Below, in pieces: positions 1-40,153 of a stretch of DNA of 40,153 nt. The DNA comes from Gammaproteobacteria bacterium. Lineage in GTDB: Bacteria; Pseudomonadota; Gammaproteobacteria; Steroidobacterales; GCA-2729495. Each line of letters starts with the position of its first letter. The stretch's first letter is position 1. The notes under the pieces were generated by a model. It did no database searches, was not told the DNA's origin, and saw only the letters and a program-made list of their open reading frames with translations. Where the stretch lies: positions 1 through 40,153 of the forward strand of contig JAJRXW010000232.1 in NCBI GenBank assembly GCA_024276095.1. The letters run 5' to 3'. The translations under genes and the position numbers were made by a program.

Positions 1-323
1 TAGCTCACTGAACGGCCGGACTTGTTGCCGAATGTATCGTCGTTCAGGTCATAGACGGCATCGTAGGTGCCGCGCAATGTACCGCTGATCGAAAGTTCGG
101 AAAACAGGCCGGTCGGCTGCCATGCCTTGGAAAACTCGAGTTGCAATGTGCTCCGTGATTTCGACAGACCGACACCGTGGTCGCGGAAGTACGTTGCGTT
201 CTCGGCGAATCCCCTGAATTCTATGTCTTGCGCATAGGCTTGGGGTGCGAGCAGCAGTATCGTGACAAGGCATGCAAGAACGAATTGCATGGCAGTGACA
301 TGACTTTTGCTTTGAATGTTCAT
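1..323 (-). CDS. DUF1302-family outer-membrane-type protein, N-terminal part (runs off left edge)
   Basis: Only the first ~107 codons are present. The start at 323 has a strong ribosome site (a run of six G about 8 nt upstream) and lies 2 nt after the stop of the MMPL gene, so it is co-translated with it. Residues 1-32 form a Sec signal (hydrophobic core then AYAQ). The mature start has the DUF1302 hallmarks GFAENATYFRD and GLSKSRSTLQLE, followed by strand-rich sequence with alternating polar and aromatic residues typical of a beta-barrel. DUF1302 proteins commonly sit with DUF1329, YCF48 and MMPL genes in proteobacterial lipid, steroid or hydrocarbon loci; the YCF48 and MMPL partners are here. 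The precise role is unknown. I expect a DUF1329 gene just beyond the edge. Sure of family, not of function. Confidence 0.85.
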   Translation of the reverse strand, partial: MNIQSKSHVTAMQFVLACLVTILLLAPQAYAQDIEFRGFAENATYFRDHGVGLSKSRSTLQLEFSKAWQPTGLFSELSISGTLRGTYDAVYDLNDDTFGNKSGRSVS

Positions 324-325
324 TG

Positions 326-2680
326 TTATCCCCCCTGTTGGGCTTGTGTTGTAATGAACTTGGGTGTGAACTTGAGTAACCAGGCCGGCACCAGAAAGAT
401 GGAGGCCATTGCATTCAGCGCCAGCATGACGATCAACAGCATTGCGGCGTCTGCCTGAAATTTGAGGTCGGATACGAATACCCACATCATCACGCTGCCG
501 ATCAGTGTGGCCGCGGTAAATCCGATCGCCTTGCCGGTCGTGGACAGTGCTACTTCGATGGCCCTGTCGAGGCTCAGGCCACCGCGGTATTCCAGGCGAA
601 TGCGGTCCATGAGATAAATCGAGTAATCGATGCCTACGCCGATGCCGACCGCAATGATCGGCACCGTATTGACGTTGATGCCGATGCCGGCGAGCCCCAT
701 GTAGGCGTAGGTCAGCACGGTTGCAAACGACATGGCGACCAGCATGACCAGGCCGGCGTGAAACGATGAGTAGAACGCCGCAACGGAGAGGAAAATCAGG
801 CTGAACACCAGCGGGATGATAATCAGGTTGGTGTGAAACGCAGCATCGTTGATTGCGGCATTGACACCGATGGTTCCGCCGGCCAGTTTCAGTGTAAAGT
901 CATCTATTCCCGGCTCTACGCGATTTTTCCACTCGGTGACCATCTCGATCGCCCGGCGTATCGTCGTCCCCTGATGATCCTTGTAGTAGAAAACAATGTT
1001 GGCATTGGTTTCATCGGTATCGAGATATTCGAGCAGCGCCCCCTGGATCGGGCTGGACATCATGTAGAGAAACATCAGGCCGCCGACCAGGCGCGGGTCG
1101 TCGGGGATGCTGCTCCAGCGGGGATCGTTGTAATGAGTGAGGCGGTTTACGGCACGGATCAGATCCGGTAACCCCTTGGTGCCGCCCAGTTCCGGGTCGG
1201 TGAGCATGTGTGCCTGCAGGTCTGCCAGTGCCTTGACGACCTCGGGGCGCTTGAGGCCGCCAGGCTTATCGGTGTGGCCGATGACGTAGAGTTCCTCGGA
1301 CCCGGGAAAGGCCTCGTTTATCATCTTCGACGACACGTTGTAATCGTGGTCTTCATACAGCAGCGGCGATCCGGGTTCGGTCTCGCCGATCGTTACCTGC
1401 GTACTGGCAAGCAGCGATGCGATAAAAAGTAACGCGCAGATGGACAGCGATATGGCCGGTGCTGCGGGTCTGGTGACCTTTTCTGCAATATTCCTGAACA
1501 GATTGGAGATTGCATTACTGCCGGAGGGGCGCACCACCGGCGTTGGCAGCAGCTGCAGGATGCAGGGGATGGCGATAATCACCGTAACGATAACGGACAA
1601 CGCCCACAGGCAGGCATAGACCGCCAGCATGTCGTTGATGGGTACCGAGCCGACGGCGATCAACAGCAGGCCGATGGCGTCCGAGATCACGCCCAGCGAG
1701 CCCGGCCTGAACAGGTTGGAAAATGCCAGGTGGGCGGCAAACCGCCCATCGTGACCGGCGGCAATTTCCTGGTAATAACGTTCAACGAGCTGGATGCCAT
1801 GCGACATGGCCCGGGCCGATATCAGAAACGGCACAACCAGCATCAGCGGGTCTAGGTTGTAACCCAGCATCGACAGAATGCCGAGCCCCCATATCGAAGT
1901 GACGATAATGCCGCTGATGGGCAGCAAAATGCCGTACAGGCTGCGGAAATGCAGGATCAGCACGCCCAGCATAATGACAATGGTCAGCAGAAAAATAGTG
2001 ATGATCTGATTCGCGTAGCTCGATACCCAGCCGACCAGCACGGGCTGCCCGGTAGCGTAAATTTCGGTGCCTGGGGCAGCTTCCTGCTGACGCAGCGACT
2101 GTAACTGCAGAAATACTTTTTCGTAGTCCAGGGCGCCTTCGTTCAGGGTGCCGCGCACCAGCGCAGACTTCAGATCCGGGGAGATCAGTACGCCATAGAC
2201 ACGGGCATCAGCCAGAACGTCAGATTTCAGTTCACCGAGTTCGGCATCGCTGTACCCGCCTTTCAGGGGGTCGTAATAGGGCGCGGACTTCACCGTTCCT
2301 TCACCGCTTAACCAGACCTTGCGTACGTTACGATGTGTCAGGCTGGTGACGAGGTTGTGGTTAATGCCTTCCAGTGTATCGACTGCCAGCGTGATTCGAT
2401 GGATCCTGTCCAGCGTTTCATTGGTGAAAATTGTCCCTTCATCGACGGTAATTGCGACGATTATGTTGTTGGCGCCGCCGAAGGTATCCCTGATCTCGTT
2501 GTGCAGCTGGATGTACGGATGTTCCTGGGGCAGCAGGTCGGCAAAGTCCGATACGATGCGAACGGAAGGTACGCGCAGGGCAAATACGACAGTGACAACG
2601 GCAATGACAGTCAGCGTACCCCGCGGGAATCTCCAGATCAGCTCGATGAATCGATTGAGCATGTTGCTGAAGCTACTCAT
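326..2680 (-). CDS. RND superfamily MMPL/SSD-type permease
   Basis: A 784-aa inner-membrane RND-type transporter of the MMPL/HpnN-like class. The start at 2680 (MSSFSNMLNRF) overlaps the YCF48 stop by 8 nt; an in-frame extension to 2755 would overlap that gene further and looks non-coding. Topology: TM1 near residues 18-35, a large periplasmic loop (~40-205), a TM bundle with LHFRSLYGILLPISG, a second loop (~425-600), then a second bundle. The second bundle carries GIGVGIDYSIYLMDRI and a GKAIGFTAATLIG segment, both typical of the proton-relay and sterol-sensing-like part of RND permeases. Such proteins export or flip hydrophobic cargo (lipids, hopanoids, steroid-like compounds). Together with the YCF48 lipoprotein and DUF1302 protein it probably forms an envelope lipid-handling complex. 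The cargo cannot be read from sequence. Confidence 0.9.
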   Translation of the reverse strand: MSSFSNMLNRFIELIWRFPRGTLTVIAVVTVVFALRVPSVRIVSDFADLLPQEHPYIQLHNEIRDTFGGANNIIVAITVDEGTIFTNETLDRIHRITLAVDTLEGINHNLVTSLTHRNVRKVWLSGEGTVKSAPYYDPLKGGYSDAELGELKSDVLADARVYGVLISPDLKSALVRGTLNEGALDYEKVFLQLQSLRQQEAAPGTEIYATGQPVLVGWVSSYANQIITIFLLTIVIMLGVLILHFRSLYGILLPISGIIVTSIWGLGILSMLGYNLDPLMLVVPFLISARAMSHGIQLVERYYQEIAAGHDGRFAAHLAFSNLFRPGSLGVISDAIGLLLIAVGSVPINDMLAVYACLWALSVIVTVIIAIPCILQLLPTPVVRPSGSNAISNLFRNIAEKVTRPAAPAISLSICALLFIASLLASTQVTIGETEPGSPLLYEDHDYNVSSKMINEAFPGSEELYVIGHTDKPGGLKRPEVVKALADLQAHMLTDPELGGTKGLPDLIRAVNRLTHYNDPRWSSIPDDPRLVGGLMFLYMMSSPIQGALLEYLDTDETNANIVFYYKDHQGTTIRRAIEMVTEWKNRVEPGIDDFTLKLAGGTIGVNAAINDAAFHTNLIIIPLVFSLIFLSVAAFYSSFHAGLVMLVAMSFATVLTYAYMGLAGIGINVNTVPIIAVGIGVGIDYSIYLMDRIRLEYRGGLSLDRAIEVALSTTGKAIGFTAATLIGSVMMWVFVSDLKFQADAAMLLIVMLALNAMASIFLVPAWLLKFTPKFITTQAQQGG

Positions 2681-3710
2681 TGAGTGTTTCCAGGCGTGCA
2701 GGTACGCCGCTGTCCGGGATCGCAATGGTGACGATGGCGCCACCGCCAACGGCAATGAACTGACTGTCGCTCAGCCCGGTAATACCACGCAGGTAGGTTC
2801 GTGAGTTCGCGATTCCACTGAGTTGACTCCATGATGCGTCGCCGGTGTGGTGGTACAGAATCGTGGCGTTGTCTCCGACTGCGACCAGTGTGCCGCCGAA
2901 ACCGGTCACGCCGTACAGCGGCTTGTTGCTTCCGCTGGGTATCAGCTGCCAGCTTGCGCCGCTGTCGGTTGTTTTCCAGATGGTTCCGCTCAGCCCCACG
3001 ACCCATCCTGTCGTCGGGTTACTGAAGTATGCGCTTTGTGGATAAAAACTGTCGGGCAGGTCGGTGGCGCGATTCCATGTCAGGCCGCTGTCGGCGGTCA
3101 TCAGCACCGTACCGAATTCACCGGTAGCGATACCGTGCTGCCGGTCAATGAACTGTATGGTGGTGAGGTAAAGATCGTCGTCGAGAGACCATGTTTCCCA
3201 GCTGGCTCCGGCATCGGCTGAGTGCAAAATCGTGCCGAACCCGCCGACTACCCAGATGACATTTTCCGAGCCGCAGGCCATGGCCTGCGGCTCGGTCATT
3301 TCAGGGAGAGCCTGTCGGGCCCAGCTGCCGTCAGGCCGGATGGACCAGAGTCCGTCAGTCGGGTCTATGGCGTAAAATTTCCCGTCCGGACAGGCGGCGA
3401 CATCCACCAGGAAGGGCTTGTCGGCCAGCACCGAGCGTTGCCAGCTGCTGCCGCCGTCCGTCGATATGACCACGGTGCCCATTCCGCCGACCGCCATTAC
3501 AGTGTCGTTGTATTTTGCGGCGGCCTGGAACAGGTCGGCTCGCTGGGTCGGCCGGGCCAGCTGCGCATTGACCCCCGAAAGGTCGAGCGGGGCCTCACAT
3601 CCTGCCAGAACCAGGCCCAGAAGCGCCCAGACCAGCCGGGCCGGCATGCCATGGCGCCGGGGACGCGGCTTGGCTGTTCCTGGTGTTTCTGTGTGATGCC
3701 CCATGCCCAT
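2673..3710 (-). CDS. YCF48/BNR beta-propeller lipoprotein
   Basis: 345 aa. A lipobox VLAGC follows the hydrophobic stretch LVWALLGLVLAGC, so this is predicted to be a lipoprotein. The true start may be the internal Met of MPARLVWALL (position 3647), because the preceding 21 residues are polar; the longer start is kept for lack of a deciding ribosome site. The mature part is a series of BNR/YCF48-type blades with repeated motifs such as VVISTDGGSSWQ, ILHSADAGASWE, VLMTADSGLTWN and IWKTTDSGASWQ, each separated by roughly 40-45 residues. YCF48 homologues (HCF136) assist photosystem II assembly in plants and cyanobacteria; the proteobacterial ones beside MMPL/DUF1302 genes have no settled function. 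First gene of the minus-strand operon; its stop overlaps the MMPL start. Confidence 0.88.
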   Translation of the reverse strand: MGMGHHTETPGTAKPRPRRHGMPARLVWALLGLVLAGCEAPLDLSGVNAQLARPTQRADLFQAAAKYNDTVMAVGGMGTVVISTDGGSSWQRSVLADKPFLVDVAACPDGKFYAIDPTDGLWSIRPDGSWARQALPEMTEPQAMACGSENVIWVVGGFGTILHSADAGASWETWSLDDDLYLTTIQFIDRQHGIATGEFGTVLMTADSGLTWNRATDLPDSFYPQSAYFSNPTTGWVVGLSGTIWKTTDSGASWQLIPSGSNKPLYGVTGFGGTLVAVGDNATILYHHTGDASWSQLSGIANSRTYLRGITGLSDSQFIAVGGGAIVTIAIPDSGVPARLETLNE

Positions 3711-3943
3711 ACTCGTTCGGGATGATTGTATGCATTTGAAATCTAGCGTAGATGGGAGTTCAAGGCATTACCGTTCGAGCAACAATCTGTACAAATTAGT
3801 CCGGCAGCCCCGATTTGTGTTGGCTGGTGGAAATCCTATCAGTATATATACGTATCTACGGGGCCCGTATACGTACTCAAATGGCTGCTGTTGCAATTCG
3901 GCAACATGTTTCGGCGGTGGGCATATCGCTGGTTGTGCGCGCC
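3711..3943. promoter_or_regulatory. Intergenic region with an AT-rich imperfect palindrome (3849-3875)
   Basis: This gap lies between the 3' end of xdhC and the start of the YCF48-MMPL-DUF1302 operon and should hold that operon's promoter. An inverted repeat has outer arms TACGTAT (3849-3855) and ATACGTA (3869-3875) and inner arms ACGGG and CCCGT around a central G, with a 2-nt CT bulge. On the minus strand a TATACT hexamer overlaps the same area, but no convincing -35 is present. An operator for a dimeric repressor overlapping the promoter is plausible. No gene is seen here. Confidence 0.4.
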
Positions 3944-5029
3944 TCAGCGTTTGGCGATGACCGTGTTTGCGGGTGTCAGCAGCTTGTAGACTTCCGCGAG
4001 TATCGACAAAGCGATGGATTCCGCACAATCCGCCCCGATATCAAGCCCGATCGGGCCTTTGATCCGGTCCAGGCCTGCGATGCCGTCATGGGACAGGCCC
4101 TCGATCAGCCGGTCCCGCCGGGCCCGCGGGCCGAGCACACCGACATAGGGAATGCTGCTTGGCGCCAGTTGCCTGAGGTAGATGCGGTCTGTGGCCAGAT
4201 GATGACTCATGACAATAGCGGCAGAAAATTGCGAAAGATCCGTTTCCTCCGTGAGCTTTTCCGGTTCGATGTGAAAGGCATTCGGCAGTGTGTCGAAGCC
4301 CGCCTTTTCGAGATAGGCCTCCCGGTGGTCCATGATGGTGATCTGCCAGCCGAGCTGACCGGCGATATTGACGACCGGCATGGCATCCAGGCCTGCGCCC
4401 AGCACCAGCATTCTCGGTACGGGCAGCACCCGGGAGTACAGGACGGTCAGCCTGCCACCGTCGATATCATGTGTGATGAGGCGGGTAGTGCCTTGCTGTG
4501 CCGTTTCTGCGCTGTGACGGATGAGCACCGACTGGCAAGGATCCTGTGCCTGGGTATACAGCGGCCGCTCATCTGCTGCGCCCCAGACAAGCGTGGTTCC
4601 GGCCGGGGACCTGTCGTCGCTGCTTTCGATGACAGTCGCACAGACAACCGGTGAGCGGCCCTGGATGCAGCCTGACAGCGTAGTGTAGGGCTCGTAGCCG
4701 GATGCCTCATCCAGCCGCTGCAGCAGCACCTGGATGAGGCCGTTACAGCCGATACCCAGACCCCAGAGTTCGTCTGCATCGTCCCGCATGTCATAGGTCA
4801 GCAGCCTGGCCTCGCCGCTGCTGATGACTTCGCCTGCATGTGCGGCCAGGTCGCCTTCGAGACAACCGCCGCTGACCAGCCCCTGGTAGTCGCCATTGTC
4901 CGCAATCAGGATGCGGTGGCCGGCCTTGCTGTAGGTGGAACCCTCGGTGTGACAGACGGTCGCCAGTACCAGGCTGCGTTGCTCATTGCGCCACTGGTCG
5001 AAAGCATCGATGATTTGTCGGATACTCAT
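3944..5029 (-). CDS. xdhC: XdhC/CoxI-family molybdenum cofactor insertion/maturation protein
   Basis: 361 aa. The N-terminal XdhC/CoxI domain is recognised by EGSTYSKAGHRILI and GLVSGGCLEGDLAAH (residues ~29-62). The C-terminal Rossmann-type XdhC_C domain is shown by RMLVLGAGLDAMPVV (~206-220), GVLGPRARRDRLI and GLDIGADCAESIALSILAE (~327-346). Family members bind molybdenum cofactor, have it sulfurated, and insert it into xanthine dehydrogenase or CO-dehydrogenase-type hydroxylases. It diverges from a mocA-like gene, the usual partner (cytosine form of the cofactor). No hydroxylase large, medium or small subunit is in this window, so the client enzyme is elsewhere. A promoter can be placed at 5071-5099. 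No good ribosome site precedes the ATG. Confidence 0.92.
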   Translation of the reverse strand: MSIRQIIDAFDQWRNEQRSLVLATVCHTEGSTYSKAGHRILIADNGDYQGLVSGGCLEGDLAAHAGEVISSGEARLLTYDMRDDADELWGLGIGCNGLIQVLLQRLDEASGYEPYTTLSGCIQGRSPVVCATVIESSDDRSPAGTTLVWGAADERPLYTQAQDPCQSVLIRHSAETAQQGTTRLITHDIDGGRLTVLYSRVLPVPRMLVLGAGLDAMPVVNIAGQLGWQITIMDHREAYLEKAGFDTLPNAFHIEPEKLTEETDLSQFSAAIVMSHHLATDRIYLRQLAPSSIPYVGVLGPRARRDRLIEGLSHDGIAGLDRIKGPIGLDIGADCAESIALSILAEVYKLLTPANTVIAKR

Positions 5030-5070
5030 TGTTTCAGGATTGATTGTCGGGGGTTCGATGACGGTTGACG

Positions 5071-5099
5071 ATAATACCCAGTCCGTTCGGCACTGTCAG
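5071..5099 (-). promoter_or_regulatory. Putative sigma-70 promoter of xdhC
   Basis: On the minus strand CTGACA (5094-5099) and TATTAT (5071-5076) are separated by 17 bp. Transcription would start about 35 nt upstream of the xdhC ATG at 5029. Both hexamers are five of six to consensus; no experimental support. Confidence 0.5.
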
Positions 5100-5157
5100 C
5101 GAATCGGCATGGATGTTTCTGCTGATCTGGAACTTCCTTTGATGAAAACAGTGCCGC

Positions 5158-5757
5158 ATGCCGCAAACAGGAAATAGAGAAGCTGCCCTGTCGCTGGCCG
5201 GAATTATTCTTGCGGCGGGAGCATCTACACGCTTTGGCAGTCCAAAGCAGGCGGCCAGGATTGGCGGTGAGACCATGCTTGCGCTTGCCGTGCGGCGTGC
5301 GCTGGTCCAGTGTGCGGGCGGGGTCATCGTGGTGACGGGGGCGAACCACGAAGAGGTCGCGCCGCTGCTCGATGAACTGCCGGTGCAGATCATCCGGAAC
5401 CGGCGCTGGCGGGAAGGCATGGGCTCATCGATTCGCGCCGGCATGGAGGGGGTTGCGCGGCACAGCGCCGGTGTGCTGTTGATGCTCGGCGACCAGCCCG
5501 CTGTTACCGTTGCAGACCTGGGCCGTTTGATCAAAAGCTGGCAGGCCAGACCCGCGGCAATAGCTGCTTCCCGGTACGCAGGCAGTCTGGGTGTCCCGGC
5601 GATCTTTCCGCGGCAATACTGGCGGCAGTTGCACGATCTGCAGGGGGAGGGAGGTGCGAAACAGGTCATCCGCGCAGCGCAGGCGGTATCAGCCGTGAAT
5701 ATGCAGTCCGCAGCACTCGACATTGACACCAAGGAACAGTTAAAACTATTAAATTAA
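5158..5757 (+). CDS. mocA: MobA/MocA-like nucleotidyltransferase (molybdenum cofactor cytidylyltransferase type)
   Basis: 199 aa. The N-terminal nucleotide-binding signature is LAGIILAAGASTRFGSPKQ (residues ~13-31), where LAAGxSxRFGxxK is typical of MobA/MocA and GlmU-like transferases. Further motifs are WREGMGSSIRAGM (~84-96), LLMLGDQPAV (~107-116, metal-binding D) and GVPAIFP (~145-151). MocA-type enzymes add CMP to molybdopterin for xanthine dehydrogenase and aldehyde oxidase-like enzymes, which fits its divergent partner xdhC, which binds the same cofactor. The ATG at 5158 lacks a clear ribosome site; a start a few codons later is possible because homology begins at residue ~13. MobA (guanylyl) is the alternative, but the xdhC neighbour favours the cytidylyl role. 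Confidence 0.85.
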   Translation: MPQTGNREAALSLAGIILAAGASTRFGSPKQAARIGGETMLALAVRRALVQCAGGVIVVTGANHEEVAPLLDELPVQIIRNRRWREGMGSSIRAGMEGVARHSAGVLLMLGDQPAVTVADLGRLIKSWQARPAAIAASRYAGSLGVPAIFPRQYWRQLHDLQGEGGAKQVIRAAQAVSAVNMQSAALDIDTKEQLKLLN

Positions 5758-5812
5758 AAACAGATATTTATAACTATAATCTAGAAATAACCGCATATTA
5801 AACCCGGGCCGA

Positions 5813-5841
5813 TTGAATGCGGGTCGAAGCTACGGTAACCT
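5813..5841 (+). promoter_or_regulatory. Candidate promoter of the tRNA-Ser gene
   Basis: TTGAAT (5813-5818), a 17-bp spacer and TAACCT (5836-5841) would give a ~38-nt leader before the tRNA. An exact TATAAT also occurs further upstream at 5775-5780, in an AT-rich tract just after the mocA stop, but without a good -35. Either could serve. Confidence 0.35.
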
Positions 5842-5885
5842 GCAGCGCCGCCGGCACCGGGTTCCGGCGCGCCGGGCGGAATTTC

Positions 5886-5977
5886 GGAGAGGTGGCCGAG
5901 TGGTCGAAGGCGCTTGCTTGGAAAGCAAGTGTACGGGTCACACCGTACCGTGGGTTCGAATCCCACTCTCTCCGCCA
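5886..5977 (+). tRNA. tRNA-Ser (anticodon GGA)
   Basis: 92 nt including an encoded CCA. The acceptor stem GGAGAGG pairs with TCTCTCC (last pair G-U) and is followed by discriminator G. The anticodon stem CTTGC/GCAAG encloses loop TTGGAAA, giving anticodon GGA, which reads UCC and UCU. The long variable arm (TACGG/CCGTA stem) is characteristic of serine tRNAs, and the T arm contains GGTTCGAATCC. All parts fold cleanly. Confidence 0.97.
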
Positions 5978-5982
5978 TAAAA

Positions 5983-6000
5983 GGATAGGAAATTCTATCC
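5983..6000 (+). terminator. Small hairpin just after the tRNA
   Basis: GGATAG (5983-5988) and CTATCC (5995-6000) form a 6-bp stem with a 6-nt loop, 5 nt after the tRNA CCA. There is no T-tract after it, so it is a weak intrinsic terminator at best, or a 3'-processing signal. Confidence 0.35.
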
Positions 6001-6142
6001 CACAGGTCGAATGCGACCGGCAGATGACCATCGTAGTCTTCGGGTCATAGGTCATCCTGGCCTGCGCAAACGGGTTGCGGAGCGCATCAGGTTGTCTGCT
6101 GCCCTTTATCCAGGCGCAGCGAACAAAGCAGACAGGAGCAGC

Positions 6143-6646
6143 TCAGTCTACCAGATCGGTGACAGAATCCATCGGCAGGAACAACTTCAAAGGCCGGCTG
6201 GGCAAGGGCATGAAGCCGAATTGTCGATAGAACTCAGCCGCCTGGTCGTTCAGTGCATCGACGACCACAGCGTAAACCGCCATTGCCTGGCTGGCCTGGG
6301 CGATACGCTGGAGGGCATCGGCGAGCAGGATCGAGCCAAGCCCCTGTCCCTGATGAGATTTCGCTATGGCAAGTCGTCCCAGCAAGGCCGCGGGTACCGG
6401 GTATCTGGGCAGTTGGCGTTGATGGTCTTCTGGAAGGTCTACGGCATCCAGACTGCAGGCGCTGAGACTGTAGTAGCCGGCCACTTGTTCCGGGCGGGCG
6501 GAAGGTGAGGCGATCAGCACGCGGCTGACCCGCCTTCTGATGTCCTGACCGGCGTATCGGTGCAGATACTGATTGAGAGAAGGTTCGCCGCAATCGAAGG
6601 GTTCACGATCATGCTGTTTGTTCAGCAGCGTGATAATCAGGTCCAA
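6143..6646 (-). CDS. GNAT-family acetyltransferase, toxin of a DUF1778/GNAT (TacAT-type) toxin-antitoxin pair
   Basis: 167 aa. The start is a TTG at 6646 (residues MDLIITLLNKQHDREPFDCG), preceded by GGGG at 8 nt and lying 12 nt after the antitoxin stop. Typical toxin-GNAT features: the FDCGEPSLNQYLHRYAGQD N-terminus (compare F-x-C-G-x-x-x-L-D/N-x-Y/F-L in TacT-like toxins), the acetyl-CoA pyrophosphate loop HQGQGLGSILL (Q/RxxGxG), and the C-terminal FYRQFGFMPLP. TacT toxins acetylate the amino group of charged tRNAs and block translation. The target here is inferred from the family. An in-frame TTG start with tight coupling to the antitoxin is typical for keeping toxin levels below antitoxin. 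Confidence 0.88.
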   Translation of the reverse strand: MDLIITLLNKQHDREPFDCGEPSLNQYLHRYAGQDIRRRVSRVLIASPSARPEQVAGYYSLSACSLDAVDLPEDHQRQLPRYPVPAALLGRLAIAKSHQGQGLGSILLADALQRIAQASQAMAVYAVVVDALNDQAAEFYRQFGFMPLPSRPLKLFLPMDSVTDLVD

Positions 6647-6658
6647 ACGGACAGCCCC

Positions 6659-6943
6659 TTACTGTTTCACGCGTTGTTTATGTTTGGCCAGGGCGTGTTT
6701 GAGTCTGGCATTGGGCTTTGGTGGAATCTCCAAGGCGTTCAGGAATACGTCCCAATCTGCCTGTTCCAGGGTGAGAGTTTCGTGCTCGTGGAGTACCTCG
6801 TTGGCCGCATCCAGAGCTTGCCCGAGAACGAATTCCGACAGGCTCTTTTGATTGTAGGCTGCTGCCCGTTCCAGCTTCTGCTTGGACCGAGCGTCAAGGC
6901 GGATATGCATACGCTCTTGCTTGATATTTTCAGGAGTTGCCAT
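6659..6943 (-). CDS. DUF1778 (TacA-like) antitoxin
   Basis: 94 aa using the ATG at 6943 (MATPENIKQERMHIRLD). A longer frame to 7009 exists but would read through the promoter, so it is rejected. Residues ~12-45 (RMHIRLDARSKQKLERAAAYNQKSLSEFVLGQAL) are the ribbon-helix-helix DNA-binding domain of DUF1778 proteins; the basic C-terminal tail (~60-94) would cover the toxin active site. It neutralises the GNAT toxin encoded immediately downstream and should repress the shared promoter by binding the palindrome at 6972-6986. Ribosome site is weak (GGAAA). Confidence 0.88.
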   Translation of the reverse strand: MATPENIKQERMHIRLDARSKQKLERAAAYNQKSLSEFVLGQALDAANEVLHEHETLTLEQADWDVFLNALEIPPKPNARLKHALAKHKQRVKQ

Positions 6944-6968
6944 GTGAGTATTTCCGATTACAGCGCAG

Positions 6969-6997
6969 AGTGTACGCCAAACGTACGCACGGATCAA
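6969..6997 (-). promoter_or_regulatory. Toxin-antitoxin promoter with embedded operator palindrome
   Basis: On the minus strand TTGATC (6992-6997), a 17-bp spacer and TACACT (6969-6974) make a promoter for the antitoxin-toxin operon, with transcription starting about 20 nt before the ATG. A perfect inverted repeat GTACG-CCAAA-CGTAC (6972-6986) starts inside the -10 and fills most of the spacer. A repressor bound there would exclude RNA polymerase, as expected for ribbon-helix-helix autoregulation. Confidence 0.6.
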
Positions 6998-7186
6998 GTT
7001 AATGGTCAATCAAGCATGCAAATCAACACGTTGCAGGGGCTGCGGAATGGGATAACGCCGGTCAAAATCTGGAACCAATTTGAAGCTTTCCAGCTGCCCG
7101 CGGGGATACTTTTGCAGAGTGAACGGAATTGGCCTGAAATGACCGCTGAGTCAGGTATTTACCATAATCCCGGAGTATTGCAGAAC

Positions 7187-7215
7187 TTGCGAATCGGCCT
7201 GAATTTCAGTATAAA
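7187..7215 (+). promoter_or_regulatory. Candidate sigma-70 promoter of the first PEP-CTERM gene
   Basis: TTGCGA (7187-7192), 17-bp spacer, TATAAA (7210-7215). The leader to the ATG at 7361 would be ~140 nt and includes a small perfect hairpin GCGTCCC-CA-GGGACGC (7309-7324). The rest of the 6998-7360 gap shows no gene; no sigma-54 type GG-N10-GC element was found here, in contrast to the second PEP-CTERM gene. Confidence 0.4.
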
Positions 7216-7360
7216 GATGATTGGTGTTCGGCCCGACCGTCAGTGCATAAACAGACACATAATTCGGGCCAACCAACGGAGGAATCAGTATTTTTTACGT
7301 CGTACGGCGCGTCCCCAGGGACGCAGGCTGTGCTTCGGGGGCAGAAGGTCTCAAATTATT

Positions 7361-8073
7361 ATGAAACCACTCAGGACTGTTTTGGCTGGACTGCTGGCCG
7401 GGCTCTTTTTGGCCGTGCCTGCCCAGGCAGCTATCGTGATCGCTCCGGCAGTGACGGGTACCGTTGACGTTGTCGGTATGGTATCCAAGAATTTGATTTT
7501 ACGATGATGTCCAGTGTCACGGTCAATGGCACCGTGGCCAGTTATATGGGCAGTGACCTGACACCGGTCTGGGATTTCAGCTGGAACATGACTGCCGATG
7601 CCGACCCTTTTATCGATGGCATTTTCAGTTTTACCAACCTGACCGGTGCCACCCAGACCTTCAATGTGAGCCTTAATTTACCGGTATCACCGGCTTTCAG
7701 TCCCGGCCTCAAAAGCGGTGATCTGAGCTTTAGCTTCTCTGATTCCAATCTCAGTGGTGCGGCCAGTGTATCGAATATCGGCTGGACCGGGCTGATCGAC
7801 GGCTTGCCGGCGATGACGCTGTTTGCCAGCAGTGCCAACTGCACCGGCAGTGGGTGCAGTTTTGGTATTGGGCCTATCACCGATGGTCCTCTGTTGCATC
7901 CGGCGGGCGTTGCCAGCACGCTGGGCATCCTGCTCAACTTTGATCTCAGCGCCGGTGATACGGCAACATTCGATACTCGATTCGAGGTGACCGTGGTGCC
8001 TGTTCCGGCAGCATTCTGGTTGTTCGGTTCAGCGTTAGGAATGCTTGGCTGGATGCGTCGAAAGATACACTAA
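7361..8073 (+). CDS. PEP-CTERM-type sorted exported protein, broken by a frameshift near 7467-7505
   Basis: The gene is split over two frames. The first part (ATG 7361, stop 7505-7507) encodes a signal peptide, MKPLRTVLAGLLAGLFLA then VPAQA, plus ~25 residues. The second part (open from 7468, first ATG 7504, to 8073) encodes a threonine/serine-rich beta-type domain. It ends in VPVPAAFWLFGSALGMLGWM followed by RRKIH, a proline-alanine motif, TM helix and basic tail of the PEP-CTERM/VPLPA type recognised by exosortase. Neither piece makes sense alone: one has signal without body, the other body without signal. Restoring one base between 7467 and 7505 joins them into ~237 aa. Whether this is a real mutation or a sequence error cannot be told. 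The ATGA overlap at 7504 could permit re-initiation but would yield an unexported product. A strong terminator follows. Confidence 0.75.
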
Positions 8074-8097
8074 GACGTTTGCCTTACAGCAGTTTTC

Positions 8098-8124
8098 AAA
8101 AACCCGGCCCGGTGCCGGGTTTTT
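8098..8124 (+). terminator. Rho-independent terminator
   Basis: AAAAA, stem CCCGGC (8103-8108), loop CCGGT, stem GCCGGG (8114-8119), then TTTTT. It sits 24 nt after the PEP-CTERM stop and, with its flanking A-tract, could act on both strands. Confidence 0.85.
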
Positions 8125-8296
8125 CCTGTCCGTTGAAGTATCCACGTAGCAATCAGGTGCCCGGTTTCCGGGCGGGGCCAACTTCGGGCTATTTCATGTT
8201 ACGGTTTCGGCTGAACTTTATTCGTCAGCATACGTTCGACCGGAACGGCAAGCCGTCATGACGGGCGTTCGGCTGCGACAGATTGGGCCTGGCGTC

Positions 8297-9847
8297 ATGA
8301 ACAGAACCGTTTCGCTCATTTGCCTTGCAATGGCGGGATTGCTGTTCCTGGCCGGCTGTGGCCAGCAAAATGCACGCGGTTCCATTACTCGTGCACCGGA
8401 TATCGATGTGCAGCTGCACGCGCTGATCGATCAGCATGCGCTGACCGGCGACCCGAGTACCGGCCGCGACCTGCCGTCGATCCATGAGCCGCTGGCGCAA
8501 CTCGGCAAACAGTTGTTTTTCACCAAAGCGCTGGGCGGTGATCGCGATGTCGCTTGTGTTTCATGCCATCACCCGCTGCTCGGTGGCGGTGACGGCCTGT
8601 CCCTGTCAGTGGGAGTCGGTGCGGAAGACCCCGATGTTCTGGGTCCGGGGCGTCGCCATGACTACCGGGGGCGCGGAGCTGCCGATCCGGATGCCGACGG
8701 CGGGCCGAACGTGCCGCGCAATGCACCGACCACGTTCAATGTAGCGTTCTACGATGCGGTGCTGTTTCATGACGGACGTATCGAAAGTATCGGCCGGCTG
8801 CCGGGCCGCAATGGCGCCGGTTCCGGAATTATTACGCCGGACAGCCTGTTTCGCAGTGCGGACCCGGCTGCCGGTGCGAACCTCGTCGAAGCCCAGGCGC
8901 GGTTTCCGTTGATTTCCGAAAACGAGATGCTCGGCTTCGGATTTCCGCAGCGCCGCCGCGGGGATGCCCTGCGCGCGCATCTGTCCGGCAGGCTCGGTAA
9001 TTACGGCGCGGGCCGTGGTGAACTGGCGCATACCGGGTGGCTAACGGAGTTCCGCCGGGTCTTCGGCCGGCCGGAGGCGGATGCCGAGTCTTTGATTACA
9101 TTCGTGACGATCAACCGGGCGATTGCCGCGTATCAACGTTCCCAGGTTTTTGTCGATACGCCGTGGAAAAAATATGTCGAAGGCGATACCACTGCGCTGA
9201 GCGATCCGCAAAAACGCGGCGCGCTGCTGTTTCTCCGGACCCCGGAGCAGGGCGGCGCCGATTGCGCCCGTTGCCATGCAGGTGACTTTTTCACGGATGA
9301 GCGGTTTCATGTGCTGGCCATGCCGCAGATCGGCGCCGGCAAGACAAACGGCCCCTACCGGGATCACGACAACGGCCGCTTCAAGGTTTCGCAGCGGGCC
9401 AGGGACAAGTATGCATTTCGTACCCCGAGTTTGCTCAACGTCGCGGTGACCGGACCTTACTCGCACAGCGGCGCCTACGATTCGCTTCGCGACGTCGTAC
9501 GGCATCATCTGGATCCGGCGGCAGCGGTTGCGGGCTATGATTATTCGCTGCAGAGTCTGCGGCAGTTTTCCGGCACCGGTTTCAACTATCCGCACGCGCG
9601 CGAGAATACCGAGCGGGCGCTGGCGAAGCTGCTGGCGGATCGCGAGTCGGGGGCAGATAAAGGCACTGTCGTGGTATTGTCGGACGATCAGTTCGACGAT
9701 CTGATGGCCTTTCTGGATGCCCTGACGGATCCGTGTGTGACCGATCCGGCGTGCCTGGCGCCGTGGCTTCCGGATCCGGGCGACACCGGGCCCGACGGTC
9801 TGCGACTCGATGCGATCATTGCACGATACACGGAGGATGGACATTGA
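8297..9847 (+). CDS. Di-heme cytochrome c peroxidase/MauG-family lipoprotein
   Basis: 516 aa from the ATG at 8297; a 13-codon extension to 8258 would put polar residues before the signal and is unlikely. The N-terminus MNRTVSLICLAMAGLLFLAG then C is a lipoprotein signal. Two c-type heme motifs, CVSCH (87-91) and CARCH (323-327), match the two heme domains of the CCP/MauG family. Other family elements are RNAPTTFNVAFYDAVLFHDGR (~141-161), YAFRTPSLLNVAVTGPYSHSGAY and the LxxFLxALTD end. Such proteins reduce peroxide or oxidise protein or small-molecule substrates in the periplasm. It lies with an FG-GAP/UnbV protein whose start overlaps its stop, which points to a joint oxidative function rather than plain peroxide defence. 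Length is above classic CCP (~320-340 aa), nearer to the large MauG-like proteins. Confidence 0.92.
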   Translation: MNRTVSLICLAMAGLLFLAGCGQQNARGSITRAPDIDVQLHALIDQHALTGDPSTGRDLPSIHEPLAQLGKQLFFTKALGGDRDVACVSCHHPLLGGGDGLSLSVGVGAEDPDVLGPGRRHDYRGRGAADPDADGGPNVPRNAPTTFNVAFYDAVLFHDGRIESIGRLPGRNGAGSGIITPDSLFRSADPAAGANLVEAQARFPLISENEMLGFGFPQRRRGDALRAHLSGRLGNYGAGRGELAHTGWLTEFRRVFGRPEADAESLITFVTINRAIAAYQRSQVFVDTPWKKYVEGDTTALSDPQKRGALLFLRTPEQGGADCARCHAGDFFTDERFHVLAMPQIGAGKTNGPYRDHDNGRFKVSQRARDKYAFRTPSLLNVAVTGPYSHSGAYDSLRDVVRHHLDPAAAVAGYDYSLQSLRQFSGTGFNYPHARENTERALAKLLADRESGADKGTVVVLSDDQFDDLMAFLDALTDPCVTDPACLAPWLPDPGDTGPDGLRLDAIIARYTEDGH

Positions 9848-11571
9848 ACGACCGGCAAGGGGTTCCGGCTTCGGTGGACGCGGCCCGGATTCCACCTGAC
9901 CATATAATCCGCCGCCGGTGGCTGCCGGTGGTTATCGCCGCCGCCATCCTGCTGGCGGGCCACCGGGTGGCTGCGGGCGAACAACCGTTGTTCGTCGATG
10001 TCACGGCCGATGCCGGCCTTGACTACACGCACGGCGTCGATTTGCCGGAGAATCCGGAAACGGCGCAGCAGTTCTTCACGATGCAGTACAAGGTCATGGC
10101 AGGCGGCGTTGCGGCCGGCGACTATGACCGCGACGGGCGCATCGACCTGTACGTCGTGCGTGGTGCTGCGGGGCCGAACATGCTGTACCGCAACCTCGGC
10201 AACGGTCGGTTCGAGGACGTAGCAGCCGTTGCCGGCATTGCATTGGCCGGTGACTACAATGGCCCGGTGTTTGCCGATTATGACGGTGACGGGTATGTCG
10301 ATCTGTTCATCGGCGGCGTCGCCGGCACGGCTCCGGTTCTGGCCCGCAACCTCGGCAACGGCCGTTTTGAAAATGTGACCGAACGGTCCGGAATTCGCAT
10401 CGACCGTAATACCTTCTCTTCCTCGTTCGGCGATTATGACCTGGACGGCGACCTCGACCTGTTCGCCGCCCACTGGGACCTGCAAATCAAGGCTCCCGCC
10501 GGCCAGCACCTGTGGCGCAACGCCGGCGACGGAAGTTTCGAGGACGTTACTCTTTCAGCCGGGCTTCAGAGCCTCGTGCAACACAAGGGCCTGCCAAAGC
10601 CGACCGGGGATATATACACGTTCGGCGGCATATTTGCCGATCTCAACGATGACCGGTGGCCCGATCTGCTTGTTGCCGGCGATTTCAATACGTCGCGCGT
10701 TTTTGTCAATCAGGGCAACGGATCGTTCGTTGACGAGTCGGTTGCGGCTGTGTTGACGGATGAGAATGCGATGGGCATGGCCGCCGCGGACTACGATAAT
10801 GACGGCGATATCGACTGGTTCGTCAGCAGCGTATTCCATGGTGATGATATTCCGTACAATCCGACCCGTTATCGGTTCGGTTATACCGGGAACCGTTTAT
10901 ACCGTAACGACGGCAACGGGAAATTCACGGACGTGACCGATGCTGCGGGTGTGCGCAACGGCCTGTGGGGCTGGGGCGCCTGCTTTGCCGATTTCAACAA
11001 CGACGGGCATGTCGACCTGTTCCACGTGACCGGCATGGGCAATCCGGGTTCGGACTGGTGGCGCGAGGAATTTTTCTGGTTCCTGGACAACTCGTCGCGC
11101 CTGTTCATGGCGAATGGTGACGGAACGTTCACCGAGCAGGCCGTCAGCCTCGGTATCGCGGACAACGGCCAGGGTCGCGGTGTCGTTTGCTTTGACTACG
11201 ATCGCGACGGTGATGTGGATATCCTGATTGCCAATAATGGTCAGCCGCCGAAGCTGTATCGCAACCGGCTGGTCGAGCGGGATTCGAAGCAGGCGAACTA
11301 CCTGGTGGTTCAGCTGCACGGCCGGTCTCCGAACACACAGGCGATCGGCGCGCGGGTCACGGTTCGCACCGGGGCGGTAGTACAGACCCGCGAGATTCGC
11401 GCCGGGACGAATTACCTGTCACAGGATCCGGCCGAGGCGCACTTCGGGCTTGGCGCCGCCGGGCAAGTCGATGAAATCCGTATTGACTGGCCCGCTGCGG
11501 ATACGGAACCGACATTGCTCAATGACGTTGCTGCCAACCAGGTGCTGACGGCAGGCCCCCCGGCGAAGTAA
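9844..11571 (+). CDS. FG-GAP/VCBS repeat protein with C-terminal ASPIC/UnbV domain (CRTAC1-like)
   Basis: 575 aa with a TTG start at 9844; GGAGG lies 7 nt upstream and the start codon overlaps the preceding TGA. An N-terminal hydrophobic segment (WLPVVIAAAILLAGHRVAAG, ~27-46) exports the protein. At least seven FG-GAP/VCBS calcium-binding repeats follow, for example GDYDRDGRIDLYVV, ADYDGDGYVDLFIG, GDYDLDGDLDLFAA, ADYDNDGDIDWFVS, ADFNNDGHVDLFHV and FDYDRDGDVDILIA. They form a seven-bladed propeller similar to integrin alpha chains. The last ~100 residues are an ASPIC/UnbV domain (IGARVTVRTG, EIRAGTNYLSQDPAEAHFGL, DEIRIDWP). Bacterial CRTAC1-type proteins often sit beside di-heme peroxidases; their role is unclear. 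Translation is coupled to the peroxidase. Confidence 0.92.
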   Translation: MNDRQGVPASVDAARIPPDHIIRRRWLPVVIAAAILLAGHRVAAGEQPLFVDVTADAGLDYTHGVDLPENPETAQQFFTMQYKVMAGGVAAGDYDRDGRIDLYVVRGAAGPNMLYRNLGNGRFEDVAAVAGIALAGDYNGPVFADYDGDGYVDLFIGGVAGTAPVLARNLGNGRFENVTERSGIRIDRNTFSSSFGDYDLDGDLDLFAAHWDLQIKAPAGQHLWRNAGDGSFEDVTLSAGLQSLVQHKGLPKPTGDIYTFGGIFADLNDDRWPDLLVAGDFNTSRVFVNQGNGSFVDESVAAVLTDENAMGMAAADYDNDGDIDWFVSSVFHGDDIPYNPTRYRFGYTGNRLYRNDGNGKFTDVTDAAGVRNGLWGWGACFADFNNDGHVDLFHVTGMGNPGSDWWREEFFWFLDNSSRLFMANGDGTFTEQAVSLGIADNGQGRGVVCFDYDRDGDVDILIANNGQPPKLYRNRLVERDSKQANYLVVQLHGRSPNTQAIGARVTVRTGAVVQTREIRAGTNYLSQDPAEAHFGLGAAGQVDEIRIDWPAADTEPTLLNDVAANQVLTAGPPAK

Positions 11572-11693
11572 CGACGGCATGGAGGCCGGTCATGGCCCGA
11601 TGGGTGCGTGCGGCGAAATATGGCGACTGGGTCATGACCCGCCGCCGGGCGGTGCATGTATACTCCGGCCATCCGTCCGCCGAGCCCGATGCA

Positions 11694-12401
11694 ATGATCG
11701 ACAACCGCTGTAGCCGAGTATGTTTTGTATTGTTAATGCTCTTCATCCTGTCAGCCTGTGACAGTGGCACGTTGTTCGATGCCAGGCCGCAGCCGGGAGC
11801 GGCCCCGGGGCAGCGGGTCGGTACCGGACCCGATTTTGCCGGCCTGATCGATCGGCTCAAGCCAACCGTCCTGAATATTCGGGCCGGCGGAGTGACCCGG
11901 GGCAGCGCTTTTGTCGTTCATCGTGACGGATACCTTTTGACGGCTTTGCACGTCGTGAACGCTCAACAGGCGCTGGAAGTAACGTTCGATTCCACCCGCT
12001 TTGAAGAGGTTGTCGTGGTTTCCCGGGATGAAGCGAGCGATCTTGCCCTGTTGAAGGTCAATGCCGGCCAGGACTGGCAGGTCCTGGATATCGATGCCGG
12101 CCGCGATGTCCGGCTGGGTGAATGGCTGGTCGTTCTCGGTAACCCCTTCGGCCAGGGGCTGACCGCGAGTGTCGGTGTGGTGGGATCGGCCGGCAATGCA
12201 CTGGGCGGGATGAACGAAGCCGGCTGGATACAAACCGATGCCTCCGTGAACCCCGGTAACTCGGGCGGGCCTGTCGTCGACAGCCGCGGACAGGTTATCG
12301 GGGTTGCCACCGCCCGCATATCGCTTGGTCCCGGCGTCGGTTTTATTGTGCCGATCGAATCCGGCCGCCGTTTGCTGAACGATGTGTTGACCGGGCAGTA
12401 A
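11694..12401 (+). CDS. Trypsin-like (DegP/HtrA-type protease domain) serine protease lipoprotein without PDZ domain
   Basis: 235 aa from the ATG at 11694; upstream in-frame ATGs would add 34 hydrophilic residues before the signal. The signal MIDNRCSRVCFVLLMLFILSA is followed by Cys22 (lipobox LSAC). The catalytic triad is visible: His86 in TALHVV, Asp116 in SDLALLKV, Ser190 in NPGNSGGPV. The sequence stops soon after the protease fold, so the PDZ domains of DegP/DegS are missing, meaning it should not be a sensor-type regulator like DegS. Probably an outer-membrane or periplasmic housekeeping or activation protease. It follows the peroxidase/UnbV pair by 122 bp; a TATACT hexamer in this gap (11659 region) might give it its own promoter. 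Confidence 0.9.
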   Translation: MIDNRCSRVCFVLLMLFILSACDSGTLFDARPQPGAAPGQRVGTGPDFAGLIDRLKPTVLNIRAGGVTRGSAFVVHRDGYLLTALHVVNAQQALEVTFDSTRFEEVVVVSRDEASDLALLKVNAGQDWQVLDIDAGRDVRLGEWLVVLGNPFGQGLTASVGVVGSAGNALGGMNEAGWIQTDASVNPGNSGGPVVDSRGQVIGVATARISLGPGVGFIVPIESGRRLLNDVLTGQ

Positions 12402-12479
12402 GCGCGAACCTTGTTTTCATCGCGGCGGTGCCCCGGCCGCTGCAGCTCACGCAGTATCGAAATGCTGGACCCCGAAGCA

Positions 12480-12507
12480 GGCCGGGAAGCCATGCGGCTT
12501 CCCGGCC
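12480..12507. terminator. Perfect 12-bp hairpin between convergent genes
   Basis: GGCCGGGAAGCC (12480-12491), loop ATGC, GGCTTCCCGGCC (12496-12507). It lies between the plus-strand protease and the minus-strand giant gene, 8 nt from the latter's stop, and could stop transcription in both directions. No T-tract follows on either strand, so it may work through pausing or mRNA 3'-end protection. Confidence 0.6.
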
Positions 12508-12515
12508 ATTGCCGG

Positions 12516-15500
12516 TTACGGCGTGAAGTTGAAAAGATCGAATGCCCAGGTTCCGGTATCCAGGTTATGTACCAGGATCAGCACCGGTTGCGGGAAGCAG
12601 ACAAAGCCGCTGCACGTAATCACCGAATTGAAGCCGGCCGGATAGACCAGTTCGACGCATGTCGAGCTTGAACTGAGTATGCAGCTCGGGAATACGCTTG
12701 ACGGTAACTGGTTGGCCGTTTCGGCGGCTTCACCGGCGGCTTCCATTGCATCGACAACGCCCTCGAAAAACTCCCAGACATCGTCCAGGTCCTCGATGCT
12801 GCTCGGATCCAGTGCGCTGAACACGCCCTCTACGGCCGCGATGGCCGCCGAACCCACAAGGAAGACATCGCTGCGTTCCGGCAGGGTTCGATTCGCACCG
12901 TTGACCTCGATGACGCTTCCGCCTGCATTGAATACATGGAACGAAAGGCTGGCGCCGGTAATGATGCCGGGCAGGTTCATGTTATTGACGAACTGGTTCA
13001 GCAGGCCGTCGATAGCCAGGATGGCTGCCACCCTGGCCAGATCGTGCAGGATCGGGCCGTAGACATCCGTGACGATTCTCATCTGGATCTGTACGGCGAC
13101 GGACATGCCGGCCAGCGAGAAGAATGCCGGTTGCCGGTTCGCATAATACGCACCGGGCACCATCGGCTGGCCTGCCATGAGCTGTTGCGGGTCTGCCAAC
13201 TGCCGGTAAAAGTCCGCTGGCGTCTGCGCATCCGCTACCCCGATGCCCGAGCCGACGAGTTCGGCCTCGAAGCGGTCAACCACTGCGTACAGGTGCTGCG
13301 GGAACACCACTGCGTACAGGTAATTCACCAGCCCGGCTGCCTCTACCCAGCCATTGGGCGACGGGTTCAGGGCGTTGAGCTGATCGAGCAGGGCCTGCAG
13401 CTCCGCGTTGAGCTGGTTCATCCTGGCTTCATCGTCAATGGGGCCGGTCGCATTCAACGAAGCATAGAATGCGCTGGTCTCCTGCAGTTTTACGACGATG
13501 TTGTTCAGGACGATCTGCAACGTTGCATCATCGGCCGTCTGCGGGTAGCCGTTGGCCGCCAGTTGCGCGGTTGTCGGCAGGAAGCCGCCTTCCGGCGCAA
13601 AGACCGTCGAACGTCTCATGGCAGTCCTGTTCACCGCGTTGCGTGCGCTGCGCATGGCGTCCAGGGCTGACTGTACGCCGGCAATGTCACCTGTGGCCAG
13701 TGATTCCGCCAGTGCTTCAGCGCTGGCGGCGATGCCGTTCATCGAAGTCGACAGCCCGCCGTACAGCGCTTTTTGTCCGGACGTTGCAGCCGGCCGATAG
13801 ATGAGGAAGTCGGCGCTTGCAGTGGCCGTGTCGCCATCGACGGTGACGGTGACGGTATAGACGCCGCGGGTATCGGCACTCGTCAAGATCACACCGCCCG
13901 ACTCGGTCGGCAGGGTACCGCTGGCTTCACCGGCAGCGAACGTGATCGAATAGGTGACCGGCGGCATGGGTGTCATTGGCACGCCGTCGCCGTCGATGAC
14001 CTCCGGTATCAGCGTAATCGGATCGCCTGCGGTGATCGCTGAAGTGCTCAGCGCCAGCGTGACCGACAGACCGGCTGCCGGGCCGGTCGAGACCTCCATG
14101 TCTACGCCACTGCCCTCGGACACGATCGTGCCTGCCACCGGGTTCTGACTGATGACGTCACCTGCCGGCACCGTGTCGGAGCTGGCTGTACTGACCGTAC
14201 CAACGGTCAGGCCGGCACCGGTGATGGCTGCTTCCGCCGCGACCTGGGTAAGACCGACGACGCCAGGTACCGGAACCTGTACCGGGCCCAGTGAAACTAC
14301 GATATTGACGGCGCTGTTACTCGCGGCCAGCACACCCGCAACCGGATCCTGGCTGATGACATCGCCTGCCGGAACCGTGCTGGAATTGCTGGTGCTGACT
14401 GTGCCGACCGTCAGCCCGGCACCGAGGATATTCGCGGAAGCATTCGCCTGGGACAGGCCCACGACGTTGGGCACCGCGATATCCGGCGCGCCCAGCGATA
14501 CGGTCAGGTTGACCGCACTGCCTTCATCGACCGTTGTGCCGCCAACCGGATTCTGGCTGATGACTTCACCGGCCGGAATCGTATCGCTGTTGATGGTCGT
14601 CACCGTGCCGACCGTCAGGTTTGCACCGACGATGGCAGCTTCGGCCGTTGCCTGCGTCATGCCGACGACATCGGGCACACTGACCTGTACAGGACCGAGC
14701 GATACGACGAACGATACGGCCGACTGTTCGTCGACAGTCGTGCCGCCGATCGGATTCTGGCTGATCACGTCGCCGGCGGGCACGGTCGGGTTGTTCTGTT
14801 GCGTGATCGCACCGACCGTCAGGCTCGCACCGGTGATAGCAGCTTCGGCTGTCGCCTGAGCCAGGCCGACGATATTGGGCACACTAACCTGTACGGGACC
14901 GAGCGATACGACGAACGATACGGCCGACTGTTCGTCGACAGTCGTACCGCCAGCCGGGTTCTGGCTGATCACGTCGCCGGCCGGCACGGTCAGGCTGTTT
15001 TGTTGTGTAACAGCTCCAACCGTCAGATTAGCGGCGGTTATCGCCGCTTGTGCATTTGCCTGCGACTGACCGACGACATCGGGCACGCTGACCTGCACCG
15101 GGCCAAGCGACACGACGAGATTGACCGGTGACGCGCTGTTGACGGTGGTACCGCCGGCCGGGTCCTGGCTGATCACTTCGCCGGCCGGCACCACCAGGCT
15201 GTTCTGCGTGGTGATGACCCCGACGGCGAGTTCTGCCGCGCTGATAGCCGCTTCGGCCTGTAGCTGCTGCAACCCGACGACGTCAGGTACCGTGACCTGC
15301 GGAGGCCCAAGCGATACAACCAGGCTGATCGTTGCTCCGGACAGCAGCAGGCTGCCGGCGCCGGGGCTCTGGTTGATCACCGTGCCCTGCGGCACCGTGC
15401 TGCTCAACTGCTCCGTGATCGTGCCGACCACGAATCCGGCACTGACGATCGCTGCTTCGGCATCCGCCTGACTCTGGCCGATGACATTCGGCGCCGGGAA

Positions 15501-18500
15501 GGTCACCGGGCCGAGCGATATGACGATGTCGACCGGCGTGCCGAGCACGACAACCGTACCGCCGACCGGGCTCTGGCCGATCACGGCGCCGGCCGGAACG
15601 GTGTTGCTGTTCTGGGTGCCGACTGTGCCAACCGTCAGGGCTGCTGCGATGATTGCCGCCTCGGCATCCGCCTGGGTCTGGCCAAGCACGTCAGGTACCG
15701 CCGTGGTTTGCGGACCGAGTGAAACCACCAGGTCGATTGCGCTGCCCAGTGTGACGAGCAGGCCGCCAATCGGGTCCTGGCCGATCACATTGCCGGCGGG
15801 TACCGCGTTGCTGTTCTGTGTCGTGACCGTGCCGATTGCCAGGCCGGCGCCGATAATCGCCGCCTCGGCATCCGCCTGCGTCTGGCCGATGACGTCTGGT
15901 GCCTCGATCCGCACCGGGCCTGTCGAGACGACGATGTTGACAATCGAACCTTCCCTGACCCGCGAACCGGCCGGCGGATTCTGGCTGATCACCAGGCCTT
16001 CAGGCACTGCGTCGCTCGGTACGAGGCTGGTCTGGCCCAGGGTCAGCAGTTCGTCTGCCAGCGCATTCGCTGCTTCGCTTGCGGTGATGTTGGTGACATC
16101 CGGTACCGTCGCCAGGCTCGCACGTGCGCGCCGGCTGGTTTGCGGCGTTCCGAACGCCGCCAGGCTCGAGTCGCAAATTGCCATACCGTCCGCATCGAGC
16201 GGCGTTACCCGGTACCAGTATGTCTGGCCGTTGGTCAGACCCTTGTCGAGGAAGGTCGCATAACTGGTGACGACATTGCTCCGCAGGATCGACAGGCCGC
16301 GTGCTGCGCCGTCTGTGCTGCGATAGATGTCGTAGCTCGCAGCGCCCGGGACCGGGCTCCAGACCAGCTGGTTCTTGCCCGGCTTGGAGCGTACTTTGAT
16401 CGGCCCCATGCAGCCACAGTCGGCTACATCGACGCGCGTGAAGTCCGTGTTGGTCAGGTTTGGCGACTGCGCGATCGGGAAAGCCAGCGCCGTGTTGTCA
16501 GACACGCGCAAACCGATATCGCGTTCGCCCGGCACCGGGAAGCTGATCGTTGGTGTGGCACCGCTCGCCTCGCCGAAGTCGAACGGGCTGACGCCGTCGA
16601 GTTCCCACTCATAGCCGGTGATGGTGTCAAACGGCGGTGCGCCGGATTCACTCGTGCCTTCATCGACATCGAATGAGTCTGAGCCGTCTGCCTGGAAGTC
16701 CTCGTTGGCGCAGACCAGGTACGGTCCACCGGCCACCGCTGTCGGCGGCCGCGGTGGCACGGTGATCTCGATGAGCACGATATCATCGTCGAACCGCGCC
16801 GGTACGTTGTCGTCGGTCACGCGCAGCGTGACCGGGAATGAACAGGGGATCGGCAGCGTTGCGCACGGGAAGTTGTGGGTCGCAAACACACCGCTGGCGT
16901 CAAAGGTGCCGTCGTTGTCGAAGTCCCACTGGTAGTTCACCAGTGAGCGTGCCGGGTCCTGGTGGAACGAGGCCGAGGCATCGAAGCCGATCGGCACATC
17001 TGCTGCGCCCGGGTTCGGGTTGGCGGCCGCGCGTGCGACCGGACCGGCCTGGAACAGCGTGCGGGTCAGGATCTGTGTTGCCCACGATGTGTTGTGTTCG
17101 TCCTGGTTGCTGCCCTGCGAATTGCCGGGCCTGTCCGTGAACATGCCGATGTTGACGCCGGTCGTGGTCTGAAAGTCCACCACGGTCCGGGCCAGGCCGA
17201 TGGCCGGGTCCGAGTACCAGTCCAGTGGCGCCAGCGCAGGCCCGCAGCCCGTGGTGCCGCCGTTCGGCCCGCAGCCGACCGAATTGTTGTCGCCGATGAT
17301 CACCACCTCGGAAGGCACCGCCGTGCGCATCGCCTTGGCGAAGTTGAACATCGCGTAGTAGTAATTGCGGAAGTTGTTGCCGGCGATCGGCTGGCCGAAA
17401 TGCCGCCGGAAGTAATTCTCGGTACGCACCCAGCGTTCGTCAGGCGTCGTTGAGGTGGTTGCCTCGATGTCGTCCATCGCCATCTGCACCATTGCGGCAC
17501 CGGTCACGCCGAAGGGGCCCCAGACCGGGTTCGGTGAGTTCGTATAGCCATGCCGGCCATCGTTGTTGCTGGTGTCGCTTTCCGTATCGGTCAGTTCCAG
17601 ACCGCCCGGGTTGCGGTCCTTGACCCATTGGGGCACCGTTGCGCCGAATACTTCCTCGGCTGCCAGCAGCCCGATCGCTGCCCAGCCGGATACCGAGTTG
17701 TCGATGTTGCCGGTCGTGTTGTTCCACGGGCTGTAATGCCAGCCGGAGCGGCTGAAGTTGTCGCCCTGTCCCCACGCGTAGTAATCCACCATGTCCTGGA
17801 TGATTTCGCCATAGGTCCGCCCGACCACGTTCGCCGGCCCGGTGACCGCTACCGCGTCCGGGGTGCCCGAGGCGATGATCGCATCCATGACCATGCCGCC
17901 CTGGTAGTTCGGCTGCGTGCCGTTGACGTACACGCCAATGCCGTTGCCGTTGGCGTCCGGGTCGTCCGGCAAGCCGGCCGGCCGGCCGAAAGTTTGCGGG
18001 CCGATTGCCCGGGTTGCCAGGCTCGCGATAGCGTACTTCAGGCCCCGCGCCACGGTCTCTGTGTAAGGACTGCTTGCCGGGCCCGTCTCCAGGTAGCCGT
18101 TTGCCTCGAAAGCGTTGATGACCGCCGAGGTCGATGAGTTCTGTGCCGTGCCGCCGGTCTGCGGGAAATTCCAGCGCGTCATCGGGATCGCCCCGGCCGT
18201 TGTCGAACCGTTACCCTGTGTGGCCCGGCCGTCGAAGCGGAACTGGTTGCGATGCATGAACCACAGCGCTTCATCGATTGCCGCGTTGACTTCGACCGGT
18301 AGCGTCTTGTCGCGGATCTCGGTGCGGTATACCGCCGAGACCGGCGCATCGATGCCGTTGTCGACTGTCAGTGTCGCCAAAATGATATCGCCGTCCTGAC
18401 CGATATAGGTGTGCTCGATCCAGATGGCATGAGGCGGCGTAAACCCGACATCGTCGGTTTGAAAAAAGGAGGTGGGGAGTGGATCGACCGTGCCGGATAC

Positions 18501-18743
18501 GGACGGTGAGCCGTCACCCGGGTCCCATGTCCACGTTGCGCCGACGGAACCGACGTCGACCGCACCTTTCAGTGTTGTCGGCTGCCCGGAGATAACGTCA
18601 TGTGGCAGAATCGGGTCGTTCGGATCCACCGGTACCGTCGACACGATCGGTGGCGCAGCGAGCGCGATTGCGGTAATACAATAAAGAATTAATGCGATGC
18701 CGAGTCGCATCCCCAGATCCAGACCACGTTTTCGAACCGCCAT
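12516..18743 (-). CDS. Giant secreted PKD / alpha-alpha toroid-like / Fn3-like / PASTA(x10) protein
   Basis: 2075 aa. Start 18743 has GAGGGG 9 nt upstream; a Sec signal ends near residue 30 (IALAAPP). Domains in order: PKD-like (~40-130); a helical region (~148-560) with ALWFMHRNQF, QGGMVMDAIIASGTP and SGWAAIGLLAAEEVFG, resembling prenyltransferase/squalene-oxidase alpha/alpha toroids; PKD (~570-665, YQWDFDNDGTFDASG); PKD-like (~669-765, YEWELDG); Fn3-like (~781-870, YDIYRSTDGAARG); ten PASTA repeats (~878-1555) of ~68 aa; an Ig-like domain (~1556-1645); and a helical, Ala-rich C-terminus (~1650-2075) that I do not recognise. No kinase, transpeptidase, sortase motif or TM anchor is seen. The first ~870 residues are paralogous to the 830-aa protein at 31038-33530. 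Likely extracellular or surface-bound; substrate unknown. Two palindromic elements lie in its upstream region. Confidence 0.9.
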   Translation of the reverse strand: MAVRKRGLDLGMRLGIALILYCITAIALAAPPIVSTVPVDPNDPILPHDVISGQPTTLKGAVDVGSVGATWTWDPGDGSPSVSGTVDPLPTSFFQTDDVGFTPPHAIWIEHTYIGQDGDIILATLTVDNGIDAPVSAVYRTEIRDKTLPVEVNAAIDEALWFMHRNQFRFDGRATQGNGSTTAGAIPMTRWNFPQTGGTAQNSSTSAVINAFEANGYLETGPASSPYTETVARGLKYAIASLATRAIGPQTFGRPAGLPDDPDANGNGIGVYVNGTQPNYQGGMVMDAIIASGTPDAVAVTGPANVVGRTYGEIIQDMVDYYAWGQGDNFSRSGWHYSPWNNTTGNIDNSVSGWAAIGLLAAEEVFGATVPQWVKDRNPGGLELTDTESDTSNNDGRHGYTNSPNPVWGPFGVTGAAMVQMAMDDIEATTSTTPDERWVRTENYFRRHFGQPIAGNNFRNYYYAMFNFAKAMRTAVPSEVVIIGDNNSVGCGPNGGTTGCGPALAPLDWYSDPAIGLARTVVDFQTTTGVNIGMFTDRPGNSQGSNQDEHNTSWATQILTRTLFQAGPVARAAANPNPGAADVPIGFDASASFHQDPARSLVNYQWDFDNDGTFDASGVFATHNFPCATLPIPCSFPVTLRVTDDNVPARFDDDIVLIEITVPPRPPTAVAGGPYLVCANEDFQADGSDSFDVDEGTSESGAPPFDTITGYEWELDGVSPFDFGEASGATPTISFPVPGERDIGLRVSDNTALAFPIAQSPNLTNTDFTRVDVADCGCMGPIKVRSKPGKNQLVWSPVPGAASYDIYRSTDGAARGLSILRSNVVTSYATFLDKGLTNGQTYWYRVTPLDADGMAICDSSLAAFGTPQTSRRARASLATVPDVTNITASEAANALADELLTLGQTSLVPSDAVPEGLVISQNPPAGSRVREGSIVNIVVSTGPVRIEAPDVIGQTQADAEAAIIGAGLAIGTVTTQNSNAVPAGNVIGQDPIGGLLVTLGSAIDLVVSLGPQTTAVPDVLGQTQADAEAAIIAAALTVGTVGTQNSNTVPAGAVIGQSPVGGTVVVLGTPVDIVISLGPVTFPAPNVIGQSQADAEAAIVSAGFVVGTITEQLSSTVPQGTVINQSPGAGSLLLSGATISLVVSLGPPQVTVPDVVGLQQLQAEAAISAAELAVGVITTQNSLVVPAGEVISQDPAGGTTVNSASPVNLVVSLGPVQVSVPDVVGQSQANAQAAITAANLTVGAVTQQNSLTVPAGDVISQNPAGGTTVDEQSAVSFVVSLGPVQVSVPNIVGLAQATAEAAITGASLTVGAITQQNNPTVPAGDVISQNPIGGTTVDEQSAVSFVVSLGPVQVSVPDVVGMTQATAEAAIVGANLTVGTVTTINSDTIPAGEVISQNPVGGTTVDEGSAVNLTVSLGAPDIAVPNVVGLSQANASANILGAGLTVGTVSTSNSSTVPAGDVISQDPVAGVLAASNSAVNIVVSLGPVQVPVPGVVGLTQVAAEAAITGAGLTVGTVSTASSDTVPAGDVISQNPVAGTIVSEGSGVDMEVSTGPAAGLSVTLALSTSAITAGDPITLIPEVIDGDGVPMTPMPPVTYSITFAAGEASGTLPTESGGVILTSADTRGVYTVTVTVDGDTATASADFLIYRPAATSGQKALYGGLSTSMNGIAASAEALAESLATGDIAGVQSALDAMRSARNAVNRTAMRRSTVFAPEGGFLPTTAQLAANGYPQTADDATLQIVLNNIVVKLQETSAFYASLNATGPIDDEARMNQLNAELQALLDQLNALNPSPNGWVEAAGLVNYLYAVVFPQHLYAVVDRFEAELVGSGIGVADAQTPADFYRQLADPQQLMAGQPMVPGAYYANRQPAFFSLAGMSVAVQIQMRIVTDVYGPILHDLARVAAILAIDGLLNQFVNNMNLPGIITGASLSFHVFNAGGSVIEVNGANRTLPERSDVFLVGSAAIAAVEGVFSALDPSSIEDLDDVWEFFEGVVDAMEAAGEAAETANQLPSSVFPSCILSSSSTCVELVYPAGFNSVITCSGFVCFPQPVLILVHNLDTGTWAFDLFNFTP
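14080..16115 (-). repeat. Ten tandem 204-bp repeats encoding PASTA domains
   Basis: Repeat starts fall at about 16100, 15896, 15692, 15488, 15284, 15080, 14876, 14672, 14468 and 14264, i.e. every 204 bp. Each unit reads roughly PDVVGxTQAxAEAAI, GLTVGTVTxxNS, VPAGxVISQNPxGGT and VNLVVSLGP. The sixth and seventh units share an identical 50-bp block (14692-14741 and 14896-14945), indicating a recent duplication or gene conversion, while the first unit is the most diverged. Short-read assemblies may mis-count copies here. Confidence 0.9.
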
Positions 18744-18779
18744 GAGTTGATTCCCCTCGTATCAACATTGGTGACTGCC

Positions 18780-18827
18780 GTGTCGTATTTGCAAATTGGA
18801 GGTGTCGCATCTTCCCTTATGCGACAC
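18780..18827 (-). promoter_or_regulatory. Three related 9-bp sites upstream of the giant gene, two forming a palindrome
   Basis: GTGTCGCAT (18802-18810) and ATGCGACAC (18819-18827) are a perfect inverted repeat with an 8-nt centre. GTGTCGTAT (18780-18788) is a third, direct copy with one mismatch, 22 bp away. They lie 37-84 bp upstream of the giant gene's ATG. They could be operator sites for a dimeric regulator or, for the inverted pair, a leader hairpin. No convincing sigma-70 or sigma-54 promoter was identified between them and the ATG. Confidence 0.45.
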
Positions 18828-18917
18828 AGAGTATTGTTCCAAACCGTTATTTTTATTTTTTCCGGTGAGTCGATTTGTGCACCGATCATCGAAACTGGAA
18901 ACAACGCTCCACGCGTC

Positions 18918-18967
18918 ATTATGTACCTCAAATCAGGATACGGCAATCCTGATTTGAGGATTATGTA
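18918..18967. mobile_element. 34-bp perfect palindromic element flanked by exact 8-bp direct repeats
   Basis: Direct repeats ATTATGTA occur at 18918-18925 and 18960-18967. Exactly between them is a perfect inverted repeat: CCTCAAATCAGGAT (18926-18939), a 6-nt centre ACGGCA, and ATCCTGATTTGAGG (18946-18959). The layout equals a target-site duplication around a miniature element made of nothing but two 14-bp terminal repeats. Alternatives are a recombinase site or a hairpin with coincidental flanks. The surrounding intergenic region 18744-19183 (440 bp) has no gene; the part 18968-19183 after the dehydrogenase stop shows nothing else I can support. Confidence 0.6.
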
Positions 18968-19183
18968 AAGTGGGTGCCGGCAACCATATCAACTGCTAAT
19001 CTCATTTGTCCGGCCCGGCCTGACAGTACGCGCTGATCTGTTTTCTGCCGGTCGACGAAGAGCCGAGGCATTGTCGGCTTTCTTTACATGATTGGGCGCA
19101 TCCGGTTTCGCGCCGGACGTTGTTGAAACGGAAAAATAATGATGGCAGGACTCTACCGGTCACTGCCGTATGGGCACATGGCG

Positions 19184-19981
19184 CTATTGTGCCGACCAGC
19201 CGCCGTCAATCGGCAGCACGGCACCGGTGATCGATGACGATTGCTCGGTGCATAAAAACAGCGTCAGCCCGGCAACCTGTTCTATCGTCACAAACTGTTT
19301 CGTGGGTTGTGCGGCGAGCAGTACGTTGGCAACGACTTCCTGCTCGGTGATGCCCCTGGCTTTTGCCGTGTTCGCAACCTGGTTGGCTACCAGCGGAGTT
19401 GCGACGTATCCCGGTGCAATGGCATTGACGGTAACGTTTTTTTCCGCCAGTTCCAGTGCCACGGTTTTCGTCAGGCCCGCAATGCCGTGTTTTGCAGCGA
19501 CATAGGCTGCCTTGAAAGGCGATGCGACCAGGGCATGCGATGAGGCAATATTGATGATGCGCCCCCAGCCGGCTGCAACCATCAGCGGTGTTGCGATCCG
19601 GATGGAATGAAAGGCGGATGACAGATTGATGGCGATGATGTCATTCCATTTATCGACCGGAAAATTCTCGATCGGCGAAACGTACTGGATTCCGGCATTG
19701 TTGACCAGAATGTCGACCGAGCCGAACCGATCGACCGCCTGATGAATCATTTGCTCTATTTCCGCCGGTATCAGCATATTGGCAGGTGAATAGGCGATGT
19801 CGCCCGATGCCTGTTTGCGGACTTCCTGCTGTGCATTTTCGATGGCATTTTTATCGCCCAGACCGTTGAGCAGCACATTCGCACCACTGGCTGCCAGCGC
19901 TTTGGCAATCCTCAGGCCAATGCCGCTGGTCGATCCCGTAACTACAGCCGTTTTGCCGTCAAGGTATTCTGGCTCATTCAT
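19184..19981 (-). CDS. bdhA: 3-hydroxybutyrate dehydrogenase (short-chain dehydrogenase)
   Basis: 265 aa using the ATG at 19981 (MNEPEYLDGKTAVVTG), which has GGCGGG 8 nt upstream; an ATG two codons earlier is also possible. Classical SDR with TGSTSGIG nucleotide motif (~13-20), NNAG (~91-94), catalytic Ser-Tyr-Lys in IASSHALVASPFKAAYVAAK, and the end LPIDGGWSAQ. The segments VLLNGLGD, NAGIQYVSPIENFPVDKW and VLLAAQPTKQFVTIEQVAGL are specific to D-3-hydroxybutyrate dehydrogenases (EC 1.1.1.30), which oxidise (R)-3-hydroxybutyrate to acetoacetate with NAD. The start overlaps the MFS gene's end, so it is the last gene of the leftward hydrolase-receptor-transporter-dehydrogenase operon. It gives the strongest hint of the locus substrate. 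Confidence 0.93.
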   Translation of the reverse strand: MNEPEYLDGKTAVVTGSTSGIGLRIAKALAASGANVLLNGLGDKNAIENAQQEVRKQASGDIAYSPANMLIPAEIEQMIHQAVDRFGSVDILVNNAGIQYVSPIENFPVDKWNDIIAINLSSAFHSIRIATPLMVAAGWGRIINIASSHALVASPFKAAYVAAKHGIAGLTKTVALELAEKNVTVNAIAPGYVATPLVANQVANTAKARGITEQEVVANVLLAAQPTKQFVTIEQVAGLTLFLCTEQSSSITGAVLPIDGGWSAQ

Positions 19982-21278
19982 GATCATGACCCGCCGGACT
20001 TCGCGTCCCCCCGTCCTGATTCTCCCAGTCCTGGTTCAGGTACCTGGCGCTGATCAGAAAGAGAATCGTGGCAGCGATGTAAAAACCGGTTCCCGCAAGA
20101 ATAGCGTAGCGCAGCGACTCATCGCCGAACCGGGCCTGCAGATTATCGGAAAGTATACCGAGCGCGACGGTCCCGGCGCCAATACCGATCAGGTTGTTGA
20201 TGAACAGGAAAATGGCCGATGCCGTGGCCCGCATGTTGGGCGGCACCACATGCTGGATTGCAGACAGGACGGGCCCCAGCCACGCCAGCCCGAGTGCGGT
20301 AGGGATAAGCATGGCAAAAAAGGTTGTGGTCAGGTTCGGTGACAGCACGGCGACAATGTAAAACGGCACGGTGGCAAGAAATGCGATGGCAGGGACCAGG
20401 ACATAGGCAGTTCGTCGCCTGGCGCCGAAACGGTCGGCCAATGACCCGCCCAGCCAGGTCCCTGCGATACCGCCGACGAGCAGTATCGCGGCGTAAAAAA
20501 GGGATGCATCCAGTAATTCGAGGCCGAAGCTGCGGACCAGAAATGACGGCAGCCAGAAGAACAGGCCATACCCCATCATCGAGGAACAGGCGGCGCCCAG
20601 CGACATGATCCAGAAGCTGGGCTTGCCCATAAGTGTCCGCACGATTTCAGACAGCGGGGCAGCGGCGATGTTCGTCTGGTTCTGATCGAACTGCCCGCGT
20701 ACCGGCTCTGCAACAGTCAGCTTGAATATCGGTACGAGGACCAGCCCGGCAAGGCCGACCGCAAAGAAGGCAAATCGCCAGTCGACTTTTGTCGCAATGA
20801 TTCCTCCGAACAGGATGCCCAGGGCACTGCCGATCGGTATTCCGAACGAATAGACGCTGAGTGCCCGTGCCCGCTGTTTTGACGGGAAATAATCCGAGAT
20901 CAGCGAGTATGCCGGCGCGACGCCGCCGGCTTCGCCGACCCCGACCCCGAGTCGTGCGAGAAACAGCTGCCAGAAGTTCTGTGCCAGCCCGCAGACAGCA
21001 GTCATGGCGCTCCATAACGCCAGTGCGACAGTCATGATCCATATTCGGTTTTTTCGGTCGGCCAGTAACGCAATGGGAATGCCCAGGCCGGTATAAAAAA
21101 GGGCGAATGCCAAACCGCCCATCAGGCCGAGTTGCGTGTCGGTAAGCCCCAGGTCTGCTTTGATCGGAACGGCAAGGATGCCGACGATCTGCCGATCGAT
21201 GAAGTTGAACGTGTAAACCAGCACCAGGATAAACATGACATAGGCGCGATAACGCGCGGTGGGCGGGTTATTCTGCAT
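19974..21278 (-). CDS. MFS transporter (Spinster-like/aromatic- or organic-acid type)
   Basis: 434 aa with 12 predicted TM segments starting at YVMFILVLVYTFNFIDRQIVG. Family features are the R-containing first helix (DRQIVGIL), loop 2-3 ADRKNRIWIM (motif A-like), GVGVGEAGGVAPAYSLISDYFPSKQRARALS and the central hydrophilic loop before residue ~230. Such Spinster-like MFS proteins accompany TonB receptors in catabolic loci of proteobacteria and import organic acids or small hydrophobic compounds over the inner membrane. In this operon the likely cargo is a hydroxyacid monomer or oligomer (inference). It lies 72 bp after the receptor gene, with a hairpin between, and overlaps the dehydrogenase start. 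Confidence 0.88.
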   Translation of the reverse strand: MQNNPPTARYRAYVMFILVLVYTFNFIDRQIVGILAVPIKADLGLTDTQLGLMGGLAFALFYTGLGIPIALLADRKNRIWIMTVALALWSAMTAVCGLAQNFWQLFLARLGVGVGEAGGVAPAYSLISDYFPSKQRARALSVYSFGIPIGSALGILFGGIIATKVDWRFAFFAVGLAGLVLVPIFKLTVAEPVRGQFDQNQTNIAAAPLSEIVRTLMGKPSFWIMSLGAACSSMMGYGLFFWLPSFLVRSFGLELLDASLFYAAILLVGGIAGTWLGGSLADRFGARRRTAYVLVPAIAFLATVPFYIVAVLSPNLTTTFFAMLIPTALGLAWLGPVLSAIQHVVPPNMRATASAIFLFINNLIGIGAGTVALGILSDNLQARFGDESLRYAILAGTGFYIAATILFLISARYLNQDWENQDGGTRSPAGHDHE

Positions 21279-21315
21279 GGTGAATCCGGGTCAGGGTGTC
21301 GGAACGGGCAATGCC

Positions 21316-21339
21316 GCGACGGGCTTCTTCGCCCGCCGC
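21316..21339 (-). other. Intercistronic hairpin between receptor and MFS genes
   Basis: Stem CGGGC/GCCCG around loop TTCTTC (plus-strand orientation), extended by GCG/CGC past one mismatch. No T-tract. It may slow 3' decay of the receptor mRNA or reduce downstream expression. Confidence 0.35.
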
Positions 21340-21350
21340 GGCTGAAATAC

Positions 21351-23690
21351 CTAGAACCGGTATTCCAGTGTGCCGGTAACCGTTCGCGGGTTGCCGTAGA
21401 ACGCCGTTACATTTCCTTCCAGGCCAAGTGTCGGGAAATCGTATCCGGCCACTTTGTATTCTTCATCGCCCAGGTTTCTGCCGTGTATTCCCGCCCGCAT
21501 ATGGCCGTCGTCATGCTCCCATACCAGGCTGAGATCCCACAGCGTGAAGCTTGGTTGATCGAGGAGAACATTCGGGAATTCGAACTGACTTGCCTTGTCG
21601 CGATAGGACAGCGATGTGATTGTCGCGAAACTGCCGGGTGCGCCAAACACTGACAGCGGTATTTCGAAGGTAATGGATCCGTTCGCGGTCCATTCGGGGG
21701 TGTTCTGGAATACCGCCTGGTCGGAAACATCGTTGCCGGACGCATCGATGAATTCCTTGTATTCCGCATCGAGATAGCCTACTGCCCAGCCGAATGACCA
21801 GTTGTCATTGGCGCGGAACATTCCCTCGAACTCGAAGCCGGGCAGTTCCGCTTTACCGGCATTCGTCGTGACGCCGGTAAAGGTATCGTTGATACCGTCG
21901 CCATCTGTATCGACGCCTATGGAACCGGGGATCTGCACGTTTTTGTAGTCAGCGAAAAATACCGCCAGACTGGTTTTTATGCGGCTGTCCAGCCAACTCG
22001 ACTTCCAGCCGACTTCGTAGGAGCTGACCGTCTCGGGCCGAAAGCGCATGAATTCGAAAATCTCCGCGTCGCTGACGTTGCCGTCACCGTCGATATCGGG
22101 TGCGGCCGTTGTTTGCGCTCGCGGGTCGAAGCCGCCGCCCTTGAATCCCTCGCTATAGGAAACATACAGGTGCTGCTCATCATTGGGCTTCCAGCTTAGC
22201 GATACCCGCGGCGAAAAATCGGTGAATTCTTCGCTTCCGTCGAAGTCGGATGTCGTTGCTATCGGAGTAGCACTGCCGCCGAATGTCGGTGACAGGCCGC
22301 CAATAAACGTGCGGCGCAACACCCGCGCGGTACGCTCGTCTGACGTGTAGCGGCCTCCCAGTGACAGGCTCATGGTATCGCTGAAATCGTAGGTGAAATC
22401 CGCAAATATCGACCAGGTTTTCGTATCGACGTCTCCCAGCGTATTGGCGTTGAGCCCCGGTAATCCGATCACGGTTCCCAGCGGGCCGAGAATGACATCG
22501 AACTCGTTGAATGCATTGGCGTCAAGATAGTAAACGCCGAGGATACCGTTCAATCGGTCGCTGCTGTACAGCAGTTGCAGTTCCTCGGAAAACTGTTCGT
22601 TCTTGTAGACGACCGGAACATCGAGATCGTCGACCGGAAGGCTGTCGAAATCGATGGGTGACCATGTTTCATCCCGTCTGAATGCAAGTATGTTCTTCAG
22701 TGTAAAGCGCTCATTGAGCGTCCATTCCGCGAGCAGCGAAATACCCTTTGACTCTACGCTTTGCTCCGGAATATTAAGGCCTGCGCGCGTATCGAATACA
22801 TCCGGCAAAATAGGCGCGCCGGAGACCCCTCCCACCATCAGCCGATGTCCTGCTTTGGGGTCCGAGTCATCCTGCGTATAGTCGACGGACAGGCGGAAGA
22901 ACAGGTTTTCGGTGGCATCCCACTCGGCACTCAGTCTGCCGCCCAGGATATCCTTGTTGTAGTTTTCAACGCCGTCCAGGTTGAGGTTGTCGCCGAAACC
23001 ATCGCGCGAATAGCGAACGATTGTGCCGCCGATCCTGAGCGAATCCGAAATCGGCGCGGATGCCGTAACAAGGCCATCCAGCTGACTGTATGAGCCGGCG
23101 GACAGCTTGATTTTGACTTCCGGCTCATCAGACAGGCGCCTGGTTACATATTTGATGGCGCCGCCGATCGTGTTGCGGCCATAAAGCGTGCCCTGAGGGC
23201 CGCGCAATACTTCGATCCGCTCAACATCGTAGAGATCCAGTACCGCAGCATGAGGACGGTTCAGATAGACATCGTCGACATACAGGCCGACCCCGGATTC
23301 AAACCCGGCAACCGGGTCCTGCTGGCCGACACCGCGAATAAATGCAGTCAGTGTCGTGTTGGTTCCGCGGGAGACCTCCAGCGTGACGTTGGGGCTGTAT
23401 TGGGCAACCGAGATCAGGTCTGCTGCGCCTATGCGATCGAGTTCGTCGCCCGAAAATACGGAAATGGAAAGCGGTACTTCCTGAAGCGATTCCTCGCGCC
23501 GCCGGGCCGTCGTCACGACAATCTCTTCGATTGCCTGGTCAGATGAGGTCGGCGAACGGTTATCCTGTGCGAAGACGTATTCCGCCGGGCCGAATCCAGC
23601 GACGATAACGCCGGCTATCGCAAGAGTCAGTGTGATGCTGCTGCGACTTTTTGCTGCTTTGTCGTGTCGAAAATAATTGACTGTGTTCAT
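21351..23690 (-). CDS. TonB-dependent outer-membrane receptor
   Basis: 779 aa from the ATG at 23690, which has GAGGA 9-10 nt upstream and lies 10 nt after the hydrolase stop; a longer frame to 23867 would overlap the hydrolase gene. A signal peptide (AIAGVIVAGFGPAEYVFAQ) is followed by the Ton-box-like IEEIVVTTARRREESLQEVP. The plug domain contains ISVAQYSPNVTLE, AFIRGVGQQDPV, VYLNRPHAAVLDLYDVERIE and RGPQGTLYGRNTIGGAI. The barrel runs to the end GTLEYRF with the terminal Phe expected for BAM-dependent insertion. This is the broad receptor group often annotated as iron-complex receptors but common in catabolic loci. Placement between an alpha/beta hydrolase, an MFS transporter and 3-hydroxybutyrate dehydrogenase suggests import of ester oligomers rather than iron. 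Confidence 0.92.
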   Translation of the reverse strand: MNTVNYFRHDKAAKSRSSITLTLAIAGVIVAGFGPAEYVFAQDNRSPTSSDQAIEEIVVTTARRREESLQEVPLSISVFSGDELDRIGAADLISVAQYSPNVTLEVSRGTNTTLTAFIRGVGQQDPVAGFESGVGLYVDDVYLNRPHAAVLDLYDVERIEVLRGPQGTLYGRNTIGGAIKYVTRRLSDEPEVKIKLSAGSYSQLDGLVTASAPISDSLRIGGTIVRYSRDGFGDNLNLDGVENYNKDILGGRLSAEWDATENLFFRLSVDYTQDDSDPKAGHRLMVGGVSGAPILPDVFDTRAGLNIPEQSVESKGISLLAEWTLNERFTLKNILAFRRDETWSPIDFDSLPVDDLDVPVVYKNEQFSEELQLLYSSDRLNGILGVYYLDANAFNEFDVILGPLGTVIGLPGLNANTLGDVDTKTWSIFADFTYDFSDTMSLSLGGRYTSDERTARVLRRTFIGGLSPTFGGSATPIATTSDFDGSEEFTDFSPRVSLSWKPNDEQHLYVSYSEGFKGGGFDPRAQTTAAPDIDGDGNVSDAEIFEFMRFRPETVSSYEVGWKSSWLDSRIKTSLAVFFADYKNVQIPGSIGVDTDGDGINDTFTGVTTNAGKAELPGFEFEGMFRANDNWSFGWAVGYLDAEYKEFIDASGNDVSDQAVFQNTPEWTANGSITFEIPLSVFGAPGSFATITSLSYRDKASQFEFPNVLLDQPSFTLWDLSLVWEHDDGHMRAGIHGRNLGDEEYKVAGYDFPTLGLEGNVTAFYGNPRTVTGTLEYRF

Positions 23691-23700
23691 GTGTGCATCC

Positions 23701-24570
23701 TCAGTTACTGTTTTCCTGCCTGATTGCCGACCCGCCCGGTGATTCGACCCTGGTTTGTTCAGCGAATGTTTCAATAGCCCTGTTAAAAGCATCCGGTTCC
23801 TCCAGATGTGGTGAGTGTCCCGAGTTGGCGAAACCAACCCGCCTTGAATTCGGCAGCTGGCGGGCAACCCATTCGCTGGCCGCCGGGCTGTACAGCTGGC
23901 TGAGTGCCCCGTAGGTCACCAGAGTCGGGGTCTCGATTGCGGCCAGCTGACTGCGGAAGTCCTGGCTGGCCATGGACAGCCACAATTGCGCCATTGATTC
24001 GGGATGATTTTTTTCGGTCTTGTCGATCACCCAGTCGACCAGCGCTTTGCGTTTGGCATGCTGGCCCCGGGCGACGATGCGCGGTACGAAAATCCTGGTG
24101 AATCCCGGCCAGTCAGCAAGCATTCTCGCGACCACCTCGGAGAACACGCTGGCGCTGTCTCCGTCCCGGAGGCCGAATTTCCAGGTGTCGTCGTTGAGCA
24201 GCCTGGGGATCATGTCGATGCTCACCATTGACGAGACGCGGCCGGCCTCTTGGTGTTGCATCACGCCCCAGCTCACCATCGCACCCATTGACCAGCCGAT
24301 GAGCATGGTCTGTGACAGATCGAGGGAGACGAGCAGTTCAGCCACATCGTCCACCAGCGTCGAAAGGCTCTGATTTTCTTCGAGATTGCTGGAATCGCCA
24401 TGGCCACGCAGATCCGGGACCACAATTCGAAACTGCGTGGAGAGGGCAGCGATCTGCGCTTTGAAAAACTCGCCGCGCATGCCCCATCCATGCAACAGGA
24501 CAATCGGCCGTCCGGAACCGCTGTCCTCGTATTTCAGATGTCCGCCGTCCCTGAGGTCTAGTAATGTCAC
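23701..24570 (-). CDS. Alpha/beta hydrolase (esterase/oligomer hydrolase candidate)
   Basis: 289 aa from a GTG at 24570. Alpha/beta hydrolase fold: oxyanion segment VLLHGWGMRGEFF (~24-36), DLRGHGDSS (~53-61), nucleophile elbow GWSMGA (Ser94) and catalytic His252 in SGHSPHLEEP. The acid residue is probably the Asp of the cap-to-beta7 region but is not clear. No signal peptide, so cytoplasmic. It is the first gene of the leftward operon and diverges from a TetR regulator. Family members include esterases, meta-cleavage hydrolases and PHA-related hydrolases; with 3-hydroxybutyrate dehydrogenase downstream, splitting of hydroxyacid dimers or oligomers is a reasonable guess. Confidence 0.88.
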   Translation of the reverse strand: MTLLDLRDGGHLKYEDSGSGRPIVLLHGWGMRGEFFKAQIAALSTQFRIVVPDLRGHGDSSNLEENQSLSTLVDDVAELLVSLDLSQTMLIGWSMGAMVSWGVMQHQEAGRVSSMVSIDMIPRLLNDDTWKFGLRDGDSASVFSEVVARMLADWPGFTRIFVPRIVARGQHAKRKALVDWVIDKTEKNHPESMAQLWLSMASQDFRSQLAAIETPTLVTYGALSQLYSPAASEWVARQLPNSRRVGFANSGHSPHLEEPDAFNRAIETFAEQTRVESPGGSAIRQENSN

Positions 24571-24622
24571 TTTCCACCGCTCGAGATCCGTTTGACGGAA
24601 GGGCCCTGGCCCGGTTTACTGG

Positions 24623-24678
24623 TCAACTCATCCCTGCAAACGAGAGTTGATGCCCCTGAGTAGAGAGGGCACTATAAT
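24623..24678. promoter_or_regulatory. Divergent control region of the TetR-centred locus
   Basis: The 113-bp gap between the GTG of the hydrolase and the ATG of tetR carries inverted half-sites TCAACTC (24623-24629) and GAGTTGA (24644-24650), a possible operator. It also carries an exact TATAAT (24673-24678) only 5 nt before the tetR ATG. If used as -10, transcription would start at or next to the ATG, giving a leaderless tetR mRNA. The -35 is weak (TTGATG at 24647 with a 20-bp spacer, overlapping one half-site). Confidence 0.4.
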
Positions 24679-24683
24679 GAAAC

Positions 24684-25298
24684 ATGAATCAGTATTCAAC
24701 TTCTGGTAAGATCCCGAAAACCAGGCGCGGTCGTGAAACACGAGCCAAATTACTCGCGGCAGCGGAAAAGGAGTTTGGTGAACGCGGTTTCCATGACGCT
24801 TCAGTCAGCGGTATTGCCCGGCGGGCTGCTGTCGCGTCGGGTACGTTCTATGTCTACTTTGAGAGTAAGGAAGAGATTTTCAGAGCTTTGGTTGCGCATA
24901 TGGGAAACCTGACCCGGATATGGATTTCAGAGCGGGTAGCAGAGTCGCCTGACCGCTTGACGGCGGAACGACGCGGTATTCAGGCCTTTATCGAATTCGT
25001 GCGCCGCCATGGCAACCTGTACCAGATTATTTGCGAAGCGCAGTTTGTAGCCGAAGACGCCTATCGTGAGTATTACACCGGGTTTGCGGATGCCTACCGC
25101 CAGAACCTGCAGCATGCGGCGGCCGAACAGGAGATCCGGGCGGGGGACTATGAAGTATGGGCCTGGGCGCTGATAGGAATGAGCGTATTTATCGGAATGC
25201 GATTTTCAGCATGGGACGACACGCGATCATCGGAAGAACTGGCAACAGCCGTTGCGGATCTGATATCTGCAGGCATGTTGCCCGAAACCGGAACATAA
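24684..25298 (+). CDS. TetR/AcrR-family transcriptional regulator
   Basis: 204 aa. The N-terminal helix-turn-helix region (residues ~14-60) is classical: RGRETRAKLLAAAEKEFGER, GFHDASVSGIARRAAVASGT and FYVYFESKEEIFRALV. The C-terminal ligand domain (~75-204) is helical. Located between the leftward hydrolase-TonB-MFS-dehydrogenase operon and the rightward ligase-hydratase-hydrolase-depolymerase genes, so it probably represses one or both and responds to a pathway intermediate, perhaps a CoA ester. No ribosome site precedes the ATG and a TATAAT lies just upstream, suggesting leaderless translation. Ligand is unknown. Confidence 0.9.
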   Translation: MNQYSTSGKIPKTRRGRETRAKLLAAAEKEFGERGFHDASVSGIARRAAVASGTFYVYFESKEEIFRALVAHMGNLTRIWISERVAESPDRLTAERRGIQAFIEFVRRHGNLYQIICEAQFVAEDAYREYYTGFADAYRQNLQHAAAEQEIRAGDYEVWAWALIGMSVFIGMRFSAWDDTRSSEELATAVADLISAGMLPETGT

Positions 25299-25384
25299 GC
25301 TCCCGGATACCATTTCCGGGGCATGACTCGATTCGGACAGGGAAAACACGAATCGTGCTGATCTGTTGATTGGGGTGCGTGGTC

Positions 25385-27280
25385 TTGAGTACTTCTATTC
25401 CTGATATTGCAGCCAGACGTGCATCATTGACGCCCGGTTCGACGGCGTTTCGTGACCTCATGCGAGGTTTGTCGCTGACTTACGGCGAGTTCGACGAACG
25501 TTCACAGCGCGCTGCCGGCCTGCTGACGGAGTGCCGGGTAACTGCCGGCGATCGTGTCGCAGTTTTGTGCAGAAACCGGATCGAATTCTTTGAGCTGCTT
25601 TTTGCCTGCGGGAAACTCGGTGCCATCCTGGTGCCTTTGAACTGGCGCATGCCGGTGGCCGAGTTACAGCTGCTGATAACCGATGCCCAGCCGGTCGTAT
25701 TGTTCTACGGCGAAGAAGATACCGGGACCGTCGACGCCCTTGCCCTGTCCGGCATGCCGTCGATCGCTCTGGATGAACATGGATCTGCCGGGTATGCGCA
25801 TCTTTGCAGACACAGTGCCCCGATGCCGGGGCGTACCCGGTGGCCATCGGAGGAGTGCTGGTACCTTCTGTATACATCGGGAACAACCGGAAAGCCGAAG
25901 GCAGTGATTCAGACCTATGGCATGGCGCTCGCAAATTACGTCAACATCCGGCAGGCCATGTCAATTTGCAGTACCGATACCACGTTGAGTTTTCTTCCGC
26001 TCTTTCATACCGCGGGGATCAATCTTGTCGCGCTGCCCACCTTCATTGAAGGCGGCGAAATTCTGGTAATACCGGATTTCGATCTCGATCATGTCATCAG
26101 CCTGTTTGCCGCAGGCGCACTCGACAGCTTTTTCGCAGTACCGGCGGTATACCTGCAAATCAGTCTGCACCCGGCGTTTGAATCGCTTGACCTGTCTGCA
26201 GTACGCAGCTGGGGATGCGGCGGTGCTCCGATGCCGGACAGGCTGCTGCTTGAGTATATTGCGCGCGGCGCACGTATCTGTAATGGCATGGGTATGACGG
26301 AAACCGGCCCGACGGTATTCCTTATGGACCCGGACATGGTTGCGCAAAAAATCGGTTCTGTAGGAAAACCGCAGTTGCTGGCCTCGGTACGGATTACAGA
26401 TGCCGGCGGAGAGGATGTGGCTCCGGGAGAGTCCGGTGAACTGTGGTTCGCCGGGCCGGGCGTTACACCCGGTTACTGGGGGCAGGATGCTGCAACAGCG
26501 GCCGCTTTCAGCAGCGATGGCTGGCTGAAAAGTGGCGATATCGGCAGATGTGACGAGGATGGCTATTTCTATATCGTCGGGCGAACCAAGGACATGTATA
26601 TTTCGGGAGGCGAAAACATATATCCCGCAGAGGTCGAAAACGTCCTCTCCAGCCATCCCGATGTTCTCGAGGCAGCGGTAGTTGCCCGGCCCGACGAAAA
26701 ATGGGGCGAGGTCGGATGCGCTTTTCTGCTGGCGAAGCCACAGCATGAAATTCCGCAGGAGCGTGAGCTGATTGATTATTGTCGCCAGCACCTGGCGCCT
26801 TACAAGGTGCCGAAGGCATTCATTCCTGTCACCGGCTTTCCACGAACCGCTGCCGGTAAGGTGCAGAAACATTTGCTGAAAGCCGGATGCATGAATGATC
26901 CGGGCAGGGAAATCGTTCTCGAAAGAACCCTGACACAGGATGAGTTCGACAGGTTTGCAAGACTCAGCGGTGACGATAACCCGATTCACGTCGATTCCGG
27001 ATTTTCGGCCGCCACGCGATTTGGCCGCACGGTCGCACACGGCATGCTCCTCAACACGATTTTCCGCGGTCTGCTGGATCGGCTGCTGCCCGGCGGTCGA
27101 CAGGTTTCGCAGTATCTCAGGTTTCCGGCCCCGACCTATGCGGATGAGGCGATGCGCTTTACAGTTGCCATTCAGTCGGATGACGGAAATACGGCAACGG
27201 CCAGCATGTCGCTGGTGCGTGTTCGGGATGACGTGGTCACGTGTGAAGGGCACTCGACGATCCGGCGAGGCGGTGTTTGA
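25385..27280 (+). CDS. Acyl-CoA synthetase fused to a MaoC/PhaJ-like (R)-hydratase domain
   Basis: About 631 aa from a TTG at 25385 (LSTSIPDIAARRAS); GTG 25379 and TTG 25370 are alternative starts. Residues ~1-495 are an ANL-family ligase: A3 motif YTSGTTGKPKA (~163-173), NGMGMTETGP, GWLKSGDIGRCDEDGYFYI, GRTKDMYISGGENIYP, and the catalytic lysine in PRTAAGKVQK. Residues ~515-631 are a MaoC-type hot-dog domain: LTQDEFDRFARLSGDDNPIH, with the Asp and His of the (R)-specific enoyl-CoA hydratase motif D-x4-H, then RFGRTVAHGMLLNTIF. The fusion implies channelling: a 3-hydroxyacid is joined to CoA, then the (R)-3-hydroxyacyl-CoA is dehydrated to the enoyl-CoA (inference). Operon: its stop overlaps the TTG start of the next gene. 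Confidence 0.9.
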   Translation: MSTSIPDIAARRASLTPGSTAFRDLMRGLSLTYGEFDERSQRAAGLLTECRVTAGDRVAVLCRNRIEFFELLFACGKLGAILVPLNWRMPVAELQLLITDAQPVVLFYGEEDTGTVDALALSGMPSIALDEHGSAGYAHLCRHSAPMPGRTRWPSEECWYLLYTSGTTGKPKAVIQTYGMALANYVNIRQAMSICSTDTTLSFLPLFHTAGINLVALPTFIEGGEILVIPDFDLDHVISLFAAGALDSFFAVPAVYLQISLHPAFESLDLSAVRSWGCGGAPMPDRLLLEYIARGARICNGMGMTETGPTVFLMDPDMVAQKIGSVGKPQLLASVRITDAGGEDVAPGESGELWFAGPGVTPGYWGQDAATAAAFSSDGWLKSGDIGRCDEDGYFYIVGRTKDMYISGGENIYPAEVENVLSSHPDVLEAAVVARPDEKWGEVGCAFLLAKPQHEIPQERELIDYCRQHLAPYKVPKAFIPVTGFPRTAAGKVQKHLLKAGCMNDPGREIVLERTLTQDEFDRFARLSGDDNPIHVDSGFSAATRFGRTVAHGMLLNTIFRGLLDRLLPGGRQVSQYLRFPAPTYADEAMRFTVAIQSDDGNTATASMSLVRVRDDVVTCEGHSTIRRGGV

Positions 27281-27648
27281 GCATGGTCATTCAGCTGGGG
27301 CAAACTGCCGAAACCCGCCGCGTTTTTACGGCCGCGGATATTCAGGAATACATTGCGCTCGGTGGTCAGACCCCGGTCGATGGGGCGGTTCCCGGGCCGC
27401 TGGTCGGTGCACTGTTTTCCTATCTGCTCGGCGTCAGGCTTCCGGGTGTGGGCACCAACTACCTGAAGCAGGAAACCGATTACAGGGCGAGTGCCCGGAT
27501 GGACCAGCTATTGATAGCCCGGGTCGAGGTTGTCCGGCTCCGGCCTGAAAAGCATCTCGTCGATTTGAGAACGACCTGTCACAGCGACAACGGGGTCTTG
27601 CTGTGCGATGGACGGGCGCTGGTTTACATAGAAGATGCGCAACTGTGA
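27277..27648 (+). CDS. Second MaoC-like/hot-dog domain protein
   Basis: About 123 aa from a TTG at 27277 overlapping the TGA of the ligase-hydratase gene, or 121 aa from the ATG at 27283. Sequence resembles MaoC/PhaJ hot-dog proteins: FTAADIQEYIALGG, VPGPLVGALFSYLLG (position of the usual A-H-G-x-L segment) and TNYLKQETDYRASARMDQLL (the F/Y-L-x-Q-x-x-x-F/Y strand). The catalytic D-x-N-P-x-H motif is replaced by GGQTPVDGAVPGP, so it may be inactive and act as the structural half of a heterodimeric hydratase with the fused domain. The stop overlaps the next gene's GTG start (GTGA). Confidence 0.75.
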   Translation: MSMVIQLGQTAETRRVFTAADIQEYIALGGQTPVDGAVPGPLVGALFSYLLGVRLPGVGTNYLKQETDYRASARMDQLLIARVEVVRLRPEKHLVDLRTTCHSDNGVLLCDGRALVYIEDAQL

Positions 27649-28507
27649 ACACGTCGTTCACCGATGCCTGTCATCGATCCCCGGATGGCAAGTGGCTGTT
27701 TTTTCGCGATTATCATGGCCCGGCAGATTCCGGGGGCGATCCTGTCATCTGTCTGCCGGGCCTGACGCGCAACAGTCGCGATTTTTGCGATATCGCATCG
27801 CTGTTGTCGAAGCAACGCCGTGTCATTACTACGGACCTGCGCGGCAGGGGGCGTTCCGATTACGATCCGGAGCGAAAGCACTACCACCCCGGGCAATACG
27901 TCGCGGATATATGGAGTCTGCTGGATCACCTGAAGGTACCGCGGGTCATTGTTATCGGCACGTCATTGGGGGCTGGATGGCCATGATCATGGCCCGTGAG
28001 CGGCCTGCTGCGATTGCCGCGGTCATCATGAACGATATTGGTCCCGAACTGGACCCGGTGGGCCTTGCACGGGTGCAGGCTAATGCCGGGTTGTTGCCGC
28101 CGGTGGCCGATTGGTACGAGGCGGTGGAGCAGACCAGGCAGTATTACCACACCGTTTTCCCTGACTGGCCGGATTCGAAATGGCTGTATTACGCGCAGAG
28201 CACCTATCGACAGACCGATGACGGCTTTCTCGATATCAACATGGATCGAAATGTTGGCGTCGCGGCCCGTGAGGGTACATCGGGTCTTCGGCAGGACCCC
28301 TGGCAGTTGTTCGATGCTCTTTTGCCGATACCGCTGCTGGTTCTGCGGGGAGAGAATTCCGATCTGTTTTCTGCGGCTACCCTTGAAAAGATGCAGTTGC
28401 GTAAGCCGGACCTGACTGCGGTTGTGGTAAGAAATCGCGGTCATGCACCGTACCTGGATGAAAAGGAGGCAATCGATGCAATCAGGAAATTTCTGGATGG
28501 TAAATAA
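27645..28507 (+). pseudogene. Alpha/beta hydrolase broken by a -1 frameshift at a G5 run (27968-27972)
   Basis: Start GTG 27645 overlaps the previous stop. The first ~109 codons encode the fold up to the nucleophile elbow: CLPGLTRNSRDF, TTDLRGRGRSDYD and VIVIGTSLG. The frame then ends in a stop at 27984. The matching continuation, GGWMAMIMARERPAAIAAVI onward, lies in the -1 frame to the stop at 28507, with acid-loop LRGENSDLF and catalytic His in RNRGHAPYLDE. Adding one G to GGGGG restores one ~287-aa hydrolase with elbow GTSLGGW. Sequencing or assembly error in a homopolymer, a recent inactivating deletion, or slippage are all possible. If functional it would be a cytoplasmic ester hydrolase of the polyester locus. 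Its last 32 nt overlap the next gene. Confidence 0.8.
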
Positions 28508-29540
28508 CCCCGTTTTTCAGGCCGCATCGCTGGTGCTTGTTGCGGTTTTTCTTGGCGCATGCGGTCAGCCGGACAATCCGTCGGTCAATGAGCACGAACC
28601 GGGGAAAGCAGAGGGCCCCGTCCCGGCGCCGGCACGCCTGGTGACAGTGTCAGGGATGTCATCCGGAGGTTATATGGCCGTGCAAACACATGTTGCGCTG
28701 GCCGATCGTGTTGCCGGCGCCGGCGTGGTTGCCGCGGGTCCCTATCACTGCGCAGCCGGGGCTATTGGCAATGCCCTGGGGCGCTGCATGTCCGGCGATG
28801 ACCTGGAAGTGATACCGCTGGTGGCATTTACCCGCGAGGCAGCAGCAGGCGGGCAGATCGCTGCAGTGGAATATTTGCGCAACGCAAAGGTCTGGATTTT
28901 TCATGGCAGCAAGGATGAAGTCGTGGCGTCGGGCGTGACCGATGCTCTGGCGGATTTCTATCTGGAATTCGTTGCTGCGGACCGGGTCGTGCTTATCGAT
29001 GATATCGACGCTGCTCATGGCTGGCCGACCCTGGACCAGGGCGGGGCTTGTCTCGAAATGAGCGACGATTTCATCAATGCCTGCGATTTCGATGCGGCCG
29101 GCAGCCTGATGAATCATCTTTACGATAATCTGAATCCCAGGGCAACGGCACTGCCGAAGGAGGATCTGGCCGGCATCGATTTGTCGGGCTACTTCGAATC
29201 CGGCAGCGGGGTTGCAGATGCGGGCTTCATTTACGTTCCCGAGCGTTGTCGCGATCTGGATGCCGATTGTCGTTTGCACATTTCTTTTCATGGTTGCAGG
29301 CAAGGTGCTGAATTTGTCGGCGATCGCTTTGCCGTGGAATCCGGGCTGAACGAGTGGGCCGTTGAGAATCAGATTGTTGTTATCTATCCCCAGATCGAAT
29401 CCAGCCTCATGAATCCGCTGGGATGCTGGGATTGGTGGGGATATACCGGGACGCACTACGATCAGAAGGACGGCAGGCAAATCTCGGGAATCGACGCTGT
29501 GATTACTGCATTTTCGAATCGCCGGCTCTATCGCGACTGA
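28476..29540 (+). CDS. PHB-depolymerase-type esterase, predicted lipoprotein
   Basis: 354 aa from the ATG at 28476, which has AGGAGG 6 nt upstream. The signal ends in lipobox FLGAC (Cys29), so it is lipid-anchored, perhaps at the outer membrane. Lipase-box nucleophile G-M-S-S-G (Ser62) in VTVSGMSSGGYMAVQTHVAL lies near the N-terminus, as in PHB-depolymerase-family esterases. VWIFHGSKDEVV carries the acid residue. The C-terminal block ISFHGCRQGAEFVGDRFAV, GLNEWAVENQIVVIYPQ and NPLGCWDWWGYTG is characteristic of poly(3-hydroxybutyrate) depolymerases of the secreted class. The expected reaction is hydrolysis of PHB or a similar short-chain polyester to oligomers. Last gene of the rightward operon; there is no separate substrate-binding domain. 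Confidence 0.88.
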   Translation: MQSGNFWMVNNPVFQAASLVLVAVFLGACGQPDNPSVNEHEPGKAEGPVPAPARLVTVSGMSSGGYMAVQTHVALADRVAGAGVVAAGPYHCAAGAIGNALGRCMSGDDLEVIPLVAFTREAAAGGQIAAVEYLRNAKVWIFHGSKDEVVASGVTDALADFYLEFVAADRVVLIDDIDAAHGWPTLDQGGACLEMSDDFINACDFDAAGSLMNHLYDNLNPRATALPKEDLAGIDLSGYFESGSGVADAGFIYVPERCRDLDADCRLHISFHGCRQGAEFVGDRFAVESGLNEWAVENQIVVIYPQIESSLMNPLGCWDWWGYTGTHYDQKDGRQISGIDAVITAFSNRRLYRD

Positions 29541-29896
29541 AATCGATAAAAATCCGGATCGATAGTCGTATTGGTCGGCGACTCGCTGGCGGGTTGCAAC
29601 CGGTCGCCGGGATTGCCTTGCCGGAAAAAAATCAGTGCGGCAGCGCAACCTGATCGTTGCAAATTTACGATCATAAACGCTGATGTTCGGCAGCGTGGGG
29701 CGTTTGTGAATGGGCGTCGAATTACCCGGGGTTGTCGGTTTTTTTTACACAAATTGAAGTCGCGTGGTTGCCAGCCAGTGCGCCAGTGCAACAGAATAAT
29801 CATGAATGAGCCCCGTAATTCGCCGGATCGTGGGCAGTTTGTGCTCCATGGCGGGTATCGAATGGCTTCGATCAATAATCGCCCCGCAGATTTTTC
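29541..29896. other. Intergenic region without a recognisable gene
   Basis: Short inverted repeats are present: CGGCGAC (29576-29582) with GTCGCCG (29603-29609), and ACGCTG with CAGCGT near 29677-29696. An eight-T run occurs near 29739-29746. The first repeat or the T-run may belong to a terminator for the depolymerase operon, but no clean stem directly precedes the T-run. No coding frame with family character was seen on either strand. Confidence 0.4.
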
Positions 29897-29941
29897 GTGA
29901 CACCCTGCCGGTCACACCCCGGCGCGGAAAATGAGGTGTCA
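29897..29941 (+). promoter_or_regulatory. Possible activator (enhancer) half-sites upstream of the sigma-54 promoter
   Basis: TGACACC (29898-29904) and its inverted copy GGTGTCA (29935-29941) are spaced by 30 nt, with a further GTCAC (29911-29915) that pairs with GTGAC (29897-29901). They sit ~100-140 bp upstream of the -24/-12 element, the usual distance for a sigma-54 activator. Another GGTGTCA occurs at 30127-30133 in the leader, which weakens the case. Confidence 0.35.
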
Positions 29942-30018
29942 GGATTTCTTACAGGGGCCTGCGCAAACACCCCGGAAATGGAGTGGGGAAGGAATGAATC
30001 GTCTGAGAAATTTATAAT

Positions 30019-30031
30019 TATCAATGAGTTA
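30019..30031 (+). promoter_or_regulatory. IHF-like binding site
   Basis: TATCAATGAGTTA fits the IHF consensus WATCAA-N4-TTR exactly and is preceded by an AT-rich stretch. It lies just upstream of the sigma-54 promoter, where DNA bending would bring an activator into contact with polymerase. Confidence 0.5.
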
Positions 30032-30038
30032 ATAGTAT

Positions 30039-30054
30039 TGGTACGGATGTTGCA
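30039..30054 (+). promoter_or_regulatory. Sigma-54 (RpoN) promoter of the second PEP-CTERM gene
   Basis: TGGTACGGATGTTGCA matches the -24/-12 consensus TGGCACG-N4-TTGCW with one mismatch and the obligatory GG-N10-GC spacing (GG 30040-30041, GC 30052-30053). The start of transcription would be near 30066, about 100 nt before the ATG at 30168. PEP-CTERM genes in exosortase-bearing bacteria such as Zoogloea are known to depend on RpoN and the PrsK/PrsR two-component pair. Confidence 0.7.
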
Positions 30055-30167
30055 GTGATATCGGCAGGGAAGTGCATAAAAACAGCTGTCCGGGCCATGA
30101 GTTTGACGCATTATCAGCTTGAATCGGGTGTCACGGAAGAAGCGATAACACGAAGAGGACCTCGAAT

Positions 30168-30890
30168 ATGAAAACCAAATTTTTGTTGATACGAAAAGTG
30201 GGAGTACTGGCATCTGCCATATTTCTCATTTTCGGAGTAGCGGCACCGGCAAATGCGGCGGTCATTAGCCTGTTTGACTGGGGATTGAATATCGATGGCG
30301 CCATTTCTATGACCGGTGATCCGATTCCTGCCGGCGTAGATGCTTCCGGTTTTGATTTTGGCACCGGCCTTGGCACGATTCAGGTTTCTGTCACGCGCGC
30401 CGGTCCGCATAATGTGGTCAGCTTTTTCGATCACGAAATCGACGAAGACGACAATACCTTTTTCAACGAGGCAGGAGCCACAGGTGGTGCCGCGGCGACA
30501 GCCGGCCAGGCGTGGGAAATAGATGAGCCGGGTTTCGTGTTCGGTGATATCTACGACAACTTCCTCGACAATACGCTCGACAACATCAATGCGATCCCTG
30601 TGGACTTCGAAGATGACGTGTCGATGGCCATGGGATTCGATTTCACACTGGCAGCGCTTGAAACTGCAACGATCAGTTTTTTCGTGGGCCTTGTTAATGA
30701 CGCACCGGGTTTCTATCTGGAACAGATCGACGATGACAGCCAGGCTTCAATTTTCTTCTGGGGCGATGTGGCAATCGATGGTGGTGGTATTGAACCGCCA
30801 GTGCCGCTTTCCGAACCGGGAACCCTGCTGCTGTTCGGCGCCGGTCTTCTTGCCCTCGGTTTGCGACGGCGCAGCCTGAGAATCCACTGA
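30168..30890 (+). CDS. PEP-CTERM sorted exported protein
   Basis: 240 aa. The start has GAGGA 7-8 nt upstream. The signal peptide MKTKFLLIRKVGVLASAIFL then IFGVAAPANA is followed by an acidic, Asp/Gly/Phe-rich mature domain (~31-212) with no recognised enzyme motif. The C-terminus is a complete PEP-CTERM signal: PLSEPGTLLLFGAGLLALGL and basic tail RRRSLRIH. Exosortase would cut at the PEP-like motif and release or attach the protein to the exopolymer layer; the exosortase itself is not in this window. Sigma-54 promoter upstream, strong terminator downstream, so it is monocistronic. Function unknown; such proteins contribute to floc or biofilm matrix in some species. Confidence 0.88.
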   Translation: MKTKFLLIRKVGVLASAIFLIFGVAAPANAAVISLFDWGLNIDGAISMTGDPIPAGVDASGFDFGTGLGTIQVSVTRAGPHNVVSFFDHEIDEDDNTFFNEAGATGGAAATAGQAWEIDEPGFVFGDIYDNFLDNTLDNINAIPVDFEDDVSMAMGFDFTLAALETATISFFVGLVNDAPGFYLEQIDDDSQASIFFWGDVAIDGGGIEPPVPLSEPGTLLLFGAGLLALGLRRRSLRIH

Positions 30891-30898
30891 AACACAGG

Positions 30899-30927
30899 AA
30901 AGGCAGACACACAGTGTCTGCCTTTTT
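30899..30927 (+). terminator. Rho-independent terminator
   Basis: Stem AGGCAGACAC (30901-30910), loop ACA, stem GTGTCTGCCT (30914-30923), followed by TTTT and preceded by AA. It starts 9 nt after the PEP-CTERM stop. Confidence 0.9.
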
Positions 30928-31037
30928 ACCAAGGGATGCTGGAAACAGGGAATTTGACATAACTTCGGAATAAGTTTTGAGCGTTTTCTTCACAGGCGTA
31001 TGGGGCGTCTGAAGATAAAGCTCGGAGGGGAAGAGTA

Positions 31038-33530
31038 ATGATCGCTATCAGGATGTCCCGTGCCCGGGATTTTTTGCCGTTTCTGTTTTTGCTTTTCACA
31101 TTAATTGCCGGCCCGGCGCTTGCCGTGCAGCCGGTGGTGAAAACCGTACCCTGGGTACCTACGAACCCGCTGATTCCGCACGACGCGATCAGCGGTCAGG
31201 CGACAACGCTGAAAGGTACGGCCAACGTTCAGGGTGCGAATTTTGAAGCCACTTGGGACTTTGGCGATGGCTCGCCCGTGGCAACCGCTACGGTCACCAA
31301 CCAGTACGTTATTTCCGCAGTCCACACCTACGTCGGGTCGATCGGCGATGTATTTACCGCCGTACTCACGGTCCGGGATACGACGACGGGTGAGTCGGAC
31401 AGCGCCAACTATTTCGTTATGATTCAGGCGCTGAACCCGGGCGACAACCTGGCCGCCGATGTCAACATTGCGATCGACAGGGGGCTTTGGTATCTCCACC
31501 AGACGATGTCAAGGACTACCTCTATCAGCGGGCTGCCAAGCGGCCGCTGGACCAGCGGATTTGCAGCCAGCAGCTATCAGTCCAACTGGGCATCCAACCT
31601 GCAGGCCTTCGAGGTCAATGGCCACCTGCCGTCCGGCGATCCATCGAATCCCTATACCGAGACGGCTGAACGGGCCCTGCGGAGTGTCCTGGATTCATTA
31701 CGAACCATCGGTATCCCTGCTTCGATGACCAATCCGCAGGGTACCTTTAATCCGGATACCAACGGCAATGGCCTGGGCATCGAATTGACCCAGAGCCAGG
31801 ATCAGTACCAGGGTGGCATGATGATGGATGCCATCATCGCCGCCGGTACACCCGCTGCGCTGGCCGATACCGGACCGGCAGGGATAATCAACCGCAGTCA
31901 TGCCGACATCATCGCCGACATGGCCGATTATTACGTTCGTTGCCAGTATGTCGGGACCCAGGGTGGCGGCTGGCGTTACGGTTGCGGCAGCTTTCCGGAT
32001 GGATCGGCCAACCAGTGGGCCGCAATCGGCCTGGTCGCAGCCGAGCGTGCATTCGGTTATGTGACACCGACCGCGGCGAAGGCTCATAACGTGACCTGGA
32101 TCAGCTACGCACAGGGTATCGACGGGCGGTCCGGTTACACCGGTGCAAGTTCGGCTCCCTGGGGTGTGTGGGCAACAACGCCTTCGGGTACTGTACAGAT
32201 GGCGTGGAACGGCATCGGCAGAGGTGATGCGCTGTGGGATCTGTCGGAGACTTTTCTGAGAGATAATTTCTGCAATATCGGGGGGGCCACAGCCGCCATC
32301 AGGGATTATTACTACGGCATGTTTTCCTTCACCAAGTCGATGCTGTTGCACGACTCGAATGGTGACGGCGTTGCAGAGCCGATTACGATGTTGCAAAGCG
32401 CGACTCCCGGAGTTGCGCCGATTGACTGGTATGCAGCTCAGGCTTCGAGCGGAGACCAGTGCGACGGTGTCGCGAGAACTTTGATCAATGATCAGGCAGC
32501 CGCGGGTTACTGGCGTGTGCACAACGTTTCGGGTTCGCAATACTCGTTTGAAACCTCATGGGCAATCATCATGCTGAATCAAACGGTATTCGCTTCCGAT
32601 GTGCCGGTGGCGGTTGCCGCTGCAAATCCGAATCCCGCCGTGGCCGGCCAGACAATCACCCTGGACGGTTCCGGCTCATTCCACCAGGACTCATCATTGA
32701 ATATCGTGTCATGGTCATGGGATCTGGATAACGACGGGACAGACGACGCGACCGGGGTGGTGACGACAACGTCCTTTGCTGCCGTAGGCAGTTATCCGGT
32801 CAGGCTGACCGTCTGCGACGACGAGACGCCGGTGGTCTGCGACGACACAATCCTGACGGTCATCGTCGATACGCCGCCTGTCGCGCCAACGGCCGATGGC
32901 AACGGGCCGTATGTATTCTGTCCGGCAACGCAGCCATGGTTCCTGGACGGCACGGGGTCCGTGAATCCGGACGATGGTCAAAGCGAACCCGGTCTGCCGG
33001 GAGACAGCATCCAGTCTTACGAGTGGGATCTCAGTGGCAACAACGTGTGCGATAACGCTGCCGGTGCGCAACCGGATGTCACGGCTTTCTTCACTGCTGC
33101 GGGCATCGGCGATTACCTGATTCGCTTGCGGGTGACGGATACCACGGCAGTCTCGTTCCCGAGCAGCGGAATGGGCGACCTGAGCGATACCGCTACTGCA
33201 CAGGTCTCGGTCAAGCCGGCAAACGATGCCGCCTGTCAGTGTATCGATGACCTGACCGCGCGGGCCAAGTCCGGAAAGATCCAGCTTGTCTGGTCCGACA
33301 GCGCACCCGAGGGAGGCTATAATGTATACCGGTCGACGACCCAGGGTGGCCCGTATGCGTTTATCGCCAATACCACGTCCAGCTACTCGACTTATCTGGA
33401 CCGAGGGCTGACGAATGGTGTGACCTATTACTACATCGTTCGCCCGGCAGCACTAAACGGGGATGAGCTGTGCCAGTCGAACGAAGTCAGCGGCAAGCCG
33501 TCGGCACGAACGCGACGCGGGCGGCGCTGA
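31038..33530 (+). CDS. Secreted PKD / alpha-alpha toroid-like / Fn3-like protein (short paralogue of the 2075-aa protein)
   Basis: 830 aa. The start at 31038 has GGAGGGG 7 nt upstream; signal peptide to ~Ala29 (LIAGPALA). Domains: PKD-like (~70-125, ATWDFGDGSPVA), alpha/alpha toroid-like helical region (~140-510; LWYLHQTMS, QGGMMMDAIIAAGTP, NQWAAIGLVAAERAFG), PKD (~521-610; SWSWDLDNDGTDDATG), PKD-like (~612-728; YEWDLSGNN) and Fn3-like (~737-820; YNVYRSTTQGG). It ends in a basic tail, RTRRGRR. Order and many exact stretches match the first ~870 residues of the giant protein (for example IPHDAISGQATTLKG against LPHDVISGQPTTLKG), so they are paralogues. It lacks the PASTA array and C-terminal domain. 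Toroid folds occur in terpene cyclases, glycan lyases and protein-binding folds; the catalytic residues of terpene cyclases were not recognised. A secreted binding or processing protein is likely. Terminator follows. Confidence 0.9.
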   Translation: MIAIRMSRARDFLPFLFLLFTLIAGPALAVQPVVKTVPWVPTNPLIPHDAISGQATTLKGTANVQGANFEATWDFGDGSPVATATVTNQYVISAVHTYVGSIGDVFTAVLTVRDTTTGESDSANYFVMIQALNPGDNLAADVNIAIDRGLWYLHQTMSRTTSISGLPSGRWTSGFAASSYQSNWASNLQAFEVNGHLPSGDPSNPYTETAERALRSVLDSLRTIGIPASMTNPQGTFNPDTNGNGLGIELTQSQDQYQGGMMMDAIIAAGTPAALADTGPAGIINRSHADIIADMADYYVRCQYVGTQGGGWRYGCGSFPDGSANQWAAIGLVAAERAFGYVTPTAAKAHNVTWISYAQGIDGRSGYTGASSAPWGVWATTPSGTVQMAWNGIGRGDALWDLSETFLRDNFCNIGGATAAIRDYYYGMFSFTKSMLLHDSNGDGVAEPITMLQSATPGVAPIDWYAAQASSGDQCDGVARTLINDQAAAGYWRVHNVSGSQYSFETSWAIIMLNQTVFASDVPVAVAAANPNPAVAGQTITLDGSGSFHQDSSLNIVSWSWDLDNDGTDDATGVVTTTSFAAVGSYPVRLTVCDDETPVVCDDTILTVIVDTPPVAPTADGNGPYVFCPATQPWFLDGTGSVNPDDGQSEPGLPGDSIQSYEWDLSGNNVCDNAAGAQPDVTAFFTAAGIGDYLIRLRVTDTTAVSFPSSGMGDLSDTATAQVSVKPANDAACQCIDDLTARAKSGKIQLVWSDSAPEGGYNVYRSTTQGGPYAFIANTTSSYSTYLDRGLTNGVTYYYIVRPAALNGDELCQSNEVSGKPSARTRRGRR

Positions 33531-33551
33531 CACAGATGCGTTAAGTAGGAT

Positions 33552-33586
33552 ACGGGCCCATCCGGATGTTCGGGTGGGCCCGTTTT
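33552..33586 (+). terminator. Rho-independent terminator after the toroid/PKD gene
   Basis: ACGGGCCCA (33552-33560) pairs with TGGGCCCGT (33575-33583); the 14-nt loop contains a smaller CCG/CGG pairing; TTTT overlaps the end of the stem. It begins 22 nt after the stop. Confidence 0.75.
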
Positions 33587-33592
33587 GTCTGG

Positions 33593-34210
33593 ATGGAACG
33601 AAAAATAGTGAGATATCCGGTTTTTGCAGGAATTGTACTGGCGTTATTAGGGCTCAGCGCGTGGGCAGGAACCGGGGACTACAGGCTGGCAGGAACCGTG
33701 GCGCTTGGTGATGGGGAATTCCTCGCATTGATTGAGGGGCCCACCGGCGAGCAGCGCATCGTTCACGAAGGCGATGCTTTCGAGGACGGGACCGTAACCC
33801 TGGTTACAGGTTCGCAAGTCCGGATCGAGATGGCGGAAGACAGCCTGATTCTGTCATTGGCCGGGAAAGAGCCCGGCATCGAAGCGGAAACTCCTCCCGG
33901 GCCGGCCATAGCCGGCCTCTATCTCAGTCAACGGCAACTCAAGTGGCTGCAGGGACTCCAGGCTGCTGACGAAGACAGGCTCCGGTCAGCGTTTTTCGAG
34001 GGCCTGGCGTTGCCGCAGGGGTTGCAGCTGCGACATATCAGCGTTGCTCAACAGGAATACTCGTCGCTTGGGGCGGCTTTGCCGGCGATCCGGAAGGCGT
34101 TTACGCGCGGAGAGATACCGCATCTGTTTTTCGAATCCGGCGGCGGTCTCGATGAGGTCTATCTGATTGCAACAGCGGATTCCGGCGAGCCCCGGGAAGG
34201 CATTCAATGA
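33593..34210 (+). CDS. Exported protein with GspC homology-region-like domain
   Basis: 205 aa from the ATG at 33593, immediately after a terminator and without a clear ribosome site; a GTG at 33608 (VRYPVFAGIV) is an alternative. One N-terminal hydrophobic helix (VFAGIVLALLGLSAWAG) is followed by a domain (~27-85: YRLAGTVALGDGEFLALIEG, RIVHEGDAFEDGTVTLVTGS, VRIEMAEDSLILSL). This resembles the HR domain of type II secretion GspC and type IV pilus PilP proteins, which bind the secretin's N-domains. The C-terminal half (~100-205) is not recognised and lacks the usual PDZ domain. No other secretion-system gene is nearby. It may be a stand-alone secretin-contacting factor for export of the neighbouring toroid/PKD protein (speculative). 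Confidence 0.6.
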   Translation: MERKIVRYPVFAGIVLALLGLSAWAGTGDYRLAGTVALGDGEFLALIEGPTGEQRIVHEGDAFEDGTVTLVTGSQVRIEMAEDSLILSLAGKEPGIEAETPPGPAIAGLYLSQRQLKWLQGLQAADEDRLRSAFFEGLALPQGLQLRHISVAQQEYSSLGAALPAIRKAFTRGEIPHLFFESGGGLDEVYLIATADSGEPREGIQ

Positions 34211-34223
34211 GGCGCCAAACGCG

Positions 34224-34496
34224 TCAGCTGACCTCCCAACCGGAAAGCCTGCGGACCGGAACGATCTCGATGTCCACGTACGGCCGGAACGGCTGCTGGA
34301 TCGTTTCGATCGCAGCCTGGTCTTCGGCTTCCATCAAAGCAAAGGTTCGGGATCCATCCAGGGCGCCCCAGTCAGCGTGCAGGCTGACGCCTTGCGGGAT
34401 GTTGGCATAAAAACTCTTCGCCAGTTCGCCAAGTGCAGCGAATTCCTCGCCGCTCAATTCAGGGCGGGTTGTGCTGATCAGCATAAAAAGCATCAT
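34224..34496 (-). CDS. DUF3303-like small protein
   Basis: 90 aa, no signal, 13 nt downstream of the VTT membrane protein gene and translated from AAGGAG just before two consecutive ATGs. Sequence MLFMLISTTRPELSGEEFAA, then GVSLHADWGALDGSRTFALM and YVDIEIVPVRRL, follows the pattern of the ferredoxin-like DUF3303 family (small, function unknown; related in fold to dimeric alpha-beta barrel proteins). Converges with the GspC-like gene with only 13 nt between stops. No function proposed. Confidence 0.65.
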   Translation of the reverse strand: MMLFMLISTTRPELSGEEFAALGELAKSFYANIPQGVSLHADWGALDGSRTFALMEAEDQAAIETIQQPFRPYVDIEIVPVRRLSGWEVS

Positions 34497-34509
34497 GTGA
34501 CTCCTTTTG

Positions 34510-35130
34510 TCAGCGTGTTCGTCGATTCGGCTGTTTTCCTGCCGGGGCCAGCCAGCGCCACAGAAGCCAGGCGATGACCGGCAGCAGCATGGGCAGCAGC
34601 AGTCCGGGGCCGATCAGTGCTTTGGGTAACAGCGTGGCGCCGTTTGCCGCCAGCGCCGCCGCGTAGATACCATTACCTGCGGCGCAGGCAATCATGAACC
34701 GCGTAATCGGCATACCGTTGGCGCCGGCGGTCAGGGCAATCGCTTCGGCAAGAACAGGTACCGGGCGGCTCAGGAATACGATGGACATCGCCGGTGCTTC
34801 GGGCAGCTGCGGCTGCAGTCTCCCCAGCGCGAAGCGCGCCACTCCGTAACCGAACATGTGGCCGATCAGCAGGCCTGACCAGGTGGCGACAAAACCTCCC
34901 CAGAAACCGAGCCGCGCACCCAGCAGGCTGCCGACAATGCTGGACGGGACCGGTATGAACATATCCAGCACCAGGATACCGCTCCCGGCAAGACCGAAAA
35001 GCAATGCGTTGTCATCGACCGAACTCAGCCACTTGTCGCCCGGCAACTCACCAATTATGACAAAAGGTACGATTGGGATCAGCAGAGCGGCTATAATGAC
35101 TGACAATTGGCGCAAGGTTTTTTTTTGCAT
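34510..35130 (-). CDS. VTT/DedA (SNARE-associated) family inner-membrane protein
   Basis: 206 aa from the ATG at 35130 (MQKKTLRQLS); a GTG three codons earlier is possible. Five to six hydrophobic segments. The VTT/DedA core is PVPSSIVGSLLGARLGFWGG followed by FVATWSGLLIGHMFGYGVAR (~60-98), and FLSRPVPVLAEAIALTAGANGM carries the conserved arginine-proline re-entrant segment. DedA-family proteins act in membrane lipid homeostasis, and some (UptA, PopT) recycle undecaprenyl phosphate. Divergent from the radical-SAM/YdjY operon. In E. coli ydjY sits between ydjX and ydjZ, which encode proteins of this superfamily, so the neighbourhood repeats a known gene association. Confidence 0.85.
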   Translation of the reverse strand: MQKKTLRQLSVIIAALLIPIVPFVIIGELPGDKWLSSVDDNALLFGLAGSGILVLDMFIPVPSSIVGSLLGARLGFWGGFVATWSGLLIGHMFGYGVARFALGRLQPQLPEAPAMSIVFLSRPVPVLAEAIALTAGANGMPITRFMIACAAGNGIYAAALAANGATLLPKALIGPGLLLPMLLPVIAWLLWRWLAPAGKQPNRRTR

Positions 35131-35143
35131 CGCCGGCACTCAT

Positions 35144-35173
35144 TTGACGCGAAGCGTAGGTGGGTCCAATAAT
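35144..35173 (+). promoter_or_regulatory. Candidate promoter of the radical-SAM operon
   Basis: TTGACG (35144-35149), 18-bp spacer, AATAAT (35168-35173). The leader to the GTG at 35238 would be ~58 nt. The 98-bp gap must also drive the divergent VTT gene, whose promoter was not resolved. Confidence 0.45.
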
Positions 35174-35237
35174 AACATCGGGGATCGCCATCAACCCGGC
35201 GTGAGATAGAAAGTTTCCAGAAGGAGCCGCGATTCCG

Positions 35238-36467
35238 GTGGATGGACTGAGTGGATCTCCCGCTTTTAAAGTCGAAGTCATGTTCGAAGGCATTCGCTAT
35301 TCCGGCGCATTGGCCGAGGCGGCCCGCCACTCACTGCCGAATTTTTATCCGTATCGTTTCAGGCCCGGGGAGCACGATCCGACCGGCACCGGCAAGGCCG
35401 AGATTCCCTACCTGATGACAACCGGCGATGGAACGCTGATCCGGGTAATGGGCAACGGCGATTCTGCATGGTTCGTGCAGGGTTCGCGGGCCGAGGGCTA
35501 CAGCCTGTGTCGTGATGGAACGGCCGACGTAATACCGATCGACTTCGAGCCCCGGCACGAGTGGCTTGCCGGTAAAAGTTCCGACAATTTTCCGCTGGCG
35601 CAGGCGGGTGTCAGTACCCACGGCGACATGATGATCATCAACGTCGCTCCCGGGTGCGAGTATTTTCTGAAGAAGCCGGACGGGCAGTCCATGCGCTGTA
35701 CTTTCTGCGCTTATGGCGCTCCTGATCAACGTACCGCTCATCTGGGCCAGGTCGCAGGAAAGGTCGAAATCCCCGAGCTGACGCTCAGCCATATGCGCGA
35801 TGCGATGGCAGCAGTGATGGCGGCGACAGAGATTCGGCACATCTACCTGGTCGGTGGATCGCTGACCGATCCGTCCCGGGAGGGGGAGCGGTTTTTGCAG
35901 CTGGCCCGGGCCGTCAGGGACAGTAATCCGGCATCGATACCGGTCACGCTGGGTTCCGGCGCATTGCCGGCTCAGCTGCTGAAGCAGTTTCACGATGAAC
36001 GGCTGGTTGAGGCGGTTTGCTTCAATCTCGAGATCTGGTCCGAGCGACTTTTCTCACAGGTCTGCCCCGGAAAGAACCGGTATGTTGGTTATCAGGGCTG
36101 GATTCAGTCGCTGGAAACAGCCGTGAGTCTCTGGGGTGCCGGGCGGGTGTACTCGGCGATGGTGGCCGGTATCGAGCTTGAGCCCGAATACGATATCGAC
36201 TGGCAGGCGGCCGCGGATCTTGCGCTGCAGGGTGCGGATGACCTGTGTTCCAGGGGTATTATCCCGATCTATTCGCTGTACTGGCCGGCGGGCGGTAAGG
36301 AGCGGTCGGATTATCAGTTGCGCCTGCGAAGCTTCTTTGAGCGACTTGCATGCGGCTACAGTGAGATTCGCCGGGCGAAAAATCTGGCCATATGGGATGG
36401 TTTCATGTGTCACCGTTGCGCATATATGCAGCTGGAATGTGATCTGGACCGGGTGAGTGCATTATAG
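35238..36467 (+). CDS. Radical SAM enzyme with atypical CX13CX2C motif
   Basis: 409 aa from the GTG at 35238, with AAGGAG 11 nt upstream. Cys140, Cys154 and Cys157 in NVAPGCEYFLKKPDGQSM and RCTFCAYG fit a radical-SAM 4Fe-4S motif ending in C-x-phi-C, but the first spacing is 13 instead of the usual 3. IYLVGGSLTDPSREGERFL resembles the GGE-type SAM-binding segment, and HDERLVEAVCFNLEIWSERL and VYSAMVAGIELEPEYDIDW fit later barrel strands. A second cysteine cluster, Cys391-x2-Cys394-x6-Cys401, near the C-terminus (FMCHRCAYMQLEC) may hold an auxiliary cluster or metal. Residues 1-125 form an extra N-terminal domain. I do not recognise a characterised subfamily. It heads an operon with an O-methyltransferase-like enzyme (1-nt overlap), a YdjY protein and a TonB receptor. 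Confidence 0.82.
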   Translation: MDGLSGSPAFKVEVMFEGIRYSGALAEAARHSLPNFYPYRFRPGEHDPTGTGKAEIPYLMTTGDGTLIRVMGNGDSAWFVQGSRAEGYSLCRDGTADVIPIDFEPRHEWLAGKSSDNFPLAQAGVSTHGDMMIINVAPGCEYFLKKPDGQSMRCTFCAYGAPDQRTAHLGQVAGKVEIPELTLSHMRDAMAAVMAATEIRHIYLVGGSLTDPSREGERFLQLARAVRDSNPASIPVTLGSGALPAQLLKQFHDERLVEAVCFNLEIWSERLFSQVCPGKNRYVGYQGWIQSLETAVSLWGAGRVYSAMVAGIELEPEYDIDWQAAADLALQGADDLCSRGIIPIYSLYWPAGGKERSDYQLRLRSFFERLACGYSEIRRAKNLAIWDGFMCHRCAYMQLECDLDRVSAL

Positions 36468-37498
36468 TGAGTCCTATGGCCAGTCGATCAGAGGAACAGC
36501 CCGGCGACGCAGACCCATCGTTTATCATGGCGTTGGGCACGGCGTACTGGGGTTCCCGGACGTTGCTGGCGGCGAATCGTCTCGGGGTATTCGATATCCT
36601 GTCAGGGGAGCCGATGCGCGCTTCCGAACTTGCCGAAAAACTTGGCCTGGTGCCCGCGGCAACCGAACTGTTCCTGAATGCCTGCGTCGCTCTGGGGCTT
36701 TGCGAGAAGGACCAGGGGCGCTTTCGGAACAGCGTATCGAGCGAGACGTACCTCGTCTCGACGAGCCCCGCGTCCATGGCCAATGCCATTCGCTATAGCG
36801 ACAACCTGTTTTCCAGCTGGGGCAAACTGGAGCAGGCACTGGCATCGGGCGAACCGCCGATGGCGGCGAAGACTTACCTTGGAGATGACCGGGCACAGAC
36901 CCGGGATTTTGTCTACGGTATGCACGACAGGGCTCTTGCCGTTGGCCGCTGCCTACCGGAGATGATCGATCTTTGCGGCCGGAAAAAAATGCTCGATGTG
37001 GGCGGTGGCCCGGGAACCTATTCTGCATTGATTACCGCGCGGTTTCCGGGGCTGCACTCCGACGTGCTGGAGCTTGCCGGCGTGGCAGAGATTGCTGCGG
37101 AAATTCTCGACGGCCTGAATGCATCGGATCGCGTAACCATGCGGGAAGGGGACTATCACAGCAGTGATTTTGGCGTCGGGTACGATGTCGTGCTGATGTC
37201 GGGAATGTTTCACCGCGAGACTGCGGAAAACTGCCGTCGACTGATTGACAAGGCCCGGGCCTGTCTCGAACCCGGCGGTATGCTGATTGTCAGCGATGTA
37301 TTCACCGACACTGGGGGCACCGGCCCGGAGTTTGCCGCCCTGTTTGGTTTGAACATGATGTTGACTGCGCCGGACGGGCGCGTGCACGCCGACGCCGATG
37401 TCGCGGCATGGATGGCGGATGCAGGATTTCTTGAGGTGGTGCGCCAGCCGTTTCCACCGCCAATGCCACATCGTATCGTGACGGGGCTCAGGTCATGA
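36467..37498 (+). CDS. SAM-dependent methyltransferase, acetylserotonin O-methyltransferase/CrtF-BchU type
   Basis: 343 aa from a GTG at 36467 overlapping the radical-SAM stop by 1 nt; ATG 36476 is an alternative. Residues ~15-100 form the winged-helix dimerisation domain (AYWGSRTLLAANRLGVFDIL, RASELAEKLGLVPAATELFL). Residues ~165-335 form the class I methyltransferase: motif I KKMLDVGGGPGTYSALITAR (~178-197), acidic SDVLELAG, GDYHSSDFGVGYDVVLMSGM and LEPGGMLIVSDVF. This family methylates hydroxyl groups, or carbon in the case of BchU-like enzymes, on aromatic, isoprenoid or tetrapyrrole substrates. Coupled to the radical-SAM protein, so probably the next step of one pathway. Substrate unknown. 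Confidence 0.88.
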   Translation: MSPMASRSEEQPGDADPSFIMALGTAYWGSRTLLAANRLGVFDILSGEPMRASELAEKLGLVPAATELFLNACVALGLCEKDQGRFRNSVSSETYLVSTSPASMANAIRYSDNLFSSWGKLEQALASGEPPMAAKTYLGDDRAQTRDFVYGMHDRALAVGRCLPEMIDLCGRKKMLDVGGGPGTYSALITARFPGLHSDVLELAGVAEIAAEILDGLNASDRVTMREGDYHSSDFGVGYDVVLMSGMFHRETAENCRRLIDKARACLEPGGMLIVSDVFTDTGGTGPEFAALFGLNMMLTAPDGRVHADADVAAWMADAGFLEVVRQPFPPPMPHRIVTGLRS

Positions 37499-38172
37499 GG
37501 CGCACCTTTTTTACGGTGGCTGCGTGTTGTGTGCTGTTCGTGTCCGCAGTTCAGGCGCAGGACGAACGCGAGCCAGCGCCGGTAATGAAGGACCTCGGCG
37601 GTGGGCGGTACCTGATCGGCACCATCCTGCTGGATACGGAAAAACAGGAATTCAGTGTGCCCGGCAAGGTGATACACCTTGACGATGCGCTGGAGTATAT
37701 CGCAGTGACCAGAGGCGGAATGAAAGAATACGAAAGCCTGCTGGAACTGGATTCCGGTGCCCGGGAGTTCAAGCTTGCCTGCATCCTGATCGGCTTGGAT
37801 GAAAACAACAGTGTCAAACCCCGTTATCAGTTCGATGCCCTCCAGGTAAAGGGCCAGGCGGTCTCAATTACCATCAGCTGGCAGGACGGGGACGAGACCA
37901 GGTCCGTTTCGGCTGCCAACGCGCTGTCGTTGGGCGAAGAAACCTACGACAATGACAACTGGGTGTATATTGGCTCAATGACGACCGACGGGAACCGTCA
38001 GCTGACGGCGGAGTTGTCGGGCACATTGATTGGTTTCGTGCATGATCCGGACAGTATTATCGAACACCGCGATGGTGCCGGTATCGGCGCATATGGAATG
38101 GTAACGGGGAACAACGAACTGCTGCCGCCGGAAGGGGCCCCGGTGACGGTCAGTGTATCTGTAGTGAAGTAA
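37495..38172 (+). CDS. YdjY-domain periplasmic protein
   Basis: 225 aa; the ATG overlaps the methyltransferase stop (ATGA). Signal peptide MRRTFFTVAACCVLFVSAVQ followed by AQ. The mature part matches the YdjY domain: LGGGRYLIGTILLDTEKQEF, SVPGKVIHLDDALEYIAVTR, KEYESLLELDSGAREFKLAC and ILIGLDENN (~34-106), then ITISWQDGDETRSVSAANAL and WVYIGSMTTDGNR. YdjY proteins are exported and poorly characterised; they occur with DedA/TVP38-type membrane proteins, and one is encoded divergently here. It precedes a TonB receptor by 38 nt and may handle the receptor's cargo in the periplasm or bind the radical-SAM product (inference). Confidence 0.82.
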   Translation: MRRTFFTVAACCVLFVSAVQAQDEREPAPVMKDLGGGRYLIGTILLDTEKQEFSVPGKVIHLDDALEYIAVTRGGMKEYESLLELDSGAREFKLACILIGLDENNSVKPRYQFDALQVKGQAVSITISWQDGDETRSVSAANALSLGEETYDNDNWVYIGSMTTDGNRQLTAELSGTLIGFVHDPDSIIEHRDGAGIGAYGMVTGNNELLPPEGAPVTVSVSVVK

Positions 38173-38210
38173 GCAGGGTGGGGAGGTAAAAGGAATATCA
38201 GGAGAACAAA

Positions 38211-40153
38211 ATGAATAACAAATTTTCCGTGCGCTCGCTGTTGCCGGGCCTGTTCGGTCTCGGTCTGCTGGGTTCTTCGGTTGTACATGCAGAGCTGAGC
38301 GTCGCTACCCGGGTCGACGCCTACGATATCGAGGAAATCGTCGTCACGGCCACGCGTCGTGGGGAGGATGCATTTCTGATGCCGTTCGCAATCAATTCCC
38401 AGGATCTGACAACGCTGCAGCGTGACCGGCAGGTCCGTACCATTCCCGATGCCATGCGGGAATTGCCCGGTGTGATGGTGCAGAAAACCGGGCACGGCCA
38501 GGGATCGCCGTTTATCAGGGGCTTCACGGGGCTGCGGACTCTGTTTCTCATCGATGGTATCCGCCTGAACAACTCGATATTCCGGGAAGGGCCCAATCAG
38601 TACTGGAACACGGTCGATCCGTTCAGTGTCAGCCGCCTCGAACTGGTGAAAGGACCATCGTCGGTGCTTTACGGCAGCGATGCGATTGGCGGCACGGTCA
38701 ATTCAATCAGCCGGTCGTATTCGGATCTTGGCTGGGAGCAGGGCCTGCAGGGACGCATGCTGGTGCGCGGGGCGACTGCGGAAGACTCGTTCGTAGCGAG
38801 GCCCGAGATTGGCTATGCCAACGGTGCGCTGAGCATGTTGGCCGGTGCCTCGTTCAAGAATTTTGGCGATCTGCGGGCCGGCGATCCGACCGGTAAACAG
38901 CCAAAGACCGGTTACACCGAAACTGCGGCAGATTTCAAGATCAGTTATGCGCTGGACGAGCGGCAGGAGCTGACCATGGCTGTGCAGGTTGTGGATCAGG
39001 ACGATGCCTGGCGCTCTCACAAGACGATCTATGGCAAAAGCTGGGAAGGCACCACCGTCGGCAGCGAACTGCGCCGTTCCCTCGACCAGCGCAGGAGGCT
39101 GGTTTATCTGCAATACCAGGCCAGCGAGCTTGCGTCGTGGATGCAGGACCTGTCTCTTAATCTTTCATGGCAGGGACAGGATGAGGAACGTGATCGCATT
39201 CGGTCCGGCGGCCGACAGGATATACAGGGCCTGGATGTTGGAACGCTGGGTCTGACCGGGCAAATGGCGATCCCCAGCCGGGCGGGTCTTTGGACGGCCG
39301 GTGTCGATATCTATCGTGACGAGGTCGATTCGTATCGGCGCGACTATAACGCCGACGGCAGCCTGCGCGGCGAGCGGATTCAGGGTGCCGTTGCCGACGA
39401 TGCAACATACGATACGGCTGCCGCCTATGTTCAGAACCGGCTGGGCCTGGGCGATCGCACTGACCTGTTCCTCGGGCTGCGTTATACGCGTTCGAAAGCG
39501 GACGCGCGCGCGGTACAGGACCCGCTGACGGGCGAAAAAACGAGTGTGACAGGCGACTGGAATGCTACGGTCGGCAGTGCCAGGCTGAATTATCGCCTCG
39601 ATGCCGATAATACTACCAGCCTGTTCGGGGGGGTATCGCAGGGTTTCCGTGCGCCTAATCTGTCCGATCTGACCCGGTTCGATTCGAATCGATCGAGTGA
39701 AATAGAAACGCCGGTCAGCGGTGGTCTCAAACCGGAGAAGTTCACTACCTACGAGGTCGGCGCCAAGATTAATGGCGACCAATGGCAGGGACAGTTTGCG
39801 GTCTACTATACGGACATAAAGGACATGATTATTCGCACGCCGACCGGCCGTGTGATTGACGGCGAAAACGAGATTACCAAAAAGAACTCGGGGAGCGGCT
39901 ATGTCAACGGCGTTGAACTGCAGCTGCGTTACCGTTTCTCAGAGACCTGGAATGCGTTTGGCAACGTTACCTGGATAGATGGTGAAGTCGATACCTTTCC
40001 GACATCGGCTCCTGTCTCGGTACGCGAGCCGCTGGATCGGCTGATGCCGGTCACCCTGTACCTGGGGGCCCGCTGGGAGCCGCCGAGCCTGCCTTACTGG
40101 CTGGAAGGGCTGGCGACTGTTGTCGGCAAGCAGGATGATCTGTCGACGCGTGA
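38211..40153 (+). CDS. TonB-dependent outer-membrane receptor (truncated by right edge)
   Basis: The open frame starts at the ATG at 38211 (AGGAG 6-7 nt upstream) and continues to the last base, ~647 residues, without a stop. Signal peptide to ~Ala27 (GSSVVHA), TonB-box-like IEEIVVTATRRGEDAFLMPF, and plug domain with IPDAMRELPGVMVQKTGHGQ, PFIRGFTGLRTLFLIDGIRL, NQYWNTVDPFSVSRLELVKG and PSSVLYGSDAIGGTVN. The barrel contains FGGVSQGFRAPNLSDLTRFD and KPEKFTTYEVGAK, typical of siderophore, heme and cobalamin-type receptors. Compared with the receptor at 21351-23690 it belongs to a different branch, closer to the heme/hemoglobin receptor style (RGFxGxRxLxLIDGxRLNN). Its operon suggests the ligand is related to the radical-SAM/methyltransferase product. 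Confidence 0.93.
   Translation, partial: MNNKFSVRSLLPGLFGLGLLGSSVVHAELSVATRVDAYDIEEIVVTATRRGEDAFLMPFAINSQDLTTLQRDRQVRTIPDAMRELPGVMVQKTGHGQGSPFIRGFTGLRTLFLIDGIRLNNSIFREGPNQYWNTVDPFSVSRLELVKGPSSVLYGSDAIGGTVNSISRSYSDLGWEQGLQGRMLVRGATAEDSFVARPEIGYANGALSMLAGASFKNFGDLRAGDPTGKQPKTGYTETAADFKISYALDERQELTMAVQVVDQDDAWRSHKTIYGKSWEGTTVGSELRRSLDQRRRLVYLQYQASELASWMQDLSLNLSWQGQDEERDRIRSGGRQDIQGLDVGTLGLTGQMAIPSRAGLWTAGVDIYRDEVDSYRRDYNADGSLRGERIQGAVADDATYDTAAAYVQNRLGLGDRTDLFLGLRYTRSKADARAVQDPLTGEKTSVTGDWNATVGSARLNYRLDADNTTSLFGGVSQGFRAPNLSDLTRFDSNRSSEIETPVSGGLKPEKFTTYEVGAKINGDQWQGQFAVYYTDIKDMIIRTPTGRVIDGENEITKKNSGSGYVNGVELQLRYRFSETWNAFGNVTWIDGEVDTFPTSAPVSVREPLDRLMPVTLYLGARWEPPSLPYWLEGLATVVGKQDDLSTR

Follow-up and report, generated by a model that had tools for sequence, protein, structure and literature searches.

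The window analysed here, 40,153 nucleotides of DNA from a gammaproteobacterial genome, is an entire contig (source genome 2.87 Mb, 322 contigs, 99.7% complete). Its last four genes, at 35238-40153, lie on the forward strand. The first encodes a radical SAM enzyme (rSAM; 35238..36467, GTG start, 409 aa), the second a SAM-dependent methyltransferase of the PF00891 type (O-methyltransferase family 2) with a dimerisation domain (MT; 36467..37498, GTG start, 343 aa), the third a YdjY-domain protein with a Sec-type signal peptide (37495..38172, ATG start, 225 aa), and the fourth a TonB-dependent outer-membrane receptor with PF07715 and PF00593 domains (38211..40153). The last base of the rSAM TAG opens the MT GTG (1-nt overlap), MT and YdjY share the four nucleotides ATGA, and a 38-nt gap separates YdjY from the receptor, whose ATG is preceded by the ribosome-binding site AGGAGA. 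These spacings confirm an earlier, preliminary description of the four same-direction genes as one transcription unit combining two SAM-using enzymes, an exported YdjY protein and an outer-membrane receptor, assignments that the profile searches and the signal peptide bear out. Because the window is the entire contig, the receptor is truncated: its 3' end is missing, and it is short by ~65 residues compared with relatives of 712-713 aa.

Further genes lie upstream. A probable DedA/VTT (YdjX/YdjZ-like) membrane protein is encoded on the reverse strand, divergently from rSAM (34510..35139), as is a small DUF3303 protein (34224..34496; PF11746, 58.8 bits). On the forward strand are a PEP-CTERM (exosortase-sorted) surface protein (30168..30890), an exported PKD protein, part of which is related to the squalene-hopene-cyclase-like toroid family (31038..33530), and a further, small exported protein that belongs to the toroid gene group (33566..34210; NF041515, E 0.039), whose counterpart in one related locus (L010, cluster 23) is weakly GspC/PilP-like. 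A sigma-54-type -24/-12 site, TGGTACGGATGTTGCA (30039..30054, forward strand), is located 113-114 nt before the PEP-CTERM gene.

Conservation was assessed in ~33 distinct loci, obtained from one contig scan and searches of related genomes and drawn from Rubrivivax and other Burkholderiales, Gammaproteobacteria, Halochromatium, Thiohalocapsa, a Thiotrichales MAG, a 'Rhodobacterales' MAG and a Nitrospirae contig. Their open reading frames were picked by a codon-usage classifier, and some start positions are approximate. With the single exception of the Thiotrichales MAG (L031/L041), MT adjoins rSAM in every contig that continues past rSAM. YdjY is present in 27 loci; in SZAS-88 (G106) it lies on a separate contig from rSAM, again directly upstream of a TonB receptor. 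DUF3303 is found near rSAM in 22 loci, and relatives of the DedA/VTT protein (33.4 bits against PF09335 for the window protein, gathering score 33.9) stand beside it in 17. Gene order is shuffled in L030 (YdjY-rSAM-MT), L034 and the Nitrospirae locus L037 (MT-YdjY-DUF3303-rSAM, with DUF3303 within the operon), and the gene set is retained. The adjacency of rSAM, MT and YdjY is far more than chance: Burkholderiales, Gammaproteobacteria, Chromatiaceae and one Nitrospirae contig all show it. These three genes are the conserved core, and DUF3303 and DedA/VTT, across the divergent promoter on the other strand, also belong to the set. The TonB receptor is optional and not part of it: five loci, all of them gammaproteobacterial, are the only ones in which it comes after YdjY (the window, L010, L038, L017 and SZAS-88, where it is diverged and accompanies YdjY only), and in Burkholderiales an unnamed membrane protein, a toroid protein and a MoxR/DUF58 operon stand in its position. 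The originally described unit stands for rSAM, MT and YdjY, whereas it included a receptor from outside the conserved set and missed DUF3303 and DedA/VTT; the unit extends beyond the four genes. It is better described as an orphan module, rSAM-MT-YdjY-DUF3303-VTT, which a receptor may accompany and which belongs to a larger, undescribed envelope locus of PEP-CTERM and toroid genes.

The module is sparsely distributed. Among the genomes sampled, rSAM is carried by 4 of the 196 that belong to the order and by 1 of the 369 taken from the class. YdjY occurs in three of the 196, all among the four rSAM carriers; the contig of the fourth ends 20 bases past rSAM. Pairwise identities correlate between rSAM and MT (0.93), YdjY (0.84), DUF3303 (0.90) and VTT (0.77), and none of 2000 permutations of the identity matrices reached the observed value. 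Such co-variation is the pattern expected of a block that is inherited and transferred together, and simple shared inheritance of linked genes also gives it. The gene set is rare, real and repeatedly transferred.

The rSAM protein scores 143.4 bits against NF045502 (variant_rSAM, cut-off 125) and just 14.6 bits against the Pfam Radical_SAM profile. Its cysteine triad, C140/C154/C157 (CX13CX2C), is invariant in 31 aligned sequences with a spacing of CX13-16CX2C rather than CX3CX2C, and GGS and GxIxGxxE-like motifs are kept in the alignment. The three-cysteine motif, these further motifs and a predicted fold matching LipA, HydG and BioB place the protein in the radical SAM superfamily, which is marked by a three-cysteine [4Fe-4S] motif and a partial TIM barrel with SAM-binding motifs. 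A second, C-terminal motif (CX2CX6C; C391/C394/C401 in the window), FMCHRCAYMQLEC, is nearly invariant across the 31 relatives; C391 and C394 are jointly missing in L034, L035 and L036, which retain the third cysteine (C401). Searches of PDB sequences with the single sequence and with the family profile gave no match. Using an AlphaFold2 model (pLDDT 90.6), VIA-align ranked lipoyl synthases best (Z 16.0, 3.2 Å over 234 residues), followed by HydG, NosL, PylB, MqnE and BioB, with Z of 13-16 for LipA, HydG and BioB and scores declining smoothly from LipA through HydG and NosL to PylB. The fold is therefore predicted to be of the BioB/LipA type.

MT is complete, both of its domains exceed their gathering scores (PF00891, 82.1 bits; PF08100, 55.9 bits), and GGGP and H249-R-E are invariant in an alignment of 29 sequences. 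Among solved structures, its nearest relatives by sequence are DsyB-type MTHB S-methyltransferases (E 3e-57, family-profile search), RedM and SibL. The latter two, which are not known to be S-methyltransferases, score almost equally to DsyB.

YdjY passes the NF040466 (ydjY_domain) cut-off with 99.7 bits against 50. Its predicted structure is confident (pLDDT 90.7); Foldseek found no match to the model below E 0.001, the best VIA-align match (DUF371, Z 6.2) is not interpretable, and sequence and family-profile searches of the PDB gave no match. The cysteine cluster of E. coli YdjY is replaced in the aligned members of the window's branch, and a role as a 4Fe-4S protein, which was considered, is rejected since that cluster is not present. 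Literature searches for YdjY together with radical SAM returned nothing relevant.

Toroid or PKD homologues occur close to the operon in most relatives. In L011-L023, YdjY is followed by a conserved operon encoding an unnamed membrane protein, a secreted squalene-hopene-cyclase-like toroid, three unnamed proteins, and MoxR-like and DUF58-like proteins (the last two names were assigned by eye from the sequences). Literature searches for PEP-CTERM with radical SAM, and for MoxR/DUF58 with squalene, found nothing relevant. Elsewhere in the window, 12516-18743 (reverse strand) encodes a 2075-aa homologue of the PKD/toroid protein (family profile E 5e-295) with about ten PASTA domains, and 8258-11571 encodes a MauG-like di-haem peroxidase and then an FG-GAP/ASPIC protein, a pair that in L010, L035 and L038 comes immediately after the operon.

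A promoter motif also recurs among the surrounding genes. Across 478 kb of related loci, the strict sigma-54 motif has 8 occurrences against ~0.5 expected (an estimate from base counts), and nearly all of these sites precede PEP-CTERM, toroid or related genes. As in the window, sites precede PEP-CTERM/toroid-group genes in L007, L010, L013 and L038, and one in L017 stands ahead of YdjY-TonB-IDI2-Ebo. Many relatives have NtrC-type regulators and histidine kinases encoded beside them. Elsewhere in the source genome, the pattern is found before a pilin gene, genes of flagellar type and a further PEP-CTERM gene, which is the behaviour expected of a sigma-54 motif; genome-wide, its excess over a reversed control is small (9 vs 5). 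Sigma-54 control of the rSAM operon itself was considered and rejected: no strict site lies upstream of rSAM, and only the PEP-CTERM/toroid-group genes and the L017 YdjY have one.

A further association is with Ebo genes. SZAS-88 carries rSAM-MT-IDI-EboA-TatD-phosphodiesterase (L008; IDI type read from sequence), with EboE over its cut-off in the same region, and its second contig carries toroid, PEP-CTERM, GspC-like, YdjY and TonB receptor genes in that order (L069, 6394-12920) together with histidine kinase and NtrC genes. The L017 operon reads rSAM-MT-YdjY-TonB-IDI2-phosphodiesterase-EboA-TatD (EboA identified by clustering), and the Thiotrichales MAG has an EboC-EboA-TatD-EboE block behind rSAM. 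An Ebo cluster thus adjoins the enzymes in three lineages only, twice with isopentenyl-diphosphate isomerase. Searches of the window's own genome recovered neither EboA nor EboE, which places it outside the Ebo-cluster carriers. Scytonemin intermediates depend on Ebo genes to reach the periplasm (PMC6282210). The Ebo and isoprenoid-isomerase linkage suggests that a metabolite, perhaps prenylated, is exported; together with the DedA/VTT protein it favours, but does not prove, a small molecule that crosses the inner membrane.

No characterised pathway was found to which the set can be assigned, in agreement with the preliminary description. Our best explanation, held at slightly less than even confidence, is an orphan pathway for a methylated, possibly isoprenoid-linked metabolite that is moved to the envelope. 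It builds on the observed linkage, co-occurrence and co-variation of the genes, their families, the predicted folds and the signal peptide. In the order of steps that we infer, rSAM, MT and probably the DUF3303 protein would be cytoplasmic enzymes with a small-molecule product. The radical step, of BioB/LipA type, would rearrange the substrate of rSAM or form a C-C or C-S bond in it, and the PF00891 enzyme would then methylate the rSAM product. The DedA/VTT protein, or the neighbouring Ebo cluster in some relatives, would then move the product across the inner membrane; a flippase role for DedA/VTT and an enzymatic role for DUF3303 are suggested at the family level. Periplasmic YdjY may bind the product or pass it on. 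The TonB receptor of some gammaproteobacteria would take the molecule back up, finished or loaded, as its ligand, and in Burkholderiales the MoxR/DUF58/toroid operon may act in place of the receptor. The molecule might serve, or be made with, a PEP-CTERM and toroid surface layer under sigma-54/NtrC-type control.

The constant association with exported toroid and PEP-CTERM proteins would fit protein modification too. Here, rSAM and MT would act on the adjacent exported toroid/PKD or PEP-CTERM protein, with YdjY as a periplasmic chaperone and MauG-like di-haem enzymes acting further on the protein. The toroid/PKD homologues near most loci agree with this, as does the MauG-like/FG-GAP pair of the window and of the three loci in which it lies downstream. 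However, Pfam and NCBIfam scans matched no SPASM or peptide-recognition family in rSAM, the MT family acts mostly on small molecules, and SZAS-88 has the enzymes beside IDI and Ebo genes and the toroids on a different contig. We consider modification of a protein unlikely.

The preliminary description had suggested synthesis or salvage of a modified cofactor, metallophore or tetrapyrrole-like compound, for which uptake would proceed via the TonB receptor. The receptor's top NCBIfam profiles are indeed heme/hemoglobin and siderophore subfamilies, and its adjacency to YdjY is repeated in SZAS-88. However, the receptor scores below both heme-receptor cut-offs (191 vs 317 and 171 vs 324 bits), and a FRAP box is present without the histidine and without NPNL in the receptors of the window, L010, L038 and L017, on which grounds a heme or tetrapyrrole reading was rejected. 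Most loci lack a receptor, and no metallophore enzymes were seen adjoining it. Nothing was found specifically in support of such a product, which we regard as distinctly improbable. A thioether or other sulfur product, in which an auxiliary cluster (C391/C394/C401) would supply the sulfur that rSAM inserts, as in lipoyl synthase, and MT would S-methylate, is very doubtful: lipoyl synthases are the nearest folds, DsyB-type enzymes are the closest solved MT sequences and C391 and C394 are lost together, but the structural scores show no step after LipA, three members dispense with the auxiliary cysteines, and RedM and SibL match nearly as well as DsyB.

Returning to an exported metabolite, we also put forward a lipophilic factor, a possible though somewhat doubtful reading. 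An undescribed pathway comprising the variant rSAM, the PF00891 MT, DUF3303, a cysteine-less YdjY and DedA/VTT would make a methylated factor, isoprenoid-linked or otherwise lipophilic, for flipping into the periplasm. There, PEP-CTERM and squalene-cyclase-like toroid surface proteins under sigma-54 regulation would use it or have it attached to them. If true, this would give YdjY-DedA pairs, including that of E. coli, a role in metabolite transfer. The set joins families of unknown role (YdjY, DUF3303 and toroids) to well-understood enzyme classes, and, rare as it is, is shared by distant proteobacteria and a Nitrospirae contig. Halochromatium glycolicum DSM 11080 and Thiohalocapsa halophila DSM 6210 are among the strains that carry it, and its function is therefore testable in cultures.

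Several known systems resemble parts of the module. The solved PF00891 enzymes DsyB/DSYB, RedM and SibL are the closest kin of MT, yet are clearly diverged from it, and the gene context does not match DMSP synthesis. MSMEG_0568/Nit1C-type rSAM and other NF045502 members share the NCBIfam domain family and the long first gap of the cysteine motif; they differ in showing 22% identity and in having a nitrilase or anion-transporter-like context instead of MT and YdjY. In many Pseudomonadota, the NF045502 domain is fused to an apparent anion-transporter membrane domain (~880 aa), and in L060 the fused protein adjoins a sulfite-reductase-like/TusA-like gene (both identified by eye). Heme/hemoglobin TonB receptors (TIGR01785/TIGR01786), the best-scoring profiles for the window receptor, have the FRAP box in common with it but differ in the heme histidine and NPNL. 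Ebo (eustigmatophyte/bacterial operon) clusters are envelope-directed small-molecule loci, as the window set would be; they are absent beside the operon in most loci, and the Ebo study (PMC6282210) mentions no radical SAM. E. coli YdjY is 21% identical to the window YdjY and carries the cysteine motif GCLVCLDSCPVG where the window protein has GTLIGFVHDPDSII. Unlike the window operon, E. coli ydjXYZ-ynjABCD includes no rSAM or MT, but its YdjY-domain gene lies between two DedA genes, and the window set also pairs YdjY with DedA/VTT. Since this link is found in two unrelated settings, the role of E. coli YdjY becomes testable.
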